Part shown: one piece after another, positions 1-64,000 of the stretch
Position numbering within the stretch: position 1 is the stretch's first letter
Layout of the letters: every line of letters begins with the position of its first letter
NCBI RefSeq assembly: GCF_004014875.1
Contig: NZ_CP034929.1
Coordinates: 992,001-1,056,000 of the forward strand
DNA: 64,000 bases
Direction of reading: 5' to 3'
Source: Nocardioides yefusunii
Lineage (GTDB): Bacteria > Actinomycetota > Actinomycetes > Propionibacteriales > Nocardioidaceae
The notes under the pieces: model-generated
Seen by the model: the letters and a program-made list of their open reading frames with translations, nothing else
Told to the model about the DNA's origin: nothing
Database searches by the model: none
Program-made: the position numbers and the translations under genes

Positions 1-349
1 CGTAGACCTTGGTGAGGTTGCCGGGCTTGCCGAACGGGATCTCGCGCTGGGCCTGGCCGTCGCGCAGCTTCTCGCCGAGACCGGCGCGCTGCTCCGGCGT
101 CATGACGCCCAGTTCGAGGTTGACGCCGGTGACGCCGGGGACGTTGCCCACGGCGGCGTTGACGTCACGGGTGATGGTGTCCTTGAGGGGGCACCCTGCG
201 ACGGTCAGGAGGACGGTGACGTCGACGACGCCGGCCTCGCTGACCTCGACGGTGTCGACCATGCCGAGGTCGGTGATCGGACGCTTGATCTCAGGGTCGA
301 TGACCGTGGCCAGCGCGGCCTGGATCTGCTCGAGGGTCGGGGTGCTCAT
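1..349 (-). CDS. mrp: Mrp/ApbC-family iron-sulfur carrier ATPase, N-terminal part (3' end outside window)
   Basis: Only the first 116 codons are present; the gene runs off the left edge. The visible part is a MIP18 (DUF59) domain: a DPEI motif near residue 18, then TDLGMV, then a conserved cysteine in VAGCPL near residue 52. In actinobacterial Mrp proteins this domain precedes a deviant Walker P-loop ATPase that carries Fe-S clusters to apoproteins; that ATPase part is not visible here. The start is an ATG at 347-349 on the minus strand. It lies downstream of the DUF1003 and MgtE-N genes on the same strand, an arrangement also found in mycobacteria. MIP18 domains also occur in SufT-type proteins, but the read-through beyond a normal MIP18 length favours Mrp. 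Confidence 0.85.
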   Translation of the reverse strand, partial: MSTPTLEQIQAALATVIDPEIKRPITDLGMVDTVEVSEAGVVDVTVLLTVAGCPLKDTITRDVNAAVGNVPGVTGVNLELGVMTPEQRAGLGEKLRDGQAQREIPFGKPGNLTKVY

Positions 350-380
350 GGTCGTTGAGTCTACGAGCCGAGGCCAGCCC

Positions 381-923
381 TCACGACTTGGGCCGGTCCT
401 CGGATGCAGGCGTGTCGTTGTCGGTGTCGTCGTCGGGGGCGAGGCGCTGGATCTCCTCGCTCAGGTCGGAGACCGTCGAGCGGAGTTCGGAGCGGATGAA
501 GTCACGGGTGGCCATGTCGCCCTGGTTCATGCGAAGCGAGGCGACCTCGCGAGCCAGGAACTCCATGTCGGCGTGCGCGCGGGTGTTGGCCTGCCGGTCC
601 TGCTCGGCCAGGACACGGTCGCGCTGCTCCTGCCGGTTCTGGGCGAGCATGATCATCGGCGCTGCGTAGGAGGCCTGCAGGCTGAGCATCAGCGTCAGGA
701 AGATGAACGGGTACTCGTCGAAGCGCCAGTCCGTCGGGGCGACGATGTTCCACAGCACCCAGACGAGCACGAAGAGCGTCATCCAGAACAGGAACCGTGC
801 GGTGCCCATGAACCGGGCCACGCCCTCGGCGAAGATGCCGAAGCGGTCGGAATCGTGGTTGCGGCGTCGGCCCAGGCGCCGCTGGTCGCGGGGCTGGTCG
901 AGGCGGTCGATCGGGTCGCTCAC
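381..923 (-). CDS. DUF1003 family membrane protein
   Basis: A 180-residue protein with two membrane segments at about residues 42-63 and 70-93, each rich in Phe, Leu and Trp, separated by a short polar turn. This is the DUF1003 layout. A basic stretch precedes the membrane pair (RRRNHDSDR). The long C-terminal half is hydrophilic and helical and ends in an acidic tail. The GTG start at 921-923 overlaps the TGA of the upstream MgtE-N gene by four bases, so translation is probably coupled. The family has no established biochemical role. The neighbour suggests a link to magnesium or membrane homeostasis, which is inference only. Confidence 0.85.
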   Translation of the reverse strand: MSDPIDRLDQPRDQRRLGRRRNHDSDRFGIFAEGVARFMGTARFLFWMTLFVLVWVLWNIVAPTDWRFDEYPFIFLTLMLSLQASYAAPMIMLAQNRQEQRDRVLAEQDRQANTRAHADMEFLAREVASLRMNQGDMATRDFIRSELRSTVSDLSEEIQRLAPDDDTDNDTPASEDRPKS

Positions 924-2176
924 AGGGCACCGCCCGGACGCGGGGCGTTGTCACGCCATCCCTCGGGGAGCATGTGGTCGAGGAGATCGTCGACCGCGAC
1001 GGCGCCGAGCAGGCGACCCTCCTCGTCGACGACCGGGGCCGCGACCAGGTTGTAGGTCGCGAGGTGGGCCGCGACCTGCTCGATCGAGGCGTCCGGACGC
1101 AGGGTGTCCATCTCGTCGTCGAGAGCGGCGGCGACCAGCGTCGAGGGAGGTTCGCGGAGCAGGCGTTGGATGTGTGCAGCGCCGAGCAGGCGACCGGTGG
1201 GGGTCTCCAACGGCTGACGACAGACGTAGACCAAGGAGGCCAGCGCCGGGGTGAGGTCGGGGTTGCGGACGTGCGCGAGCGCGTCGGCGACGGTCGCGTC
1301 GGGGGAGATGATGACCGGCTCCGGCGTCATCATCGCGCCGGCGGTGAGATCGGCGTACGACATCAGGCGGCGGACGTCCTTCGCCTCCGCGGGGTCCATC
1401 GCGTCGAGCAGGGTCGCAGCGGTCTCGGGGGAGAGGTCGGCGATCAGGTCGGCGGCGTCGTCGGGGGACATCTCCTCGAGGACGTCGGCGGCGCGCTCGG
1501 TGTCGAGGGCCTCGAGGATCTCGACCTGGTCCTCCTCGGGCAGCTCCTCGAGGACGTCGGCGAGGCGTTCGTCGGTGAGCCCGGCGACCACGGCGGAACG
1601 ACGCTCCACCGGGAGGTCGTGGATCACGGCTGCCGCGTCTGCGGGACGCAGATCGGTGAGCGCGGCGAGCAGGTGCGTGGCGCCCTGGCCGTCCTCGCGG
1701 CGGAACAGTCCGTCGACGTCGCGCCACTCGACGGTGTGGGTCTGGCCCTTGCGCCGGAAGCCCTTGCCGGGCTCCTGGACGGCGACGCGGGAGATCACCC
1801 AGTCGCGGTTGCGGGCACGTTCGAGGCCGACGTCGTAGACCGTACCGACCACCCCGGTGGGGCGGACGGTGACGGTGCGGTCGAACATCTGGCCCACGAC
1901 GAGGGTCTCGGTGGAACGCAGTTCGAAGCGGCGCATGTTGAGCAGGCCGGTGGTGTGCACCTGACCGGACTCGATCGCGGTGACGCGGGTCATCGGCACG
2001 AAGATGCGGCGTCGTCCGAAGACGTCGGCCACCAGCCCCAGGACGCGCGGCTGACTGTTCTCCGAACGGACCGCGGCGACGATGTCGCGCACCTTGCCGA
2101 CCTGGTCGCCACGGGGGTCGAAGACGGGGAGGCCGACCAAGCGGGCCGCGAAGACACGGGCGGGTGCGGTGCTCAT
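920..2176 (-). CDS. Soluble PRC-barrel / MgtE N-domain / tandem CBS protein
   Basis: The product has 418 residues. A PRC-barrel-like region comes first (about residues 10-85, with VGLPVFDPRGDQVGKV). It is followed by the right-handed helical MgtE intracellular N domain (about 180-290, with repeated LEELPEEDQVEILEAL-like units) and by a CBS pair (about 290-410). In MgtE channels the N and CBS domains sense cytosolic magnesium, but no membrane pore domain follows here, so this is a soluble regulator or partner rather than a channel. The ATG at 2174-2176 is preceded by a strong AGGAGG. The much longer reading frame extending to position 4588 has no support beyond this start, because it would cover the acyltransferase gene on the other strand. 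Confidence 0.85.
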   Translation of the reverse strand: MSTAPARVFAARLVGLPVFDPRGDQVGKVRDIVAAVRSENSQPRVLGLVADVFGRRRIFVPMTRVTAIESGQVHTTGLLNMRRFELRSTETLVVGQMFDRTVTVRPTGVVGTVYDVGLERARNRDWVISRVAVQEPGKGFRRKGQTHTVEWRDVDGLFRREDGQGATHLLAALTDLRPADAAAVIHDLPVERRSAVVAGLTDERLADVLEELPEEDQVEILEALDTERAADVLEEMSPDDAADLIADLSPETAATLLDAMDPAEAKDVRRLMSYADLTAGAMMTPEPVIISPDATVADALAHVRNPDLTPALASLVYVCRQPLETPTGRLLGAAHIQRLLREPPSTLVAAALDDEMDTLRPDASIEQVAAHLATYNLVAAPVVDEEGRLLGAVAVDDLLDHMLPEGWRDNAPRPGGAL

Positions 2177-2401
2177 CGGTGCTCCTCCTGTGCGGACGAC
2201 GTACACCGGGTATCGGGTGCTCCCCGAGGGTACCTCTCGCGACTGCACCGTCGGCGCACCACGCGGTCGTGCCGAGCGCTGAGGGGGCGCTGGTGATAGC
2301 GTCTCGCGTCGCGGACAGGTGTCTCGGAGGCGGACTCGACGCCCCTCCTGCAGGCGCAGTGACCATGCCGGACCGGGGGCACGGCGGCGGGGCCGTGACG
2401 C

Positions 2402-4573
2402 ATGACGGAAGCAGGAGCAGTGGCAGGCGAGCGTACGACCGATGAACGCCCGGCGACCGGGTTCCGGTTGCGCCGTGACGTGCAGGGTCTCAGGGCGTTG
2501 GCCGTGGGGATCGTGGTGGTCAACCACCTCTTCGGCGACGTCCTGCCCGGTGGTTTCGTCGGCGTCGACGTCTTCCTGGTGGTCTCCGGTTACCTCATCA
2601 CGGCACTGATGCTCCGCGAGGTCGACCGCACCGGCACGCTCTCCCTGCGCAGTTTCTATGCCCGGCGTGCGCGCAGGATCCTGCCCGCCGCGACGCTGGT
2701 GCTCGTCCTGACGGCTCTGGCGTCGGTCTTCGTCCTGCCCCTGCTGCGGGCTCGTGCGGTCCTGGAGGACGCGTTCTGGTCGACGTTGTTCCTGGGCAAC
2801 GTCCGGATGGCGCAGGTGGGCAGCGACTACTTCGCCGAGGACTCCCCGGCCTCTCCGCTGCGCCACTACTGGTCGCTGGCGGTGGAGGAGCAGTTCTACC
2901 TGGTCTGGCCGCTGGTCCTGCTGGCCTGCGTGGTCTGGGCGGCACGGCGTCAGTCCTCCGTGGCGGTGCGGATGCGTCGGGTCGCGGTCGGCCTGCTCGG
3001 GGTCGCGGTGCTGGCCTCGGTGACGTGGTCCTGGTGGGCCACCGAGCACTCGCCGACCACCGCCTACTACTCGACCTTCACCCGCACCCACGAGCTCGCG
3101 ATCGGTGCCCTCCTCGCCTTCGTCCCGGTGACGTTGGGGCTGACACGTCGGGCCCGCGAACTCCTCGTCTGGGCCGGGTTGACGGCGATCGCCGTCTCGG
3201 CCTTCCTCTTCGACTCCTCGACCTCGTTCCCCGGGGTGTGGGCACTCGTCCCGACGCTGGGTGCGGTCGCGGTGCTGCTGGCCGGCGTCGAACGTGAGGA
3301 TGCCAGCGGCTCCCGCCTCCTCGGAGTGGCGCCCGCCGTCCGCCTGGGCGACTGGTCCTACTCGCTCTACCTCTGGCACTGGCCGGTGATCCTGCTGGTC
3401 GCGGCCAGCCTCGACGAAGAACACTGGACGCTGCCGGTCAAGACGACCGTGCTGGTGGCCTGCCTGTTGATCAGTTGGGCCTCCTACGAGTGGGTGGAGA
3501 ATCCGTTCCGGCGTGCGCGTCCGTTCCGTTCGGTCCGGGGCGGCCTGGTCGTCTACCCGGTGAGCGTCGCCCTGGCGCTCGCGGTCGTCGTGGGCTCGGG
3601 AGCGGTGGTCGACCACCGACTCGCGAAGCCGGGTGGGGGTGCCCCGGTGACCCTGGCCGACCGGCCCGCGGTCACCGAGGGAACCGTCGTCGAGGACGAC
3701 GTGGACCGCGTCGCTGCGCTGGTCCAGGCCACCGTCCTCGAAGCAGGAGAGGGACGCGGCATCACGGGCACGCTGACCCCGTCCTTGGTCAACCTGGAGA
3801 GCTCGGTCGCGGACCTGGGGGAGTGCGACTACGTCCAGGGGATGCGGCGTCTCTGTCCGGCCGGCGACGTCGACTCCGACCGCGACGTCGTGGTCCTGGG
3901 TGACTCCCTCGCCCGCGCGATGTCGCCGGGCGTGGTGCGGATGGGCCGCGACCACGGACTGCGGGTGCACGTCCTGGGGTACGCGGGCTGCCCGGCCACC
4001 ACCCTGGTCCAGCCGGCACGGGGCAGTTCTCGTCCGTGGGAGGCCTGCGAGGACTTCAAGGCCTGGGCCCGGAGCGTGATCGCCGATCTGCGCCCTGAGA
4101 TCGTCCTGGTCGCCACCTCGGCCAACCGTGTCCTGGACCCGAAGACCGGTGCGGTGGTCAAGGAGTCGGACCCCCGCTACCTCTCCCTCGCGAAGACGGG
4201 GTGGCGCGACCTGGTCACCGACCTGCGCCGCGACGCGCAGCGAGTGGCGGTCTTCGCCAACACCCCGCGCCTCCCCGAGCGCCCGGCCGACTGCCTCACC
4301 GACGGCTCGCCGACGCTGGCTGACTGCACGTTCACCCCTGACGAGAAGGTGGCCTCCCAGGCCGCGACCCTGATGGCCGCCGGTCGCGAGGCGGGCGCCC
4401 AGGTGGTCGATGCCGCGCAGTGGTTCTGCTTCGGGGGCCGCTGCCCGATGGTGGTGGGGGAGTACGTGACCCTGCGCGACACCCACCACATGACGCCGCA
4501 GTACGCCGAACAGATCGCCGTGCCGCTCGCACGCGAACTGGGCCTCGCCTCCTCGGCCCGCGCGGCCGGCTGA
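2402..4573 (+). CDS. Acyltransferase-3 / SGNH fusion protein (OafB-like O-acetyltransferase), copy 1
   Basis: A 723-residue integral membrane protein. The N-terminal acyltransferase-3 domain (about residues 20-375) opens with RRDVQGLRALAV and shows the family signatures GVDVFLVVSGYLIT and LRHYWSLAVEEQFYLVWP, with some ten hydrophobic helices. The C-terminal half (from about 455) is an SGNH-type domain with block I GDS near residue 500 and a terminal D-x-H-H motif (RDTHHMTP) near 690. Such fusions take acetyl from the cytosol and O-acetylate cell-wall or capsular glycans outside. Block I reads GDSLARA, whereas the second copy has GDSHARA. No clear ribosome-binding site precedes the ATG. The next gene is a paralogue in tandem. 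Confidence 0.9.
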   Translation: MTEAGAVAGERTTDERPATGFRLRRDVQGLRALAVGIVVVNHLFGDVLPGGFVGVDVFLVVSGYLITALMLREVDRTGTLSLRSFYARRARRILPAATLVLVLTALASVFVLPLLRARAVLEDAFWSTLFLGNVRMAQVGSDYFAEDSPASPLRHYWSLAVEEQFYLVWPLVLLACVVWAARRQSSVAVRMRRVAVGLLGVAVLASVTWSWWATEHSPTTAYYSTFTRTHELAIGALLAFVPVTLGLTRRARELLVWAGLTAIAVSAFLFDSSTSFPGVWALVPTLGAVAVLLAGVEREDASGSRLLGVAPAVRLGDWSYSLYLWHWPVILLVAASLDEEHWTLPVKTTVLVACLLISWASYEWVENPFRRARPFRSVRGGLVVYPVSVALALAVVVGSGAVVDHRLAKPGGGAPVTLADRPAVTEGTVVEDDVDRVAALVQATVLEAGEGRGITGTLTPSLVNLESSVADLGECDYVQGMRRLCPAGDVDSDRDVVVLGDSLARAMSPGVVRMGRDHGLRVHVLGYAGCPATTLVQPARGSSRPWEACEDFKAWARSVIADLRPEIVLVATSANRVLDPKTGAVVKESDPRYLSLAKTGWRDLVTDLRRDAQRVAVFANTPRLPERPADCLTDGSPTLADCTFTPDEKVASQAATLMAAGREAGAQVVDAAQWFCFGGRCPMVVGEYVTLRDTHHMTPQYAEQIAVPLARELGLASSARAAG

Positions 4574-4581
4574 CCCGGACT

Positions 4582-4595
4582 CCCCCAAGTGGGGG
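4582..4595 (+). terminator. Short hairpin after the first acyltransferase gene
   Basis: Five C residues and five G residues flank a four-base AAGT loop, nine bases after the stop codon. The next 26 bases are unusually A-rich for this genome, and TAAAAT at 4616-4621 resembles a -10 box. The segment may end the first gene and start the second. No U tract follows, so a terminator role is weakly supported. Confidence 0.35.
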
Positions 4596-4672
4596 TTGCG
4601 AAAAGAGATTGAAGGTAAAATCTCTGGGGCCCGACACCTCGGGTCATTGGCGTGACGATCAACGAGGTGGGC

Positions 4673-6910
4673 ATGGGGAACGAATTCGACGCAGGACGAC
4701 AGGCCCTCCCGGATGATGTGGCGAGAGCTGTGCCGACCAGCGTGCCGGCCGCGCGCTCAGCTCAACGCAGGGACGTCCAGGGGCTCCGCGCCGTCGCCGT
4801 CCTCGCCGTCGTCGTCAACCATCTCGCCCCGGGCGTGCTGCCCGGTGGGTTCACCGGCGTCGACGTCTTCCTGGTGCTCTCGGGCTACCTGATCACCGGA
4901 CTGCTCCTGCGCGAGTTCCGTGAGAGTGGCCGCATCTCGCTGGCCGACTTCTACGCCCGCCGTGCCCGACGGATCGTGCCCGCAGCCACCCTGGTGATCG
5001 TGGTGACGGCCCTCGCCTCGTTGCTCGTGCTGCCGTTGACGCGCACCCGGGACCTGCTCGTGGACGGCCTCTGGGCCTCGCTGTTCGCTGCCAACGTCCG
5101 GATGGCGCAGGTGGGCACCGACTACTTCACCCAGTCGGCACCGCCGTCGGCGTTGCGGCACTACTGGTCGCTGGCCGTGGAGGAGCAGTTCTACCTCGTG
5201 TGGCCGGCGCTCCTGGCCGTCGTCGCCCTGGTGGTGGTGGGGCGTGGAGCGCGAGCGGCGATCCCGCTGCGGGGCTTCCTGCGCACCGGGCGAGTGCTGT
5301 TGCTGATCGCTCTGGTGGCCTCGTTGCTGTGGTCGGTGCACGCCACTGGCACGTCGCCGACGACGGCCTACTACTCCACGTTCACCCGGGTCCACGAGCT
5401 CGCGCTGGGCGCCCTGCTCGCCTTCCTGCCGGTGGCCGCGCTCTCCCGTCCGGTGCGGGAGGTGCTCGTCTGGGGTGGTCTCGGTGCCGTCGGTGTGGCA
5501 TTCCTGTTCCTGGGTGACGTCGCCGTCCCGGGCACGGCTGCGCTGCTCCCGACGCTGGGGACGGCAGCGGTCCTGCTCGCCGGCAGCGCGGCGAGCGCCC
5601 ACGGCCCGCACGGTCCGCACCCGACGCAGACCTGGGGTGGGCGCCTGTTGGGGATCCGTCCGGCCGTCGCGGTCGGTGACTGGTCCTACTCGCTCTACCT
5701 GTGGCATTGGCCGTTGGTCGTCCTGGTGCCGGTGGCGCTCGGACGCGACGCCCTGGGGGCCGACGGCATCCTCGGGGTGCTGGTGCTCTCCCTGTTCCTG
5801 AGCTGGGTCTCCTACCGCTGGGTGGAGACGCCCTTCCGCACGGCGCGTCTGTGGCGTGCGCCGCGCCGTGCCCTCTCGATCTACCCCGGCTCGGTGCTGG
5901 CGGTGGCCGTGGTGGTGGTCGCCGCCTCGGCCGTCGTCGACTCCCGGCTGGACTCCGACGGTGCCACGATCCGGGTCTCCGACTACGCCGAGCTCCTCGA
6001 GGAGAGCGACGGGGGCGGCGACGGGACGCCTGCTGTCGAGCCGGAGGTGCTCGCGGTCCGGGCGGCGGTGCTCGCCGCCCGTGAGGGGCGTGAGATTCCG
6101 GCCGGACTCGTGCCGAGTGCTCTTGACGCGCCACGGTCCTTCGCCGACCTGGGTGACTGCAACTACAAGAGCGTCACCAAGAAGTTGTGCCCCCTGGGAG
6201 ACCCCGACGCAGACCGCTCGATCGTCCTGGTCGGCGACTCCCATGCCCGCGCGGCCTCTCCGGCGTTCGTCGAGATCGGGCGTCGTCACGGCTACCGCGT
6301 CTACGTTCTGGGCCTCGCCGGGTGCCACCCGACCGCACTCGTGCAGGTCGCTGCGGACACCGGTCAGGTGATGAGTACCTGTGAGCGTTTCAAGCGCTGG
6401 ACGGCGAAGACGGTCGACCGCCTTGCGCCCGACCACCTCGTGGTGGCCTCCTACGCCGGATGGGCGCGTGAGGACCTCACCGGCGAGGTGATCGCCCCCG
6501 AGAACGACGGCGAGCGGTTCCTCGACGCCGCTGAGCGCGGATGGACCCGCTGGTACGGACGACTCTCGAAGAACGCGACTCGCACCCACGTCCTGACCGA
6601 CTTCCCCTACCTCGACGGGATCCCCGCCGACTGCCTGACCACGCTCCGGGGCGACCTGGGGCGCTGCTCCTACCATCCGGGCCAGTTGATGCTGGACCTC
6701 GAACAGCGTGAGGAGCGGGCCGCCGACGCCGTGGGTGCCAACGTCATCGACGCGTACGCCTGGTTCTGCGACGAGGGCGTCTGCCCCTCCGTGGTGGGGC
6801 GCACGATCACGATGCGCGACGAGCACCACGTCACCCCGCAGTACGCCATCGAACTCAGCGATGCGGTCGCTCGACGCATGCTCCTGCCGGAAGTGGTTGC
6901 CCAGCACTAG
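4673..6910 (+). CDS. Acyltransferase-3 / SGNH fusion protein (OafB-like O-acetyltransferase), copy 2
   Basis: A 745-residue paralogue of the preceding gene with the same order: acyltransferase-3 domain (about residues 25-400; GVDVFLVLSGYLITG and LRHYWSLAVEEQFYLVWP), then an extracytoplasmic SGNH domain with GDSHARA near 521-527 and the closing motif MRDEHHVTPQYA near 713. The full set of catalytic Ser, Asp and His candidates is present. It probably O-acetylates a surface polysaccharide. I chose the ATG at 4673 because GAGGTGGG sits just upstream; an in-frame GTG at 4652 is possible and would add seven residues. The two copies are close enough to have arisen by duplication, yet their SGNH halves differ much more than their membrane halves, which suggests different acceptors. 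Confidence 0.9.
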   Translation: MGNEFDAGRQALPDDVARAVPTSVPAARSAQRRDVQGLRAVAVLAVVVNHLAPGVLPGGFTGVDVFLVLSGYLITGLLLREFRESGRISLADFYARRARRIVPAATLVIVVTALASLLVLPLTRTRDLLVDGLWASLFAANVRMAQVGTDYFTQSAPPSALRHYWSLAVEEQFYLVWPALLAVVALVVVGRGARAAIPLRGFLRTGRVLLLIALVASLLWSVHATGTSPTTAYYSTFTRVHELALGALLAFLPVAALSRPVREVLVWGGLGAVGVAFLFLGDVAVPGTAALLPTLGTAAVLLAGSAASAHGPHGPHPTQTWGGRLLGIRPAVAVGDWSYSLYLWHWPLVVLVPVALGRDALGADGILGVLVLSLFLSWVSYRWVETPFRTARLWRAPRRALSIYPGSVLAVAVVVVAASAVVDSRLDSDGATIRVSDYAELLEESDGGGDGTPAVEPEVLAVRAAVLAAREGREIPAGLVPSALDAPRSFADLGDCNYKSVTKKLCPLGDPDADRSIVLVGDSHARAASPAFVEIGRRHGYRVYVLGLAGCHPTALVQVAADTGQVMSTCERFKRWTAKTVDRLAPDHLVVASYAGWAREDLTGEVIAPENDGERFLDAAERGWTRWYGRLSKNATRTHVLTDFPYLDGIPADCLTTLRGDLGRCSYHPGQLMLDLEQREERAADAVGANVIDAYAWFCDEGVCPSVVGRTITMRDEHHVTPQYAIELSDAVARRMLLPEVVAQH

Positions 6911-6931
6911 GCTGCGGCAGGCGCCTTGCCC

Positions 6932-6949
6932 GTGGGTCTCGGGACCCAC
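6932..6949 (+). terminator. Weak hairpin after the second acyltransferase gene
   Basis: Seven-base inverted repeat GTGGGTC / GACCCAC with a TCGG loop, 22 bases after the stop codon. No U-rich tail follows, so it is only a candidate. Confidence 0.35.
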
Positions 6950-6975
6950 CTGCGGTGGTGCTCGTCACACCACGG

Positions 6976-7003
6976 TTAACGTTCGGTCACCCGGAGGTAG
7001 CAT
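6976..7003 (+). promoter_or_regulatory. Candidate promoter of the acyl-CoA dehydrogenase gene
   Basis: TTAACG (6976-6981) and TAGCAT (6998-7003) are 16 bases apart, a reasonable -35/-10 pair. The start codon lies 50 bases downstream and has its own Shine-Dalgarno sequence. Confidence 0.4.
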
Positions 7004-7052
7004 CCGGTGCGCCCGGACCCTCGTCCGTGCCCAGTCCGCTGAAAGGAACACC

Positions 7053-8249
7053 ATGGCCCGCCTCTGTCAGACCGACGGCCTCACCGAGGACCAGCAGGAG
7101 ATCCTCAAGGCAGTACGACAGTTCGTCGACGAGAAGATCATCCCGGTCGCCCAGGAGCTCGAGCACGCCGACGAGTACCCGACCGACATCGTCGAGGGCC
7201 TCAAGGAACTCGGGATCTTCGGCCTGATGATCCCCGAGGAGTACGACGGTCTGGGCGAGTCCCTGCTGACCTACGCGCTCTGCGTCGAGGAGATCGCTCG
7301 CGGCTGGATGAGCGTCTCCGGCGTCATCAACACCCACTTCATCGTGGCCTACATGCTGATGAAGCACGGCACCGAGGAGCAGAAGCGCAGGTACCTGCCC
7401 CGCATGGCGACCGGTGAGGTCCGTGGCGCCTTCTCGATGTCCGAGCCCGGACTGGGCTCCGACGTCTCGGCCGTCTCCACCAAGGCCACCAAGCAGGCCG
7501 ACGGTTCCTACTCCATCACCGGCCAGAAGATGTGGCTGACCAACGGTGGGTCCTCCACCCTGGTCGCGGTGCTGACCAAGACCGACGAGGGTGCGTCCTC
7601 GGTCTACAAGAACATGACCACCTTCCTGGTGGAGAAGACCCCCGGCTTCGGCGAGGTCGCTCAGGGCGTCACCGTCCCGGGCAAGATCGACAAGATGGGC
7701 TACAAGGGCATCGACACCACGGAGATGATCTTCGAGGGTCACCAGATCTCTGCGGACCAGATCCTGGGCGGCGAGCCGGGCAAGGGCTTCTTCCAGATGA
7801 TGGACGGCGTCGAGGTCGGCCGCGTCAACGTCGCTGCTCGCGCCTGCGGTCTGGCCTGGCGCGGTTTCGAGTTGGGTGTCGACTACGCCCAGCAGCGCGA
7901 GACCTTCGGCAAGCCGATTGCCGAGCACCAGGCCGTCCTGTTCCGCCTCGCGGAGATGGCGACCAAGGTCGAGACCGCCCACACGATGATGGTGCGCGCG
8001 GCCCGCAAGAAGGACTCCGGCGAGCGCATGGACGTCGAGGCCGGCATGGCCAAGATGGTCGCCTCGGAGTACGCCAACGAGGTTGTCGAGGACTCCTTCC
8101 GGATCCACGGTGGCTACGGCTACTCCAAGGAGTACGAGATCGAGCGGATCATGCGCGAAGTGAAGTTCATGCTGATCGGTGAGGGCACCTCCGACATCCA
8201 GAAGATGATCATCGGTCGTCAGCTCCTCAAGGAGTACGCGATCCGCTGA
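7053..8249 (+). CDS. Acyl-CoA dehydrogenase
   Basis: A 398-residue flavoprotein that oxidises an acyl-CoA to the trans-2-enoyl-CoA and passes electrons to ETF. All three family regions are visible: the N-terminal helical domain, the middle beta domain (FSMSEPGLGSDVS, KMWLTNGG) and the C-terminal helical domain with RETFGKPIAEHQAV and IHGGYGYSKEYEIER. The catalytic glutamate of the GEGTSDIQ motif is at residue 377. Length and motifs fit the short/branched-chain group, but the substrate cannot be read from sequence. The ATG at 7053 follows GAAAGGA. A longer reading frame upstream is not supported. The gene is monocistronic: a promoter-like pair precedes it and a strong terminator follows. Confidence 0.93.
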   Translation: MARLCQTDGLTEDQQEILKAVRQFVDEKIIPVAQELEHADEYPTDIVEGLKELGIFGLMIPEEYDGLGESLLTYALCVEEIARGWMSVSGVINTHFIVAYMLMKHGTEEQKRRYLPRMATGEVRGAFSMSEPGLGSDVSAVSTKATKQADGSYSITGQKMWLTNGGSSTLVAVLTKTDEGASSVYKNMTTFLVEKTPGFGEVAQGVTVPGKIDKMGYKGIDTTEMIFEGHQISADQILGGEPGKGFFQMMDGVEVGRVNVAARACGLAWRGFELGVDYAQQRETFGKPIAEHQAVLFRLAEMATKVETAHTMMVRAARKKDSGERMDVEAGMAKMVASEYANEVVEDSFRIHGGYGYSKEYEIERIMREVKFMLIGEGTSDIQKMIIGRQLLKEYAIR

Positions 8250-8280
8250 CCTGGTGAGGGGCCCCGCCCCTGACGTCGTC

Positions 8281-8316
8281 CATGACGCCTCGACCTGTAC
8301 GGGTCGGGGCGTCATG
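8281..8316 (+). terminator. Strong intrinsic terminator after the acyl-CoA dehydrogenase gene
   Basis: CATGACGCC and CGACC pair with GGTCG and GGCGTCATG around a short loop, with one mismatch. The next bases are pyrimidine-rich (CGTCTTCTTCTCC). Confidence 0.8.
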
Positions 8317-8393
8317 CGTCTTCTTCTCCGGGGTGGTTGGCAGCGCCACGTCCGAGTGGGACCGTGGAAGGACCCACGAGGAGAGGAGGGCCC

Positions 8394-8570
8394 ATGGCCA
8401 ACGAAGACCTCAAGGCCCGGATGAAGGAAGCCCTGGACCGCAAGAACGGTCACGAGCAGGGCGTCCACGCCGACGGACCGGCGAAGGAGAAGGCCCACGG
8501 CTCGGAGGTGTCGGACCGCAACGTCGCCGTGCCGATGCACCGCCGCAAGGCAGGAGGAGGGGGCGCCTGA
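8394..8570 (+). CDS. Small basic protein, DUF5302-like
   Basis: A 58-residue hydrophilic protein (MANEDLKARMKEALDRKNG at the N terminus). A charged helix comes first, then a flexible Gly/His/Lys-rich middle and a basic HRRKAGGG tail. Helix plus RRKxG tail is the pattern of DUF5302, a small actinobacterial family with no known function. The ATG is preceded by GAGAGGAGGG at ideal distance, which supports real translation. It stands alone between a terminator and the upstream region of the sulfotransferase-like gene. Confidence 0.65.
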   Translation: MANEDLKARMKEALDRKNGHEQGVHADGPAKEKAHGSEVSDRNVAVPMHRRKAGGGGA

Positions 8571-8660
8571 TCGGTTTCCTGGCGTCCACCCTCCAGTGTC
8601 CGACGTCCTTCGGCGACGGGTCCGGGATCTCCGGGCACCGTCGTCGAAGGGCGTGAGTGG

Positions 8661-8698
8661 GTGAATGCAGGTGAATCGATGGTGAATCCACAGTGAAT
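8661..8698 (+). promoter_or_regulatory. Four helically phased GTGAAT repeats (PHO-box-like)
   Basis: GTGAAT occurs at 8661, 8671, 8682 and 8693, so the units are 10, 11 and 11 bases apart and all fall on one face of the helix. Read on the minus strand the units are ATTCACC or ATTCACT. Streptomyces PhoP recognises tandem 11-base units with a GTTCACC core, so this resembles a PHO box with one changed base. It lies about 140 bases ahead of the sulfotransferase-like gene. Binding is not shown. Confidence 0.4.
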
Positions 8699-8752
8699 TC
8701 ACAGGCGGCACCCGCCGCTGAACCCCTTCTGCCGGGCAAGATGTTGCGCAAT

Positions 8753-8779
8753 GTTGAGTCCTGACTCCGAGGACTCAAC
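8753..8779 (+). promoter_or_regulatory. Perfect 10-bp inverted repeat upstream of the sulfotransferase-like gene
   Basis: GTTGAGTCCT (8753-8762) and AGGACTCAAC (8770-8779) are exact reverse complements around a seven-base spacer, 55 bases ahead of the start codon. It could be a dimer-binding operator or a leader hairpin. No T-rich tail follows, so a terminator is less likely. Confidence 0.45.
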
Positions 8780-8834
8780 GTCCTGGGAGTCCGCTTCCTG
8801 ACCCCCGCACCGAGCCACCCCGAACGGATGCCCC

Positions 8835-10028
8835 ATGTCTGTCTGGCCCTCTGCCCCCGACGGCCTTCGCCGGAGATCCTCCCCGCGGCCACGTCTCCAT
8901 CTCCACGTCGGTCTGCCCAAGAGCGGGACCACGTCGTTGCAGGAGACGATGCGTCACCACCGCGACCTGCTCGCGCAGCACGGGTGGTGCTACCCGTACG
9001 CCGGGAACGGCGGACACTTCCTGGCAGCGCTGGAGATGACCGGCAAGGCTGCCCGCTGGGGACGGACCGCGGAGCAGGTCGAGGGACGGTTCGCGCGGCT
9101 TCTCGAGGTCGGACGTGCCCACGGCGGCGACGTGGTGATCAGTCACGAGATCTTCGGCCAGGCCAGGCCTGAGCAGGTGGCGCGTGTCGTGGAGCTGGCC
9201 GATGACTTCGAACTGCACGTGGTGATCACCGTGCGCGACCTGGGTCGGGTCATTCCGGCGGCATGGCAGGAGTGGGTGAAGAACGGCAAGCGCGGCACCT
9301 TCGACGACTTCGTCGAACTGAAGGCGTCGCGACTGCCCGAACGTGGCACCGGGGAGCTGTTCTGGCGCCTGCAGAACCTCGCCGAGATCATGGACCGCTG
9401 GCTGGCTCATGTCCCCGCCGACCAGGTGCACGTCGTCCCGTCCCCACCCGCGGGAGCACCCGACGACGCCCTGTGGCGCCGGTTCGGGGACGCGATCGCT
9501 CTGACGGAATCGGTGCTGGACCTCTTCGACGTCGGTGCGGTTCCCCGGGCCAACGAGTCGATCGGGGCGGCCCAGGTCACCGTCCTGCGCAAGGTCAACG
9601 CTGCGTTGGCCGGCCGATTGGTGGAACCCCACGGGGACGCCATCCGCAAGCACTGGTTCGCCCAGCAGGTGCTGAGTCGGACCTCGTCGTTCAAGGCCCA
9701 GGCGCCGCCGGACGTGGTGGAGATGTTCGCCCCCGTCTCGCAGAGCTGGGTCGACCACGTGCGCGCCTGTGGGGTGCGGGTGCACGGAGACCTCGAGGAC
9801 GTCCTGCCAGTGCGTGGCGCCGTCGCGTCACGCCACCCGGACTCGGCCACCGATGCCGAGCAGCTCGACGGTCTGCCCGAGGCACTGGCCGAGACCCTTG
9901 TACGGGTGATGGAGTTGCGCCAACGCGTCGCCGAGTTGGAGGCGGAGCTGGCCGCGCGCCCCAACGGTCGCGCCATCGCCGACAAGATGCTGCGTCCGCT
10001 GCGCAAGGGGTTGCGACTCCAGCGCTGA
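8835..10028 (+). CDS. Sulfotransferase-like protein
   Basis: A 397-residue protein. LHVGLPKSGTTSLQ at about residues 23-36 is the 5'-phosphosulfate-binding loop of the PAPS sulfotransferase fold, and a strand plus Arg/Ser region near 130-140 (VVITVRDLGRVIPAAW) matches the 3'-phosphate-binding element. The C-terminal 70 residues form a heptad-rich coiled coil (LRQRVAELEAELA) ending in a basic tail. Bacterial proteins of this kind often modify extracellular glycans or lipids; the acceptor is unknown. The ATG at 8835 lacks a clear ribosome-binding site. An unusual leader with phased repeats and a long dyad precedes the gene. Confidence 0.7.
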   Translation: MSVWPSAPDGLRRRSSPRPRLHLHVGLPKSGTTSLQETMRHHRDLLAQHGWCYPYAGNGGHFLAALEMTGKAARWGRTAEQVEGRFARLLEVGRAHGGDVVISHEIFGQARPEQVARVVELADDFELHVVITVRDLGRVIPAAWQEWVKNGKRGTFDDFVELKASRLPERGTGELFWRLQNLAEIMDRWLAHVPADQVHVVPSPPAGAPDDALWRRFGDAIALTESVLDLFDVGAVPRANESIGAAQVTVLRKVNAALAGRLVEPHGDAIRKHWFAQQVLSRTSSFKAQAPPDVVEMFAPVSQSWVDHVRACGVRVHGDLEDVLPVRGAVASRHPDSATDAEQLDGLPEALAETLVRVMELRQRVAELEAELAARPNGRAIADKMLRPLRKGLRLQR

Positions 10029-10042
10029 CACCCTCCGGCGTT

Positions 10043-10059
10043 GCAGCCCTCGCGGCTGC
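10043..10059. terminator. Hairpin between convergent genes
   Basis: GCAGCC and GGCTGC flank a five-base loop in the 49-base gap between the convergent sulfotransferase-like and SDR genes. A short, GC-only stem; it may serve both directions. Confidence 0.4.
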
Positions 10060-10077
10060 GTCGTCGTCAGAGTCTGG

Positions 10078-10881
10078 TCAGCGTCGTCCGAGCGACTGGA
10101 ACCCCTGCAACACCCGCTTCGGCACGAACCGAGTCACCCCGGCGACCGCCTTGTACTGCAGGCCGGGGACGGAGAAGGCCTTGCCCCTGGCGTGGTCGGC
10201 CAGCGCGGTGCGGACCAGGTCGTGGGCGTCGAGCCAGAGGAAGTCCGGGGCGGAGTCGCGTCCGACCTCCATCCGCTCGTGGAACTCGGTCCGGGTGAAC
10301 CCCGGACACAGCGTCGTGACCGTGACGCCCTGGGGGCGGTACTCGGTGTGGGCCCACTCCCCGAAGGAGTTCACCCACGCCTTCGCCGCGGAGTAGGTGC
10401 CCCGAGGCAGGAACGCGGCCACGGAGGAGACGTTGACGACGCCGCCGTGGCCCCGGGCCGCCATCGCGCCCAGCGCGGCGTGGCTCAACCGCATCACTGC
10501 GGTGACCAGGACGTCGAGCATCGCCTGTTCGGCGTCGACGTCGTTGTCGAGGAAACGGCCCTTGAGACCGAACCCGGCGTTGTTGACCAGCAGCTCCACC
10601 GGCCGTGCGGTGTTGCGTAGGCGGGCCGCGACCCGGTCGAGGTCGGCGCGCACGGTGAGGTCCGCGACCAGCACCTCCACCTCGACACCGTGCCGGGCCC
10701 TGATCGCCTCGGCCTCCTGAACCAGACGTGCCTCGTCCCGGGCGACCAGGACGACGTCGTGTCCACGAGCGGCCAGCTGGTGGGCGAACTCGCGGCCGAT
10801 GCCGGCGGTGCCGCCGGTGACCAGAGCGGTGCCGGGGGAGACGGGAGCGCCGGAGGCAGGGCGTGGGGCTGAGGGGCTCAT
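10078..10881 (-). CDS. Short-chain dehydrogenase/reductase
   Basis: A 267-residue classical SDR. The cofactor motif TGGTAGIG is at residues 22-29, NNAG at 100-103, the catalytic serine in NVSSVAAF at 152-153, and YSAAK supplies Tyr163 and Lys167. ARD at about 47-49 after the second strand hints at NADP(H) preference. The last ~50 residues are basic and resemble the C-terminal helix of DltE/YqjQ-type SDRs. Substrate unknown. The ATG at 10879-10881 opens the gene; no strong ribosome-binding site is visible. It is transcribed alone toward the sulfotransferase-like gene. Confidence 0.88.
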   Translation of the reverse strand: MSPSAPRPASGAPVSPGTALVTGGTAGIGREFAHQLAARGHDVVLVARDEARLVQEAEAIRARHGVEVEVLVADLTVRADLDRVAARLRNTARPVELLVNNAGFGLKGRFLDNDVDAEQAMLDVLVTAVMRLSHAALGAMAARGHGGVVNVSSVAAFLPRGTYSAAKAWVNSFGEWAHTEYRPQGVTVTTLCPGFTRTEFHERMEVGRDSAPDFLWLDAHDLVRTALADHARGKAFSVPGLQYKAVAGVTRFVPKRVLQGFQSLGRR

Positions 10882-10948
10882 GACGTGCAGCCAACCAGAA
10901 AGTGCCGTGGTGCGGAGCGGGTCCGGAGGAGGTTTCGCGGTCCGGACG

Positions 10949-10984
10949 CAGCAGGACCCCGGCCAGTCGGCCGGGGTCCTGCTG
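10949..10984 (-). terminator. Intrinsic terminator of the RNA helicase gene
   Basis: A perfect 16-bp stem (CAGCAGGACCCCGGCC with its complement) and an AGTC loop, about 50 bases beyond the helicase stop codon on the minus strand. Confidence 0.75.
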
Positions 10985-11036
10985 GATGTTCAGGTGGTGC
11001 GGGTCAGAGGACCCACGTCATCCTCGGGCGTCAGCC

Positions 11037-12536
11037 TCAGGCGTCGGATCCGGCGGGAGCCGCGGAATCGCCACCACCCTGACCACCGGAGCGACGACGG
11101 CGACGACGACGGGGACGGTCCGACTTCTCGGCGTCACCGGCGGGAGCGTCACCGGCGGGAGCCTCACCGGTCGGAGCCTCGGCTGCGGCGGGCTTCTCGG
11201 CGACAGCAGCGGCGTCGCCCTCGACCTTCTGGCCGTTGCGGGTGCGGGTGCGCTGGCGGTCGGTGGAACGGGTGCGCGTACGGTCACGCTCGCGCTCGGG
11301 GCGCTCCTTCTTCTCCACCGGGGCGGGCGGGACGATGCGGCCCTTGGTGCCCGGAGCGATGCCCTGCTCGGTGAACAGGTGCTCGGAGGAGGAGTAGGTC
11401 TCGACCGGCTCGTCGAACGGCAGGTCGAGGGTCTTGTTGATGACCTTCCAGCGGGTCACGTCGGCCCAGTCGACCAGCGTGATCGCGATGCCCGACGCGC
11501 CGGCGCGACCGGTGCGGCCGATGCGGTGCACGTAGGTCTTGTCGTCCTCGGGGCAGGTGTAGTTGACGACGTGGCTGACGCCGCGCACGTCGATGCCGCG
11601 GGCGGCGACGTCGGTGGCGACCAGGACCTGCAGCTTGTCCTCACGGAACTTGGTCAGGGCCTTCTCACGGGCGATCTGGGCCATGTCACCGTGCAGCGGG
11701 GCAGCCTTGAAGCCACGCTCGACGAGGTCGTCGGCGACGCGCTGGGCCTGACGCTTGGTGCGGGTGAAGACGACCATCTTCTCGATGGTCTCCGACTGCA
11801 GGATGCGGCCGATGATCTCGGGCTTGTCGAGGTCGTGGGCCTGGTACACGAACTGCGCGGTCGCCGGGACGGTCGCGTTCTCGTAGGAGGACTCCGCGCG
11901 GATGTTCATCGGCTGACGCATGTGGGTGCGGGCCAGCGCGACGATCGCCGACGGCATGGTGGCCGAGAACAGCATCGTCTGGCGGGTGTCGGGGGTGAGG
12001 GAGAGCAGACGCTCGACGTCGGGCAGGAAGCCCAGGTCGAGCATCTCGTCGGCCTCGTCCAGGACGAGGGCGTGGACGTGGCCCAGGTCGAGGACCTTGC
12101 GGTTGGCGAGGTCAATCAGGCGACCCGGGGTACCGACGACGACGTCGACACCGGACTCGAGTGCATCGACCTGGGTGTCGTAGCCGACACCGCCGTAGAC
12201 GGTGAGGATGCGCAGGCCGCGGTCCTTGGAAGCGACCTGGAGGTCGGAGGAGACCTGGATCGCGAGCTCGCGGGTCGGAGCGACGATGAGCGCCTGGGGC
12301 TTGCCCTGGGCCACGTCGGCGTAGGCCGCGTCCTTGGTCGGGGTCGAGCGCTGCAGGACCGGGATGCCGAAGGCCAGCGTCTTGCCGGTACCGGTGCGGG
12401 CCTGGCCGATGAGGTCGGTACCGCCCAGAGCGACCGAGAGGGTCATCTCCTGGATGGCGAACGGAGTGGTGATGCCTGCGCGCTCGAGCGAGTCGCAGAT
12501 CTCGGGATGAACCCCGAGGTCACGGAAGGTGGTCAC
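11037..12536 (-). CDS. DEAD-box ATP-dependent RNA helicase (RhlE-like)
   Basis: A 499-residue helicase counted from the GTG at 12534-12536. The motifs run in order: Q motif (TTPFAIQE), ARTGTGKT at 46-53, APTREL near 86, DEAD at 160-163, SAT at 191-193, ARGIDV and HRIGRTGRAG near 360. After about residue 415 comes a low-complexity tail rich in Glu/Lys/Arg, with EAPTGEAPAGDAPAGDA repeats and an R7 run, typical of RNA-binding tails in actinobacterial RhlE. It should unwind or remodel structured RNA. The orthologue sits beside the MiaE-like gene in mycobacteria as well. The start is uncertain: the open frame extends to 12653, but the helicase fold begins right after the chosen GTG. TACAGT at 12666-12671 (minus strand) is a candidate -10, giving a leader of over 100 bases. 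Confidence 0.9.
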   Translation of the reverse strand: MTTFRDLGVHPEICDSLERAGITTPFAIQEMTLSVALGGTDLIGQARTGTGKTLAFGIPVLQRSTPTKDAAYADVAQGKPQALIVAPTRELAIQVSSDLQVASKDRGLRILTVYGGVGYDTQVDALESGVDVVVGTPGRLIDLANRKVLDLGHVHALVLDEADEMLDLGFLPDVERLLSLTPDTRQTMLFSATMPSAIVALARTHMRQPMNIRAESSYENATVPATAQFVYQAHDLDKPEIIGRILQSETIEKMVVFTRTKRQAQRVADDLVERGFKAAPLHGDMAQIAREKALTKFREDKLQVLVATDVAARGIDVRGVSHVVNYTCPEDDKTYVHRIGRTGRAGASGIAITLVDWADVTRWKVINKTLDLPFDEPVETYSSSEHLFTEQGIAPGTKGRIVPPAPVEKKERPERERDRTRTRSTDRQRTRTRNGQKVEGDAAAVAEKPAAAEAPTGEAPAGDAPAGDAEKSDRPRRRRRRRSGGQGGGDSAAPAGSDA

Positions 12537-12675
12537 GCGTATGTCGCTTTCTGAAGTTCGTCTCGCACATGCGGCTGACTCGAACTGCGGTCTGCCGCGC
12601 ACATGCTCGCGGGCGGTGCTCCGGCCCGCGGATCTGGCGCGCTGGGCGCGCACGGATTGTCTCCCACTGTATCGC

Positions 12676-12681
12676 TAGCCT
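12676..12681 (+). promoter_or_regulatory. TAGCCT -10 box for leaderless start
   Basis: TAGCCT ends six bases before the ATG at 12688 (spacer GACGCC). Transcription would begin at or next to the start codon, and no Shine-Dalgarno sequence is present. The same box and spacing recur at other starts in this window. Confidence 0.5.
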
Positions 12682-12687
12682 GACGCC

Positions 12688-13389
12688 ATGACTGAAACTC
12701 CCACAGGCGCGCCGCAGGGCGCTCTCGCCGACCCTGCATACGTCATGGCCGCCGTCGACCTGTTGGGTGCTGTCGCCTACGGAGAACTGGCTGCCTTCGA
12801 GCGTCTGGCCGACGACGCCAAACTGGCCCCGACGTTGGCCGACCGGGTCGCATTGTCGGGGATGGCGGCGGGCGAGTTCTCCCACGTCCAGCTGCTCACC
12901 GCCCGGATCGAGGCGCTCGGCGCCGACCCCTACGCGGCGATGGAACCCTTCCGTGCTCCGTTGGAGAACTTCCATGCCCGGACCCAGCCGTCGGACTGGT
13001 TCGAGGGGCTCGTCAAGGCGTACGTGGGCGACGGAATGGCCGCGGACTTCTACCGTGAGGTGGCCGCCTACCTCGACGCCGAGACCCGGGAGACCGTCAC
13101 CGCGTCGCTGGCCGACACCGGCCGCTCGGCGTTCGTCGTCGACCGGGTCCGGGGCGCGATCGCCGAGGACCACCGCCTCGGCGGTCGGCTCGCGCTGTGG
13201 GGGCGTCGGATCATGGGAGAAGCGCTCGTGCAGGCCCAGACGGTGGCCGCCGAACGCGAGGCGATGACGGCGCTGCTCGCCGGGGGAGTGGACCGACCTG
13301 GTCTGGACCTGGCGGCCGTGGGCCGCATGTTCGCCCGGCTCACTGAGCGGCACGCGGACCGGATGGCGGAGCTCGGCCTCGACGCCTGA
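12688..13389 (+). CDS. Ferritin-like MiaE-family protein (possible tRNA hydroxylase)
   Basis: A 233-residue all-helical protein of the MiaE_2/ferritin-like type. Candidate diiron ligands are Glu33 (AYGELAAFE), Glu63 and His66 (GEFSHVQ), Glu124 (DFYREVA) and Glu160/His162 (AIAEDHR). True MiaE hydroxylates the 2-methylthio-isopentenyl adenosine of tRNA. The actinobacterial branch is uncharacterised as far as I know, so the substrate is inferred from the fold. The divergent neighbour is an RNA helicase, which agrees with an RNA-related role and is conserved in mycobacteria. Likely leaderless. Confidence 0.75.
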   Translation: MTETPTGAPQGALADPAYVMAAVDLLGAVAYGELAAFERLADDAKLAPTLADRVALSGMAAGEFSHVQLLTARIEALGADPYAAMEPFRAPLENFHARTQPSDWFEGLVKAYVGDGMAADFYREVAAYLDAETRETVTASLADTGRSAFVVDRVRGAIAEDHRLGGRLALWGRRIMGEALVQAQTVAAEREAMTALLAGGVDRPGLDLAAVGRMFARLTERHADRMAELGLDA

Positions 13390-13426
13390 GAGTCGTCCGG
13401 GCCACCTGCCCCAGCATCAGTGAAAT

Positions 13427-13469
13427 GCAGGACGGCGCCCGCCCCACGAGGGGACGGGCGCCGTTCTGC
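13427..13469. terminator. Bidirectional terminator between MiaE-like and DUF3107 genes
   Basis: A stem of about 19 pairs with one mismatch (GCAGGACGGCGCCCG... with its complement) and an ACGAG loop lies between two convergent genes. AAAT on the left side gives a short U run for the minus-strand transcript. Confidence 0.75.
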
Positions 13470-13499
13470 GTCCCACCCGGGTGGGACGTCAGCTGCGGA

Positions 13500-13715
13500 T
13501 CAGCGGAAGCCGACCGTGCCCTGGGCCTGGCGACCCATCTCCACGTAGGAGATGCGCTCACCGGCGATGAGGACGCGACGGCCCTTGGCCTCGGAGAGGT
13601 CCAGGACGCCGCCTGCGATCGCCTTGGTCACCAGGGCCTCGATCTCCTCCTGGGTCGCGTCCACGTCGACGACGATTTCGCGCGGGGCGTTGTGCACGCC
13701 GATCTTGACCTCCAT
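13500..13715 (-). CDS. DUF3107 family protein (TB9.4-like)
   Basis: A 71-residue protein starting MEVKIGVHNAPREIVVDVD. It has the DUF3107 pattern: a beta strand, a Pro-Arg-Glu turn, an acidic helix (TQEEIEALVTKAI) and the closing ISYVEMG segment. The mycobacterial member is a known small T-cell antigen; its cellular role is unknown. The ATG at 13713-13715 has AAGGAGG upstream. It is read in the same direction as the TetR gene 115 bases upstream, as in mycobacteria. Confidence 0.88.
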   Translation of the reverse strand: MEVKIGVHNAPREIVVDVDATQEEIEALVTKAIAGGVLDLSEAKGRRVLIAGERISYVEMGRQAQGTVGFR

Positions 13716-13830
13716 CGAGGCCTCCTTCTGAAGAAGTGGTGCGGATCTTGTCTGCTGCGGCCAATTCTGGCCGACGGGTGGTGGCGGCGTCAGTGTCGCC
13801 GCCGAGATGAGACCTCCGAGGGTGGAGTTC

Positions 13831-14472
13831 TCAGGCCTCCTTGGTGGGGTAACCGCCGATTCCACGCCAGGCGAGCGCGGCGACCAGGGCACCGGCGTCC
13901 GCCTGGGAGATCGTGCCGTTGGCCCCGGAGCCGGAGAGCCAGAAACGGGCGCTGACCTGGCCCATGCCGACCAGTCCGACGGCGAGCAGGAGCGCGGCCT
14001 CGCGGGGAAGGCCGGTGTCCTGGGCGATCACGTCGGCGATCGCGTCCGCGCACTGGTCGGTGACGCGGTCCACACGCTCCTTGACCGCCGGTTCGTTGGT
14101 CAGGTCGGACTCGAAGACCAGGCGGAACGCACCGGACTCGTTGGCGACGTACTCGTAGAACGCGGCGATCGCGGCGCCCACGCGCTGCTTGTTGTCGTTG
14201 GTGCTGGCCAGCGCGGCACGGATCGCGCCGACGACGCTCTCGCAGGACTGGTCCAGGAGCGCGATGTACAGCTCGAGCTTGCCGGGGAAGTGCTGGTACA
14301 GGACCGGCTTGGAGACACCGGCACGGTCGGCGATGTCGTCCATGGCGGCCGAGTGGTAGCCGTGGGCGACGAAGACCTCGAGGGCAGAGGTGAGCAGTTG
14401 GGCACGGCGCTCACGTCGCGGCATCCGAGCTCCCCGGGGGCGGGGATCGACGTCGTGGCGTGCAGTTGTCAC
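13831..14472 (-). CDS. TetR-family transcriptional regulator
   Basis: A 213-residue regulator. The N-terminal helix-turn-helix occupies about residues 18-65 and ends in VSKPVLYQHFPGKLELY, the standard TetR DNA-recognition end. The rest is a helical ligand/dimer domain. I chose the GTG at 14470-14472 because AGGAGG lies seven bases upstream; an internal ATG at residue 17 is less well placed. TAGCAT at 14499-14504 (minus strand) is a candidate -10. This regulator is conserved between DUF3107 and MoeZ across actinobacteria, so it probably controls a housekeeping function. The ligand is unknown. Confidence 0.9.
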   Translation of the reverse strand: MTTARHDVDPRPRGARMPRRERRAQLLTSALEVFVAHGYHSAAMDDIADRAGVSKPVLYQHFPGKLELYIALLDQSCESVVGAIRAALASTNDNKQRVGAAIAAFYEYVANESGAFRLVFESDLTNEPAVKERVDRVTDQCADAIADVIAQDTGLPREAALLLAVGLVGMGQVSARFWLSGSGANGTISQADAGALVAALAWRGIGGYPTKEA

Positions 14473-14673
14473 GGGGGTCCTCCTAGATCGTGGGTCGAAT
14501 GCTATCGGGCGACGGCGATCCGGCGTCAGTTCGACCCGTGGCGCGGCCCGGTTCGGTCCAGCGACGAGGCAGCGGGAAGAATGGCGTCCGTCCGGGCGTT
14601 GGAGCCCGTGAGGTGGCCCGCCCTGTGTACTCCGGGCCGCCGACAGAGACGAACAGACCACTGAGGAGTGATC

Positions 14674-15873
14674 GTGTCCATCCAGCCGCTGGTCGAGCCG
14701 GCAGCCGAGCTGACCGTCGACGAGGTCCGTCGCTACAGCCGACACCTGATCATCCCCGACGTCGGAATGACCGGACAGAAGCGCCTCAAGAACGCCAAGG
14801 TGCTGGTCATCGGTGCCGGTGGCCTGGGTTCGCCCGCGCTGCTCTACCTGGCCGCCGCCGGCGTCGGAACGATCGGCATCGTCGAGTTCGACGAGGTCGA
14901 CGAGTCCAACCTGCAGCGCCAGGTCATCCACGGCCAGTCCGACATCGGCCGTCCCAAGGCAGTCTCCGCGCAGGAGTCCATCGCCGAGATCAACCCGCTC
15001 GTCAACGTCGTGGTGCACAACGAGCGCCTCGACAACGACAACGTGAAGGACATCTTCGCCGGCTACGACCTGATCGTCGACGGCACCGACAACTTCGCGA
15101 CGCGCTACATGGTCAACGACGCCGCGTTCTTCCTGGGCATCCCGTACGTGTGGGGCTCGATCTACCGTTTCGACGGCCAGGCGTCGGTCTTCGCGCCGAC
15201 CCTCGTCGACGACGCTCCCTGCTACCGCTGCCTCTACCCCGAGCCGCCGCCGCCGGGCATGGTCCCCTCCTGCGCCGAGGGCGGCGTCCTGGGTGTCCTG
15301 TGCGCCTCCATCGGTTCGATCCAGTCGACCGAGGCCATCAAGCTGCTCACCGGTGCCGGCGAGCCGCTCATCGGCAAGCTGATGACCTACGACGCGCTGG
15401 AGATGGAGTACCGCAAGCTGCGCATGCGCAAGGACCCCAACTGCGCGCTCTGCGGTGAGAACCCCACCGTCACCGACCTCATCGACTACGACACCTTCTG
15501 CGGTGCCATCTCCGACGAGGCCGCCGACGCCGCCGCCGACGCCACCATCTCGGTGCGTCAGCTCGAGACCATGATGGCCGAGCGCGAGGAGGGCACCCGC
15601 GACTTCGTCCTCGTCGACGTGCGCGAGCCCAACGAGCGTGAGATCAACCTGATCCCGGGCTCGGTGCTGATCACCCGCGGTGACTTCCTCAACGGCCAGG
15701 CGCTCGAGCAGCTCCCGTCCGACAAGCAGGTGGTCCTGTACTGCAAGACCGGCATCCGTTCGGCCGAGTGCCTCGCGATCGTGAAGGGCGCCGGTTTCTC
15801 CGACGCCGTCCACGTCGGTGGCGGCGCGGCCGCCTGGGTCAACGTCATCGACCCGTCCCAGCCGGTCTACTGA
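14674..15873 (+). CDS. moeZ: Adenylyltransferase/sulfurtransferase MoeZ
   Basis: A 399-residue fusion of an E1-like ThiF/MoeB domain and a rhodanese domain. The ATP-binding GAGGLGSP lies near residue 50. The zinc cysteines form two pairs, in CYRCLY near 188 and CALC near 260. The rhodanese domain covers about 285-395, with active-site Cys357 in the loop YCKTGIRS. MoeZ activates ubiquitin-like sulfur carriers (MoaD, CysO, ThiS types) by adenylation and then thiocarboxylation, feeding molybdopterin, cysteine and other sulfur pathways. I chose the GTG at 14674 because GAGGAG ends five bases before it; the GTG at 14668 overlaps that site. Position next to the TetR gene matches mycobacteria. Confidence 0.92.
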   Translation: MSIQPLVEPAAELTVDEVRRYSRHLIIPDVGMTGQKRLKNAKVLVIGAGGLGSPALLYLAAAGVGTIGIVEFDEVDESNLQRQVIHGQSDIGRPKAVSAQESIAEINPLVNVVVHNERLDNDNVKDIFAGYDLIVDGTDNFATRYMVNDAAFFLGIPYVWGSIYRFDGQASVFAPTLVDDAPCYRCLYPEPPPPGMVPSCAEGGVLGVLCASIGSIQSTEAIKLLTGAGEPLIGKLMTYDALEMEYRKLRMRKDPNCALCGENPTVTDLIDYDTFCGAISDEAADAAADATISVRQLETMMAEREEGTRDFVLVDVREPNEREINLIPGSVLITRGDFLNGQALEQLPSDKQVVLYCKTGIRSAECLAIVKGAGFSDAVHVGGGAAAWVNVIDPSQPVY

Positions 15874-15898
15874 TCCGGTAGCAGGACGCTCGACCGGG

Positions 15899-15938
15899 AC
15901 GAGGGCGGCGTGGCGGGAGACCGCTGTGCCGCCCTCGT
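15899..15938 (+). terminator. Terminator after moeZ
   Basis: ACGAGGGCGGC and GCCGCCCTCGT form the base of a continuous 18-pair stem (three G-T pairs) with a GAGA tetraloop, 26 bases past the stop codon. Confidence 0.7.
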
Positions 15939-16062
15939 GCCGTTGAGCCGGGAGTCCGCGTCGGCGGTCGGTGTCGGTGGTGCACGTCGCAGCGTCGCTC
16001 TGACAGGGCCGCGCAGTACTGGCCAGTACGCGTCGGGTGTGCGCCCGCGAGTCGCCTGCGAC

Positions 16063-16068
16063 CACAAT
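16063..16068 (+). promoter_or_regulatory. CACAAT -10-like box ahead of plsC
   Basis: CACAAT ends seven bases before the ATG at 16076. The same CACAAT-G-R-CG-C-C spacing occurs before the hydratase gene at 61945, which supports the chosen start and a leaderless transcript. Confidence 0.4.
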
Positions 16069-16075
16069 GACGCCC

Positions 16076-16744
16076 ATGCTCTACGAGGTCCTCCAGCGCG
16101 TCGTCCCGCCCACCGCCCGCGCGCTCTGGCGGCCCACGGTGGAGGGCCTGGAGAACGTCCCCGCGACCGGACCGGTGATCCTGGCCAGCAACCACCTCAG
16201 CTTCATCGACTCCGTCGTGATCCCGGTCCTGGTGCCCCGCAAGGTCGTCTTCATCGCCAAGTCCGACTACTTCACCGGCACCGGCCTCAAGGGCAAGCTC
16301 TCCAAGGTCTGGTTCGAGTCCCTCGGCATGCTCCCGGTCGACCGTGACGACGCCCAGGCCGCCCTCGACAGCCTCGACACCGCACTCGAGGTACTCGGCC
16401 GTGGCGAGGCGTTCGGCATCTACCCCGAGGGGACCCGCAGCCGCGACGGCCTGCTGTACCGCGGTCGGACCGGTGTCGCCCATCTGGCGCTGACCGCCGG
16501 TGTCCCGGTGGTGCCGGTCGGTCTCCAGGGCACTCCCGACGTCCAGCCGGTCGGTGCGAAGCTGCCGCGTCTGGCCAAGGTGACGGTTCGCTTCGGTGAG
16601 CCGCTCGACTTCTCCGACGCCGTCCAGGGACGTCCGTTGGGCAAGGTCCGCCGCGAGGTCACCGACACGATCATGGCCCGCATCCGCGACCTCAGCGGTC
16701 AGGAGGAGGCCGGCGTCTACAACGAGCGCCAGCCCGACGCCTGA
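16076..16744 (+). CDS. 1-acyl-sn-glycerol-3-phosphate acyltransferase family protein (PlsC-like)
   Basis: A 222-residue membrane-associated acyltransferase. The catalytic HX4D motif is His40-Asp45 (NHLSFID), the substrate motif EGTRS begins at Glu118, and VPVVPVGLQG provides the fourth block. It should transfer an acyl group to lysophosphatidic acid or a related acceptor, making phosphatidic acid for phospholipids. An in-frame ATG at 16067 would add three residues; I prefer 16076 for its spacing from CACAAT. It is followed after 76 bases by adnA. Confidence 0.9.
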   Translation: MLYEVLQRVVPPTARALWRPTVEGLENVPATGPVILASNHLSFIDSVVIPVLVPRKVVFIAKSDYFTGTGLKGKLSKVWFESLGMLPVDRDDAQAALDSLDTALEVLGRGEAFGIYPEGTRSRDGLLYRGRTGVAHLALTAGVPVVPVGLQGTPDVQPVGAKLPRLAKVTVRFGEPLDFSDAVQGRPLGKVRREVTDTIMARIRDLSGQEEAGVYNERQPDA

Positions 16745-16820
16745 TCCCCGGGTTCGTCATGAGGTGAGCCGCCGCGGCCCGGACGGGGAAACTGTCGGTG
16801 CGGTGTGGTGGCATGTGCCC

Positions 16821-19800
16821 ATGACCAGCCCGATCCGTCTGCTCCGTCGTCCGCCGAACCAGGTCGTCGTCCCGACACTGGACGCCGCGCAGCGTGCCGT
16901 GGTCGAGCACGGGGACGGGCCGTTGCTGGTCCTGGCGGGGCCGGGGACGGGCAAGACGACGACGCTGGTCGAGGCCGTCGTCGACCGGATCGAGAACCGT
17001 GGCGCCGACCCGTCACAGGTGCTCGCCCTGACGTTCTCCCGCAAGGCCGCCCAGCAGCTTCGCGACCGGATCACCGCGCGCCTGGGCCGCACGGTCGCGA
17101 GCCCGGTCTCGATGACCTTCCATTCGTTCGCGCACGCCCTGATGCGTCGGTACACGCCCGACGAGCTCTACGGCACCGCGTTGCGTCTGCTCAGCGCACC
17201 CGAGGCCGACGTGGTCATGCACGAGGTGCTCACCGAGATGCGCGACGAGCTGCCGTGGCCCGAGTCGTTGGGCGAGGCAGTCAACACGCGTGGTTTCGCG
17301 GCCGAGGTCGCCACCGTCATCTCCCGTGCCCGCGAGCACGGTGCCGACGAGGAACAACTGATCGCGATCGGTCGGGCTCACCCTGACGCCCCCGAACTCC
17401 TCGCGGCCGGACTGTTCCTGCAGAACTACCTCCTGCACCTCGACTACCGCGCCGCCACCGACTACGCCGACCTGGTGCGTCGTGCCGTGATCGAGGCGAC
17501 CGCCCACTCGGCCGAACTGCGCGAGGAGTTCCGGTACGTCTTCGTCGACGAGTACCAGGACACCGACCCCGGTCAGGTGCAGCTGCTCAAGGCGATCGCC
17601 GGAGGCGGCGGCAACCTGGTGGTCGTCGGTGACCCCAACCAGTCGATCTACGGCTTCCGTGGCGCCGAGGTCCGCGGCATCCTCGAGTTCCCGCAGACCT
17701 TCCACACCCGCGACGGCGCCGACGCCCCGGTGGTCGTCCTCGACACCACCCGACGCTTCGGGACCACGCTGCTGCAGGCCGCCACCCGGGTGGCGGGCAA
17801 CCTGCCGCTCAACGGTGCCATCCCAGCCCAGGCCCGCGACCTCTTCCTGCACCCGCGTGCGGCCGAAGGGACCGCCACGGGACGCGTCGAGGTCTTCACC
17901 TACGACACCGAACGTGCCGAGGCCGAACGCCTCGCCGACCTGCTGCGCCGCGCCCACCTCGACGACGGGGTGGCCTGGAACGACATGGCCGTCCTGGTCC
18001 GCACCGGATCGAGCACCCTCCCGGCACTGCGCCGGATGCTCTCCAACGCCGGCGTCCCGGTGGAGACCGCCACCGACGAGATCCCGCTCGCCCAGGAACC
18101 AGCCGTGCGTCCGCTGATGTGGGCACTGGAACTCCTGGTCAGTGCCGAGGAGCAGCGTCGGGCCCGTCGTCGTGCCGACGAAGGTCTGGAACTCTCCGAC
18201 TTCCAGCAGCGTGCCCTGGAGTGGAGCCCCACCCCGACCACCGCCCACGACCTCCTGACCTCGCCGCTGGTGCTGCTGCGTGCCACTGAGCTGCGCTCGG
18301 TCAGCCGGGTGCTGCGTCAGCGCGAGGTCGCCGCTGCCGCTGCCGAGGAACGTCCTGCGCTCTCCTCGGGAGAACTGCTCGCCCGGGCCCTCGTCACCGA
18401 CGACGGTTTCGAAGGCGTCCCCGAGGACGTCGGCGGCCGGGCCGTCGCGTTCAAGCAACTCCTCGACGAGACCCGCGACCTGATGCGTCAGGGCAAGGAG
18501 GTCGAAGAGCTGCTCTGGCACCTCTGGGAGGGCGTCGCCTGGCGCGACCGGCTCCGGGCAGCCGTGCTCCGTGGCGGCACCAGCGCTCCCAAGGCCCACC
18601 GTGACCTCGATGCCCTGTGCGCCCTCTTCGACACCGCAGCACGTCTGGAGGAACCCCGCCTACGCACCGACGTGCGCGGCTTCCTCGCCTTCGTCGGTTC
18701 CCAGGCCCTGCCGGCCGACAGCCTCGCCGACAAGGGTGTGCGCACCGAAGCGGTCACCCTCACCACCGCACACCGTTCCAAGGGCCTGGAGTGGCCGATG
18801 GTGGTGGTCGCCCACGTCCAGGAGGACGACTGGCCCGACCTGCGTCGCCGCGCCACGCTCCTGGGTGCTGACCGACTCGGTTCGGAGCAGTACGGCCACC
18901 TGCAGCTCGTCGGGGACGCCTCGCGAGCCGCGATGTTGGCCGAGGAACGTCGCCTCTTCTTCGTGGCCTGCACCCGTGCCAAGGAGCGCCTCGTCATCAC
19001 CGCCGTCGCCTCGAACGCCGAGGACGGCGAGATGCCGTCCCGGTTCGTCGACGAGGTCTGCACGACGCCGCAGCAGGAGAAGGACGGGCACGAGCCGGTA
19101 CGGGTCGTGCACGAGCAGGGCCGACCGCTGCGCCCGCTCAGTCTGGCCGGAGTCGTGGCCGACCTGCGTCGCACTGTGGCCGACCCCGAGGTCGACGAGG
19201 CCTTGCGTGACGCAGCGGCGAAGCGGCTGGCGTTGCTCGCCGCCGAGGAGATCGAGGGTCGACCGCTGGTCCCGGCCGCCGACCCGACCCGCTGGTGGGG
19301 CACCGCCGGCACCACCCTGGCCGCGACCCCGGTCCGGCCCGCCGACCGCCCGGTGAAGTTGTCGGCCTCCACCGTCCAGGCGATCGCCGAGTGCCCGGCG
19401 AAGTGGTTCCTCGAGCGCGAGGCCGGCGGATCGTCGTTCTCCGGCCAGAGCGCCGCCTTCGGCAACGTGGTCCACAAGATCGCCGAGCACGTCACCGACC
19501 CGGAGGTCGGCGAGGCCTCCCTGGACGAGCTGATGGCGCTCCTCGACACGGTCTGGGACCAGCTGCCGTTCCGCACCCCGTGGTCGCGGGAGAAGGAACG
19601 CGAGGAGGCCCGCAAGGCCGTCGAACGGTTCCTCAACCACCACAACGCCTCCACCCGCACGGTGCTGGGCACCGAGGTGGCGTTCAACTTCACCTCGACC
19701 CTGCCCGACGGGCAGCAGGTCCAGCTGCGCGGCTTCGCCGACCGTCTCGAACTGGACGCGCAGGGACGGGTGGTCGTCGTCGACCTCAAGACCGGCAAGT

Positions 19801-20141
19801 ACCCGCCGAGCGACAAGTCGTTGGTGGAGAACCCCCAGCTCGGCATCTACCAGTACGCCGTCGAACAGGGCGGCTTCTCCGATCACGTCGCACCCGGCAG
19901 TCTCTCCGGCGGTGCGGAGCTGTGGCAGCTGCGGGCCTCGAAGAAGGACGTCCCCAAGGTCCAGGCCCAGGCGAAGCAGGAGCCGGACCCCGAGGGCTGG
20001 GTGCTCGCCGAGCGCCAGCTCGCCGAGACCGCGCAGACCATCCGGGCCGAGGACTTCGCCGCCGTCCCGGGGTCGCACTGCGACTTCTGCACCTTCCGTT
20101 CGCTCTGCCCCGCCCGCACCACCTCCGGAGTGATCTCGTGA
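16821..20141 (+). CDS. adnA: AdnA subunit of the AdnAB helicase-nuclease
   Basis: A 1106-residue UvrD-type motor fused to a RecB-type nuclease. Motor motifs: GPGTGKTT near 40-47, SRKAAQQL, VDEYQDTD near 243, GDPNQSIYGFRG near 271, and the helicase motif LTTAHRSKGLEWP. The C-terminal nuclease carries GFADRLELD and VVVVDLKTGK (near 986), flanked by a cysteine near 857 (AECPAKW) and CDFCTFRSLC near 1090, the four-cysteine Fe-S staple. In mycobacteria AdnAB resects DNA double-strand breaks, with AdnB as the main motor. The gene overlaps adnB by four bases. The start ATG has no Shine-Dalgarno sequence, and the frame is open further upstream, so the exact N terminus is uncertain. Confidence 0.9.
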   Translation: MTSPIRLLRRPPNQVVVPTLDAAQRAVVEHGDGPLLVLAGPGTGKTTTLVEAVVDRIENRGADPSQVLALTFSRKAAQQLRDRITARLGRTVASPVSMTFHSFAHALMRRYTPDELYGTALRLLSAPEADVVMHEVLTEMRDELPWPESLGEAVNTRGFAAEVATVISRAREHGADEEQLIAIGRAHPDAPELLAAGLFLQNYLLHLDYRAATDYADLVRRAVIEATAHSAELREEFRYVFVDEYQDTDPGQVQLLKAIAGGGGNLVVVGDPNQSIYGFRGAEVRGILEFPQTFHTRDGADAPVVVLDTTRRFGTTLLQAATRVAGNLPLNGAIPAQARDLFLHPRAAEGTATGRVEVFTYDTERAEAERLADLLRRAHLDDGVAWNDMAVLVRTGSSTLPALRRMLSNAGVPVETATDEIPLAQEPAVRPLMWALELLVSAEEQRRARRRADEGLELSDFQQRALEWSPTPTTAHDLLTSPLVLLRATELRSVSRVLRQREVAAAAAEERPALSSGELLARALVTDDGFEGVPEDVGGRAVAFKQLLDETRDLMRQGKEVEELLWHLWEGVAWRDRLRAAVLRGGTSAPKAHRDLDALCALFDTAARLEEPRLRTDVRGFLAFVGSQALPADSLADKGVRTEAVTLTTAHRSKGLEWPMVVVAHVQEDDWPDLRRRATLLGADRLGSEQYGHLQLVGDASRAAMLAEERRLFFVACTRAKERLVITAVASNAEDGEMPSRFVDEVCTTPQQEKDGHEPVRVVHEQGRPLRPLSLAGVVADLRRTVADPEVDEALRDAAAKRLALLAAEEIEGRPLVPAADPTRWWGTAGTTLAATPVRPADRPVKLSASTVQAIAECPAKWFLEREAGGSSFSGQSAAFGNVVHKIAEHVTDPEVGEASLDELMALLDTVWDQLPFRTPWSREKEREEARKAVERFLNHHNASTRTVLGTEVAFNFTSTLPDGQQVQLRGFADRLELDAQGRVVVVDLKTGKYPPSDKSLVENPQLGIYQYAVEQGGFSDHVAPGSLSGGAELWQLRASKKDVPKVQAQAKQEPDPEGWVLAERQLAETAQTIRAEDFAAVPGSHCDFCTFRSLCPARTTSGVIS

Positions 20142-23100
20142 CCACGCCCGCCCAGACCACGCCCGCCCAGACCGCGTCCAGCACGACGTCGCAGCCGCTG
20201 CGGATCGCCACCCCCGCCGACCTGCGCGCCGTCACCGGTGCCTCGTTCACCGTCTCCGACCAGCAGTGGGAGGCGATCTCCGCGCCGCCGCAGCCCGGCG
20301 TCGTCATCGCCGGCGCCGGTTCGGGCAAGACCGAGCTGATGTCGGCACGCGTCATCTTCCTGGTCGCCAACGGTTTCGTGGCCGCGGACGAGGTGCTCGG
20401 CCTGACGTTTACGACGAAGGCCACCGCCGAGCTCTCCCAGCGCATCCGTGGCGCCCTCGCCAACGCCGGTCTCGACCGCGCGCCGATGGGGGAGGACGGC
20501 GCCCCGGGTGACCTGCTCGAGCCCACCGTCTCCACCTACAACGCCTATGCCGCGTCCCTCCTGAGTGAGCACGGGCTGCGGATCGGGCACGAGCCCGGCG
20601 TCCGGGTGATGGGCGACGCCGCCCGGTTCCAGCTCGCCCAGCGGGTGATCGCGAACCATCGCGGGGAGGTGCGCCACCTCTCCGACCACCCCGGCACCGT
20701 CATCGGGTGGCTGCTGGCCCTGGACGGCGCGATGAACGAACACCTCGTCAGCGCCGACGCTGTGCGTGCCTTCCAGAGCAACGAGCGTCCGCTCTTCGAG
20801 GCCGAACTGGCCGACCTGATCGCGGAGAAGGCCCGCAACAAGACCAAGCAGGACGCGATCCGCACCGTCCTGGAGAAGATGGACCAGCGTCGCGAACTCC
20901 TCGACCTGGTGCTCGCCTACCGTGAGGCCAAGGCGAAGTACCGGCTCATGGACTTCTCCGACCAGATCGTCGGCGCCTGCCGGGTCGCGGACGAGTTCCC
21001 CGAGGTCGCAGCGGGGGAGCGCGCCAAGTTCAAGGTCGTGCTGCTCGACGAGTACCAGGACACCTCCGTGGCCCAGGCGCTGCTGCTCTCGCGTCTCTTC
21101 AGCGGACCCGACGCCGAGCACGGACGCGGTCACGCGGTCACTGCGGTCGGTGACCCCAACCAAGCGATCTACGGCTGGCGTGGTGCGTCGGTGGCCAACA
21201 TCGCCAACTTCCGTTCCCAGTTCCCGATGGCCGACGGCACCGACTCGCGTCGTTTCTCCCTCACCGTCAACCGTCGCTCCGACCGCCGCATCCTCGACGT
21301 CGCCAACGAACTCGCCGCCCCGCTGCTGGAGGAGCAGGAGGGCCTGGTCGAACCGCTGGAGTGGAAGCCCGACGCTGAGGAAGGCGTCGTGCGTTCGGTG
21401 GTGCATCGCACCCAGTCCGACGAACTCACCTGGCTGGTCGAGGAGGTCAAGGCGGCCCACACCCGGATCCGCAACGAGGCGCTGGCGCGCGTCCAGCAGG
21501 CCAAGATCGAGAAGCGGTTCGACGACGCCCGCGCGCTGGAGGCCAAGGCCGACCTGTGCTGGCGTGAGATCGGCATCCTGGTGCGCACCAACTCCGAGGG
21601 AGCCAATGCCTACGACGCCCTGAGCGCGGCCGGGGTCCCGGTCGAGATCGTGGGTCTGGGTGGACTGCTGCGGCTCCCCGAGGTGGCCCAGGTGGTGGCC
21701 ACCCTCAGCCTGCTCGAGGACCTCACCGACAACGCCTCCCTGCTGACGTTGCTGGCCGGTCCGCGCTGGGAGATCGGGGTCCGTGACCTCGCCCTGCTCG
21801 GACAGCGCTCCGCCGAACTGGCCCGGGCCGAAGCCGCCCCCGAGGGCGCGCAGAGCATCGCCGCCGAACTCTCCGACGCCGTTGCCGGAGCCGACCCCAC
21901 CGAGATGGCCTCGCTCAACGAGGCACTGGCCTCGCCCGGGGACCTGCCCTACTCGCCGCAGGCGAAGGAGCGCTTCGCCCGGCTCGCTGCCGAACTGGAG
22001 CACCTGCGCTCGTTCGTGGGCGACCCGCTCCTCGACCTGATGCGCCGGATCATGGACGTCACCGGTCTTGACACCGAACTGGCCGCCTCCACCTCACCGG
22101 CAGCCGAGGCGCGTCGCGAGAACCTCGACCTCTTCCTCAAGGCGGTGGCTGACTTCCAGGCTGTCGACGGCACCGTCACCCTGCCTGCCCTCAACGCCTG
22201 GCTGGAGGTCGAGGACGCCGAGAGCGGGGGCCTGGACCTCGCCCCGCCGAGTGAGTCCGACTCGGTGAAGCTGCTCACCGTGCACCGTTCCAAGGGCTTG
22301 GAGTACGACGTCGTGTTCATGATCGGGGTCGCCGAGGAACGCTTCCCGAGCTCGCGGGCCAGGTCGCAGTGGACGGCCGTGAGCCACGAACTCCCCGCCA
22401 GACTGCGCGGCGACGCCGACAGCGTGCCGCAGTTGGAGGAACGCTCCGCCGACGGCCTGGCCCAGCTGAAGGCTGACGTCAAGGCTCACCACGCGATGGA
22501 GGAGCTCCGTCTCGGGTACGTCGCCTACACCCGGGCCCGCCACGAGTTCGTCGTCTCCAGCCACGTCTGGGGCACCCGGCAGAAGCCGCTCAAGCCGTCG
22601 TCGTACCTGCAGGTGGTCCGCGACGCCGAGAAGCGCTGGCAGGAGGCAGGAGACCCGCGCGAGCTCGCCGAGTGGTACGTCCCCGGCGAGGACGAGGAGA
22701 ACCCGGTCCACGCCGAGTCGCAGCGCGTCGGCTGGCCCTCGACCGACCGCACCCGCGAACGCGAACGACGTGAGGAGGCCGCCCGGCGGGTCCTGGCCGC
22801 TGACGTCGAGGCCGCGGACGACGTCGAACGCCTGGCAGGTGTCGAGGCTCCCGACGGTGGGACCGGCGCTGAGACCGTCGCACGGTGGGACGCCGAGATC
22901 GAGCGGCTGCTGCTGGAGGAACGCACCCGCCGTCGCAGCGTGATCGAGATCGAGGTGCCGGCCTCGCTCTCCACCACCGCGGTGCAGAAGCTGCGGCAGG
23001 ACCCGCAGGCCTACGCCGAGGAACTGCTGCGCCCGATGCCCAAGCCGCCCGCTCCCGCAGCCCGGTTCGGCACCGCCTTCCACGCCTGGATCGAGGCCCG

Positions 23101-23569
23101 GTGCGAGCAACAGATGCTGCTCGACCCCGAGGACCTCCCGGGCCGGGCCGACGCCGGCATCGTCGACGACTCCGACCTCACTGCGCTGCAGCAGGCGTTC
23201 GAGAAGAGCGTCTTCGGCACCCGCCGTCCCAGCGCCGTGGAGGCCCCGTTCTCGCTGGCCGTGGGTCCGCACGTCGTGCGAGGCCGGATCGACGCCGTCT
23301 ACCAGGAGCCCGACGCCCCCGACGGGAGCACCCGCTGGCTCCTGGTCGACTGGAAGACCCACCGCAGCGAGACCGCAGACTCCTTCCAGCTCTCGGTGTA
23401 CCGCCAGGCCTGGGCCGAACTGCATCGGGTGCCGCCCGAGAACGTCGACGTCGCGTTCCACTACGTCCGCTCCGGCCGGACGGTGCGTCCCACCAACCTC
23501 GCGACGCGGGAGGAACTCATCGCCATCCTGGACGGCACCCACGCCGACGGGGTTAGCCTCGAGGAGTGA
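20138..23569 (+). CDS. adnB: AdnB subunit of the AdnAB helicase-nuclease
   Basis: A 1143-residue partner of AdnA with the same plan. A Thr/Ala/Gln-rich leader of about 25 residues precedes the motor. Motifs: GAGSGKTEL near 60, FTTKATAEL, LLDEYQDTS near 303, GDPNQAIYGWRGAS, and TVHRSKGLEYD. The nuclease has GRIDAVYQ near 1048 and LLVDWKTH near 1068. AdnB provides the translocating ATPase of the heterodimer in mycobacteria. The GTG at 20138 sits in a GTGA overlap with adnA and has GGAG upstream, so the subunits are made in coupled fashion. Unlike AdnA it shows no Fe-S cysteine cluster at the C terminus. Confidence 0.92.
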   Translation: MTTPAQTTPAQTASSTTSQPLRIATPADLRAVTGASFTVSDQQWEAISAPPQPGVVIAGAGSGKTELMSARVIFLVANGFVAADEVLGLTFTTKATAELSQRIRGALANAGLDRAPMGEDGAPGDLLEPTVSTYNAYAASLLSEHGLRIGHEPGVRVMGDAARFQLAQRVIANHRGEVRHLSDHPGTVIGWLLALDGAMNEHLVSADAVRAFQSNERPLFEAELADLIAEKARNKTKQDAIRTVLEKMDQRRELLDLVLAYREAKAKYRLMDFSDQIVGACRVADEFPEVAAGERAKFKVVLLDEYQDTSVAQALLLSRLFSGPDAEHGRGHAVTAVGDPNQAIYGWRGASVANIANFRSQFPMADGTDSRRFSLTVNRRSDRRILDVANELAAPLLEEQEGLVEPLEWKPDAEEGVVRSVVHRTQSDELTWLVEEVKAAHTRIRNEALARVQQAKIEKRFDDARALEAKADLCWREIGILVRTNSEGANAYDALSAAGVPVEIVGLGGLLRLPEVAQVVATLSLLEDLTDNASLLTLLAGPRWEIGVRDLALLGQRSAELARAEAAPEGAQSIAAELSDAVAGADPTEMASLNEALASPGDLPYSPQAKERFARLAAELEHLRSFVGDPLLDLMRRIMDVTGLDTELAASTSPAAEARRENLDLFLKAVADFQAVDGTVTLPALNAWLEVEDAESGGLDLAPPSESDSVKLLTVHRSKGLEYDVVFMIGVAEERFPSSRARSQWTAVSHELPARLRGDADSVPQLEERSADGLAQLKADVKAHHAMEELRLGYVAYTRARHEFVVSSHVWGTRQKPLKPSSYLQVVRDAEKRWQEAGDPRELAEWYVPGEDEENPVHAESQRVGWPSTDRTRERERREEAARRVLAADVEAADDVERLAGVEAPDGGTGAETVARWDAEIERLLLEERTRRRSVIEIEVPASLSTTAVQKLRQDPQAYAEELLRPMPKPPAPAARFGTAFHAWIEARCEQQMLLDPEDLPGRADAGIVDDSDLTALQQAFEKSVFGTRRPSAVEAPFSLAVGPHVVRGRIDAVYQEPDAPDGSTRWLLVDWKTHRSETADSFQLSVYRQAWAELHRVPPENVDVAFHYVRSGRTVRPTNLATREELIAILDGTHADGVSLEE
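23554..23559 (+). promoter_or_regulatory. TAGCCT box inside the end of adnB
   Basis: TAGCCT ends six bases before the GTG start of nudC (23566). It would allow nudC to be transcribed separately from adnAB, as a leaderless mRNA. Confidence 0.45.
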
Positions 23570-24549
23570 GTCGTGAGGAGATGAGGTCGCTGCCGCACCT
23601 GGCGCTGTCGGTGCGCGCCCACAACCGGGAGGCGCTGCACCGCACCGACGAGGCGTGGCTCGACGAACGCTGGGCAGACCCGTCCACGCGGGTCCTGGTC
23701 CTGGCCGACGGCCGCACCGAACCCGGGCTGCGCTGGTACGCGCCCTCCGAACTCACCTCCGTCCTCGTCCTGGGAGAACGCACCGGCGAGCGCGTGCTGC
23801 TCGGGCACCGCGACGGCGTCACCCGGTTCGCGCTCCTGGTCGAACCACACGACGTACCGACGGGCACCGAGCACTGGGTGGGGCTGCGCGGGCTCTTCGG
23901 TCTGCTGGGCGGCGGAGACCCCGAAGCACAGGAACGGGCCAGTGACCTCGCCCCGTGGCTCTTCCACGCCGTCGGGATGGCGGAGTGGCGTCGCTCGACC
24001 CGGTTCTGCCCTCGCTGTGCCGGGCGCCTCGAACCGCGCTCCGCAGGACACGAACTGCTCTGCACCGGATGTGGACGCGCACAGTTCCCTCGCACCGACC
24101 CCGCAGTGATCATGAGCGTCGCGCACGGCGAGCCGGGCAGCGACCAGGAGGCGATCCTGCTGGGGCGTCAGGCCTCCTGGCCCGCCACGCAGTGGTCCAC
24201 GCTGGCAGGTTTCGTGGAGCCCGGTGAGACGCTCGAGGACGCAGTACGCCGCGAGGTGATGGAGGAGACCGGCGTCCGTGTCGGTGAGGTCACCTACGTG
24301 GGTTCTCAGCCGTGGCCGCTCCCCGCGAGCCTGATGGTCGGCTACGAGGCCCGTGCCCTGAGCACCGAGATCCACGTCGACGAGGCAGAGATCGCCGACG
24401 CGCGCTGGTTCACCCGCGCCGAACTCGCTGCAGGGCTGCGTGAGGGCAGCATCGGGGTGCCCAGAAGTGTCTCGATCTCGTCTTCGTTGCTGACCAGGTG
24501 GTTCGGAGCGCCCCTGACGGGGAAGGATGTCCTGCAGCAGCGCGACTGA
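23566..24549 (+). CDS. nudC: NAD(H) pyrophosphatase / NAD-cap removing Nudix hydrolase NudC
   Basis: A 327-residue Nudix enzyme with an N-terminal NudC-specific domain. A zinc ribbon follows (CPRC near 149, CTGC near 167) and the Nudix box GFVEPGETLEDAVRREVMEE near 220-240. The NudC signature SQPWPLPASLM after the box distinguishes it from other Nudix proteins. It hydrolyses NADH to NMNH and AMP and in other bacteria removes NAD caps from RNA. The GTG start overlaps the end of adnB by four bases. The AdnAB-NudC neighbourhood is conserved in mycobacteria. Confidence 0.92.
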   Translation: MSREEMRSLPHLALSVRAHNREALHRTDEAWLDERWADPSTRVLVLADGRTEPGLRWYAPSELTSVLVLGERTGERVLLGHRDGVTRFALLVEPHDVPTGTEHWVGLRGLFGLLGGGDPEAQERASDLAPWLFHAVGMAEWRRSTRFCPRCAGRLEPRSAGHELLCTGCGRAQFPRTDPAVIMSVAHGEPGSDQEAILLGRQASWPATQWSTLAGFVEPGETLEDAVRREVMEETGVRVGEVTYVGSQPWPLPASLMVGYEARALSTEIHVDEAEIADARWFTRAELAAGLREGSIGVPRSVSISSSLLTRWFGAPLTGKDVLQQRD

Positions 24550-24584
24550 GCCGGCCGCCTGCGCCGCGTGAGCGAGGGGGAACG

Positions 24585-25271
24585 GTGGACAAGCACGCAC
24601 GGTACGGCCCGCCAGCGGTCTTCACGATGTCGCGCACCGTGCTCGGCCTCTCCACCTGGGCAGTCGCCCTGCTCGTGCTGGTCGTGGGCGAGTGTTTGGG
24701 AGCGGGCTCGGAGGTGGTCGATCCGGGCAGCCAGGCCTCGGCCGTGGTGGCGTTCGCGTTGTGGGGCATCTCGTGTGCGGTGGCGATGCCTGATCCGGTC
24801 GCCCGGCAGTGCCTCGGGCTCCTCAACGCCGCTCTGGTCCTGGCGCTGGTCGCGGGCGGCTTCGTCCAGGACTTCCGGTTCGTGTGGTTGAGCCACACCG
24901 TGGGCATGACGCTCACCGAGGCCGTGATCGCTGCAGCCGCGCTGGTGTTGCTGGCTCCTCGTTCCTCGACCACGGGGTACCGCGCCTCCGGCCGGTCGGT
25001 ACGGGTCCGTGGCGGCGGGTTCTCCGCCGAGGGGCGCGCCTTGGTGTGGACCCTGACCGGGATCACCTGTGCCGTGCTGGGGTTCAACGTGGGGCAGCAG
25101 TCCGGTCACCAGGTGTTCGGGCTGCTGGTGGGTTCGCTCGTCGTTGCGTCCTTGTTCCTGCTCGCTCTCGGCTGGCGTCTGGGACGTGCGCGCTCGGGCC
25201 AGCCCGTGGACTGCGTCGTGGAGGCGTTGGCAGGGCGTGACACGCAGGAGGCCGCCACCCCACAGGGGTGA
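24585..25271 (+). CDS. Polytopic membrane protein of unknown function
   Basis: I do not recognise this 228-residue protein. It has six hydrophobic stretches, at about 15-38, 48-64, 71-92, 97-118, 145-165 and 168-190, with short basic loops and a hydrophilic C-terminal tail, so it is an integral membrane protein with both ends likely cytosolic. No catalytic or transport motif is evident. I chose the GTG at 24585 because GAGGGGG lies just upstream; the frame is open farther back into the end of nudC. It sits 35 bases after nudC, probably in the same transcription unit, and its stop codon lies inside a terminator stem. Confidence 0.65.
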   Translation: MDKHARYGPPAVFTMSRTVLGLSTWAVALLVLVVGECLGAGSEVVDPGSQASAVVAFALWGISCAVAMPDPVARQCLGLLNAALVLALVAGGFVQDFRFVWLSHTVGMTLTEAVIAAAALVLLAPRSSTTGYRASGRSVRVRGGGFSAEGRALVWTLTGITCAVLGFNVGQQSGHQVFGLLVGSLVVASLFLLALGWRLGRARSGQPVDCVVEALAGRDTQEAATPQG

Positions 25272-25278
25272 CGGCCTC
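25248..25278 (+). terminator. Terminator overlapping the end of the membrane protein gene
   Basis: A 14-pair stem with one mismatch (GAGGCCG-CACCCC with its complement) and an ACA loop contains the stop codon at 25269-25271. The glutaredoxin gene converges from the right, so it may serve both strands. Confidence 0.65.
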
Positions 25279-25304
25279 GCGACGCTCTGCCTGGGGGAGT
25301 GACC

Positions 25305-25559
25305 TCAGAGCTCGCCGAGCTCGGTCAGCTTCGCCTTGACCTGCGCGACGCTGGGGTTGGTCTGTGCGGTGCCGTCGGAGTAGACGAGGGTCGGAACGGT
25401 CTGGTTGCCGTTGTTGACCTTCTCGACGATCTGGGCGGCCTCGGGGACCTGCTCGATGTCGACGATCTCGATGTCGGTGATGCCCTCGCGCTCCAGAGCG
25501 CTCTTGAGGCGGTGGCAGTAGCCGCACCACGGGGTCGAGTACATCGTGAACAGGGCCAT
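25305..25559 (-). CDS. Glutaredoxin-like mycoredoxin (Mrx1-type)
   Basis: An 84-residue thioredoxin-fold protein. The active site is WCGYCH with Cys12 and Cys15, matching mycoredoxin-1 rather than NrdH (which has CVQC-type sites). The cis-proline is in TVPTLVY. Mycoredoxin reduces mycothiol mixed disulfides in the cytosol of actinobacteria, with electrons from mycothiol and mycothiol reductase. The ATG at 25557-25559 follows AGGAG. The homologue near uvrD2 and nudC is a conserved feature of mycobacteria. Confidence 0.88.
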   Translation of the reverse strand: MALFTMYSTPWCGYCHRLKSALEREGITDIEIVDIEQVPEAAQIVEKVNNGNQTVPTLVYSDGTAQTNPSVAQVKAKLTELGEL

Positions 25560-25693
25560 CAGGGACTCCTCGGAACGGTTCGTGGGCGACACCGCGGCGG
25601 CGGCGTCCGACTTCTCCAACTCTACGCAGCCACCGTCTGTTCCCGACGTACCGTCGCGTGTGCCCGCCACGGTGGTGGCCACGGGAAGGATCG

Positions 25694-26236
25694 ATGGACG
25701 ACGTCCTCGCGCTGACACGGATCGTGCTCCGGGACCCGCTCACCCTCGTCGCCGGTGTCGGCGTGGCTCTCGTGATCGGTGCGGTCTGGCTCTGGCTGGT
25801 CCGGGGCCGGGGTTGGGGTCCTTGGCGTCGGGCAGCCGTCGTCCTCGGATCCGCGGCGCTCGGGACGGCGCTCGCGATCGTGCTGGTGCGCGAGGACGTC
25901 ACGTTCGGGCGCCCCTGGTACTGCTTGGGCAACCCGGGGATCGCCCCGGGCACTGCAGAGGAGACCCTCAACCTGGTGCTCTACTCACCCGCGGCCTTCT
26001 TCGCCGTCCTGGCCACCCGTCGCCTGCTCGCGACGACCACGGTGTTCCTGGTGCTCGTCGTGGCCGTCGAGTGCCTCCAGAAGTGGATCGACGTCGGCAC
26101 CTGCGAGGTCGGCGACATGTCCCGCAACGGTGTCGGGGCGCTGCTGGGCGCTCTGGCCGGCAGGGTGGTGCTGAGCGGTGCAGGGTGCATGCCGGGTGGT
26201 CGCACCGAGTCGGGGAGGGACGCGGGCCGGAGGTAG
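25694..26236 (+). CDS. VanZ-like membrane protein
   Basis: A 180-residue protein with five hydrophobic segments. The motif set NLVLYSPAAFF, AVECLQKWID and GDMSRNGVGALLG resembles the VanZ family, where an acidic residue, a Gln and a D-x-x-x-N-x-x-G motif recur in the last two helices. VanZ contributes to low-level teicoplanin resistance in enterococci, but most family members are of unknown role, so no resistance is implied. The ATG at 25694 is preceded by GGGAAGGA. The MFS gene starts 24 bases after its stop, suggesting co-transcription. Confidence 0.7.
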   Translation: MDDVLALTRIVLRDPLTLVAGVGVALVIGAVWLWLVRGRGWGPWRRAAVVLGSAALGTALAIVLVREDVTFGRPWYCLGNPGIAPGTAEETLNLVLYSPAAFFAVLATRRLLATTTVFLVLVVAVECLQKWIDVGTCEVGDMSRNGVGALLGALAGRVVLSGAGCMPGGRTESGRDAGRR

Positions 26237-26260
26237 CGTGACGACGATCCGAGGAGGACC

Positions 26261-27517
26261 GTGCCCCCACACGTCACCACACCGCCCGTCACCGCGCAGC
26301 CCGTCACCGCACCACCCGGCGTCGCCACCGGGCGACGCACACCGCTGTTCCCGTTCCTGGTGGTGGCCTCGGCGCTCGTGCTGATGGCTGCCCAGGCCGC
26401 GGCCCCGACCCCGCTCTACCCGCTGTACGCCGAGCGGTGGGGGTTCGACGACTTCACCACCTCGCAGATCTTCACCGTCTACATCGCCTCCCAGAGCGTG
26501 ATGCTCTTCCTCTTCGGATCGCTGAGCGACTTCGTGGGGCGCAAGCCGGTCTCGGTGATCGCGGTGGGGCTGGTGGTCGTGGCCGCCGTCGTGCTCGCCA
26601 CCGCCGACAGCCTCGGCGACCTGCTCTGGGGCAGGACCCTGCAGGGCCTGGCCTCAGGACTCGGCTTCGGGACCTTGGGAGCCGCGCTCCTGGACCAGTC
26701 CCCGCCACACCGTCACCACGCCGTCGCGGTCATCAACTCCTCCGTCCCGCCGCTCGCCCAGGGCATCGGTGCCCTCGTCAGCGGTCTCGCGGTCGAGTTC
26801 CTGCCGCACCCGTTCTGGCTGGGGTACGCAGTGGTGGCGGTCCTCTCCGCGATCGTGCTGGTGGGTGTCTGGGTGATCCCCGAACGCTCCGAACGACGCC
26901 CGAAGAACCTGCGCGCGATGCTCCCGACGTTCCTGTGCCCTCCGTCGTCGCGGTCGCGGTTCGGGGTCGCGGCGTGGGCTCTGTGTGCGAGCTGGGCACT
27001 GCTCGGTCTCTACCTCGGCGTCGGGCCCACCATTGCCCGGGAACTCTTCGACGTCTCCTCCCCGTCGATGGCCGGGCTCCTGGTGCTGCTGGTCTCCGGG
27101 GCTGCTGCAGTGCTGGGTGCCACCACCTTCGGCGTCTCCGGGGAGCGGATGCTCCGGGTCGGCAGCGTCGCGCTGGTGGTCGGGGTGGCGCTGATGGTGG
27201 TCGCGGTGAGCACGGCCAGCTTCGCGCTCTTCTGCGTCGCCAGTGTCGTGGGCGGCGTCGGGTTCGGTGGCGGGTTCCAGGGTGGGGTGAAGGTGCTGAT
27301 GGCCGTCACCGTGCCGTCGGAGCGCGGCGGCACGCTGTCGCTGCTCTACCTGGTCGCCTACGTCGCCTTCGGCCTCCCGACGCTCGTCGCCGGACTGGCG
27401 GTCCCGGCGCTGGGTCTGGGACCGGTGGTGGACTGCTACGCCGCACTGATCGCCCTGCTCGCGGTGGCTGGACTGGTCTCGGCACGCACGCTGCGTGCCG
27501 GCGTCGTCCACAGCTGA
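26261..27517 (+). CDS. Major facilitator superfamily transporter
   Basis: A 418-residue protein with 12 predicted membrane helices. The MFS motif A GSLSDFVGRKPV lies between helices 2 and 3, and GRTLQGLASGLGFGTLGAAL matches the antiporter-type helix 4/5 region. A Pro/Thr/Val-rich N-terminal tail of about 28 residues precedes helix 1. It is likely a drug or metabolite exporter; the substrate cannot be told. The GTG at 26261 follows GAGGAGG. Confidence 0.88.
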   Translation: MPPHVTTPPVTAQPVTAPPGVATGRRTPLFPFLVVASALVLMAAQAAAPTPLYPLYAERWGFDDFTTSQIFTVYIASQSVMLFLFGSLSDFVGRKPVSVIAVGLVVVAAVVLATADSLGDLLWGRTLQGLASGLGFGTLGAALLDQSPPHRHHAVAVINSSVPPLAQGIGALVSGLAVEFLPHPFWLGYAVVAVLSAIVLVGVWVIPERSERRPKNLRAMLPTFLCPPSSRSRFGVAAWALCASWALLGLYLGVGPTIARELFDVSSPSMAGLLVLLVSGAAAVLGATTFGVSGERMLRVGSVALVVGVALMVVAVSTASFALFCVASVVGGVGFGGGFQGGVKVLMAVTVPSERGGTLSLLYLVAYVAFGLPTLVAGLAVPALGLGPVVDCYAALIALLAVAGLVSARTLRAGVVHS

Positions 27518-27553
27518 GGACGGCACGACTGCATCGCTGTCGGCGACCCGGAC

Positions 27554-27569
27554 TAGGCTCGATCGAGCC
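27554..27569 (+). promoter_or_regulatory. TAGGCT box overlapping a 14-bp palindrome upstream of uvrD2
   Basis: TAGGCT (27554-27559) is a good -10. It overlaps GGCTCGATCGAGCC (27556-27569), a perfect palindrome that would cover the transcription start. A protein bound there would block initiation. The site does not match the actinobacterial LexA box. Confidence 0.4.
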
Positions 27570-27628
27570 CCGGGGCCCGGCTCCGGGGGCGGTACGAACC
27601 GAACAACGGTGGCAGGAGAAAGACCCGC

Positions 27629-29674
27629 GTGACGCCCGAAGAACTGCTCAACGCCCTCGACCCCGAGCAGCGACGCGTCGCCGAGACCCTGCGTGGCCCG
27701 GTGCGCGTCCTGGCTGGTGCCGGCACCGGCAAGACCCGCGCGATCACGCACCGGATCGCCCACGGCGTGGCGACCGGCGTCTACGCCCCCACCGAGGTCC
27801 TCGCGCTCACCTTCACCACCCGTGCAGCGGGCGAGATGCGGACCCGTCTGCGTCAGCTCGGTGCGCCCGGCGTCCAGGCCCGTACCTTCCACTCCGCCGC
27901 GCTGCGTCAGTTGCGCTGGTTCTGGCCCCGCGTCCACGGCAAGGACCTGCCGCAGCTCACCGAGTCCAAGCTCGGCATGCTCGCCCAGGCTGCCCGACGT
28001 CAACGGATCGCCCCCGACCAGGCCGTCCTGCGCGACCTCGCCTCCGAGATCGAGTGGGCCAAGGTCTCCAACGTCTCCCCGGACGCCTACGCCCTCACCG
28101 CGATCCGTCGCGGTCGCAAGGTCGCCGACCTGGAGGAGGTGACCGTCGGGCACGTCTACGAGGCCTACGAAGAGGTCAAGCGCTCCATGGGCCGGATGGA
28201 CATGGAGGACGTCCTGCTCTGGAACGCCGGGATGCTCGCCGACGACGAACGCGTCGCCGCGCAGGTCCGCAGCCAGTACAAGTGGTTCGTCGTCGACGAG
28301 TTCCAGGACGTCTCCCCGCTGCAGTCTGCGTTGCTCGACCTCTGGCTCGGTGGCCGCGACGAACTCTGCGTCGTCGGCGACCCCGCCCAGACGATCTACT
28401 CCTTCGCCGGTGCCGACGCCGACCACCTGCGTCACTTCACCGCCAAGTACCCGCAGTCCACCTCGATCGAACTGGTCCGCAACTACCGATCGACGCCCGA
28501 GGTCGTGCACGCCGCCAACCTCCTGCTCGACGGCACCGTCAGCAAGGGCGTCGACCTGCGCGCCACCCAACCCTCCGGCGCCCCGATCACGGCCACCGGC
28601 TACCCCGACGAGGTCGCCGAGGCGGCCGGCGCCGCGGCCCACGTCAAGCGCCTCATCGCCGCCGGCACCCCGGCCAGCGAGATCGCTGTGCTGCTGCGCA
28701 TCAACGCCCAGTCCGAGGCGTTCGAGGACGCTCTCAGTGCCAAGGGCATCCCGTACGTCGTGCGTGGAGCGGGCCGGTTCTTCGACCGTGCCGAGGTGAA
28801 GCAGGCGATCACGCTGCTGCGCGGCTCGGCGCGTTCCGGCGTTGCGGCCGACATGCTCGAGACCGTCCATGCGACCCTGGCCGGCATGGGCTGGACCTCC
28901 ACCCCGCCCAGCACCCGTGGGCAGGTCCGTGACCGTTGGGAGTCGATGCAGGCCCTGGTCGACCAGGCCAACGCGTTCGCCAGCGACGTCGCCCCGGACC
29001 TGGGCGCCTTCGTCGACGACCTCGACCGCCGTGCCACCGAACAGCACGCCCCGGTCGCCGAGGGCGTCACGATCGCCACCTTGCACACCTCCAAGGGTCT
29101 GGAGTGGGACGCCGTCCTGCTGTGCGGCCTCGTGGAGGGCACCCTGCCGATCATCTACGCCAAGACCCCGCAGGAGATCGAGGAGGAGCGCCGGCTCCTC
29201 TACGTCGGCCTCACCCGAGCCCGCAAGGAACTCTTCCTCTCGTGGGCGCACGCCCGCAACCCCGGGCAGCGCGGCAACCGCAAGCGGTCCCGCTTCCTCG
29301 ATGCCCTGGTGGGGGAGAGTGCAGAAGGGGCTCGCGCCGAGCGCCCGGAGAAGAAGACGGCCCGCAAGGCCCGCCACTGCCGCGAGTGCGGCAAGGCCCT
29401 GCGCACCGCGGCGGAGAAGAAGGTCGACCGCTGCGCCGACTGCCCTGCCTCCTACGACGAGGCGCTCTACGAGGCCCTGACGCTGTGGCGTCGCCAGCGC
29501 GCCGCCGACGACCAGGTGCCGCCCTACGTGGTCTTCAACAACGACACCCTCATGCTCATCGCTGAGCACCGACCCACCAGCGAGTCGGCCTTCGGTGCGG
29601 TGCAGGGCGTCGGACCGAAGAAGATCGAGCAGTACGCCGAGGACATCTTGGCGATCGTGCGCGAGTACGTCTGA
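27629..29674 (+). CDS. uvrD2: ATP-dependent DNA helicase UvrD2
   Basis: A 681-residue superfamily 1 helicase. Motifs: LAGAGTGKTR near 28-37, TFTTRAAGEMR, VVDEFQDVS near 222, GDPAQTIYSFAGA, and TLHTSKGLEWD near 485. The tail distinguishes UvrD2 from UvrD1: a four-cysteine zinc module (CRECGK near 584 and CADC near 601) and then an HRDC domain to the end. In mycobacteria UvrD2 is essential and the tetracysteine module is needed for unwinding. The GTG at 27629 has AGGAG ten bases upstream. Confidence 0.93.
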   Translation: MTPEELLNALDPEQRRVAETLRGPVRVLAGAGTGKTRAITHRIAHGVATGVYAPTEVLALTFTTRAAGEMRTRLRQLGAPGVQARTFHSAALRQLRWFWPRVHGKDLPQLTESKLGMLAQAARRQRIAPDQAVLRDLASEIEWAKVSNVSPDAYALTAIRRGRKVADLEEVTVGHVYEAYEEVKRSMGRMDMEDVLLWNAGMLADDERVAAQVRSQYKWFVVDEFQDVSPLQSALLDLWLGGRDELCVVGDPAQTIYSFAGADADHLRHFTAKYPQSTSIELVRNYRSTPEVVHAANLLLDGTVSKGVDLRATQPSGAPITATGYPDEVAEAAGAAAHVKRLIAAGTPASEIAVLLRINAQSEAFEDALSAKGIPYVVRGAGRFFDRAEVKQAITLLRGSARSGVAADMLETVHATLAGMGWTSTPPSTRGQVRDRWESMQALVDQANAFASDVAPDLGAFVDDLDRRATEQHAPVAEGVTIATLHTSKGLEWDAVLLCGLVEGTLPIIYAKTPQEIEEERRLLYVGLTRARKELFLSWAHARNPGQRGNRKRSRFLDALVGESAEGARAERPEKKTARKARHCRECGKALRTAAEKKVDRCADCPASYDEALYEALTLWRRQRAADDQVPPYVVFNNDTLMLIAEHRPTSESAFGAVQGVGPKKIEQYAEDILAIVREYV

Positions 29675-29682
29675 GGCGGCGC

Positions 29683-30582
29683 TCAGCCCGCGGACCAGCT
29701 GCAGCCGCAGCGCGGGTGCTGGCTCCAGGCGCGCTGCTGGGTGCGCAGGTTGCGTTCCACCCACAGCGTCGCCGACCACGTGCGTGGCTGATGCCCCTCG
29801 GCCCACGCACGCAGGTCGTTGACGGCCGTCACCAGGGCGAACTGCAGCAGCACCGGGTCGACCTCGTCGACGTCACCGGCTCCACAGGGCAGCAGCGAAC
29901 GGTCCGGGCCGGGCACCAGCACCGGGCGGTGCGGGTCGCGGTCGCGCAGGTGCATCTCGACACACTCGGGGCAGGCCGTGGCGCCGGGACTGCTGAACGG
30001 TCCGACCCGGATCCGGGCGTCCTCGACACGTAGGTGCAGCGTCGGGACGTCCTCGCCCGTGCTCCCGCCCGTGCTTGCGGCGGGGCGGCCGGCAGTGGCA
30101 GTTCCGGTCGTCTGGGGGCCGTCACCGATCTCGATCCTCAGCGTCAGGTCCGGCGTGGGGTGCTCCTCGGAGCGGCGCGTGCGCGCCCGGCGGCGCAGCA
30201 CCGGCGTCAGACCTGCGGTCCGCACGGTGGCTGACACGGAGTCGGCCCACGGCTCGGGGACGTCGAGCAGCACCCGCGTGCACGAACGGGCCTCACTGAG
30301 CAGACGGTCGGTCTCGGGATCGAGGAGGACACCGGCTTCTCGCAGCGCCGCCAGCACGCCGTCGGTCCCGGGTGCCGGTGACACCCGGGCACCCCGGTCG
30401 AGCAGGTGCAGGGTGCCGCGCACCGCATTGGTGTCCGGGAGCAGCGCGCGCCGCACCGGGTCGCAGCCCACCTGGATCAGCCCGTCTGAACGGATCTGGA
30501 CCCGGGTGCCGCGCCGGAGCCGGAGCAGGCGCGGGACGTCCACGTCGGCTGCAGTGCTGGAGACCTTCATCGACCCGCTCAT
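29683..30582 (-). CDS. TOMM cyclodehydratase-like (E1-like) protein, solitary
   Basis: A 299-residue protein resembling the bacteriocin/TOMM cyclodehydratase 'C' domain (TIGR03882-type). Its beta-rich N-terminal part looks like a winged-helix peptide-binding fold (LRRGTRVQIRSDGLIQVGCDP). A Rossmann-like middle follows, and then paired cysteines: CPECVEMHLRDRDP near 205 and RCGCSW at the very end, which together could bind zinc. No YcaO partner, precursor peptide or transporter is in the window, so it is unlikely to make a bacteriocin here. Solitary homologues beside uvrD2 occur in other actinobacteria as far as I recall; function unknown. Two close ATGs (30582 and 30570) are possible starts; neither has a clear ribosome-binding site. 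Confidence 0.65.
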   Translation of the reverse strand: MSGSMKVSSTAADVDVPRLLRLRRGTRVQIRSDGLIQVGCDPVRRALLPDTNAVRGTLHLLDRGARVSPAPGTDGVLAALREAGVLLDPETDRLLSEARSCTRVLLDVPEPWADSVSATVRTAGLTPVLRRRARTRRSEEHPTPDLTLRIEIGDGPQTTGTATAGRPAASTGGSTGEDVPTLHLRVEDARIRVGPFSSPGATACPECVEMHLRDRDPHRPVLVPGPDRSLLPCGAGDVDEVDPVLLQFALVTAVNDLRAWAEGHQPRTWSATLWVERNLRTQQRAWSQHPRCGCSWSAG

Positions 30583-30702
30583 GCGGCCCAGCGTCCCAGC
30601 GCACGGGTGGGTGCCGCTGCGGCTCTCCACAGGTTGGAAGGGCGGGACATGGACCGTGAGGGGGCGGACCGACACGGTCGGCGACGCCCATCCCTGAAAT
30701 GG

Positions 30703-30740
30703 TCGACGGCGCCGTCCCCCGGAGGGGACGACGCCGTCGA
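30703..30740 (-). terminator. Terminator of the DUF5679 gene
   Basis: Sixteen pairs with one mismatch (TCGACGGCG-CGTCCCC with its complement), 19 bases after the stop codon on the minus strand, followed there by CCATTTC. Confidence 0.75.
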
Positions 30741-30758
30741 GAAACCGCTGGGGCTGTC

Positions 30759-30917
30759 TCAGGCCTTGCCGAGGATGCGGTTGAGGTTGGTGCCGCAGGT
30801 CGGGCAGACGCCCTTGGCCATGCGGGTGCCCTTCTCGTTCACCTTCACCTCGCCGGTGGCCTCGCGCTTCTCCTTGCACTTCACGCAGTAGAACTCGCCG
30901 CTCCAGGTCTCCGCCAT
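30759..30917 (-). CDS. DUF5679 zinc-ribbon protein
   Basis: A 52-residue protein too short for most ORF filters. Two CxxC pairs, Cys11/Cys14 (CVKC) and Cys38/Cys41 (CPTC), flank a Lys/Glu-rich hairpin, so it should fold as a rubredoxin-like zinc ribbon. It matches DUF5679 in length and motif placement, with the family ending NLNRILGKA. Function unknown. The ATG at 30915-30917 follows AAGGAGG at good distance, and a strong terminator closes the unit, so it is a true single gene. It lies upstream of the cyclodehydratase-like gene on the same strand but is separated from it by the terminator. Confidence 0.85.
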   Translation of the reverse strand: MAETWSGEFYCVKCKEKREATGEVKVNEKGTRMAKGVCPTCGTNLNRILGKA

Positions 30918-31070
30918 GACGGCCTCCTTGCTTGTTTCGAATGTCTCGGTCGCCGCGGGGATTCGATGAAGCCCGCCGGAATCCGGGTCTTGGGCACCCG
31001 GACTCCGTCACAGTACGCCACGCCTGAGCGCAGGCGCGCGCACAGCACCCTTTCGCGTGTCGTGTCGTTA

Positions 31071-31103
31071 CGTCACCGTGACGAGCGCGCTGGTCGCTAG
31101 CCT
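31071..31103 (+). promoter_or_regulatory. Palindrome plus TAGCCT box ahead of the crotonase gene
   Basis: CGTCAC-C-GTGACG (31071-31083) is a perfect six-base dyad 14 bases upstream of TAGCCT (31098-31103), which ends six bases before the ATG at 31110. The dyad overlaps the expected -35 region, so it could be an operator for a repressor. Confidence 0.45.
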
Positions 31104-31109
31104 CGCTGC

Positions 31110-31958
31110 ATGACCCAGCCGCAGGCCCCTTCGTCGTCGTCCGAGGCACGTCCCGAGCCCGGACCCGAGCATCGTCCTCACCTCAGCGTGACCCGTCCCC
31201 GCGACGGTGTTGTGCTCGTGACGCTCGACAATCCTGACCAGCGCAACGCCATGAGTGACGAGATGACGGCCTCGTGGGTGGACTGCGTGGACGAACTCGT
31301 CGACGACCCCGAAGTGCGGGCCGTGGTGATCACCGGAGCGGGCACGGCGTTCTCGTCCGGGGGAGACCTCAGTTGGCTGGCCAGCGAACCGGAGGCCGGT
31401 GTCGATCGACTGCGGTCGAGGATGCTGCCCTTCTACCGGTCCTGGCTGCAGGTGCGTCGCCTCGAGGTGCCGGTGGTCGCGGCGATCAACGGGCCCGCGA
31501 TCGGCGCCGGGCTCTGCTTCGCCCTGGCCTGTGACCTCAGGTTCGCCGCGCGCGGCGCGAAGATGGGCGTCCCGTTCACGCAGCTGGGTCTGCACCCCGG
31601 CATGGCCGGCACCTACCTGCTCACCGAGGCCGTCGGTGCCGCGGTGGCTCGCGACCTGTTCCTCACCGGCCGGATCATCGAGGGTGACGAAGCGCTGCGG
31701 CTGGGACTCGTCTCCCGGGTGATCGAGCCCGAACGCTTCCTCGACGAGGCACTCGACGCTGCTGCTGCGATCGCTGCGGCGGCACCGATCGCCACCAAAC
31801 TGACCAAGCAGGCGCTGCGCGACGGCGGCCACGGCGACTTCGAGCACGCCCTGCAGTGGGAGGCGATGGCGCAACCGATCACGTTGGCCACCGCTGACCT
31901 GCAGGAGGGCATCGCGGCGGCCCAGCAGAAGCGTCGTCCGGTCTTCGAAGGACGCTGA
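31110..31958 (+). CDS. Enoyl-CoA hydratase/isomerase family protein with altered active site
   Basis: A 282-residue crotonase. The oxyanion-hole segments are present: SSGGDLSWLA and the GPAIGAGLCFALACDLRFA helix. Aligned with rat enoyl-CoA hydratase, the first catalytic glutamate (PEILLG) is Phe here (PFTQLGLHPGMAGT), and the second (AMEMVLTG) is Asp (ARDLFLTG). Normal hydratase chemistry is therefore doubtful; isomerase, thioesterase-like or hydrolase activity is possible, since the crotonase fold supports many reactions. A Pro/Ser/Glu-rich tail of about 25 residues precedes the domain. Leaderless promoter signal upstream; the PHP gene follows after six bases. Confidence 0.85.
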   Translation: MTQPQAPSSSSEARPEPGPEHRPHLSVTRPRDGVVLVTLDNPDQRNAMSDEMTASWVDCVDELVDDPEVRAVVITGAGTAFSSGGDLSWLASEPEAGVDRLRSRMLPFYRSWLQVRRLEVPVVAAINGPAIGAGLCFALACDLRFAARGAKMGVPFTQLGLHPGMAGTYLLTEAVGAAVARDLFLTGRIIEGDEALRLGLVSRVIEPERFLDEALDAAAAIAAAAPIATKLTKQALRDGGHGDFEHALQWEAMAQPITLATADLQEGIAAAQQKRRPVFEGR

Positions 31959-31964
31959 AGGACG

Positions 31965-33026
31965 ATGGGGGACGACGTGGAGACCAGCGACCTGCGCAGG
32001 TGGTGTGCCCGGCCGGAGGACGCACTGCGCCGGACAGCGTTCCTGCTCGAGCTTGCCCGCGAGGACACCTACAAGGTCCGCGCCTACCGCACGGCACTGG
32101 CCACCGTCGTCGCCACTGACGACGACGAACTCCTGCGTCGACACCGTGGCAGCACCCTCACCGAACTCCCCGGCCTCGGGGCGAGCACGGCCGGCGTCGT
32201 GGGTGACGTCCTCGACGGGCGGGTCCCGCAGCGTCTCCGACGCGCGGCGGACCTGGCCGCGGCGAGCCTCCCTGCCGGCGGCGGGTCGCTGCGGGCTGCG
32301 TTGCGGGGCGACCTGCACAGCCACACCGACGCTTCCGACGGCGGATCGTCGGTGCAGGAGATGGCCCTGGCAGCACTCGAGATCGGTCACGAGTACCTGG
32401 TGGTCACCGACCACTCGCCCTCGTTGAAGGTGGCGCACGGGCTGTCCGCGCACCGGTTGCGGACCCAGGGCGAGGAGATCGCGGCACTCACCGCGGCGCT
32501 GGCCGACACCGGTCTGTCTGTGCTGCGGGGGATCGAGGTGGACATCCTCCCCGACGGGAGCCTTGACCAGGACGAGGCGCTGCTGGCCGAACTCGACGTC
32601 CGGGTCGCGAGCGTCCACTCGCACCTGCGCAGCGACGCCGTCACGATGACCACACGGATGCTCACCGCGGTCCGCAACCCGCTCACCAATGTCCTGGGGC
32701 ACTGCACCGGCCGGCTGGTCACCGGGGCGCGGGGCACCCGAGGAGAGAGCGAGTTCGACGCCGAGGCCGTCTTTGCTGCCTGCCGGGACCACGACGTCGC
32801 CGTCGAGATCAATTCTCGCCCCGAACGACGCGACCCGCCGACCCGGTTGCTGGAACTCGCCAGGGACCTCGGCTGCCTCTTCGCGATCGACTCCGACGCC
32901 CACGCGCCGGGGCAGCTGGAGCTGGTGCGCCACGGCTGCGCACGGGCCGAGGAGGCCGGGATTCCGGCCGAACGGATCGTGAACACGTGGCCGAAGCAGC
33001 AACTACTGGCGTGGTCGACGCAGTAA
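31965..33026 (+). CDS. PHP-domain phosphoesterase with PolX-like N-terminal region
   Basis: A 353-residue protein. The PHP domain covers about 115-345, with metal-binding motifs GDLHSHTDASDGG, VTDHSPS, RGIEVDIL, SVHSHL, LGHCTGR, EINSRPERRDPP and AIDSDAHA. It most resembles the C-terminal PHP half of PolX DNA polymerases and YcdX-type phosphatases. The N-terminal 110 residues look like the helical 8-kDa/helix-hairpin-helix part of PolX (ELPGLGAST), but the polymerase palm is missing. Either a PolX remnant or a stand-alone phosphodiesterase is possible. It starts six bases after the crotonase gene, with GAAGGA overlapping that stop codon. Confidence 0.8.
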   Translation: MGDDVETSDLRRWCARPEDALRRTAFLLELAREDTYKVRAYRTALATVVATDDDELLRRHRGSTLTELPGLGASTAGVVGDVLDGRVPQRLRRAADLAAASLPAGGGSLRAALRGDLHSHTDASDGGSSVQEMALAALEIGHEYLVVTDHSPSLKVAHGLSAHRLRTQGEEIAALTAALADTGLSVLRGIEVDILPDGSLDQDEALLAELDVRVASVHSHLRSDAVTMTTRMLTAVRNPLTNVLGHCTGRLVTGARGTRGESEFDAEAVFAACRDHDVAVEINSRPERRDPPTRLLELARDLGCLFAIDSDAHAPGQLELVRHGCARAEEAGIPAERIVNTWPKQQLLAWSTQ

Positions 33027-33029
33027 GGT
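33024..33029 (+). promoter_or_regulatory. TAAGGT box at the end of the PHP gene
   Basis: TAAGGT ends seven bases before the ATG at 33037 and overlaps the stop codon of the PHP gene. It fits the leaderless pattern of this genome. Confidence 0.35.
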
Positions 33030-33036
33030 CCGTCAC

Positions 33037-33576
33037 ATGGACAGGGGTGGGGCCGTCCGGGAGCCGGCCGTGGAGGTACGACGAAGCGCGCGCCGACGCC
33101 GCACCGTCTCCGCCTACCGTGACGGCGACACCATCATCGTCCTGGTCCCCGCCACGCTCTCGCGTGGCGAGGAGGAACGCTGGGTGGAGGAGATGGTGAG
33201 CCGTCTGGAACGCTCCGAGGCCCGCACCCGTCCCACCGACGAACAGCTCCTCGCCAGGGCGCGTCAGCTCAACGACGAGATCTTCGGCGGCCTCGCCGAT
33301 CCCGCCACCGTGCGATGGGTCGACAACCAGCGATCGCGGTGGGGATCCTGCACGCCGGGAGACCGCTCGATCCGGCTCTCCTCACGCCTGCAGGGCATGC
33401 CGACCTGGGTGATCGACTACGTCCTGGTTCATGAGCTCGCGCACCTGCTGGTGCCTGGTCACGACGACGAGTTCTGGGCCTGGGTCAACCGCTACGACCG
33501 CTCCGAACGGGCCCGCGGCTACCTGCTGGGCTGGTCCTCGCGGGAGGGCGCCGGCACCGACGGCTACGTCGACTGA
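33037..33576 (+). CDS. YgjP/SprT-like zinc metallopeptidase family protein
   Basis: A 179-residue protein of the YgjP (M48-like, DUF45) family. The conserved RSRWGSCTPGDRSIRLSSRL block precedes the zinc motif HELAH (His132, Glu133, His136), with a third ligand probably His near 143 in VPGHDDEFW. An N-terminal strand-rich domain (VEVRRSARRRRTVSAYRDG) is typical. The family is predicted to be cytosolic and its substrates are unknown; E. coli YgjP is found with restriction systems in some genomes, but nothing like that is here. Likely leaderless start at 33037. Confidence 0.82.
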   Translation: MDRGGAVREPAVEVRRSARRRRTVSAYRDGDTIIVLVPATLSRGEEERWVEEMVSRLERSEARTRPTDEQLLARARQLNDEIFGGLADPATVRWVDNQRSRWGSCTPGDRSIRLSSRLQGMPTWVIDYVLVHELAHLLVPGHDDEFWAWVNRYDRSERARGYLLGWSSREGAGTDGYVD

Positions 33577-33609
33577 CCACAGGCCCGCCCCGATCAGGTC
33601 AGGTCAGGC

Positions 33610-34200
33610 TCAGGTGAGCCAGCGCGACCGCGCCGCAGCGATCATCTCGTGCATCTCGTCCTCGAGGTCGTCGGGCAGCGCGTTCAACGACCACCAGCGG
33701 ACGTCGAGGGACTCCTCGCTGACCGCGTGCACCGCGTCGGTCGGAGCCAGAGCGGTGAAGCGCACGTCGAGGTGCTGGACCGAGGCGTTGTCGCCGCAGA
33801 ACGAGACGGTGTGCTCGTCGACGTGCACCGGGACCGGGTCGAGGTCGAGGTCGTCGATTCCGGACTCCTCGCGGCCCTCGCGCAGGGCGGCACCGCTCAG
33901 GGTCAGATCACCGGGCTCGATGTGGCCACCGAAGTGGAACCAACGTCGGGCCTTGCGGTGCAGGTTGAGCAGGACGTGGTCGAGGTCGGCAGAGAGCACC
34001 AGGACACCCGCGGTGAGGTGGTCCGGGACGCAGCCACGCGCGGTGCCGTCGGGGTGCTCCTGAAGGTGCGCCACGAACCGGTCACGCAGCCGCGTCTGAC
34101 GTCCTGCGGGCGACGCCCAGGCCTGCAGGCAGGCCAGGGCGTCGCTGTGGAGGTCAGAACTGTTCAGTTCAGTGCCGCTCGGGGCTCCGGGAGTGCTCAC
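33610..34200 (-). CDS. Nudix hydrolase
   Basis: A 196-residue Nudix protein. The Nudix box reads GGHIEPGDLTLSGAALREGR then EESGI: the REGREESG core is intact, but the spacing before it is one residue longer than canonical and Asp stands where the first Glu is usual. A substrate-type region upstream (HLTAGVLVLSADLDHVLLNL) matches the family of about 180-residue actinobacterial Nudix hydrolases. Substrate unknown. The GTG at 34198-34200 overlaps the TGA of the DUF2342 gene by four bases, so the two are translationally coupled. Confidence 0.85.
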   Translation of the reverse strand: MSTPGAPSGTELNSSDLHSDALACLQAWASPAGRQTRLRDRFVAHLQEHPDGTARGCVPDHLTAGVLVLSADLDHVLLNLHRKARRWFHFGGHIEPGDLTLSGAALREGREESGIDDLDLDPVPVHVDEHTVSFCGDNASVQHLDVRFTALAPTDAVHAVSEESLDVRWWSLNALPDDLEDEMHEMIAAARSRWLT

Positions 34201-35525
34201 GCCTCGGTGGGGCGGTCGCCGGGGCCACCGTCGAGGAGGTCACGCAGACCGGCGTCGAACTCCTCGTCGCTCATCTCGGTGGTCGTGGAACCCTCACGGA
34301 AACCGAGCGGGTCGTCGAGATCGGTCGCGGTCGGCAGCAGGTCGGGGTGCATCCACACGCCGTCGCGACCCTCAATGCCCTGACGGGTGCGCAGCGCGCC
34401 CCACAGGGTCGATGCGTCACGCAGACGACGCGGGCGCAGTTCCAGGCCGACGAGATTGGCGAAGGTCTGCTCGGCCGGACCGCCGGAGGCACGACGACGA
34501 CGCACGGCCTCCTGCAGCTTGGCCGCGGACGGCATCCGCGGGGTCGCGGCCTGGGCGACGACCTCGTCCACCCATCCCTCGACGAGCGCGAGGGTGACCT
34601 CGAGACGCTCGAGAGCAGCACGCTGCTTCGCCGACGGCTCGGGGTTGAGGAGACCGCCGGAGAAGGCCTCCTGCATCTTCGCCGGGTCGGACATGTCGAG
34701 GCCGCGCATCTTCTCCTCGATGCCCGCGGTGTCGATCTCGATGCCGGTGGCGTAGTCGCGCACAGCGCCGATCAGGTGCTCCGAGAGCCACGGCACGTGC
34801 GCGAAGAGACGCTGGTGGGCGGCCTCGCGCAGAGCCAGGTAGAGGAGGACGTCCTCGGACGAGACGTCCAGTCCGGCAGCGAACGCCTCGATGTTGCCGA
34901 CCACCAGGGCTGCCTTGCCCGAGGCGTTGAGCGGGATGCCGACGTCGGTGGCGCCCCACACCTCGTCGGCCAGACCGCCGAGGGCGGAGCCGACCTGCTG
35001 GGCGACCATCGCGCCGGAGGCCTGCGACAGCATTCCGATGAGGGGGCCGGCCATGGCGCGCATCTCCTCGGGGAGTGCGGCGGCCAGGCCGGTGCTGGCC
35101 GAGGCGGCCATCGGCTCGACGAGCTTGCGCCACACGTCGGCGGTCTCGACGATCCACTCCGCACGGCTCCACGCGGTCGCAGTCACGACCGCGGAGGGGA
35201 AGGAGGTGGTCTCGTCGAGCCAGTGGTCGGCCAGACGCACGGCGTCGGCGACGGCGTTCTGCTGGGTGTTGGTGGGCGTCGGGTCGGGCTTCTGGGCGGC
35301 GGTGTGACGCGCGATGTCGAGGGTGTTGTCCCAGTTGATCGGACCGTCGTGGGGCTGCATGAACTTCTGGACCTGTGCCATCAGGGAGTTGAGGTCCATC
35401 CCGGGCGGCAGGCCGGGGAATCCACCCGCAGCGCCACCCGCGGCGCCGGAGAAGAACTGCTCGAAGGGCGTTCCCTTGAACGGGTTCTGGTCGTCGGGAC
35501 CGGAGTTGCCAGGCATCTCGTTCAT
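34197..35525 (-). CDS. DUF2342 family protein (putative zinc-dependent metalloprotease)
   Basis: A 442-residue, mainly helical protein. A Gly/Ala/Pro-rich N terminus (NPFKGTPFEQFF) precedes the conserved domain from about residue 65. The candidate metal site is LREAAHQRLFAHVPWL near 235, an ExxH arrangement with a further His, plus a downstream Glu (ALVEGWVDEV). The family is annotated in databases as zinc-dependent metalloprotease or putative hydrolase, without biochemical proof that I know of. The ATG at 35523-35525 has TAGGCT ending six bases upstream, so the gene is probably leaderless. It is divergent from the small membrane protein gene. Confidence 0.85.
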   Translation of the reverse strand: MNEMPGNSGPDDQNPFKGTPFEQFFSGAAGGAAGGFPGLPPGMDLNSLMAQVQKFMQPHDGPINWDNTLDIARHTAAQKPDPTPTNTQQNAVADAVRLADHWLDETTSFPSAVVTATAWSRAEWIVETADVWRKLVEPMAASASTGLAAALPEEMRAMAGPLIGMLSQASGAMVAQQVGSALGGLADEVWGATDVGIPLNASGKAALVVGNIEAFAAGLDVSSEDVLLYLALREAAHQRLFAHVPWLSEHLIGAVRDYATGIEIDTAGIEEKMRGLDMSDPAKMQEAFSGGLLNPEPSAKQRAALERLEVTLALVEGWVDEVVAQAATPRMPSAAKLQEAVRRRRASGGPAEQTFANLVGLELRPRRLRDASTLWGALRTRQGIEGRDGVWMHPDLLPTATDLDDPLGFREGSTTTEMSDEEFDAGLRDLLDGGPGDRPTEA

Positions 35526-35531
35526 GACCCG

Positions 35532-35583
35532 AGCCTACTGCCCGGCCGGTCGTACCCCACTTGTCGCGCCGTCGCACTAGGCT
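35532..35583. promoter_or_regulatory. Divergent pair of TAGGCT leaderless promoters
   Basis: On the minus strand TAGGCT (35532-35537) ends six bases before the DUF2342 ATG. On the plus strand TAGGCT (35578-35583) ends seven bases before the GTG at 35591. Both transcripts would start at or near their start codons, and the two -10 boxes are only 40 bases apart. Confidence 0.5.
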
Positions 35584-35590
35584 TGGCGAG

Positions 35591-35911
35591 GTGGACATCC
35601 TGTGGTGGCTCGCCCCTGCCGGGGTGACGACGTTGTTGGCGATCGTGTGGGTGACGTGGGTCGGTCGCGACGGGCACGGCGTCCAGGACCGCGACGAGTC
35701 CGTGGCTCGGCTCGCCCGCGCGCTGGAGCACGAGCACCCGGTCCGTCAGGGTGCACCGAAGCCCTCGCCGGCCGAGCAGCGTCCCCGCGACCGCAGCACC
35801 GGCATCGCGGTGCGGCCCCTTCGCCAGCCCCCGCGCCAGACCCTGCGTCAGGTCCCGCCGCCGGACGCGCCCGTCACGCCGGGCAGCGACGCCCCGGGAC
35901 CGCAGGCATGA
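35591..35911 (+). CDS. Small single-span membrane protein, unknown
   Basis: A 106-residue protein with one hydrophobic segment at about 5-24 (WWLAPAGVTTLLAIVWVTWV) and then a long hydrophilic tail rich in Arg, Pro and Gln. No family is recognised. The tail looks disordered and cytosolic. The GTG at 35591 is chosen for its spacing from TAGGCT; an upstream TTG is open but unsupported. It precedes the PDZ-Lon protease gene by 31 bases and may be co-transcribed with it. Confidence 0.6.
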   Translation: MDILWWLAPAGVTTLLAIVWVTWVGRDGHGVQDRDESVARLARALEHEHPVRQGAPKPSPAEQRPRDRSTGIAVRPLRQPPRQTLRQVPPPDAPVTPGSDAPGPQA

Positions 35912-35942
35912 CCGGTTGCCTCCGTCTGAGAGGCTGTGACGC

Positions 35943-36989
35943 ATGAGTCAGCGGACCCTGGCGGGCGTGCTCGCCGTTCCCCTCGTGCTGGCCCTGTGGC
36001 TGGCCGCGCTTCTCGTCCCCCTCCCGTACGTCACCTACTCACCGGGGTTGACGGTCGACGTGCTGGCAGCCGACGACGGTGAGCCGCGGATCGAGGTCGA
36101 GGGCGCGAAGACCCACACCGACGACGGAACGCTGCTGCTGACCACCGTCTACGTCACCCGGCCCGAGCGTCGGGTCAACTTCTTCGGCGTGATGGAGGCG
36201 TGGTTCGACCGCGACCGTGCGGTCTACCCCTACGAGGCCGTCTACGCCCCTGACGAGACGCGCGAGTCGGCCGAGGCCGAGGCCGCCTACGAGATGGCGT
36301 CGTCGCAGGACACCGCCGCCGCCGTGGCGTTGCGTTCCCTGGGTTACGACGTCCCCGAGGTCGTCACCGTCGCCGACGTCGCCCAGGACATGCCTGCCGC
36401 AGGACGTCTGCAGCAGGGCGACGTGATCGTCTCCGTCGACGGCACGCAGGTCGACGACCCGACCACGGTCGGCGAGCTCGTGGACGCGGCCACCCCCGGT
36501 GAGCCGGTCACCTTCGTCGTCGAGCGTGATGACGTCGAGAAGAAGGTCGCGGTGGTCCCCGCCACCGTGGACGGCAAGAACCGCGTCGGCGTGACCATGG
36601 GCCAGGACTTCGACCTGCCCGTCGACGTGACCCTGAACGTCAACCCCGCCATCGGCGGGCCCAGTGCCGGGCTGGTCTTCGCGCTCGGCATCACCGACAC
36701 CCTGACCGACGGCTCCCTCACCGGGGGAGGCACGGTCGCCGGTACCGGCACCATCGCCGGCGACGGCGCGGTCGGTCCGATCGGCGGCATCGCCCAGAAG
36801 ATCGCTGCCTCGCGTGAGCAGGGCGCCGGCATCTTCCTGGTCCCTGCCGCCAACTGCGCCGAAGCCCTCGGGGCTCCGGCCGGAGACATGCGACTCGTGA
36901 GGGTCGAGAGCTTCGACGACGCACTTGCGTCCGTCCGGTCGTGGGGCGAGAACCACGACGCAACCCTTCCCACCTGTGAGAGGAACTGA
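35943..36989 (+). CDS. Membrane-anchored PDZ-Lon protease (YlbL-like)
   Basis: A 348-residue serine protease. A signal anchor at about 5-28 (VLAVPLVLALWLAALLV) is followed by a PDZ domain near 145-205 (GRLQQGDVIVSVDGT) and a Lon-type protease domain. The Ser-Lys dyad is Ser241 (GGPSAGLVF) and Lys286 (PIGGIAQKIAA), 45 residues apart as in Lon. It should cleave membrane or secreted proteins outside the cytosol, without an ATPase. The homologue in Bacillus is YlbL. The next gene begins four bases after its stop, and the trio YlbL-PPA1309-UPF0182 is conserved in actinobacteria. Confidence 0.9.
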   Translation: MSQRTLAGVLAVPLVLALWLAALLVPLPYVTYSPGLTVDVLAADDGEPRIEVEGAKTHTDDGTLLLTTVYVTRPERRVNFFGVMEAWFDRDRAVYPYEAVYAPDETRESAEAEAAYEMASSQDTAAAVALRSLGYDVPEVVTVADVAQDMPAAGRLQQGDVIVSVDGTQVDDPTTVGELVDAATPGEPVTFVVERDDVEKKVAVVPATVDGKNRVGVTMGQDFDLPVDVTLNVNPAIGGPSAGLVFALGITDTLTDGSLTGGGTVAGTGTIAGDGAVGPIGGIAQKIAASREQGAGIFLVPAANCAEALGAPAGDMRLVRVESFDDALASVRSWGENHDATLPTCERN

Positions 36990-36992
36990 GCC

Positions 36993-37604
36993 GTGAGCTC
37001 CGACGCCACCGTCCCCCATCCCGAGAACGACACCGAACTGCTCGAGCAGACGATCAAGGACCCCGCCCTGGCGTCCGCCGTCCTCGAGATCGAGTCCCAC
37101 GTCGCCCAGGAGGGCTGGGAGCAGCCGGCCCGTCTCTACGCGCTGGTCGACACCCTGCGCTTCATCGAGGCCGAGCCGCGCATGGCCGCCGCGATGGGTC
37201 TGGACACCAACGCCGTGCCCGGCTCGCTGACCGCGGTCGAGCAGGAGCAGTACGGCCCCGAGCGTCAGATCGAGGAGGTCCTGGCCGGCATCGTGTGGCC
37301 CGAGACCGTCGACGGGTGTGCCGTCGTCCTCGAGCGCCTCGCGCTCCCGCCGGAGGCCGACGCCGAGATGCCCGAGGACCCCGAGGAGCGTGCGGCCTAC
37401 GCCCGCAACCACCCGCAGGCCCAGATCGTCCGCATGGCAGCCGGCGCGACCCGCGCCGGCAACACCTACTGCGCGCTCCGACTCAAGGCCCACGACGACG
37501 ACTTCGCGGTCGTCGACGGCACCGAGATGGTGCCCGAGCTCGTCGAGCTCGTCCTCTCCACCCTCCACGAGGGTGCTCCGGACGGCGCAGGTGACCAGCC
37601 GTGA
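36993..37604 (+). CDS. PPA1309 family protein
   Basis: A 203-residue acidic cytosolic protein. Features of the family include the helix ILEIESHVAQEGWEQPARLY-like segment near residues 30-48, VWPETVDGCAVVLER near 108 and the conserved C-terminal AAGATRAGNTYCALRLKAHD. Function unknown. The GTG start has GAGAGGA upstream, and the stop overlaps the UPF0182 start by four bases. Its fixed position between the PDZ-Lon protease and UPF0182 suggests a shared membrane-related task, which is inference. Confidence 0.85.
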   Translation: MSSDATVPHPENDTELLEQTIKDPALASAVLEIESHVAQEGWEQPARLYALVDTLRFIEAEPRMAAAMGLDTNAVPGSLTAVEQEQYGPERQIEEVLAGIVWPETVDGCAVVLERLALPPEADAEMPEDPEERAAYARNHPQAQIVRMAAGATRAGNTYCALRLKAHDDDFAVVDGTEMVPELVELVLSTLHEGAPDGAGDQP

Positions 37605-40603
37605 GTGACCCCTTCGGCAACGCCCAGCGCGGCCCCCGCGGCCCGGTGGGCCCCTCGCCCGAGACGCAGCGCCGTTCGCGCCGTCTGGTGATCACGGCCG
37701 CCGTCCTGGTGGTCCTCTTCGTCGCGTTCAGCGCCTTCGCGGGCTTCTGGACCGAGCGCCTGTGGTTCTCCTCGGTGGAGTTCTCCGACGTGTTCACCAC
37801 CCTGGTGGTGACCCGGATCCTGCTGGGCCTCGCCTTCGGCGTGCTCGCGGCGCTGGTGATCGGCGTCAGCGCGTGGACTGCCCACCGGTTCCGTCCGTTC
37901 TTCCGCTCGCTTCACCCTGACCAGGACCCCACCGAGCGCTACCGGCAGACGCTTGCGCCGATCAAGGGCTGGGCCCTGGCCGGTGTCGCGGTCATCGCAG
38001 GCGTGCTCGCCGCGATGAGCGCCTCGGGCCAGTGGCGTGAGTTCCAGATGTGGCGCCACGCGGAGAAGTTCGGCACCACCGACCCGTTCTTCGACCGTGA
38101 CGCCGGGTTCTACGTCTTCCAGCTGCCGTGGTTCCACTTCCTGGTGGACTTCACGATGTCGCTGACCGTCGTCGCCCTCGTGGTGACGATCCTGGTCCAC
38201 TACGTCTACGGCGGCATCAGCCTCGCCGCCCGTGGCGCGGACAAGCTGTCCCCGGCCGCGCAGGTCCAGATCTCGATCCTGCTGGGCTTCTTCGTCCTGG
38301 CCAAGGCGCTCGACTTCTACCTCGACCGCTTCGACCTCCTCAGCGAGTCCGGAGCGCTCATCACGGGCATGAACTACACCGACGAGAACGCGGTGCTCCC
38401 GGCCAAGAACATCCTGGCCGGCATCGCGCTGATCTGTGCGGTCCTGTTCTTCCTCAACGTGTGGCGTCGCACCTGGGTGCTGCCCACCGTCGGTGTCGCG
38501 CTGCTGGGTCTCTCCACCGTGCTGCTCGGCATGCTGTGGCCCGGCATCGTCCAGCGTTTCCAGGTCGAGCCCAACAAGGCCGACAAGGAGTCGGAGTACA
38601 TCTCGCGCAACATCGAGGCGACCCGCGCGGCCTACGACCTCGAGGACATCGAGGTCAGCCGTTACCAGTCGGCCCCCGACCTGGGCACGGCACTGACCGA
38701 CCTCGAGAAGGGCACCTCCTCGGTGCCGCTGGTGGACCCCAAGCTGGTGCGCAAGACCTTCGAGCAGCAGCAGCAGGTCCGTGCCTACTACTCGGTGGCC
38801 GACGTCCTCGACGTCGACCGCTACGAGCTGGACGGCGAGGAGCGTGCGCTCGTCCTCGGCGTCCGTGAGATCAACCAGGCCGGTCTGGCCGCCAGCGACC
38901 AGAACTGGACCAACCAGGCCACGGTTTACACCCACGGCACGGGCATGATCGCCGCCTACGCCAACCAGCGCCCGGGGGACAACAAGTCCCAGGCGTCGGT
39001 GATCCAGTGGGCCGAGGGTCAGGAGGCCAACCAGAACGCGCTCACCGAGCTCAACGGTGGTGAGGTCGAGTCCCGGATCTACTTCGGTGAGAACAGCCCC
39101 GCCTACTCGGTGGTCGGCAAGGGGGCGGGCGACAAGTCCGTCGAGCTCGACCTGCCCTCGGGCGACGAGGACCAGAAGGCCAACCCGACCGTCACCTACG
39201 ACGGCAAGGGCGGCGTCCCGGTCGGCAACATCCTGACCAAGAGCCTCTACGCGCTGAAGTTCGGCGAGCCCAACTTCATCCTCTCCAAGCGTGTCAACGA
39301 GAACTCCAAGGTCCTCTACGACCGTGACCCCCGCACGATGGTGGAGAAGGTCGCCCCGTGGCTGACCGTCGACTCCGACCCGTACCCGGTGGTCACCGAG
39401 GGGCGCATCCAGTGGGTCCTGGACGGCTACACCGTCACCGACAAGTACCCGCTGAGCCAGAAGGCCTCCTTCGAGGAGATGACGAAGGACTCCCTGCAGA
39501 CCAACACCGGTTTCCAGACCCTTCCCACCGACGAGATCAACTACGTCCGCAACTCGGTCAAGGCGACGGTCGACGCCTACGACGGCACCGTCACCCTCTA
39601 CGCCTGGGACGACTCCGACCCGGTGCTGAAGGTGTGGCGCGAGGTCTTCCCCGACACCGTCAAGGACAAGTCTGAGATCCCCGAGTCGCTGATGAGCCAC
39701 CTGCGCTACCCCGAGGACCTGTTCAAGGCGCAGCGCTACCAGTTCGCCAAGTACCACGTCACCGACCCGAAGGACTGGTACGCCGGTTCCAACCGCTGGG
39801 AGGTCCCCGAGGACCCGAACTCCCAGGGCAACCTGCAGCCGCCGTACCGACTCTTCACCAACCCCCAGGGTGACGAGGACCCGAACGCCGAGCAGGTCTG
39901 GAGCCTGACCTCGGTCTTCGTGCCGCGCGAGAAGAACAACCTCTCCGCGTTCGTGTCGGTCAACTCCGACGCGACGAGCCCGGACTACGGCAAGATCCAG
40001 GTGCTCGAGCTCGCCGACGAGCGGACCAACGGTCCGGCACTGGTGGCCAACGAGATCGCCTCGGACGAGGACGTCCGTGACGAGCTGTTCTCGTTCGACC
40101 AGGGTGGCATCACCCCGCAGTACGGCAACCTGCTGACGCTGCCGGTCGGGGACGGTCTGATGTACGTGCAGCCGCTCTACGCGGCCCGCAACGCCTCGGA
40201 GTCGTCGTACCCGATCCTCAGCTTCGTGCTGGTCTCCTACGGCGGCAAGGTCGGCATCGCTCCCACCCTGCGTGGCGCGATCGCTGACGTGCTCGGCGTC
40301 GAGGACGCGGCGTCCCCGACGCCCACCGACCCCGGTACGCCGGGCGAGGAGAAGCCGGTCGGGTCGGTCGACGACCAGATCCGCGCCAAGCTCGCCGAGG
40401 CGGAGAAGGCGTTCACCGCGGCCGACAAGGCTCAGCGTTCGGGCGACACCGTCACCTGGGCGACCGAGATCGAGAAGGCCAAGAAGTCGATCAACGACGC
40501 CGTGACCCTCTCGGACAAGGCCAAGGCTGCCGCCGCGGCCGCGACCAAGAAGGCCGAGACGAAGAAGGCCGAGACGAAGAAGGCCGAGGAGAAGAAGGAC
40601 TGA
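37601..40603 (+). CDS. UPF0182 family large membrane protein
   Basis: A 1000-residue protein. Seven membrane helices lie in the first ~330 residues, with the signature FWTERLWFSSVEFSDVF between helices 1 and 2. A large extracytoplasmic domain follows, with GRIQWVLDGYTVTDKYPLSQ and LRYPEDLFKAQRYQFAKYH. The last ~70 residues are a charged tail with KKAETKKAE repeats. The family is nearly universal in actinobacteria and also present in cyanobacteria; function unknown. The GTG overlaps the preceding stop by four bases. A strong terminator closes the operon. Confidence 0.92.
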   Translation: MSDPFGNAQRGPRGPVGPSPETQRRSRRLVITAAVLVVLFVAFSAFAGFWTERLWFSSVEFSDVFTTLVVTRILLGLAFGVLAALVIGVSAWTAHRFRPFFRSLHPDQDPTERYRQTLAPIKGWALAGVAVIAGVLAAMSASGQWREFQMWRHAEKFGTTDPFFDRDAGFYVFQLPWFHFLVDFTMSLTVVALVVTILVHYVYGGISLAARGADKLSPAAQVQISILLGFFVLAKALDFYLDRFDLLSESGALITGMNYTDENAVLPAKNILAGIALICAVLFFLNVWRRTWVLPTVGVALLGLSTVLLGMLWPGIVQRFQVEPNKADKESEYISRNIEATRAAYDLEDIEVSRYQSAPDLGTALTDLEKGTSSVPLVDPKLVRKTFEQQQQVRAYYSVADVLDVDRYELDGEERALVLGVREINQAGLAASDQNWTNQATVYTHGTGMIAAYANQRPGDNKSQASVIQWAEGQEANQNALTELNGGEVESRIYFGENSPAYSVVGKGAGDKSVELDLPSGDEDQKANPTVTYDGKGGVPVGNILTKSLYALKFGEPNFILSKRVNENSKVLYDRDPRTMVEKVAPWLTVDSDPYPVVTEGRIQWVLDGYTVTDKYPLSQKASFEEMTKDSLQTNTGFQTLPTDEINYVRNSVKATVDAYDGTVTLYAWDDSDPVLKVWREVFPDTVKDKSEIPESLMSHLRYPEDLFKAQRYQFAKYHVTDPKDWYAGSNRWEVPEDPNSQGNLQPPYRLFTNPQGDEDPNAEQVWSLTSVFVPREKNNLSAFVSVNSDATSPDYGKIQVLELADERTNGPALVANEIASDEDVRDELFSFDQGGITPQYGNLLTLPVGDGLMYVQPLYAARNASESSYPILSFVLVSYGGKVGIAPTLRGAIADVLGVEDAASPTPTDPGTPGEEKPVGSVDDQIRAKLAEAEKAFTAADKAQRSGDTVTWATEIEKAKKSINDAVTLSDKAKAAAAAATKKAETKKAETKKAEEKKD
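40553..40596 (+). repeat. Short tandem repeat encoding the KKAET tail of UPF0182
   Basis: A 15-base unit, AAGAAGGCCGAGACG, occurs almost three times in a row at the end of the UPF0182 gene, giving repeated Lys-Lys-Ala-Glu. Such in-frame repeats can change copy number without breaking the gene. Confidence 0.55.
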
Positions 40604-40620
40604 CCTTCTCCTGCAGTACA

Positions 40621-40662
40621 CGACACAGGCCCGGCCCCCGCGAGGGGACCGGGCCTGTGTCG
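40621..40662 (+). terminator. Strong terminator after UPF0182
   Basis: Eighteen pairs with one mismatch (CGACACAGGCCCGG-CCCC with its complement) and a GCGA loop, 17 bases past the stop codon; the SDR gene converges from the right. Confidence 0.8.
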
Positions 40663-40694
40663 TCGTCGGGCCTGCGTCGTTGCTGGCTGGGAGG

Positions 40695-41561
40695 TCAGAA
40701 GACCGGCTTGCCGCCCGTCACGCCCAGGACGGTGCCCGAGACGTAGCTCGCAGCCACCGGGTCGGCCAGGAACACGAACGCCCCGGCCAGCTCGGCCGGC
40801 TGGGCTGCCCGCCCGAACGGCACGTTGCGACCGAACTGCTCGATCTTCGACGCCGGCTGCGAGGCCGGCTGCAGGGGAGTCCACACCGGGCCGGGGACGA
40901 CGGCGTTGACCCGGATCCCGCGGGGGCCCAGGTCGGCCGCGAGGTTGACGGTGAAGTTGTTGACCGCAGCCTTGGTCGCGGCGTAGTCGAGCAACGTCGT
41001 CGACGGCGTGAACGCCTGGATGGAGGAGTTGTTGACGACGCTGTCGCCGGCCTCCAAGTGGGGGAGCGCGGCGCGGGTCATCCACATCAGCGCCGACAGG
41101 TTGGTGGTGACGGTGCGCTCGATCCGGGCGTCGTCCATCGCCTCCAGCCCGAAGACCCGGGCCTCCTGGTAGCCGGCGTTGTTGACCAGGACGTCCAGGC
41201 CGCCGAACGTCTCGACGGTGCGCGCCACGACGTCGTCGCAGACGGCGGAGGAGGTGAAGTCGGCCTCGATCGCCACGCAGCGCACGCCTGCCTCACGGAC
41301 CCAGCGCGCGGTCTCGGCGGCGTCCTCGGCCTCCACCGGCAGGTGGGTGAACGCGACGTCAGCGCCCTCACGGGCGTAGGCGATCGCGACCGCGCGTCCG
41401 ATTCCGGAGTCCCCGCCGGTGATCAGCGCACGCTTGCCGGCCAGGCGTCCGTGCCCGACGTAGGAGCTCTCGCCGTGGTCGGGGGTGGGGGTCATGGCGG
41501 TGGTGAGGCCGGGCAGTTCCTGCTGCTGGGCCGGGAACGCGGTGTCGTCCACGTGCGTCAT
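40695..41561 (-). CDS. SDR family oxidoreductase (YghA/general-stress type)
   Basis: A 288-residue classical SDR with an N-terminal extension of about 40 residues (FPAQQQELPGLTTAMTPTPD), which marks the YghA/YdaD/GsiB-like subgroup. TGGDSGIG is at 48-55, NNAG near 128, the catalytic Ser in NNSSIQAF, and YAATKAAV provides Tyr and Lys. The end (YVSGTVLGVTGGKPVF) matches this subgroup. It probably reduces an aldehyde or ketone with NADPH; the substrate is unknown. It is transcribed away from the first tRNA gene. Confidence 0.88.
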   Translation of the reverse strand: MTHVDDTAFPAQQQELPGLTTAMTPTPDHGESSYVGHGRLAGKRALITGGDSGIGRAVAIAYAREGADVAFTHLPVEAEDAAETARWVREAGVRCVAIEADFTSSAVCDDVVARTVETFGGLDVLVNNAGYQEARVFGLEAMDDARIERTVTTNLSALMWMTRAALPHLEAGDSVVNNSSIQAFTPSTTLLDYAATKAAVNNFTVNLAADLGPRGIRVNAVVPGPVWTPLQPASQPASKIEQFGRNVPFGRAAQPAELAGAFVFLADPVAASYVSGTVLGVTGGKPVF

Positions 41562-41627
41562 GGTGTGTCACTTCCTGGCAAGGGGGTGGGGGCACTGTCA
41601 GTCAATCAGGGCGGGTGGGGCGCCGAT

Positions 41628-41672
41628 CGAATAGGTGTTGCGCGAGGAGGCGTGTACGGTTGGTTTCACCGA
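41628..41672 (+). promoter_or_regulatory. Promoter of initiator tRNA gene copy 1
   Basis: CGAATAGGTGTT (41628-41639) and TGTACGGT just upstream of the tRNA are shared at identical distance (45 bases from the first block to the tRNA) with copy 2. TACGGT is the likely -10, with a TG extension. Confidence 0.5.
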
Positions 41673-41746
41673 CGCGGGGTGGAGCAGCTCGGTAGCTCGC
41701 TGGGCTCATAACCCAGAGGTCGCAGGTTCAAATCCTGTCCCCGCTA
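41673..41746 (+). tRNA. Initiator tRNA-fMet (CAU), copy 1
   Basis: A 74-base gene without encoded CCA. Initiator hallmarks: C1 faces an unpaired U72 (CGCGGGG against CCCCGCT), the anticodon stem ends in three G-C pairs (GGG/CCC) around loop CTCATAA, and the D stem matches E. coli fMet. The T loop is TTCAAAT. Identical to the other three copies in the window. A 17-bp terminator follows. Confidence 0.95.
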
Positions 41747-41752
41747 CGAAGC

Positions 41753-41790
41753 ACAGAAGGCCCGGATCCTCACGGATCCGGGCCTTCTGT
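41753..41790 (+). terminator. Terminator of tRNA-fMet copy 1
   Basis: A perfect 17-pair stem (ACAGAAGGCCCGGATCC and its complement), TCAC loop, followed by CATTTCAT. Confidence 0.9.
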
Positions 41791-41865
41791 CATTTCATGT
41801 CAGGGTGATCGACCCGGATCGACGGGCATCGCCTCGACTGCCCGGACGTGTGGCCGAGGAGGGCC

Positions 41866-41910
41866 CGAATAGGTGTTTGACCGGGCCCCGTGTACGGTTG
41901 GTTTCACCGA
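41866..41910 (+). promoter_or_regulatory. Promoter of initiator tRNA gene copy 2
   Basis: The same CGAATAGGTGTT block (41866-41877) and TGTACGGT box as copy 1, at the same distance from the tRNA, with an unrelated sequence between them. Confidence 0.5.
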
Positions 41911-41984
41911 CGCGGGGTGGAGCAGCTCGGTAGCTCGCTGGGCTCATAACCCAGAGGTCGCAGGTTCAAATCCTGTCCCCGCTA
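41911..41984 (+). tRNA. Initiator tRNA-fMet (CAU), copy 2
   Basis: Identical in all 74 bases to copy 1 and 238 bases downstream of it. Promoter, tRNA and terminator all recur, so this looks like a tandem duplication of the whole unit. Confidence 0.95.
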
Positions 41985-41990
41985 CAAATG

Positions 41991-42026
41991 CAGAAGGCCC
42001 TGATCCTCACGGATCAGGGCCTTCTG
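41991..42026 (+). terminator. Terminator of tRNA-fMet copy 2
   Basis: A perfect 16-pair stem (CAGAAGGCCCTGATCC and complement) with TCAC loop, then TCATTC. One base pair in the stem differs from copy 1, with both strands changed together. Confidence 0.9.
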
Positions 42027-42149
42027 TCATTCACGCCGGTGAGGCTGCGTGGTGCTGGTGAGGCGTTGGGGTGTGTGCGGGCCCACGTTTGGGGGTGACG
42101 TCGGGGCACGCGGGGCGTCATAGCCGCACGGGGGAACGATGATGGCGGG

Positions 42150-42782
42150 GTGACTCTCGACCCTGTTCTTCTCACGCTCGACCTGATCGGCACCTTCGCG
42201 TTCGCCCTCAACGGGGCTCTGGTGGCGATCCGGCTGGCCAACGTCGACATCATCGGCGTCCTCACGCTGGGCACCGTCACCGCCGTGGGCGGCGGCATCG
42301 TGCGTGACCTGATGATCGGCGACACCCCACCGGCGACGTTCAGCGACTGGCGCTATCTCGCGGTGGCTGCGTTGGGCTCGATGGTCGCGTTCGTGCTGGG
42401 CAGCCGGCTCGACCGGCTCACGATGCCGATCACCGTCCTCGACGCCGCCGGCCTGAGCCTCTTCGCGGTGACCGGCGCGCACAAGGCGGTCGAGTTCGGA
42501 CTCGGCCCGGTGCAGGCGATCATCCTGGGCGCGGTGACGGGCGTCGGCGGCGGAACGATCCGCGACATGATGCTGCGCCAGGTCCCCACCGTCCTGCGTC
42601 AGGAGCTGTACGCGATCCCGGCGCTCGCGGCGGCGGCGCTGGTGGTGCTGGTGCCGTCGTTCGGCTGGGGCCTCTTCGTCCCGGTCACCGCGGCGCTGAT
42701 CTGCTTCACGTGGCGGATGGTGGCGGTCGTTCTCGACCTGCACGCGCCGAAGCCTCTGCGTGCGCCGCACCACGAGGACTGA
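42150..42782 (+). CDS. TRIC cation channel family protein (UPF0126)
   Basis: A 210-residue membrane protein with two homologous halves of three helices plus a seventh helix. Each half carries the family motif: TAVGGGIVRDLMIGD near 50 and TGVGGGTIRDMMLRQVP near 132. Prokaryotic TRIC proteins form trimeric monovalent cation channels; several YadS/UPF0126 members are also implicated in amino acid transport. The GTG at 42150 has GATGAT ending six bases upstream, another possible leaderless start. Confidence 0.9.
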   Translation: MTLDPVLLTLDLIGTFAFALNGALVAIRLANVDIIGVLTLGTVTAVGGGIVRDLMIGDTPPATFSDWRYLAVAALGSMVAFVLGSRLDRLTMPITVLDAAGLSLFAVTGAHKAVEFGLGPVQAIILGAVTGVGGGTIRDMMLRQVPTVLRQELYAIPALAAAALVVLVPSFGWGLFVPVTAALICFTWRMVAVVLDLHAPKPLRAPHHED

Positions 42783-42795
42783 ACGTGCGTGAACG

Positions 42796-42831
42796 ACGAA
42801 GGGCCCCGTCCGTCAGGACGGGGCCCTTCGT
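42796..42831. terminator. Terminator between TRIC and ferredoxin reductase genes
   Basis: A perfect 16-pair stem (ACGAAGGGCCCCGTCC and complement) with GTCA loop between convergent genes; probably works for both. Confidence 0.85.
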
Positions 42832-42846
42832 GCTGCTGCCGGGGAA

Positions 42847-44184
42847 TCAGGCGCGAGCGGCGCCGATCATGTCCTCGCGGGTGGGGAGCTTGACGCGCAG
42901 ACGGTCCTGGGCCTCACCCAGGGCGATCTCGGCGGCGTCGATCTTCTCCCAGTCGGTCAGGGTGATGAAGTCGACGCCGCGCTCGCGCAGGAACGCGTCG
43001 ACGTCCTCGGTGGAGCGAGCCGTGGCGGTCTCGGTGGTGGTCTCCAGGACGTGGCCGACGGTCTCGGCGGCGTCGGACTTGGTGTGACCGATGAGGCCGA
43101 CCGGTCCACGCTTGACCCAGCCGGTGACGAAGGTGTTCGGGACGAACTCGCCGTCGATGCCGATCACGCGACCGCCGTCGTTGGGAATGACGAAGTTCTT
43201 CTCGTCGAACGGCAGGCCCGGGAGCGGGGAGGAGGCGTAGCCGACGGCGCGGTAGACCGACTGGACGGGCCAGTCGGTGAATTCGCCGGTGCCACGCACG
43301 GAGCCGTCGCCGACGAGCTCGGTGCGCTCGGTGCGGATGCCGACGACCTCGCCGTTCTCGCCGAGGATCTCGCTGGGGGCCTCCATGAAGTGGAGGTGGA
43401 TGCGGTGGTCCTTGCCCTCGATGTCGCGGCCGACCCAGTTGGCCAGGATGTCCAGGACCAGCTTGTGGGTCTTGTGCTTGGCGATGTGCTCCATCGAGTG
43501 GTCGTCGACCTCGAAACCCTCGGGGTGCACGATGACCTCGACGTTGGGCGAGTGGTTGAGCTCGCGCAGCTCCATCGGGGAGAACTTGGCGTACGCCGGG
43601 CCGCGGCGGGCGAAGACGTGGACGTCGGTGATCTTCTTGGCCTTGAGGCCGGCGTGGACCTGGGCCGGGATGTCGGTCACGAGCATCTCGTCGCCGGTCT
43701 TGGCGAGCACGCGGGCGACGTCGAGGGCGACGTTGCCGACGCCGATGACGGCCGTGTGGGTGCCGTCGCCGAAGTCCCACGTCTGGGGGACGTCGGGGTG
43801 GGAGTCGTACCAGGAGACGAAGTCGGCGGCACCGTAGGAGCGCTTGAGGTCCTCGCCGGGGATGCGCATGTCGCGGTCGGCCATGGCGCCGGTGGAGAAG
43901 ATGACGGCGTCGTAGAACTCAGCCAGGTCCTCGAGCTTGACGTCGGTGCCGAAGTCGACGTTGCCGACGAAGCGGACCTCGGGCTTGGCCATGACGCGCT
44001 GGAGAGCCTTGATGATCTCCTTGATCCGCGGGTGGTCCGGGGCGACGCCGTAGCGGACGAGGCCGAACGGTGCGGGGAGGCGCTCGAAGAGGTCGACGGA
44101 GACGTCGACGTCGGACTTGGTCAGGATGTCGGCGGCGTAGATTCCGGCAGGACCGGCACCGACCACAGCAACGCGGAGAGTCAT
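42847..44184 (-). CDS. Ferredoxin/adrenodoxin-NADP+ reductase (FprA-like)
   Basis: A 445-residue flavoprotein of the adrenodoxin reductase type. The FAD-binding VVGAGPAGIYAAD lies at the N terminus, YGVAPDHPRIKEI near 50 is the family signature, and VIGVGNVALDVARVLA near 150 starts the NADP domain, followed by HVFARRGPAYAKFSP. The C-terminal signature GWVKRGPVGLIGHTKSDA near 355 closes the NADP site. It passes electrons between NADPH and ferredoxin, probably serving cytochrome P450s or Fe-S enzymes. An ATG at 44193 (MGG ahead of MTLRV) is an alternative start; the GGGAGG there is too close to serve 44184 well. Divergent from a LysR gene. Confidence 0.92.
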   Translation of the reverse strand: MTLRVAVVGAGPAGIYAADILTKSDVDVSVDLFERLPAPFGLVRYGVAPDHPRIKEIIKALQRVMAKPEVRFVGNVDFGTDVKLEDLAEFYDAVIFSTGAMADRDMRIPGEDLKRSYGAADFVSWYDSHPDVPQTWDFGDGTHTAVIGVGNVALDVARVLAKTGDEMLVTDIPAQVHAGLKAKKITDVHVFARRGPAYAKFSPMELRELNHSPNVEVIVHPEGFEVDDHSMEHIAKHKTHKLVLDILANWVGRDIEGKDHRIHLHFMEAPSEILGENGEVVGIRTERTELVGDGSVRGTGEFTDWPVQSVYRAVGYASSPLPGLPFDEKNFVIPNDGGRVIGIDGEFVPNTFVTGWVKRGPVGLIGHTKSDAAETVGHVLETTTETATARSTEDVDAFLRERGVDFITLTDWEKIDAAEIALGEAQDRLRVKLPTREDMIGAARA

Positions 44185-44226
44185 GCCTCCCATTGTTCGC
44201 CCCTGCACCAACCTCACACAAAGCCA

Positions 44227-44254
44227 TTGTGACTGGGTTGTCACAAGGTAGCCT
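44227..44254 (+). promoter_or_regulatory. LysR-type operator and TAGCCT box
   Basis: TTGTGAC (44227-44233) and GTCACAA (44240-44246) form a perfect dyad with a six-base spacer, a T-N-A interrupted palindrome of the LysR-box type. TAGCCT (44249-44254) ends six bases before the lysR ATG. The dyad lies between the divergent lysR and ferredoxin reductase genes and overlaps the lysR -35, as expected for autorepression plus activation of the neighbour. Confidence 0.6.
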
Positions 44255-44260
44255 TGTGCC

Positions 44261-45196
44261 ATGCTTGGCAGCCATGTCCCGGACCTGCGTTCTCTCGAAC
44301 TGCTGCTTGCCGTCATGAGACATGGATCACTGGGAATGGCGGCTGCAGAGCTCGGCATCACCCAGCAGGCGGCCTCGTCGCGGATGCGCACGATGGAGGG
44401 GCTCGTGGGTGAGACCTTGCTGGCGCGCTCGCGCCACGGCTCGCGCCTCACCGAGACCGGACGACGTCTCGCCGACCTCGCGCTCCCGGTGGTCGAGGCT
44501 GCCCGGGTGCTCGACGCCGGCATCCGTGGCCTGAATCGCGAACGCAACGCCCACCTCGACGTCGCCGCCAGCCTCACCATCGCCGAGCACATGTTGCCCG
44601 GCTGGATGGTCGCCCTACGCTCACGCCACCTCGCGCTGGGGCGCTCGGCCCCTGAACTGACGATGACGGCCGCGAACTCCGCACGCGTCGTCGACCTGGT
44701 GCGCTCCGGTGCGGTCGACCTCGGTTTCATCGAGGGGCCGGAGGCGCCTGCCGACCTGGGCAGTCGCAAGGTGGGAGTCGACGAGCTCGTCGTCGTGGTG
44801 GGGCCCCATCATCCGTGGGCGCGGCTGCGTTCCCGCTCGGTGACCGCTGCCCAGCTCGCGATGACGCCGCTGGTGGTGCGCGAGGCCGGGTCGGGCACCC
44901 GCACCGTCCTGGAGCGTGCACTCGACGGGCTGGAGACGGTCCCGCCGGCGATCGAACTCTCCACCACTGCCTCGGTCCGCTCGGCGGTCGCTGCCGGAGC
45001 CGGCCCCGCGGCACTCGGCGCGCAGGCGGTGAGTGACGACATCGCCCAGGGCCGCCTGCTGCAGATCGAGGTTTCCGACGTCGACCTCACCCGGGTCCTG
45101 CACGCAGTGTGGGCCGGTGGTGAGCAGCCACCCGAGGGCCCCGCGCGCGACCTCGTCGCGTTGGCTGCGGCGTGGCGTTCGACCGTCGTCGGCTGA
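44261..45196 (+). CDS. LysR-family transcriptional regulator
   Basis: A 311-residue regulator. The winged helix-turn-helix is at about 8-66 (LRSLELLLAVMRHGSLGMAA, ITQQAASSRMRTMEG), followed by the linker helix and a periplasmic-binding-like effector domain with DLGFIEG near 155. It starts with a leaderless pattern and has a LysR-box dyad directly upstream, shared with the divergent reductase gene, which is its likely target. The effector is unknown. Confidence 0.9.
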   Translation: MLGSHVPDLRSLELLLAVMRHGSLGMAAAELGITQQAASSRMRTMEGLVGETLLARSRHGSRLTETGRRLADLALPVVEAARVLDAGIRGLNRERNAHLDVAASLTIAEHMLPGWMVALRSRHLALGRSAPELTMTAANSARVVDLVRSGAVDLGFIEGPEAPADLGSRKVGVDELVVVVGPHHPWARLRSRSVTAAQLAMTPLVVREAGSGTRTVLERALDGLETVPPAIELSTTASVRSAVAAGAGPAALGAQAVSDDIAQGRLLQIEVSDVDLTRVLHAVWAGGEQPPEGPARDLVALAAAWRSTVVG

Positions 45197-45278
45197 CGCC
45201 GCCGCGGACGCCGAGGAGACGGGCTGGCCGCGCCGATGGGGAATCTGGCCGAGCAACGTGTAGGTTCTGAATCACCGA

Positions 45279-45352
45279 CGCGGGGTGGAGCAGCTCGGTA
45301 GCTCGCTGGGCTCATAACCCAGAGGTCGCAGGTTCAAATCCTGTCCCCGCTA
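45279..45352 (+). tRNA. Initiator tRNA-fMet (CAU), copy 3
   Basis: Identical in all 74 bases to the other copies. The promoter differs (TGTAGGTT in place of TGTACGGT) and the CGAATAGGTGTT block is absent, but ATCACCGA just before the gene is shared in part. Confidence 0.95.
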
Positions 45353-45361
45353 CACAGATGC

Positions 45362-45395
45362 AGAAGGCCCTGGTCCTCACGGATCAGGGCCTTCT
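45362..45395 (+). terminator. Terminator of tRNA-fMet copy 3
   Basis: Fifteen pairs including one G-T pair (AGAAGGCCCTGGTCC with its near complement), TCAC loop. The stem is clearly related to that of copy 2. Confidence 0.85.
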
Positions 45396-45408
45396 TGCTG
45401 TCCGCTCT

Positions 45409-45450
45409 GAGTTGGCCGCTGCGAGTTGGCCGCTGTGAGTTGTCCACTGC
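45409..45450. repeat. Three 14-bp tandem repeats
   Basis: GAGTTGGCCGCTGC, then the same with a final T, then GAGTTGTCCACTGC, directly head to tail, between the third tRNA terminator and the end of the TSUP gene. Confidence 0.7.
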
Positions 45451-45464
45451 GACGCGTCAGACGT

Positions 45465-45497
45465 TCACCAGCCGGTCACCAGCCGCTCACCAGGCGG
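45465..45497. repeat. Three 11-bp tandem repeats
   Basis: TCACCAGCCGG, TCACCAGCCGC and TCACCAGGCGG follow each other without gaps. The last unit contains the stop codon of the TSUP gene. The 11-base period and TCACC core recall PhoP direct repeats, but the site lies at a gene's 3' end. Confidence 0.65.
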
Positions 45498-46191
45498 CGC
45501 CGATCAGTCCGAGGCCACCCGCCATCGACAGCGCGAGGACGCCGCCCCGGATCACGGGATCGGCGACCCGGGTGGCGACGACCATGCCCACCGCGGTGCC
45601 TGTGCACAGCGTCGCGACCTGTGCCGGTGAGGGCAGGTGCGCGCCGAGCAGCACCGCCGTCGCGGAGTTCTGCACGAGGAAGTACCAGTGCAGGTTGGCC
45701 CGAGCCACGCGCGGCGACCATCCGGCGTTGGCGGCGTAGATGCCGATCGCGGCACCACCCACACCGCCGACGACGCTCAGTCCGGCACTCGCGACGCCCG
45801 CCGCGGCGGCCGCCGTGGGGGTGCCGAGACGCGGGGAGCGGAGACCGCAGGCCAGCAGGGTCACCGCCGCCACGATCCCGACGCCACTGGCCAGCGCCAT
45901 CCACCGGACGTCGAGGTCGCTGACCGCCCAGGCCACCAGCGGAGTGCACAGCAGCGTCGGGACGAGCATCCCTGCGACGGTCCGGGGCTGGGCGTGGCGC
46001 CCGTCGCGGACCAGCGGGAGCACCGAACTGAGGGCCCCGAGGACGAGGGTTGCGGCCACGCCTTCACGCGGGCCCAGCAGCACCACCAGCATCGGGGCCG
46101 CCACCAGCGAGAAGCCCATGCCGGTGGCCGCCTGGGCGACCGCGCCGAGCAGGATGCCCAGCAGTGCGAGACCCAGGAGCAGCCCCGTCAC
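45487..46191 (-). CDS. TSUP family transporter (TauE/SafE-like)
   Basis: A 234-residue membrane protein with about seven hydrophobic helices and the TauE/SafE internal repeat: QAATGMGFSLVAAPMLVV near residue 20 and GLSVVGGVGGAAIGIYAAN near 145. The family exports sulfite, sulfonates or small organic acids. The GTG at 46189-46191 overlaps the TGA of the GPH transporter by four bases, making it the last gene of a coupled operon. The substrate may be a product of the flavin monooxygenase in the same operon. Confidence 0.85.
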   Translation of the reverse strand: MTGLLLGLALLGILLGAVAQAATGMGFSLVAAPMLVVLLGPREGVAATLVLGALSSVLPLVRDGRHAQPRTVAGMLVPTLLCTPLVAWAVSDLDVRWMALASGVGIVAAVTLLACGLRSPRLGTPTAAAAAGVASAGLSVVGGVGGAAIGIYAANAGWSPRVARANLHWYFLVQNSATAVLLGAHLPSPAQVATLCTGTAVGMVVATRVADPVIRGGVLALSMAGGLGLIGAAW

Positions 46192-47579
46192 TTCAACGGT
46201 GCGGAGGCGTCGAGGCGGCACAGGCGCTGGAACAGCACCGCCACCGTCATCAGCACCGCCGGCACGAGGGTGAAGCCGATCAGCACGGCGTCGACCGCGC
46301 CGTCGGTCTGGGGGACGCTGTCGCCGTTCACCGCGGCGGCGAATCCACCGACGGCGAGGACGGCCGAGTAGACGTAGGGGCCGATCGCGGTGCCGACGGC
46401 TTCGGTCGCCGTCCACACGCCGGTGTAGGACCCGGCGCGCGAGGAGCCGCTGCGCTCGGCGGCGGCCACGGCGTCGGGAACCATCGAGAACGCGAAGAGC
46501 TGCAGGCCCGCGAACGCGACGCCGAGCAGCACCACCACGGCGACGGTGACGGCGACGCCCAGACGCTCACCGACCACCAGCACGGCGGTCCCGACGATGA
46601 ACATCGTCTGGCTCAGCACCAGTCCACGCTGCTTGCCGATGCGGCGCGAGACCCGCATCCAGACCGGCGAGGCGAAGAGGGCCGGAGCCAGGAAGCCGCC
46701 CATCAGCACAGCGGTCAGGCCGCTGCGACCGAGCACGAACTCGGCGTAGAACGGCACGGCCGCCAGCACCAGGTGGGTGGTGGTTCCGGTGAACAGGTAG
46801 GAGAGCACCAACAGGCGGAAGTCGCGGTCGGCCCACGCCACCTTCACGTCGCTCCACGTGGAGCGGTGTCCGGCGTCGTCGGGGGTGCGGAAGCCGCAGG
46901 TCTCGGTGAGATGACGCACGCCGCGGATCGCGACCAGTGCGCTGAGCACCATCACCACGCCCAAGCACACCGCCATCATGGAGTAGCTCGAGCGGGCGCC
47001 GTCCTTGACCATCGCCGGGGCTACGACACCGGCTGCGAGCAGACCGACGGTCAGGAACACCATCCGCACCATGAAGACGCGGGTGCGCTCGTGGTAGCCG
47101 ACTTCCATGTCCGACGGCGTCGTCAGGTACGGCACCTGGAAGGAGGCGAAGAGCAGGTTGCCCACCACGTACCAGCCGGCCACCCACAGTGCCGCCGAGC
47201 CGCCGGTGAGTCCGGCCGGGACGGCGAACATCGCACCCATGGCGACAGCCAGCAGCACGCCCCAGCGCAGCATCGAGCGCCGGTGGCCGTGACGTCGGGC
47301 CAGCCGGTCCGACCAGGTGCCGAAGGTCGGGTGCACGACGGCGTCGAGGATCTTGGGCAGCAGCAGTGCCAGACCGGCCCAGAACGGCGAGACCCCGAGC
47401 GAGTTGGTCATGAAGTAGAGCAGCAGCATGCCGGGCACCGTCACCCAGACACCCATGCCCAGGGAGCCGGTCGCGTAGGCGGCCAGATCCGCGGGGCGGG
47501 CGCGGTTGCCCTCGGTGCCGGAGCTGCTCGCGGCCGCGGCGTCCTCGGGGGAGGCAGCGGCGACGTCGGTGCTGCTCAT
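46188..47579 (-). CDS. MFS transporter, glycoside-pentoside-hexuronide (GPH) cation symporter-like
   Basis: A 463-residue transporter with 12 helices. GSLGMGVWVTVPGMLLLYFM, the helix 2-3 loop DAVVHPTFGTWSDRLARRHG and SMLRWGVLL fit the GPH/MFS_2 group, whose members carry sugars but in actinobacteria also other substrates. An Ala/Ser/Glu-rich tail of about 30 residues precedes helix 1. The ATG at 47577-47579 overlaps the SDR stop, and its stop overlaps the TSUP start, so all are coupled. In context it may import the monooxygenase substrate. Confidence 0.87.
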   Translation of the reverse strand: MSSTDVAAASPEDAAAASSSGTEGNRARPADLAAYATGSLGMGVWVTVPGMLLLYFMTNSLGVSPFWAGLALLLPKILDAVVHPTFGTWSDRLARRHGHRRSMLRWGVLLAVAMGAMFAVPAGLTGGSAALWVAGWYVVGNLLFASFQVPYLTTPSDMEVGYHERTRVFMVRMVFLTVGLLAAGVVAPAMVKDGARSSYSMMAVCLGVVMVLSALVAIRGVRHLTETCGFRTPDDAGHRSTWSDVKVAWADRDFRLLVLSYLFTGTTTHLVLAAVPFYAEFVLGRSGLTAVLMGGFLAPALFASPVWMRVSRRIGKQRGLVLSQTMFIVGTAVLVVGERLGVAVTVAVVVLLGVAFAGLQLFAFSMVPDAVAAAERSGSSRAGSYTGVWTATEAVGTAIGPYVYSAVLAVGGFAAAVNGDSVPQTDGAVDAVLIGFTLVPAVLMTVAVLFQRLCRLDASAPLK

Positions 47580-48439
47580 CGCTCGGCCCCGGCCACGAGG
47601 TCGCGACGGGCGACGGCGCCCTGGGCCAGTTCGGCGTCGTCGAAGGCACCCGACGCGACCCGGGAGACGAACGTCGTGCGCACGATCCGGTCGGTCAACA
47701 GCGGGAAGTGCCGGGCCAGGAAGAACTCGACCCGGCCGCGCGGAGAGGTGGGCAGGTCGCGGCGCTGACGCTTCGACAGGGCAGCCGCCAGGACGGTGTC
47801 GACGACGCCCTCCACCGACTCGTACGAACTCATTCCCTCCAGGGAGAGGCCGGCCGCGGCGGTGGAGTCGTGGATCGGGGACCGCACCGAGGACGGGTAG
47901 ACGCAGCTGACGCCGACCAGTCCGCCCAACTCCATCCGCAGGGCGTCGGCGTAGGCCACCATCGCGCGCTTGGACGCTCCGTAGGCGGCTGCCAGCGGCA
48001 ACTGCATGACGGCCATCCGGGAGGCCACCATGACGACGCGGCCCCGGGAGGCGACCAGGGCCGGTGACGCGGCGGCGCTGACCCGCCACGTCCCCAGCAG
48101 GTTGATCTCCAGCTGACGTCGGACCTCGGCGCTCGGCGCGAGCTCTGCTGGGGCAGGGCCGCCGATGCCGGCGTTGTTGACCAGCAGGTCGAGCCCGCCG
48201 AGGATCTCGATCGCCCGGGCGACCGCGGAGCTGGTGCTCTCGTCGTCGGTCACGTCGCAGGCCAGCACGGTGACGGGGTCGTCCTCGCGGGGAGCGACGT
48301 CGAGCCCGACGACGTGGGCACCCATGCTGGTGAGGGTGGTGCTGAGTGCACGTCCGAAGGTGCCCGAGGCGCCGGTGATGACGACGCGCAGGCCGGTCGC
48401 GGAGCGGCGTCCGCCGCCGAGGAGGGTGTCGAGGTTCAT
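47576..48439 (-). CDS. SDR family NAD(P)-dependent oxidoreductase
   Basis: A 287-residue SDR. TGASGTFG near 22 is the nucleotide motif, NNAGIGG near 88, and YGASKRAM holds the catalytic Tyr and Lys near 155. The catalytic Ser position in the VMVASRMAV strand appears to be Ser in VASR. The C-terminal 60 residues are basic and amphipathic (RHFPLLTDRIVRTT), as in membrane-associated SDRs acting on lipidic alcohols or ketones. ATGA overlaps with both the monooxygenase and the transporter genes show one coupled operon. Confidence 0.87.
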   Translation of the reverse strand: MNLDTLLGGGRRSATGLRVVITGASGTFGRALSTTLTSMGAHVVGLDVAPREDDPVTVLACDVTDDESTSSAVARAIEILGGLDLLVNNAGIGGPAPAELAPSAEVRRQLEINLLGTWRVSAAASPALVASRGRVVMVASRMAVMQLPLAAAYGASKRAMVAYADALRMELGGLVGVSCVYPSSVRSPIHDSTAAAGLSLEGMSSYESVEGVVDTVLAAALSKRQRRDLPTSPRGRVEFFLARHFPLLTDRIVRTTFVSRVASGAFDDAELAQGAVARRDLVAGAER

Positions 48440-49815
48440 GCGGAGGTCTCCTGCGTGGCGGTGGTGGTCGAGGCGTCGGTCGTGGTGACGGGGACGAACG
48501 GGGCGGAACCCTCGGCGAGACGGCGTCGTCCGGCGTCGAGCTCACGGGTGGTGTCGGCCAGGTAGCGGTCGAAGTCGATCCGCATCGCGGGGCGCTTCTC
48601 GCCCCACCGTTCGCGGGCGGCGACGAGGTCGGCGGCAGCCCGGGCCTGCTGAGCGGCGGGGGAGGGAAGGGCGTATCGGCCAGCGAGGTGGGCGGCGACG
48701 AGGTTCGCCTGCGCCTCCACGACGGGCAGCGCTGCACCGGTGGACTGCATGAGTCCGACGAAGGCCAGCGAGGGGTCCTGCAGGTGGAAGACGCGGTGGT
48801 GCAGTGGCATCGTCTGCGGGTCGTCGCCGAGCCAGGTGCTGTCCAGGAACGGGATGGTCACCCGGTAGCCGGTGGCCCAGACGATGACGTCGGCCTGTTC
48901 GCGGCGCCCGTCGGTGAAGACCACCGCGTCGCCGTCGAGACGCTCGATGCCCGGACGCGAGACCACGGCGCCGTGGGTGAGGCGGTGCAGGATCGTGTCG
49001 GAGATCGTGGGGTGGTTCTGGAAGAAGCCACCGGCGGGAGCGGGGAGGCCGTACTGCTCCGGGCGTCCCACGGCCAGACGCAGCGTGGTCTCCGCGATCC
49101 GCTGCCGGACCTTCCACGGCAGCGCGGCCATGGCGGCGCCGGTGGCGTCGGCGGGCTTGCCGAAGAGGTACTTGGGCAGGATGTGCACGCCGTGGCGGGC
49201 CGAGAGCATCACCGGGTGCTCGGTGACGTAGGAGGCGTCGACGGCGATGTCCATCGCGGAGTTCCCCATGCCGACCACGACGACGCGACGGTCGCGGTAG
49301 GTCTCGGCGCTGCGGTGGTCGTGGGCATGCATCTGGAGGCCGTCGAACGCGCCCGGGTAGGCCGGCGAGGGCCACTTGGGGTCCCAGTTGTGGCCGTTGG
49401 CGACGACGACGGAGTCGAACTCCTCGGTGGTGGCGTCGTCACTGGTCACGGCCCAGCGGCCGGTGGCGAGGCGGGTGACCTGCTCGACGCTGGTGGAGAA
49501 ACGGATCCGTTCGGTGACGCCGAAGGCGTCGGCGTAGTCGGCCAGGTAGCCCGCGACGAGGTCGGCCGAGGGGTAGTCGGGCCACGCCGCCGGCATCGGG
49601 TAGGCGGCGAACTCGGTGCGTCCCTTGCTGGTGTTGAGGTGGAGGGAGTCGTAGGCCGGGGACAGGCCACTGGAGTTGCCGCGGACCCAGAGTCCTCCGG
49701 CGCGATCGCCCTTCTCGTAGGTGACGACGTCGGCGCCGATGCCGACCAAGGCCTTGGTGGCGGCCAGTCCGGCAGCTCCGGCGCCGATGACGGCGACGCG
49801 CACGGGGTGGTTCAT
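48436..49815 (-). CDS. Flavin-containing monooxygenase (FMO/Baeyer-Villiger type)
   Basis: A 459-residue flavoprotein. The FAD motif VIGAGAAGLAATKAL opens the protein, and the second Rossmann motif VVGMGNSAMDIA is near 183. Between them, YPGAFDGLQMHAHDHR resembles the FMO fingerprint FxGxxxH. ATGYR near 310 is the conserved late FAD motif. It should oxygenate a nucleophilic heteroatom or a ketone using NADPH and O2. First gene of a four-gene operon, with GGAG upstream of the ATG at 49813-49815. A PucR-type regulator gene is divergent. Confidence 0.88.
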   Translation of the reverse strand: MNHPVRVAVIGAGAAGLAATKALVGIGADVVTYEKGDRAGGLWVRGNSSGLSPAYDSLHLNTSKGRTEFAAYPMPAAWPDYPSADLVAGYLADYADAFGVTERIRFSTSVEQVTRLATGRWAVTSDDATTEEFDSVVVANGHNWDPKWPSPAYPGAFDGLQMHAHDHRSAETYRDRRVVVVGMGNSAMDIAVDASYVTEHPVMLSARHGVHILPKYLFGKPADATGAAMAALPWKVRQRIAETTLRLAVGRPEQYGLPAPAGGFFQNHPTISDTILHRLTHGAVVSRPGIERLDGDAVVFTDGRREQADVIVWATGYRVTIPFLDSTWLGDDPQTMPLHHRVFHLQDPSLAFVGLMQSTGAALPVVEAQANLVAAHLAGRYALPSPAAQQARAAADLVAARERWGEKRPAMRIDFDRYLADTTRELDAGRRRLAEGSAPFVPVTTTDASTTTATQETSA

Positions 49816-49934
49816 CTCAGGCTCCTCGGAGGACGACCGGCGGGGGTGGCCGCAGTCAGTGTGGTCTGAGGCACAACGCTAGGGCCCCGAAAGGCCGGCG
49901 AGGGTGGAATCCGGCACCCGAAAAGAGTGTGTAC

Positions 49935-49950
49935 TTGTGTTCAGTCACAA
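49935..49950. promoter_or_regulatory. Dyad between the PucR-type gene and the monooxygenase operon
   Basis: TTGTG (49935-49939) and CACAA (49946-49950) form a dyad with a six-base spacer in the 165-base divergent region. It is a candidate operator for the PucR-type regulator. Confidence 0.4.
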
Positions 49951-49980
49951 CCGGACGGTGCTCTGCGGCACGCTGGGACC

Positions 49981-51177
49981 ATGAGCGCAGCAGTCACGCA
50001 CGGGGCCGGCCTGACCTCGGGACGTCCCGAAGGGGCAGGAGAGCCAGCTGGGTGGGCGGCCTTCGTCGAGCTCATGGAGCACGTCCTGGCCGACGAGACC
50101 TTGCTGCCGCAGGTGGTGGCGGGGGTCCGTTCGATGGTCACCGAGGTCGCCTTCCTGCCGGTCTCGGACATGGCCGGCCACACCCGTGCGCTGCTGACTG
50201 CGGGCACACGTGCCTTGGCTGGACGCCGCGGACCCACCGAGGCCGAGCTCGCGTTCGTGGAGGAGCTCGGAGTGGCCCGGGCTGCCCAGGGCATTCCGGT
50301 CGACGTGCTGCTCAGTGCGGTGCACGTCTCCGAACGCGTGGTGTGGAGCCGGGCCCGGGAGACGGCGGCCGCCGCTGGCCTGCCGCCGGAAGTGCTGCTC
50401 GATGCCCGGGAACTCTATGACGACTGGGCCGGCGTGGTCCGCTCGCGGCTGATCCGGGCCCACCGGGAGGCCGACGCGGCTGCTGCCGGTCCGGGGCGTG
50501 ACCGCCGTGCCGTGCTGCTGCGACGCCTGCTGGAGGGCGGGTCGGTGGCGGCGCTGGCCGCGGCCGAACTCGGTCTGCCCTCCTCCGGTGTGTGGGTCGC
50601 GGTGACGCGGGGTGATGGCGACGGCGGGCTCAGGCGGTTGGCCCGGGTCGCGGGGGAGACCCGCGGTGTCACCACGCTCGGGGTGCGCGGGCGAGTGGGT
50701 GGCGCCCTCGTCGCGGTGCTGGGGGCGGCCCCGGCGAGTCCGGGCCCGGAGGCGGACGTCGTCGCGGTGGCAGGTCCGGTGGCCGCGGACGAACTCGGTG
50801 CGGCGCATCGTCAGGCCTTGGCTGCGCTGACCGCGGCCGAAGCGGTGCGTCGTGCAGGTGTGGTGCACGTCGCCGAGGTCGCCGCCGTGGCGGCGTTGCT
50901 CTCGCGCCCCGACCTGGAGCAGGTGCTGGTGGCCGGTCAGGAAGGGGCTGGGCGCGCGCTGGGGCCCTCCCGTGCAGCAGTCGCGCGCACCGTGCGCCGG
51001 TGGGCGGAGTGTGATCGGGACGCGGTGGCGGTGGCGGGGGAGCTGTTCGTGCACCCCAACACCGTGCGCAACCGTGTGCAGCGGTTCGCGGAGGTGACCG
51101 ACATCGATCCGTGGTCGGCGCTGGGCGGCATGCAGGCGTGGTGGCTGGCGCGCGCCTGGGACGACCTCGAGGAGTAG
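49981..51177 (+). CDS. PucR/CdaR-family transcriptional regulator
   Basis: A 398-residue regulator with the actinobacterial PucR plan: an N-terminal helical region (about 15-165, RsbRD-like), a middle degenerate GGDEF-like domain (190-290), and a C-terminal helix-turn-helix, AGELFVHPNTVRNRVQRFAE near 365. It likely activates the divergent FMO-SDR-transporter operon in response to its substrate. The ATG at 49981 is used; an in-frame upstream ATG at 49927 would cover the putative operator. No tracer of the ligand is visible. Confidence 0.85.
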   Translation: MSAAVTHGAGLTSGRPEGAGEPAGWAAFVELMEHVLADETLLPQVVAGVRSMVTEVAFLPVSDMAGHTRALLTAGTRALAGRRGPTEAELAFVEELGVARAAQGIPVDVLLSAVHVSERVVWSRARETAAAAGLPPEVLLDARELYDDWAGVVRSRLIRAHREADAAAAGPGRDRRAVLLRRLLEGGSVAALAAAELGLPSSGVWVAVTRGDGDGGLRRLARVAGETRGVTTLGVRGRVGGALVAVLGAAPASPGPEADVVAVAGPVAADELGAAHRQALAALTAAEAVRRAGVVHVAEVAAVAALLSRPDLEQVLVAGQEGAGRALGPSRAAVARTVRRWAECDRDAVAVAGELFVHPNTVRNRVQRFAEVTDIDPWSALGGMQAWWLARAWDDLEE

Positions 51178-51260
51178 GTCGCCCAGGGAGGCCCGCTCAG
51201 TGCGACGGGCGGGGCGGATGTGACTTCCTGGGATCGTCGGTGTACCGTTGGTTTCACCGA

Positions 51261-51334
51261 CGCGGGGTGGAGCAGCTCGGTAGCTCGCTGGGCTCATAAC
51301 CCAGAGGTCGCAGGTTCAAATCCTGTCCCCGCTA
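51261..51334 (+). tRNA. Initiator tRNA-fMet (CAU), copy 4
   Basis: Identical in all 74 bases to copies 1-3. Its upstream TGTACCGTTGGTTTCACCGA matches copies 1 and 2 except for one base in the -10, but the CGAATAGGTGTT block is missing. Confidence 0.95.
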
Positions 51335-51340
51335 CAAAGG

Positions 51341-51377
51341 CCAGAGGCCCGGATCCTTCGAGGATCCGGGCCTCTGG
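51341..51377 (+). terminator. Terminator of tRNA-fMet copy 4
   Basis: A perfect 17-pair stem (CCAGAGGCCCGGATCCT and complement) with a TCG loop. Confidence 0.9.
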
Positions 51378-51425
51378 TGCATTTCGTGCAGGAGACCAGG
51401 GCCTGTGCCGCCGGGGACAGCGATC

Positions 51426-51453
51426 CTTTTACAGGTAAAAGATCTGGTTCAAT
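51426..51453 (+). promoter_or_regulatory. MarR-type operator and leaderless promoter of the FUSC operon
   Basis: CTTTTAC (51426-51432) and GTAAAAG (51435-51441) form a palindrome with a two-base centre, strikingly AT-rich for this genome. TTCAAT (51448-51453) ends six bases before the ATG at 51460. The palindrome overlaps the -35 region, and the operon's second gene encodes a MarR regulator, so autorepression is likely. Confidence 0.6.
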
Positions 51454-51459
51454 GGACTG

Positions 51460-53082
51460 ATGTCGTCCCCATCAGCGCAGGCGGAGCGGATCCGCCCCGA
51501 CCTCTCCGTCGCCCCCACCTGGAAGGTGCGCAGCCTCCCGCACCACCCCTGGCACAAGCCGGCCCTCAGTACCGTGATCGCCGGCATGCTGCCCGCGCTC
51601 CTGCTCTGGTCCCTCGGTCAGGTCGAGCTCGCGCTCTACACGCTGTCGGGAGGCCTCGTCGCGGTCTACGGCCACGGCGTCCCCTACCGACGCCGCGCGG
51701 TCCTGATGGGGCAGTTCGTCGCACTCTGGTGCGTGGGCCTGGCCGTGAGCCTCTGCGTGGGTGCGGCCACCGACAACGTCTGGCTCCAGATCGTCGTCGC
51801 CGCGGTGCTCAGCGCCGTCGTCAAGGTTGCATTCGAAGCCTCCACGGTCGGAGCGCCCGGCCCGCTGCTCCCGATCTTCGTCTTCTCCGGGCTGGTGTTC
51901 TCCTCCCAGAACTGGAACGACGTCTGGGGTCACGCCGGGCTCGGCATCGCCGGCGCCGTCCTGGCCTGGTCGGTGGTGATGGCGCCCGCCCTCGTGCGTC
52001 GTCACGGACCTGAGCGCCGCACCGTCTCCGTTGCCCTGCTCGCAGCTGCCGCCCACGCCGAGGGGCCCACGGCCGCCACCTCCGCAACGCTGGTCGGCGC
52101 TCTGCGTGACGCCTGGGGCGCTCTCGCCCACGCGCACCCCTCCAGCACCCGTGACGCACTCGTCGCGGAGCTGATGCTGGCCGAGCGCGTGACCACCGAA
52201 CCCCGCGCCGTGCTGGCCGTCGACCTGCGAGCTGCTGTAGGACGCGCCCGCGGCTGGGCCGGAGCGCCTGCTGCCGCGCACCGCACCCACGGCGTCTCGT
52301 TGGCTCCCCGCTGCATGGCCACAGGGTTGGTCTCCTCCGCGGTCCTGGGCGCCTTCCGTCCCGGCTCGCCCGCCACTCCGTACCTGGTCCGCACCCTGTT
52401 CGCCACCCTGCTCGCCGGTCTGCTCTCGCACGCACTCGGTGTGGGTCGCCCCTACTGGGCGATCGTGACCGCCGCGTCCATGGTGCAGGTCAACCTGACT
52501 CTGACCTGGCAGCGTTTCCCGGCCCGCACGCTCGGCACCGTGGTGGGTGTGTTCGTGTTCATGGCGCTGGCGCCACTGACCGACATCCACCCGATGTGGT
52601 CGGTGGTGCTGATCCTGGGCCTCAACGCCGTCGTCGAGTTCGTGGTGCCCCGCACCTACGTGTTCGGCATGGCGCTGGTGACCCCGATGGCGCTGCTGAT
52701 GTCGGAGTTCGGTCAGGACGCCCCGGTCTCCGACCTGGTCGGAGACCGCCTCCTCGACACCGTGGTCGGCGTCGCGGTGGCGTTGTTGGTCTGCCTCGCC
52801 GTCCCCAACCCGCACCTGCACCGCCGTGTCGTCCAGACGACCGCGGCGCTCGACGAGGCCGCCGTCTGGGCGGAGTCGGTGGGGGAGTGCGAGGAGTCCA
52901 CGCCTGAGCAACTGCAGCTCGCGCGGCGCCGGGTCTACGAGGCCCACGCGACGCTCCGTGGTGCCGTCGCCTCTGCGTCGGGTGAGTGGTGGCAGCAGCG
53001 TCACGACGAGGAGGCTGTGGCCGCAGCTGAGCAGAATGCCTACCGGGCGCTGCTGGAGGTGGGTCATGATGGGCGGCGATGA
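51460..53082 (+). CDS. FUSC family membrane exporter
   Basis: A 540-residue protein with two blocks of about five membrane helices (30-180 and 295-450) and cytosolic stretches after each, the layout of FUSC/aromatic acid exporter proteins. The second block carries YWAIVTAASMVQVNLTLTWQ and RTLGTVVGVF, conserved in the family (including AaeB and YccS types). It probably exports aromatic acids or similar toxic compounds. Its stop overlaps the MarR start by four bases. Confidence 0.87.
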   Translation: MSSPSAQAERIRPDLSVAPTWKVRSLPHHPWHKPALSTVIAGMLPALLLWSLGQVELALYTLSGGLVAVYGHGVPYRRRAVLMGQFVALWCVGLAVSLCVGAATDNVWLQIVVAAVLSAVVKVAFEASTVGAPGPLLPIFVFSGLVFSSQNWNDVWGHAGLGIAGAVLAWSVVMAPALVRRHGPERRTVSVALLAAAAHAEGPTAATSATLVGALRDAWGALAHAHPSSTRDALVAELMLAERVTTEPRAVLAVDLRAAVGRARGWAGAPAAAHRTHGVSLAPRCMATGLVSSAVLGAFRPGSPATPYLVRTLFATLLAGLLSHALGVGRPYWAIVTAASMVQVNLTLTWQRFPARTLGTVVGVFVFMALAPLTDIHPMWSVVLILGLNAVVEFVVPRTYVFGMALVTPMALLMSEFGQDAPVSDLVGDRLLDTVVGVAVALLVCLAVPNPHLHRRVVQTTAALDEAAVWAESVGECEESTPEQLQLARRRVYEAHATLRGAVASASGEWWQQRHDEEAVAAAEQNAYRALLEVGHDGRR

Positions 53083-53627
53083 ATGCCACTCCGCACCTCC
53101 CGTCCGCGCCCTCGGCTGATCCTGCTCCCGGAACGGGACCCGACGCCGTGGCTCGACTCATCCAGCAGTGGCGGCACGTGGCACCCGAACTCGACATCTC
53201 AGCGGTCGAGGTGATCGCCAGGATCCACCGACTCAGCACCATCTTCGTCGGGATCGACTCGCACCTCGAACCCACCGGGCTCAACCGGGGCGAGTTCGAC
53301 CTGCTGGGCACGCTGCGTCGGCTCCAACGCGACGTCACCCCCGGCGACCTCGCCCGGGAAACGGCCGTTTCGGGGGCGGCGGTCACGAAACGGCTCAAGG
53401 TGTTGCACGCCCGGGGGCTCGTGGACCGGATCGTCGACGAGCGCGACCGTCGGGTGATCTGGGCCCGGATCACCGACGCCGGTCTGGCCCTGCACACCGA
53501 GCACTTCTCCCGGCAGTTGGAGATCGACCGGGAGCTCCTCTCAGGGCTCGACGACGACGACCACGTGGCCCTGGTGCGTCTGCTCTCGGAGCTGACGACG
53601 CGTCTGGAGGAGAACGTCGCGTACTGA
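53079..53627 (+). CDS. MarR-family transcriptional regulator
   Basis: A 182-residue regulator. A Pro/Ala-rich N-terminal arm precedes the winged helix: TPGDLARETAVSGAAVTKRLKVL is the recognition region and GLVDRIVDERDRRVIWARI the wing. The ATGA overlap with the exporter gene and the palindrome before the operon suggest that it represses its own operon until a phenolic or similar ligand binds. Related MarR proteins respond to salicylate-like compounds. It ends eight bases before the convergent alarmone synthetase gene. Confidence 0.9.
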   Translation: MNATPHLPSAPSADPAPGTGPDAVARLIQQWRHVAPELDISAVEVIARIHRLSTIFVGIDSHLEPTGLNRGEFDLLGTLRRLQRDVTPGDLARETAVSGAAVTKRLKVLHARGLVDRIVDERDRRVIWARITDAGLALHTEHFSRQLEIDRELLSGLDDDDHVALVRLLSELTTRLEENVAY

Positions 53628-53635
53628 GGCGTGAC

Positions 53636-54283
53636 TCAGATGGTGCCGTGGACCACCCGGTGCAACGCCATCATGCGTTGGTCCAGATCGTGGGAGACCT
53701 GCGCGGCATGAGCAAGCTCCTCGCGGAGTTCGTCGGGGATCGCCTTGTCGAACTTGTAGTAGATCTTGTGCTCGACGCTGGCCCAGAAGTCCATCGCGAC
53801 GGTGCGGATCTGCACCTCGACGCGGGGGTGCTCGACGCCGGTGGAGAGGAAGACCGGGATCTGCACGATCAGGTGGATGCTGCGGTAGCCGTTCTCCTTG
53901 GGGTGGGCGACGTAGTCCTTGACCGCGAGCACCGTCAGGTCGGGCTGACGGGTCAGCATCTCCAGGACGCGGTACGCGTCGGAGATGAAGCTGCACACCA
54001 CGCGGATTCCGGCGACGTCGTTGAGGCTCGCGACGGCGTCGGCGGGGTGGGTGATCCCCAGACGGGCGGCCTTGGACTGGATCGAGGCGGGCGTCTTGAG
54101 CCGGGAGCTGACGTGCTCGATCGGGTTGCCCTCGCCGCGGTGGGTGAGTTCCTCGCGCAGGATGGTGATCTTGGTGAGCACCTCCGCCAGCCCGAACCGG
54201 TAGGGGAGCACCAGGTCCGCGAGCGTGTCGCTGCGTGACCAGTCCTCGTCCGGTGTCACACGGGTCTCCTGCATCTCGCTCAC
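53636..54283 (-). CDS. Small alarmone synthetase (RelA/SpoT synthetase domain only)
   Basis: A 215-residue protein made of a (p)ppGpp synthetase domain alone. Motifs: RLKTPASIQSKAARLG (ATP/GTP binding), DVAGIRVVCSF, KENGYRSIHLIV and EVQIRTVAMDFWASVEHKI, as in RelQ/RelP (YjbM/YwaC). No hydrolase, TGS or ACT domain is present. It would make pppGpp/ppGpp when transcribed. The GTG at 54281-54283 is taken as the start; the ATG at 54274 with GGAG eight bases upstream is equally plausible. Confidence 0.92.
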   Translation of the reverse strand: MSEMQETRVTPDEDWSRSDTLADLVLPYRFGLAEVLTKITILREELTHRGEGNPIEHVSSRLKTPASIQSKAARLGITHPADAVASLNDVAGIRVVCSFISDAYRVLEMLTRQPDLTVLAVKDYVAHPKENGYRSIHLIVQIPVFLSTGVEHPRVEVQIRTVAMDFWASVEHKIYYKFDKAIPDELREELAHAAQVSHDLDQRMMALHRVVHGTI

Positions 54284-54335
54284 TCCACCAGTGTGCCCGG
54301 TCCGCCATGGCGGCCGCCGAGGTGGTCACGGCACG

Positions 54336-54369
54336 ACGGAGGGCGGACCCGTACGGGCCCGCCCTCCGT
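54336..54369 (-). terminator. Terminator of the lipase gene
   Basis: ACGGAGGGCGG pairs with CCGCCCTCCGT, plus an inner CCC/GGG with one mismatch and a GTAC loop, six bases beyond the lipase stop codon on the minus strand. Confidence 0.75.
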
Positions 54370-54375
54370 GTGGGG

Positions 54376-55704
54376 TCACTGCATTCGGCTGACGGCGGAG
54401 CAGTTGGAGGTCACCGACTTGCCCTCGAGGCGCTCGACGAGCCACTTCTGTGAGCTGCTCATCTCGGTGATCATCGGGGTCATGTGGGTCAGCAGCAGGC
54501 CGCCGCTGGAGAAGAGCTGCGTGACCGGCTTGTACGTGACGTTGGCGCCACGTCCACACCAGTCGACGGCGAGCTGCTTGGCCTGGCCGTGAGCGACGGC
54601 GTCGTCCTTGGTGCCGGTGAGAACCATGACCGGGACCTGGGGCTTGAGCTTGCCGATCCGGTTGTGGTCGACCGCGGCGACGAGTTCGGGGGACTTGCCG
54701 ACGTCGACGGAGGCAGCCTTGCCCGACTGGGTCCAGGTCGACGTCTTGGTGAACCCTGCGGCCAGGACGGTGTCGACGATGCACTGGTCCTTGGCCTTCT
54801 CCAGGTAGGCAGCACCCTTGGCGTTGACCAGCTTGCCGATGTAGGGGTGCAGGTCGGTGCGGTAGGTGGCCATGGCGTTGATCGCCCACGGGATCGCGCC
54901 GGTGAGCAGGGTGCCGTCGATCGACTCCATCACCTTGAAGAGGTCGGCCGGCGGGCCGCCCGCGTAGGCGCCCTTGAGGTTGAGTTCGGGGGCGTAGGTG
55001 GGGGCCAACTCGGCGGCCGCGGCAGCGGCGCCACCACCTTGGGAGTAGCCGTAGAGGCCGATCGGGGACGCGGCCGAGATCGAGGTGTTGGGCAGCGACA
55101 GGGCGGCGCGGGCGGCGTCGAGGACGGCGTGGGCCTGGTCGCGGCGGTTCATGTAGGTGTGGACCCGGTTGGTGGTGCCCAGGCCGACGTAGTCGGTGAC
55201 GACCACGGCGATGCCCTTGCTGAGCAGGCCGTAGATCGAGGGAACCTCGTAGCCGACCATGAACTTGTTGTCCTCGACGTTGAGGAACGACTCCAAGGTC
55301 TTGGACGGAGCACAGGCATCGGCGACTCCCTGGGTGCCCACGGAGTAGGAGACCAGCGGGCGGGCGCCCTTGCCGGTCCACTTCTTGCTCGGCTCGATGT
55401 AGGTGCCCGAGACGCCGACCGGCTGGCCGCCGTCGTCGGTGGACTTGTACATGATCCGGGTGGCGGTGCCGGGCAGCTTGGTGTCCTTGCCGAGCTGCGG
55501 GAACGTGATCCCCAGCTTCATGGCCTCGGTCTTGACCACGGTGCCGTCCTGGGCGGGCAGCGTCGAGGGCACGTCGTAGAAGGACGTCCCTGCGCCGGCG
55601 CTCGTGGTGTCTGCTGCGTTGACACTGGGGCCGGCGACCAGGACGCTCCCAAGTCCCAGTGCTGCGCTCAGTGCCGCGATGCCTGCGCGGGTGGTGCGAT
55701 TCAT
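54376..55704 (-). CDS. Secreted lipase of the LIP family
   Basis: A 442-residue alpha/beta hydrolase with a signal peptide (basic NRTTRAG, hydrophobic core to about 25, cleavage likely after VNA at 30). The nucleophile elbow is GYSQGGG near 219, the acid is probably Asp in GTKDDAVAHGQ near 373, and His is in LLTHMTPM near 415. Four cysteines could form two disulfides. This is the PF03583 secretory lipase type known from fungi and actinobacteria. Located downstream of an AraC regulator gene on the same strand, with phased half-sites between them. Confidence 0.9.
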   Translation of the reverse strand: MNRTTRAGIAALSAALGLGSVLVAGPSVNAADTTSAGAGTSFYDVPSTLPAQDGTVVKTEAMKLGITFPQLGKDTKLPGTATRIMYKSTDDGGQPVGVSGTYIEPSKKWTGKGARPLVSYSVGTQGVADACAPSKTLESFLNVEDNKFMVGYEVPSIYGLLSKGIAVVVTDYVGLGTTNRVHTYMNRRDQAHAVLDAARAALSLPNTSISAASPIGLYGYSQGGGAAAAAAELAPTYAPELNLKGAYAGGPPADLFKVMESIDGTLLTGAIPWAINAMATYRTDLHPYIGKLVNAKGAAYLEKAKDQCIVDTVLAAGFTKTSTWTQSGKAASVDVGKSPELVAAVDHNRIGKLKPQVPVMVLTGTKDDAVAHGQAKQLAVDWCGRGANVTYKPVTQLFSSGGLLLTHMTPMITEMSSSQKWLVERLEGKSVTSNCSAVSRMQ

Positions 55705-55827
55705 GTTCTCTCCCTGACGGACGAGCGTCCCGGGGCCGACAGGTCAGGACCGTGTCGATGCGTTTCCCGGGAGCGCTGGTGTTCGTTTCTCCCGGGTCAA
55801 CCGTCGCGTAACGAGGATCACCATCGT

Positions 55828-55853
55828 TGTCGTACTGCGACACAATTTTGTCG
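55828..55853 (-). promoter_or_regulatory. Three phased TGTCG/CGACA half-sites upstream of the lipase gene
   Basis: TGTCG (55828-55832), CGACA (55838-55842) and TGTCG (55849-55853) have centres 10 and 11 bases apart, in an AT-richer stretch right after the AraC stop codon. The arrangement suits binding by an AraC-type regulator ahead of the lipase promoter. Confidence 0.4.
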
Positions 55854-55855
55854 GA

Positions 55856-56863
55856 TCACGACGAGGCGACGCCTTTGCGCACAGCCAGCGGCGACATGCC
55901 CCACCATGCTCGAGCCTTGCGGGAGAACGTCGCCGCCTCGGCGTAGCCCACCTCGCGGGCCACCTGACCCATCGGCAGGGTGGTGGAGGTGAGCAAGTGC
56001 CGGGCCGTCTGGCGACGGAGGTCGTCGAGGACCTGACCGAACGTCGTGCCCGAGTTCTCCAGGCTGCGCTGCAGGGTGCGGGGATGGACCGCCAGCTGGG
56101 TGGCGACCCGCGCCAGCGTCGGCGTCCCCTGGCTGAGCAACGAGGCCAACGACGAACGCAGCAGGTCCACGACCTCGGTCTCGGGGTGGCGGGTCTGGCG
56201 CGCCAGCATCGCCTCGGCCAGACGGCGCATCTCGTCGTCGCGTCCGGGCAGCGGAGCGGTCGAGAGGTTGGAGGCCACCCGCATCAACGCGGTGGGACGG
56301 TTGACCCGCACCGGCACCCCGAAGTGGCGTTCGTAGGACTCCAACGCCGGGGGACGGTGGGGCAGGTCGACGGTCCGCAGACCGTACGGCCCACCGCTGA
56401 GTTCCAGGCCCGCGCGATGGATGAAGGAGAGCACCAGGCCGGTGGCCTGCACCGCGGTGGGACGTCCGGGGCCCACGTCGTAGCGCAGCGCCACCACGCC
56501 GGGAGTGCCCTGCGGGTCGTCGACGGACTGGATCCGCATCCCCTGGGCATGGGCGAAGAGGTAGGAGGTCACCGACTCGACGGCATCGGCCAGCGTCGCG
56601 GCGTGCCGCACCGCGACCCCCAGCGGGCCGAGCAGGCTGATGTCCTGGCGACTCCCCAAGCGGACCCCGAAGTCGGGGCAGTCCAGTTCGGTCGCGGCCA
56701 CCTCCAGCGCCAGCGCGACCGCGGAGTCGTGGACCAGCATCTCGCCGGTGTCGAGGGCGTCGACCGGGAGGCCGCAGCGCACGGCGATCTCCTCCGCGTC
56801 CCCGCCGAGTTCGGCGACGAAGCCGCGGAAGCCGCGGATGCCCGCCGACCTCACCAGTGCCAT
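55856..56863 (-). CDS. AraC-family transcriptional regulator
   Basis: A 335-residue regulator with an N-terminal ligand domain of the arabinose_bd/OruR type (about 10-200; DFGVRLGSRQDISLLGPLG) and a C-terminal double helix-turn-helix (about 240-330; LAVHPRTLQRSLENSGTTF and EVGYAEAATFSRKARAWWG). Regulators of this subgroup often control fatty acid, lipid or steroid metabolism, which suits the neighbouring lipase. The ATG at 56861-56863 is chosen because it begins the domain; the frame is open further upstream through a repeat-rich stretch without family support. Confidence 0.88.
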   Translation of the reverse strand: MALVRSAGIRGFRGFVAELGGDAEEIAVRCGLPVDALDTGEMLVHDSAVALALEVAATELDCPDFGVRLGSRQDISLLGPLGVAVRHAATLADAVESVTSYLFAHAQGMRIQSVDDPQGTPGVVALRYDVGPGRPTAVQATGLVLSFIHRAGLELSGGPYGLRTVDLPHRPPALESYERHFGVPVRVNRPTALMRVASNLSTAPLPGRDDEMRRLAEAMLARQTRHPETEVVDLLRSSLASLLSQGTPTLARVATQLAVHPRTLQRSLENSGTTFGQVLDDLRRQTARHLLTSTTLPMGQVAREVGYAEAATFSRKARAWWGMSPLAVRKGVASS

Positions 56864-56955
56864 GGGCTCAGGATGGAGGCGTGCTGCACGGCTGACAATG
56901 GACACCTCATGTGGTGAGACAGCCGTCTCGGATTCCGTGCGCTCAGCCGCGGCGC

Positions 56956-56996
56956 GCAGGCGAGGACGCAGGCGAGGACGCAGGCGAGGACGCAGG
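56956..56996. repeat. 12-bp tandem repeat, 3.4 copies
   Basis: GCAGGCGAGGAC three times head to tail (56956-56991) plus GCAGG, in the divergent region between the AraC and YibE/F genes. It lies outside both chosen coding regions. Confidence 0.75.
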
Positions 56997-57071
56997 GCCA
57001 GCCTCGAAGAGGTTCGTACCACTGGGGGCGACTACCGTTCCACCGACCGATCCCGGAGAACAGGAGGCACC

Positions 57072-58304
57072 GTGGGAGGCAACCACGCCCACACCCCGAC
57101 CGTGGAGACCCGCCGCATGCGCCAGGCGGCACTGGCCGTCATGGTGCCTTTGGGCTTGCTCACCCTCGTCGCGCTGGTCTGGCTCTGGCCCGGCTCCATC
57201 GAGCGTGAGGAACGTGATCAGCCCGCACACATCCCCGCGAACGTCCTCAGCGTCGACGCGGAGGGCTGTCCTGAGGACCTCTCCACCGCGCAGGAGCCCT
57301 GCGGCACCGCGGTACTGGAGATGCACCCCGGCGACGACGCGGCAGCCTCGGCCGGTGTCGCGGACGGTGACCGGATCGAGGTCCCGTTGCCGCACGGCCC
57401 CGGAGCGGTCAGCGTCTCCGCGGGGGACGACGTCGTGGCGACCGGAACCGACAGTGTCGGCGTCGATGCGGTGTGGGGCGTCGTTGACCACCAGCGTGGC
57501 GGCGGCCTCTGGCTGCTCGCCATCGGATTCACCCTCGCGGTCCTCGCCTTCGGACGCCTGCGCGGACTGCGCTCCCTGCTCGGGCTCGGCGTCACCTTCG
57601 CTCTGATCACCCTCTTCTTCGTCCCCGCCGTGCTCGCCGGGACCGCTCCGGTGCTGGCCGCCCTCATCACCTGTGCGGCCGTCGTGCTGGTGGTCCTGCC
57701 GCTCACCCACGGCACCGGACTGGTCGCGACCGTCGCGGTGCTCGGGACCTTGGCCAGCCTCGCCGTCACCTGGCTGCTGTCGTGGGCAGCGGTCTCCGCG
57801 CTGCATCTCAGCGGCGTCACCGACGACCTCTCGATGGCGATCACCCTCAACCACGGCATCGACGCCCAGGGGCTGCTGCTGGCCGGCATCATGATCGGCT
57901 CCCTGGGAGTCCTCGACGACGTGACGGTCACCCAGTCCGCCACGGTCGCCGAGATCGCCCGGGCCAACCCCGAGCACCGCACCCGCGACCTCTACGCCGC
58001 CGGAGCCCGGGTGGGCCGTGCCCACATCGCGTCGGTGATCAACACGATCGTGCTGGCCTACGCCGGATCCTCGCTGCCGCTGCTGGTGCTGATCATGGCC
58101 AACAACGACTCCTTCACCGCGATCGTCACCGACCAGTTGATCGCCCAGGAAGTGGTCCGCAGCGTCGTGGCGACCGTCGGTCTCGTCGCTGCGGTCCCGA
58201 TGACGACGCTGCTCGCGGCCTGGGTGGGACGCGGCTTCGCCGCCGAGCAGGACGACTACTCCGACGATCGTGCGCTGCACATCGAAGAGGCCTACCGGGA
58301 CTGA
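57072..58304 (+). CDS. YibE/F family membrane protein
   Basis: A 410-residue protein with a first membrane segment at about 22-42, an extracytoplasmic domain of some 100 residues (HIPANVLSVDAEGCPED onward, with two Cys) and then about seven helices. The YibE/F signatures DQRGGG-like VDHQRGGGLWLLAI, GIMIGSLGVLDDVTVTQSA and SVINTIVLAYAGSSLPLLVL are present. The family is common in Firmicutes and Actinobacteria and has no proven function. The GTG at 57072 follows AGGAGG by four bases. Confidence 0.9.
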   Translation: MGGNHAHTPTVETRRMRQAALAVMVPLGLLTLVALVWLWPGSIEREERDQPAHIPANVLSVDAEGCPEDLSTAQEPCGTAVLEMHPGDDAAASAGVADGDRIEVPLPHGPGAVSVSAGDDVVATGTDSVGVDAVWGVVDHQRGGGLWLLAIGFTLAVLAFGRLRGLRSLLGLGVTFALITLFFVPAVLAGTAPVLAALITCAAVVLVVLPLTHGTGLVATVAVLGTLASLAVTWLLSWAAVSALHLSGVTDDLSMAITLNHGIDAQGLLLAGIMIGSLGVLDDVTVTQSATVAEIARANPEHRTRDLYAAGARVGRAHIASVINTIVLAYAGSSLPLLVLIMANNDSFTAIVTDQLIAQEVVRSVVATVGLVAAVPMTTLLAAWVGRGFAAEQDDYSDDRALHIEEAYRD

Positions 58305-58316
58305 CGCCTCGGCAGG

Positions 58317-59093
58317 TCAGGGGAGTTCGAGCGAGGTCCGGACGACGTCGTCCAGTGCTGCCTCAGGGTCGGTGCAGGTCACGCGCCCCCAGCCGTCGGC
58401 GCTCGCCCATGCAGTGCGCATGGCGTCGTCGTGGCGGAGGTGAGTGGGACGTGAGCGCAGTTGCTGTGTCACCCGGATGCCGAGCCACGTCGGGACCACG
58501 CCGGGTCCCGGCGCCGCATGACGCCATGCCCCGTCGTGGTGGGTGAACAGGGTTCCTGCAGTGCTGGAGGCGACGGTGCCGTCAGGGCGGGCCCACAGCC
58601 CGACGGCACGGACGCCCGCCGTCGGCTCGAGCGTCGTGAGGTGGCGGGTGGCCAGGACCTGCTCGTGGGTGGAGATCATCGGCAGGCTGGTCAGCGGTGA
58701 ACCGACCGGCGTGGGCCAGGGGAGGAGGTGGAACCGTGCCCCGTCCCGGCCGGGGGCACCGGGATCGCTCGGCATCGGGCCGGGGGAGAGACGCGTGAGT
58801 TGCGGCCCGAGCGGGCCCCGGAAGACCGGCTCCCAGCCACCCTCGAGCAGCACCGGACCGGTGGCCGCCAGCGCGGCGTCGAACGGGGCGTCGTCGACGG
58901 CGGCGCCCAGCAACGCGGCGATCTCACCGACCTGGGACCGGACGAACCCGACCGCCTCGGCACGGAGGTGCGGGGCGCACGCAGGGACCGCGACCCGGAA
59001 GCCGCAGCCCAGGAACTCACCCACACGCACGCTCCACAGGCGCGGGTCGAGGGCGACCCGTCGGCCGTCCTCGAACCACTGCGTCTGAGTCAC
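58317..59093 (-). CDS. Lysine-free protein resembling class IV aminotransferases; third gene of the murL operon
   Basis: A 258-residue protein I do not recognise with certainty. The segment GVRAVGLWARPDGTVASSTA, then GTLFTHHDGAW and GPGVVPTWLGIRV, resembles the C-terminal fold of class IV PLP enzymes (branched-chain and D-amino acid aminotransferases, aminodeoxychorismate lyase). However, the protein contains no lysine at all, so it cannot form the PLP Schiff base. It starts with a GTG eight bases after the murD2 stop. It may bind a related ligand, or be a degenerate paralogue kept for another role. Cysteines, Trp and Pro are frequent; no membrane segment or signal peptide. Confidence 0.55.
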   Translation of the reverse strand: MTQTQWFEDGRRVALDPRLWSVRVGEFLGCGFRVAVPACAPHLRAEAVGFVRSQVGEIAALLGAAVDDAPFDAALAATGPVLLEGGWEPVFRGPLGPQLTRLSPGPMPSDPGAPGRDGARFHLLPWPTPVGSPLTSLPMISTHEQVLATRHLTTLEPTAGVRAVGLWARPDGTVASSTAGTLFTHHDGAWRHAAPGPGVVPTWLGIRVTQQLRSRPTHLRHDDAMRTAWASADGWGRVTCTDPEAALDDVVRTSLELP

Positions 59094-59101
59094 CGCGCGT
59101 G

Positions 59102-60439
59102 TCAGTCGACGACGAGGGCCGCGGCGCGGAACGCCTTGGAGCGAGCCTCGTAGTTCGCGAACTCGTCGTAGCTGGGAGCGCCGGGGGAGAGCAGCACCAC
59201 CTCGGCGGTGTTCTCGTCAGAGCGGGCCCACGTCACGGCAGCGTCGAAGGAGTCGAACCGTCGTCCCAGACCCGGGTGCTCGGCCTCGATCCGGGCACCG
59301 GAGGGCCCGATCAGCAGCAGCGTCACGTCGTTGTTGTCGCGCACGTGGTCGAGCAGCGGGGTGAAGTCGAGGCCACGGTCGTCGCCACCCACCACGACGC
59401 TGACCCGACGGCCCGCGACACCGGCCAGAGAGGCGATCACGGCCTCCGGAGCGGTGGCCAGGGAGTCGTCGATCCAGGTGCGGTGGTCGGCGGAGTCGAT
59501 CCGCTCCATCCGGTACGGCAGCGGCGTGAACGTCGCCAGCGCCTCCACCGCGGTCTCGCGCGTCACCCCGAAGAGAGCGGTGATCCGCAGTGCGATCGCG
59601 ATGTTGCCGGCGTGGTGGCGGCCCACCAGTGGCAGGTCGAGGGCGTCGAGCCACGAGCCGTCGGCCCAGACCAGCGCACCTTCCTCGTCGACGCCCACCC
59701 AGTTCGGGTCGGTGCCGTCCTCGTCGGTGTCGTAGCCGGTCACGAGCAGACGTGCGTTGGGGGAGATCTGCGCCGCGACCCGGGTCAGCACGCGGGCGTC
59801 GTCACCGGGGACGACGACGTACTCGGGGTCGTGCGCGACGGCGTTGAGCTTGTCGGAGTAGTACTCCTCCAGACCTCCGTGCCAGGTGAGGTGCTCAGGG
59901 AACAGCGAGGTGACCGCGACGATGCGCGGGCTCACCGTCAGGGACTGCGCCTGGTAGCTGGAGAGCTCCATGACGACGACCTCGGCCGGTGGGTCGGTCT
60001 CGGTGAGCACCGAGGTGCCGATGTTGCCGCGCAACGAGGAGCGGAACCCGGCGTGGGTGAGCACGTGGTGCACCAGCGTCGCAGTGGTCGACTTGCCCTT
60101 CGTGCCGGTGACGGCGACGACGCGGGCGGCGTTCTCGCTGATCCACAGATCGGTGAGGGAAGTGATCGCGACCCCGGACTCGACCAGCGCGGTGTACAGC
60201 TCGTGCACCTTCGGGACGCCGGGTGACTTGATCACGACGTCGGCGCCGAGCAGACGCTCACGGCCCGCAGCACCGTAGGCAGCCTCGGGGTTCGCGCTGC
60301 CGTCGGTCGGGGCCTCACGGTCGGGCTCGGCACCGGAGACGTCCACGCCGAGGGCGCGGCAGTGCTCCAGGACGGAGGCGCCCTCGCGTCCCAGGCCCCA
60401 GACGACGACGCGCTGGCCGGACAGGTCAGAGAACTTCAC
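59102..60439 (-). CDS. murD2: Mur ligase: MurD2-like UDP-MurNAc-L-Ala:L-Glu ligase
   Basis: A 445-residue Mur ligase. An N-terminal Rossmann-like domain (VVVWGLGREGASV near 10) is followed by the ATP site GTKGKST (112-118) and the central domain with MELSSYQAQ, FPEHLTWHGG and the lysine-bearing YYSDKLNA loop; the last domain carries YRMERI, DDSLATAPEA and VVGGDDRGLDF. This is the MurD subfamily. Because it is joined to a murL homologue, I infer that it adds L-glutamate (MurD2) rather than D-glutamate. Ordinary MurD cannot be excluded from sequence by eye. The GTG at 60437-60439 overlaps the end of murL by 14 bases. Confidence 0.75.
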   Translation of the reverse strand: MKFSDLSGQRVVVWGLGREGASVLEHCRALGVDVSGAEPDREAPTDGSANPEAAYGAAGRERLLGADVVIKSPGVPKVHELYTALVESGVAITSLTDLWISENAARVVAVTGTKGKSTTATLVHHVLTHAGFRSSLRGNIGTSVLTETDPPAEVVVMELSSYQAQSLTVSPRIVAVTSLFPEHLTWHGGLEEYYSDKLNAVAHDPEYVVVPGDDARVLTRVAAQISPNARLLVTGYDTDEDGTDPNWVGVDEEGALVWADGSWLDALDLPLVGRHHAGNIAIALRITALFGVTRETAVEALATFTPLPYRMERIDSADHRTWIDDSLATAPEAVIASLAGVAGRRVSVVVGGDDRGLDFTPLLDHVRDNNDVTLLLIGPSGARIEAEHPGLGRRFDSFDAAVTWARSDENTAEVVLLSPGAPSYDEFANYEARSKAFRAAALVVD

Positions 60440-61784
60440 GAGCAGCCTTCTCGTACGACGTGGGGAGCAGGTGGTCGTCGGAGAACCCGAACGCGGCGTC
60501 GACCGAGACGGCGTCGAGGAACGCGTCGGCGACCTCGGGCAGTTCGAAGAACTCATGGCCCTTCCAGTCCGCGTGGTCACGCAGCAGGGTCAGTGCGGCG
60601 CGGCACTCGTCGGGCTCGCCGACGCACTCGAACGGCTTCAGACGACCGCCGACGTTGAGGAGCTCCAGGAAGCCCTCGCGCTGCGCGGGGTCGGCGAGCA
60701 GGTCGCGTCCGGCGAAGATCGCCTGCAGTTCGGTGCGGCCCATGAACGGGGCCAGGCAGAGGAAGACGAAGTGGCACTTGGGGCACTCGCCGCACCAACG
60801 GCGACGCTTGGAGGCGTCGAGGTGGAAGGAACGGTTGCAGCTGGTGAAGACCGGGTGGTAGTCCTCCAGCCGGGCGAAGTGGCGCATGATCGCCAGCTCG
60901 GTGAGGGGACGCAGGAACGAGAAGTACCGCACCGGGTGGCCCTCGATCGCGGTGGTGAGCAGACGCTCGAAGCCGATGCCCTTGCTCCACTGGTGGTTGA
61001 CGTCGATGCCCTCCCACGCGACGTTGCCGAACGACGACGACGCCTCGTTGGAGAAGACCACCGCGTCCTGGCCGTTGCGGAGCGCGGTGAGCACGCCGAC
61101 GAGCGAGTTCACCGCGGTGACGGGGACGTGGCCGTTGAGCGCACCGGCGGCGTTGAGTTCGAAGAGCAGCGGGTCCAGCGTGCGGCGTGCCACCAGCAGC
61201 GGCAGACCGGCCTCGACAGCAGTGGCCTCGATCGGCTCGTAGGAGTTGACCGAGAACAGAGTGGACTCGACGCCGAGGTCACGCAGCTGCTCGATCGTGA
61301 CGATCGAGTCCTTGCCGCCACCGACCGCGACCAGCGGACGGGTCGGGGCCTGCGGAGTGCGGGAGTCGGTCGGCGCGACCGCGTTGGGCAGTTCGGGAGC
61401 CTCGATCGTGGGGCGCAGCGCGTGCGGCACCTGGTTGCGGTAGGCGTACTCGCCCAGACCGTTGAGGATCACCTCGGCCAGGAAGGTGCGCTCACGCGGG
61501 CTCAGGCCGGCCGGGACCGAGTACGTCGTCGGGGCCAGCGCCTTGTAGTAGGACAAGCTCGCGGCCAGCGACAGCAGACGCAGCACGTCGGTGGGGAGAT
61601 CGGCGCCGGTCGATGCGTCGGTGCCGTCACCGGGCAAGGTGATCCGCTCGGTGAACTCGAGCGCCCCCTCGTGATCACGGGAGGTGATCCGGAAGGGCAG
61701 CAGCACCGTGCCGTCGGCGTGGGCCGAGGGCTCGAGTGCGGTGAAGACCAACCGGTCGGACGGCTCGGACAACCACTGACGCAT
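60426..61784 (-). CDS. murL: MurL-like UDP-MurNAc-L-Ala-L-Glu epimerase
   Basis: A 452-residue protein. Key features are the PP-loop-like VAVGGGKDSIVTIEQL near 152-168, VNSYEPIEATAVEAGLPLLV, FSNEASSSFGN with a following ID-x-N-H-Q-W-S-K-G segment, and a cysteine motif WCGECPKCHFVF near 330. This matches MurL, the ATP-dependent glycopeptidyl-glutamate epimerase of Xanthomonas oryzae, which inverts the terminal L-Glu of UDP-MurNAc-L-Ala-L-Glu. The companion Mur ligase gene lies directly downstream and overlaps it. Together they bypass glutamate racemase. The ATG at 61782-61784 has TAGGCT ending seven bases upstream. Confidence 0.8.
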   Translation of the reverse strand: MRQWLSEPSDRLVFTALEPSAHADGTVLLPFRITSRDHEGALEFTERITLPGDGTDASTGADLPTDVLRLLSLAASLSYYKALAPTTYSVPAGLSPRERTFLAEVILNGLGEYAYRNQVPHALRPTIEAPELPNAVAPTDSRTPQAPTRPLVAVGGGKDSIVTIEQLRDLGVESTLFSVNSYEPIEATAVEAGLPLLVARRTLDPLLFELNAAGALNGHVPVTAVNSLVGVLTALRNGQDAVVFSNEASSSFGNVAWEGIDVNHQWSKGIGFERLLTTAIEGHPVRYFSFLRPLTELAIMRHFARLEDYHPVFTSCNRSFHLDASKRRRWCGECPKCHFVFLCLAPFMGRTELQAIFAGRDLLADPAQREGFLELLNVGGRLKPFECVGEPDECRAALTLLRDHADWKGHEFFELPEVADAFLDAVSVDAAFGFSDDHLLPTSYEKAAREVL

Positions 61785-61791
61785 GCCTGCC

Positions 61792-61797
61792 AGCCTA
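61792..61797 (-). promoter_or_regulatory. TAGGCT box of the murL operon
   Basis: TAGGCT on the minus strand ends seven bases before the murL ATG, so the operon is probably transcribed as a leaderless mRNA. It lies about 140 bases from the divergent hydratase promoter. Confidence 0.5.
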
Positions 61798-61931
61798 CTG
61801 CTGGGCAGGGCGCCGCCCGGTCTCGCCGGACCGGGTGTGGCGCACCAGTCATCACCGTGACTCCGCACCGCGTCACGTGCCCGAGACGTGGGACGTCCAC
61901 GAGTTCGGCCCGCAGGGTGGGGGTGCGCCTG

Positions 61932-61937
61932 CACAAT
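61932..61937 (+). promoter_or_regulatory. CACAAT box ahead of the hydratase gene
   Basis: CACAAT ends seven bases before the ATG at 61945, the same arrangement as upstream of plsC at 16063. Confidence 0.4.
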
Positions 61938-61944
61938 GGCGCGC

Positions 61945-62979
61945 ATGGCCAAGACGAACGCAGGCAACTTCTTCGAGGACTTCACCGTCGGACAGGTGAT
62001 CGAGCACGCCACGCCGCGCACGATCACCGAGGGCGACCGAGCGCTGTACGGGGCGATCTACCCGACCCGCTTCGCGCTCCCGTCGTCGTCGGAGTTCGCC
62101 CACCAGGTGGGCCTGACCGACGCGCCCGTGGAGGAGCTCATCGCCTTCCACGTCGCCTTCGGCAAGACGGTCCCCGACATCTCCCTCAACGCCGTGGCCA
62201 ACCTCGGGTACGCCGAGTGTCGGTTCAAGCGTCCCGTCGTCGCCGGTGACACCCTCACCACCACCTCGGAAGTGATCGGCCTCAAGCAGAACTCCAACGG
62301 CAAGTCGGGCGTCGTCTACGTCCGCTCCACCGCGGTCAACCAGCGCGAGGAGATCGCGATCGAGTGGGCCCGCTGGGTGATGGTGCACAAGCGCGACGTC
62401 GACGCCCCCGCCCCCGAGACCGTGATCCCCGACCTCGCCGGTTCCGTGGCTCCCGAGAGCCTGATCATCCCCGAGGGCCTCGACTTCTCCGAGTACGACT
62501 TCGCCTCCGCCGGTGAAGAGCACCGTTTCGACGACTACACCGTCGGGGAGAAGATCGACCACGTCGACGGCGTGACGCTCACCGACGCCGAGCACATGAT
62601 GGCCACCCGTCTGTGGCAGAACACCGCCAAGGTGCACTTCAACACCGAGGCCCGCCCTGACGGCCGCCGCCTCGTCTACGGCGGCCACGTCATCTCCCTG
62701 GCCCGTGCGCTCTCCTTCAACGGGCTCGCCAACGCCCAGCTGATCGCGGCCATCAACGCCGGCTCGCACGTCGCCCCGGCCTTCGGTGGCGACACCGTCT
62801 ACGCCTGGAGCGAGGTGCTGGAGAAGGCCGACACCGATGCCCCCGGCGTCGGCGCCCTGCGCCTGCGTCTGGTGGCCACGAGCGGTCGTGACGAGTCGAT
62901 GACGCTGCGTGGCGAGGACGGGAAGTACGCCCCCGGCGTTCTCCTCGACCTCGACTACTGGGCCTTCGTCCCGCGCTGA
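61945..62979 (+). CDS. MaoC-family double hotdog hydratase, mesaconyl-CoA hydratase-like
   Basis: A 344-residue protein with two hotdog domains. The opening KTNAGNFFEDFTVGQVIEHA and the segment FHVAFGKTVPDISLNAVANLGYA closely resemble mesaconyl-CoA hydratase (beta-methylmalyl-CoA dehydratase) of the ethylmalonyl-CoA pathway. YVRSTAVNQREE and HFNTEARPDGRRLVYGGHVISLARAL give the second hydratase region. It would interconvert mesaconyl-CoA and beta-methylmalyl-CoA for C2 assimilation. No other pathway enzyme is in the window, so a different enoyl-CoA substrate remains possible. The MAKTN start is chosen over an ATG nine bases upstream because of the CACAAT spacing. Confidence 0.8.
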   Translation: MAKTNAGNFFEDFTVGQVIEHATPRTITEGDRALYGAIYPTRFALPSSSEFAHQVGLTDAPVEELIAFHVAFGKTVPDISLNAVANLGYAECRFKRPVVAGDTLTTTSEVIGLKQNSNGKSGVVYVRSTAVNQREEIAIEWARWVMVHKRDVDAPAPETVIPDLAGSVAPESLIIPEGLDFSEYDFASAGEEHRFDDYTVGEKIDHVDGVTLTDAEHMMATRLWQNTAKVHFNTEARPDGRRLVYGGHVISLARALSFNGLANAQLIAAINAGSHVAPAFGGDTVYAWSEVLEKADTDAPGVGALRLRLVATSGRDESMTLRGEDGKYAPGVLLDLDYWAFVPR

Positions 62980-63086
62980 TCGACCTTGCGCCACGACCAC
63001 CGGGTCCTCGTCGCGCACAGCCGTCGGCTGTTCGCGGGGCGGACCCGGTGCTGCGTCCGGGCCCGCGGCCTGTTTGCATTGGCCCC

Positions 63087-63380
63087 ATGAGTGACGAGAA
63101 GGCCATTGCTGAACTGGCCCGCCTGCGCGCCAGCATCGACAACCTGGACGCCACCTTGGTCCACCTGCTCGCCGAGCGCTTCAAGTGCACGCAGCGGGTG
63201 GGAGAGCTGAAGGCCAGCGCCGACATGCCGCCGGCCGACCCGAAGCGTGAGGAGTACCAGATCGCGCGCCTGCGTGCGAAGGCCGAGGAGTCCGGCCTCG
63301 ACCCGCAGTTCGCCGAGAAGATCCTGGGCGTCATCATCTCCGAGGTCATCCGCAACCACGTGTCCCTGCGCGACCAGTGA
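63087..63380 (+). CDS. Chorismate mutase (AroQ class)
   Basis: A 97-residue all-helical protein with the AroQ pattern: LRASIDNLDATLVHLLAERF (first helix, with Arg and Asp), VGELKA (catalytic Lys), DPKREEYQIARLRAKAEESGL and the last helix IISEVIRNH. It converts chorismate to prephenate for Phe and Tyr synthesis. Free-standing AroQ of about 90-100 residues is common in actinobacteria. TGCATT ends six bases before the ATG, again with no Shine-Dalgarno sequence. A terminator follows. Confidence 0.9.
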   Translation: MSDEKAIAELARLRASIDNLDATLVHLLAERFKCTQRVGELKASADMPPADPKREEYQIARLRAKAEESGLDPQFAEKILGVIISEVIRNHVSLRDQ

Positions 63381-63418
63381 CGCCACCCGCGACACGTCCC
63401 TGACCCTGAACGCCCCGC

Positions 63419-63456
63419 ACAGTGGGCCGCATCCCACGCAGGGTGCGGCCCACTGT
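63419..63456 (+). terminator. Terminator of the chorismate mutase gene
   Basis: Sixteen pairs including one G-T (ACAGTGGGCCGCATCC with its near complement) and a six-base loop, 38 bases past the stop codon. A second short dyad, TACCCC / GGGGTA, follows at about 63464-63484. Confidence 0.75.
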
Positions 63457-63651
63457 CGTGTCAGTACCCCGACTGACGGGGGGTAGCGCGGCGGTCATGC
63501 CTGAGGGATGAGTCCGTGGCGGCGCCACCATCACGCCTCGATCACGCCCGTGTCACGCGCGGGTGCGGGCCGCCTGAGCCGTGGTGACCGGAGTTGGGGA
63601 AACGGTTTTCTGCCCCTCTCCGGGGCCGTTCCTGCGTGATATTTCTGGGCC

Positions 63652-64000
63652 ATGGACCAGACCGCCGACGACGCGTGCAGCCAGCCTGAGCACTGCACGA
63701 ATGCTCACGGTGGAATCCTCTTCGACGCACTGATGCGCGACACCGCGTTGGCGATCGCGGTGACCGACGCGTTCGGGATCATGACCATGATGAGCCCCAC
63801 TCTGGAGGACCTGGCCCAGGTCAGGTTCGCTCCGGGGGACGCGGCGCGCTGCCGCTTCCGTGTCCGCTCCGCCGACGGTTCCCGACTCCTGGACCGTCAC
63901 GAGGACCCCTTCACCCGGGCCCGGGCCGGGGAAGCCTTTCGTGACGAGCTGGTCAGTCTGCTCCGTGAGGACGGGACGCTGCGGTTCCTGCGCTGCAGCG
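63652..64000 (+). CDS. PAS-like sensor protein, N-terminal part (3' end outside window)
   Basis: The first 116 codons of a gene that runs off the right edge. From about residue 22 the sequence (ALMRDTALAIAVTDAFGIMTMMSPTLEDL) looks like a PAS domain: a helix, then IAVTDAFG as the first strand pair, then HEDPFTRARAGEAFRDELV and an RFLRCS strand near the cut. Such a domain usually precedes a diguanylate cyclase, kinase or HTH module, none of which is visible. The ATG at 63652 is preceded by an AT-rich TGATATTTCT stretch that could be its promoter; no Shine-Dalgarno sequence is present. Confidence 0.55.
   Translation, partial: MDQTADDACSQPEHCTNAHGGILFDALMRDTALAIAVTDAFGIMTMMSPTLEDLAQVRFAPGDAARCRFRVRSADGSRLLDRHEDPFTRARAGEAFRDELVSLLREDGTLRFLRCS

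Follow-up and report, generated by a model that had tools for sequence, protein, structure and literature searches.

The 64,000-nucleotide stretch of DNA that was analysed (the window) carries three consecutive genes on its reverse strand. The murL gene (60426..61784, 452 residues, P0001) codes for a PP-loop-like protein with the motifs VAVGGGKDS and WCGECPKC. It is followed by murD2 (59102..60439, 445 residues, GTG start, P0002), coding for a MurD-type ligase, and the two genes share 14 bases (60426..60439) that are read in both frames; the coordinates and motifs given in the first-pass annotation were confirmed. This overlap suggests that translation of murL and murD2 is coupled. The third, murL-associated gene (58317..59093, 258 residues, P0003) starts 8 bases past the murD2 stop codon. 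A search of 58100-62100 for promoter and terminator patterns was negative.

The assignment of P0001 as MurL and of P0002 as MurD2, made at first reading, holds at the sequence level. P0001 scores 374 bits (E 6e-112) against the NCBIfam MurL model NF041275, under the model cut-off of 700, as does MurL of Micromonospora ATCC 39149 (407 bits). The model has Xanthomonadales in its name and is passed by only two Lysobacteraceae proteins (821 and 794 bits) of the four scanned. P0001 is 49% identical to the Micromonospora protein over 396 positions and does not lack conserved MurL residues, a defect named beforehand as evidence against the assignment: it carries 51/51 invariant columns of a 32-row alignment in which it and the Micromonospora protein are themselves rows. 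The MurL profile matched solved structures with nothing better than E 0.47. P0002 matches the murD model TIGR01087 (300 bits, E 3e-89) and keeps the catalytic residues K115, N138, E157, H183, K198, R302 and D317 (E. coli numbering for all MurD positions). It has E at D182, R at K348, L at K319, P at A414 and Y at L416, positions that were taken from PMC8788868, and the same five residues are found in MurD2 of Micromonospora ATCC 39149. The double mutant of E197 and R358 of Xanthomonas oryzae MurD2, the equivalents of D182 and K348, is reported to turn to D-Glu (PMC8788868). In 87 MurD2 rows, one gene being entered twice (L111 and L203), R is found at K348 in 87/87 and D182 is occupied by E in 75 and by D in 12. 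A MurD2 match is absent from 5 of 91 loci (L071, L132, L133, L076, L091), the sequences of the first three stopping less than 140 bases from murL. The other observation that was to speak against the assignment, a ligase that is the only murD of its genome and clusters with canonical MurD, is found in its first half only: P0002 is the sole full-length MurD, but it lies on the MurD2 side of a tree that splits 20 MurD2 rows from 11 canonical ones (SH-aLRT 99).

The genome (G000, a single contig of 3.32 Mb) was searched for murI, a D-amino acid aminotransferase and a second murD, as had been proposed. There is no match to the MurI model TIGR00067 in the contig and no D-amino-acid transaminase over cut-off in the genome; two class-IV aminotransferases turned up, one of them IlvE and the other a PabC-like protein (69.5 bits against the D-amino-acid transaminase cut-off of 277). 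Besides P0002, the other MurD match is MurC. Two candidates do not read as glutamate racemase by score: L010:4128-4856, an aspartate/glutamate-family racemase, scores 27 bits against the glutamate racemase cut-off of 146.65 and belongs to TIGR00035 (190 bits), and L007, a weak PF01177 match, scores as an EutA-like protein. Among 149 genomes of the family, MurL is present in 6 and MurI is absent from 6/6 of these, whereas the 143 MurL-less genomes have a MurI match in 139, over cut-off in 137, and a MurD over cut-off in 138, in rows reaching profile position 439 or beyond. MurI is not over cut-off in 38/39 further MurL genomes, selected by name from the best 80 of 571 relatives; MurL and a MurI over cut-off occur together in Gordonia alkaliphila. 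Judging by this genome content, Glu probably enters the peptidoglycan of this organism through MurL/MurD2 alone. The first-pass annotation had proposed the Xanthomonas route as the main pathway or as a second one beside normal MurD and MurI, which it did not see in the window. The MurL/MurD2 identity stands, and normal MurD and MurI are indeed not in the window; since neither is found elsewhere in the genome and MurI is missing from all six MurL genomes of the family, a second pathway beside them is rejected.

P0003 has no Pfam or NCBIfam match. Strong homologues are found in four of the six MurL genomes of the family (G000, G054, G108 and G076, whose proteins are themselves in the query alignment) and in 0/143 others, in a survey that scored 18 candidates per genome. 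The third gene, suggested at first reading as a possible new component, is linked to murL by this distribution. Weak profile matches (E 1e-9 to 3e-4) occur in 63 MurL-less genomes, and the two that were inspected are PabC-like ORFs. In their alignment the P0003 family profile has proline where the PabC-like ORFs have a lysine, presumably the PLP lysine. Neither of two class-IV proteins was matched when profiles were compared with profiles, and the structure model has a mean pLDDT of 46. P0003 may be a distant, degenerate relative of class-IV (PabC-like) aminotransferases on this sequence evidence; its assignment as an aminotransferase was rejected given the lack of a match to the two class-IV profiles, the distant link and the proline in place of lysine.

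Away from the window, the dcw cluster of the genome has between mraY and ftsW, the place of canonical murD, a gene coding for a truncated MurD of 345 residues (P0004, G000:C1:2178091-2179128, reverse strand). Its start overlaps the mraY stop codon as ATGA and its coding composition is kept (GC by codon position 0.73/0.47/0.91). It matches positions 1-302 of the 441 of TIGR01087 with 143 bits (cut-off 212), aligning to canonical MurD over the N-terminal and middle domains, and differs from it by the loss of the C-terminal, glutamate-binding domain and of catalytic residues. Canonical MurD is taken here as a three-domain protein with P-loop lysine, carbamylated lysine and C-terminal domain, and P0004 lacks all three of these features. 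Ligase activity is not expected, because the P-loop and the carbamylated lysine are gone. Searches of open-licence PMC papers listed none on a dcw MurD that has been shortened or inactivated in a MurL-bearing organism.

The remnant is not particular to this genome. The dcw interval was read in 43 of 50 MurL genomes (six family members, 39 selected by name and 5 Microbacteriaceae, drafts of any completeness being accepted; G156, G161, G172, G173, G185, G216 and G219 are missing). All 21 MurL genomes read from Propionibacteriales and Micrococcales have a MurD remnant, truncated in 20 and full-length but degraded in one, against 0/22 in other groups, including the six Mycobacteriaceae read. Frames are uninterrupted in 20/20 remnants (19 distinct), with 309-371 residues in 19 and 512 in G229, and likewise in the Propionibacteriaceae genome G163 (L283), which was taken as a test once the pattern had been seen and has the remnant too. 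For residue counts, 19 remnants (without G163 and without L172, which differs from L048 by 2/969 bases) were compared with 68 canonical MurDs from 38 selected Nocardioidaceae and 30 Microbacteriaceae, the latter being best-scoring and so biased to typical MurD. K198 and K319 are each kept in 0/19 remnants, H183 in 1/19, N138 in 3/19, and K115 and E157 in 5/19, and each is present in 68/68 canonical proteins; the roles of K115, N138, E157, H183 and K198 and the list of ligand residues are assumed from E. coli MurD structures. The P-loop lysine is still present in Pimelobacter (L170), Microbacterium (L173, L177), Leucobacter (L176) and G229 (L274), the last being of full length with its catalytic residues lost. 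In the alignment of the 19, the last residue of the truncated remnants falls at E. coli 296-300 in 9/18, while the aligner puts those of the other nine at 279 to 437; the L174 frame ends early, at residue 279. The remnant stop lies 17 to 199 bases from the estimated ftsW start in 19/20.

The switch to MurL/MurD2 occurred at least about 7-8 times. The species tree requires 8 changes and the tree of MurD itself 10, a single clade being rejected with p 5e-8 and p 9e-8, respectively. In the MurD tree, the 7 remnants from Microbacteriaceae are placed among the MurDs of that family, and the 11 from Nocardioidaceae lie on the Nocardioidaceae side. Six Nocardioidaceae remnants group together (99), contrary to the species tree, which may reflect long-branch attraction, relaxation in common or a truncated gene that was transferred.

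Catalytic sites decayed and other parts were conserved, most clearly in Nocardioidaceae. Remnants keep the canonical residue in 31% of cases at 14 ligand/catalytic columns against 80% at 91 other conserved columns (Mann-Whitney p 7e-7). The block P0004 256-300 (DVVEGARAIGFT...DRAFI..R..SAA) has, in three windows of 15 residues, mean pairwise identities of 0.83/0.68/0.69 among Nocardioidaceae remnants and 0.84/0.68/0.69 among canonical proteins, while identity in the P-loop window falls from 0.94 (canonical) to 0.32 (remnants) and overall identity from 0.72 to 0.54. The corresponding block values in Micrococcales are 0.64/0.54/0.53 for remnants and 0.73/0.60/0.63 for canonical proteins, with overall identity falling from 0.61 to 0.45. 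The dN/dS of G000-G054 is 1.13 at catalytic sites, 0.16 in the block and 0.34 in the rest, and that of the block is 0.43 for G108-G150, 0.41 for Pimelobacter against canonical G006 and 0.30 for G000 against canonical G085, these being NG86 estimates on GC-biased codons that vary between pairs. Whole-remnant dN/dS spans 0.29-0.70 in the five pairs with a remnant, against 0.15-0.40 in five canonical pairs, and overall constraint is thus relaxed.

These features lead to a proposal in which the MurL/MurD2 route would have replaced MurI and MurD in the host, and for this reason the dcw murD would have lost its catalytic residues and C-terminal domain. Selection would have preserved its N-terminal and most of its middle domain for a second, non-catalytic task that MurD would have in Propionibacteriales and Micrococcales, possibly a protein-protein contact in the division and cell-wall machinery encoded nearby (MraY, FtsW, FtsQ, others). 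The remnant protein would then be made, and selection on it would explain the conservation. That MurL/MurD2 is the sole Glu route and that the retired MurD is kept for a non-catalytic task is, taken jointly, likely. The broader view of a two-job MurD in both orders, which adds D-Glu and is also a structural or regulatory component of the division and cell-wall machinery, and which in at least 7-8 lineages lost its enzyme (P-loop, carbamylated lysine, C-terminal domain) but kept its structural part, is mildly favoured.

It is unlikely that the remnants are ordinary functionless pseudogenes, still on the way to loss since a recent switch. Different degrees of decay can be seen in the P-loop lysine kept by some and in the full-length G229, overall identity and dN/dS indicate relaxation, and the whole gene can be lost, as in the 22 genomes of other groups; yet every frame is uninterrupted, G163 included, P0004 retains its coding composition, conservation is region-specific, and half of the truncated remnants, from lineages apart from one another, stop close to one domain border. 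A nucleic-acid reason for keeping the remnant (translation coupling, RNA stability or an ftsW promoter) is improbable: P0004 does begin inside the mraY stop codon with ftsW next, but the distance to ftsW makes coupling to that gene unlikely, conservation in the pairs tested is at the amino acid level, and MurL genomes of other groups manage without a remnant. Horizontal transfer of a truncated murD together with murL, from one or few origins and perhaps as a partner of MurL/MurD2, is disfavoured, with similarly little probability. While murL itself moves between families and the six grouped remnants would fit such transfer, remnants lie between mraY and ftsW away from murL, fall with MurDs of their own family in a tree that rejects one clade, and are kept alongside different MurL lineages. 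That the operon serves another peptide or a secondary metabolite is highly implausible, despite its third gene of no assigned role and the MurI of Gordonia alkaliphila, given the distribution of MurI in MurL genomes and the lack of another full MurD.

The question at stake in the preferred reading, a retired MurD kept for a non-catalytic task, is whether Mur ligases are enzymes only or also parts of a complex. A second role of MurD would normally be hidden by its essential catalysis. If the reading is true, the MurL genomes carry Mur ligase alleles in which nature has separated the two functions; the MurD enzyme being dispensable in these organisms, the second role could be tested by simple deletion, and the block P0004 256-300 and the N-terminal domain are places to seek a contact site. 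A precedent comes from mycobacteria, where, in an M-PFC study, Mur synthetases including MurD are reported to contact FtsW, FtsQ, FtsZ, Wag31, SepF, PknA and PknB, the first five being contacts of M. tuberculosis MurD, with no contact among the Mur synthetases themselves (PMC3605390). MurD is active there and the order is different. Since the six MurL Mycobacteriaceae read have no remnant despite such contacts, a role of this kind cannot be general in actinobacteria.

The operon is a new example of the established MurL/MurD2 pathway, which is a proposed narrow-spectrum target. PMC8788868, summarising Feng et al. 2017, describes the pathway for X. oryzae (XOO_1320/XOO_1319), Micromonospora and Salinispora, with its reactions demonstrated for these relatives, and lists Micromonospora, Actinoplanes, Verrucosispora and Salinispora, so that its occurrence in an actinobacterium is not new. 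To the groups listed there, the survey adds Nocardioidaceae, the family of the present host, Microbacteriaceae and some Mycolicibacterium. The locus shares with the X. oryzae, Micromonospora and Salinispora systems the neighbouring position of the two genes (for X. oryzae judged from the locus tags), the MurL invariants, E and R at the L-Glu specificity positions of MurD2 and the absence of glutamate racemase. It differs from them by its third, murL-linked gene and by the degraded dcw MurD, which has no counterpart in the 12 Micromonosporaceae and 2 Lysobacteraceae read and is kept here.

The murL gene (60426-61784, minus strand; product P0001) overlaps the gene of the MurD-type ligase MurD2 (59102-60439, minus; product P0002) by 14 bases, a figure in the first-pass annotation that a recount bears out. 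A third gene (58317-59093, minus; product P0003) starts 8 bases past murD2. The surrounding Nocardioides yefusunii genome is a single contig of 3,321,975 bases, and no MurI was found in the whole of it. Its one amino acid racemase family member scores far under the MurI cut-off, and its two class-IV aminotransferases are IlvE and a PabC-like protein. The idea that the route could be a second pathway beside normal MurD and MurI was not upheld, since MurI was not found and P0002 is the sole full MurD, the other match of the MurD search being MurC. This gene content suggests that MurL/MurD2 is probably the only route of Glu into peptidoglycan in N. yefusunii. MurL occurs in 6 of 149 Nocardioidaceae genomes, all six of which lack MurI; MurI is also missing from 4 of the 143 MurL-less ones (G016, G017, G045 and G095, drafts that are 62-97% complete). 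Each of 39 further MurL genomes found by name, drawn from the best 80 of 571 relatives, has one MurD locus over cut-off. MurI exceeds its cut-off in one of them, Gordonia alkaliphila (G173, C1:979292-980044, 160 bits), and has weaker matches in eight. No second MurD over cut-off was found in the Gordonia genome, whose division/cell-wall (dcw) cluster lies outside the intervals read.

The dcw cluster of N. yefusunii itself carries a truncated MurD, P0004 (345 aa; L008:8091-9128, genome 2178091-2179128, minus), between mraY and ftsW (named by NCBIfam), its start falling inside the mraY stop. P0004 covers positions 1-302 of 441 of TIGR01087 with a score below cut-off and has lost the P-loop (TGSRGRAR at its place). 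The dcw MurD is also short in the other five Nocardioidaceae MurL genomes (309-346 aa); canonical dcw MurDs, the working proteins of MurL-less genomes, measure 476-524 aa in all 68 chosen. The mraY-ftsW interval was read in 43 of 50 MurL genomes, with orders assigned via the NCBI taxonomy of the families. A MurD remnant is present in all 21 from Propionibacteriales (13) and Micrococcales (8), and in none of the 22 from other groups (12 Micromonosporaceae, 6 Mycobacteriaceae, 1 Acidimicrobiia, 1 alphaproteobacterium, 2 Lysobacteraceae), whose three matches (E 4 to 6) are chance. The carboxyl-terminal domain is absent in 20 of the 21 remnants. That of G229 (Microbacteriaceae) is full length, yet lysine is missing from the K198, K319 and K348 positions (E. 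coli MurD numbering); this degraded protein (L274:4259-5797; also L275) coexists with MurL/MurD2 and is possibly an early stage of MurD retirement. G163 (Propionibacteriaceae), added late as a test, has a truncated remnant without P-loop. In Spirilliplanes yamanashiensis the murD place between ftsW and mraY holds ~3.6 kb of other sequence (L196:3900-7600), with a response-regulator-like frame as judged by eye.

Nineteen distinct dcw MurDs of MurL genomes were compared with the 68 canonical proteins at residues whose roles, for the most part, we take to be those in E. coli MurD. K198 and K319 are found in no remnant, H183 in one, N138 in three, and K115 and E157 in five each, while all six are present in 68/68 canonical proteins; K348 is missing from all 19. 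The remnants would thus be non-enzymes, judging by their residues. The canonical residue is kept on average in 31% of cases in 14 ligand/catalytic columns and 80% in 91 other conserved columns (p 7e-7), 56 of the latter retaining it in 17 or more of the 19 remnants. In Nocardioidaceae, mean pairwise identity of a block (P0004 residues 256-300, read as three 15-residue windows) is equal in 11 remnants and 38 working MurDs, whereas identity falls from 0.94 in canonical proteins to 0.32 in remnants for the P-loop window and from 0.63-0.66 to 0.19-0.34 for the K198 region (211-240). The block drops moderately in the eight Micrococcales remnants (0.73/0.60/0.63 to 0.64/0.54/0.53). Whole-remnant identity is lower in both groups, so constraint appears relaxed but uneven. 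Between N. yefusunii (G000) and G054, dN/dS is 1.13 in catalytic windows, 0.16 in the block and 0.34 elsewhere. The picture is less sharp in other pairs, whose block values are 0.43 for G108-G150, 0.41 for Pimelobacter and canonical G006, 0.30 for G000 and canonical G085, and 0.13 for G060 and canonical G071 (0.72 for the rest of the last pair). As these come from NG86, a simple method, under strong codon bias, reliance is placed on contrasts inside one gene.

The MurL state changes nine times on a quick and eight on a careful species tree (MraY, FtsW, MurG, MurC; 38 canonical and 11 MurL Nocardioidaceae, 3 outgroups), on which one clade of all 11 is rejected (p 5e-8). A tree of the amino-terminal and middle domains of MurD (19 remnants, 68 canonical) requires ten changes, rejects a single remnant clade (p 9e-8) and places the remnants on the side of the group to which each host belongs; one Intrasporangiaceae row, whose position is uncertain, is the exception. 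Six Nocardioidaceae remnants group on it, contrary to the species tree, so that the MurD tree alone forces fewer changes: at least four in Nocardioidaceae and at least three in Micrococcales. Such changes could be gains as well as losses; they are read as losses because regain of a lost domain together with MurI is unlikely. MurL moves between families, and different MurL lineages accompany remnants.

The likeliest reading of these sequences is that MurD of Propionibacteriales and Micrococcales has a second, non-catalytic task. The best explanation overall, which we hold with good confidence, would be that MurL/MurD2 replaced MurI and MurD while the catalysis-dead dcw MurD was kept for that task. 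That MurD was a two-job protein in both orders, its structural or regulatory part surviving the takeover of catalysis, seems somewhat favored. The weaker conservation of the block in Micrococcales slightly lowers the odds of both readings. The UDP-MurNAc contacts (T16 position, G73, N138) are mostly gone in remnants, which makes a substrate-binding role less likely than protein contact. A complementation assay is reported (PMC3605390) to have shown mycobacterial Mur synthetases in contact with FtsZ, FtsW, FtsQ, Wag31, SepF, PknA and PknB. The six MurL-bearing Mycobacteriaceae without remnant count against a general role.

Strong P0003 homologs occur in four of six Nocardioidaceae MurL genomes, all within the query alignment; weak matches in 63 other genomes were a PabC-like protein in the two cases inspected. 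The P0003 gene also lies downstream of murD2 in loci L055, L051, L059 and L058 (copy cut by the contig end). In G076 a Cu-oxidase_4 (PgeF-type) gene (L054:9982-10755) stands between murD2 and the P0003 gene, and none was picked after ftsZ in its dcw region (L050); N. yefusunii, unlike G076, has a PgeF-like gene there (L008:1131-1898, 129.5 bits, cut-off 141). Elsewhere in the window (41652-51373, plus), four tRNA-Met (CAT) genes at 41673, 41911, 45279 and 51261 each lie inside a 134-nt repeat, the other copies being 76-90% identical to the first.

The closest relatives of the window MurL, among the best 80 of 571, are from Nocardioidaceae. P0001 scores 374 bits against the NCBIfam MurL model, below the cut-off of 700 that a Stenotrophomonas and one other Lysobacteraceae protein pass; MurL of Micromonospora sp. 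ATCC 39149 likewise falls short (407 bits). The review PMC8788868 describes the pathway as in use in that strain and the Micromonospora and Salinispora orthologs as confirmed in vitro. P0001 is 49% identical to the Micromonospora MurL over 396 positions, and a 32-row alignment including both has 51 invariant columns. P0002 has all tested catalytic residues and falls on the MurD2 side of a tree in which a single branch (SH-aLRT 99) splits 20 MurD2 from 11 canonical MurDs. Across 87 MurD2 rows, which comprise P0002 plus 86 loci and count one gene twice, R occupies the K348 position in all and E the D182 position in 75. The MurD2s of L053, L054, L073, L111 (= L203) and L112 have D instead of E with R kept, and the same D/R pair is found in L115, L120, L127, L131, L134 and L136; either the published E/R pair is dispensable in some MurD2s or these differ in specificity. 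At E. coli MurD D182, K348, K319, A414 and L416, P0002 carries E, R, L, P and Y, the same set as the Micromonospora MurD2. The operon is a further case of the known MurL/MurD2 route, and the novel part, deserving a second look, is the degraded MurD retained elsewhere in the genome.
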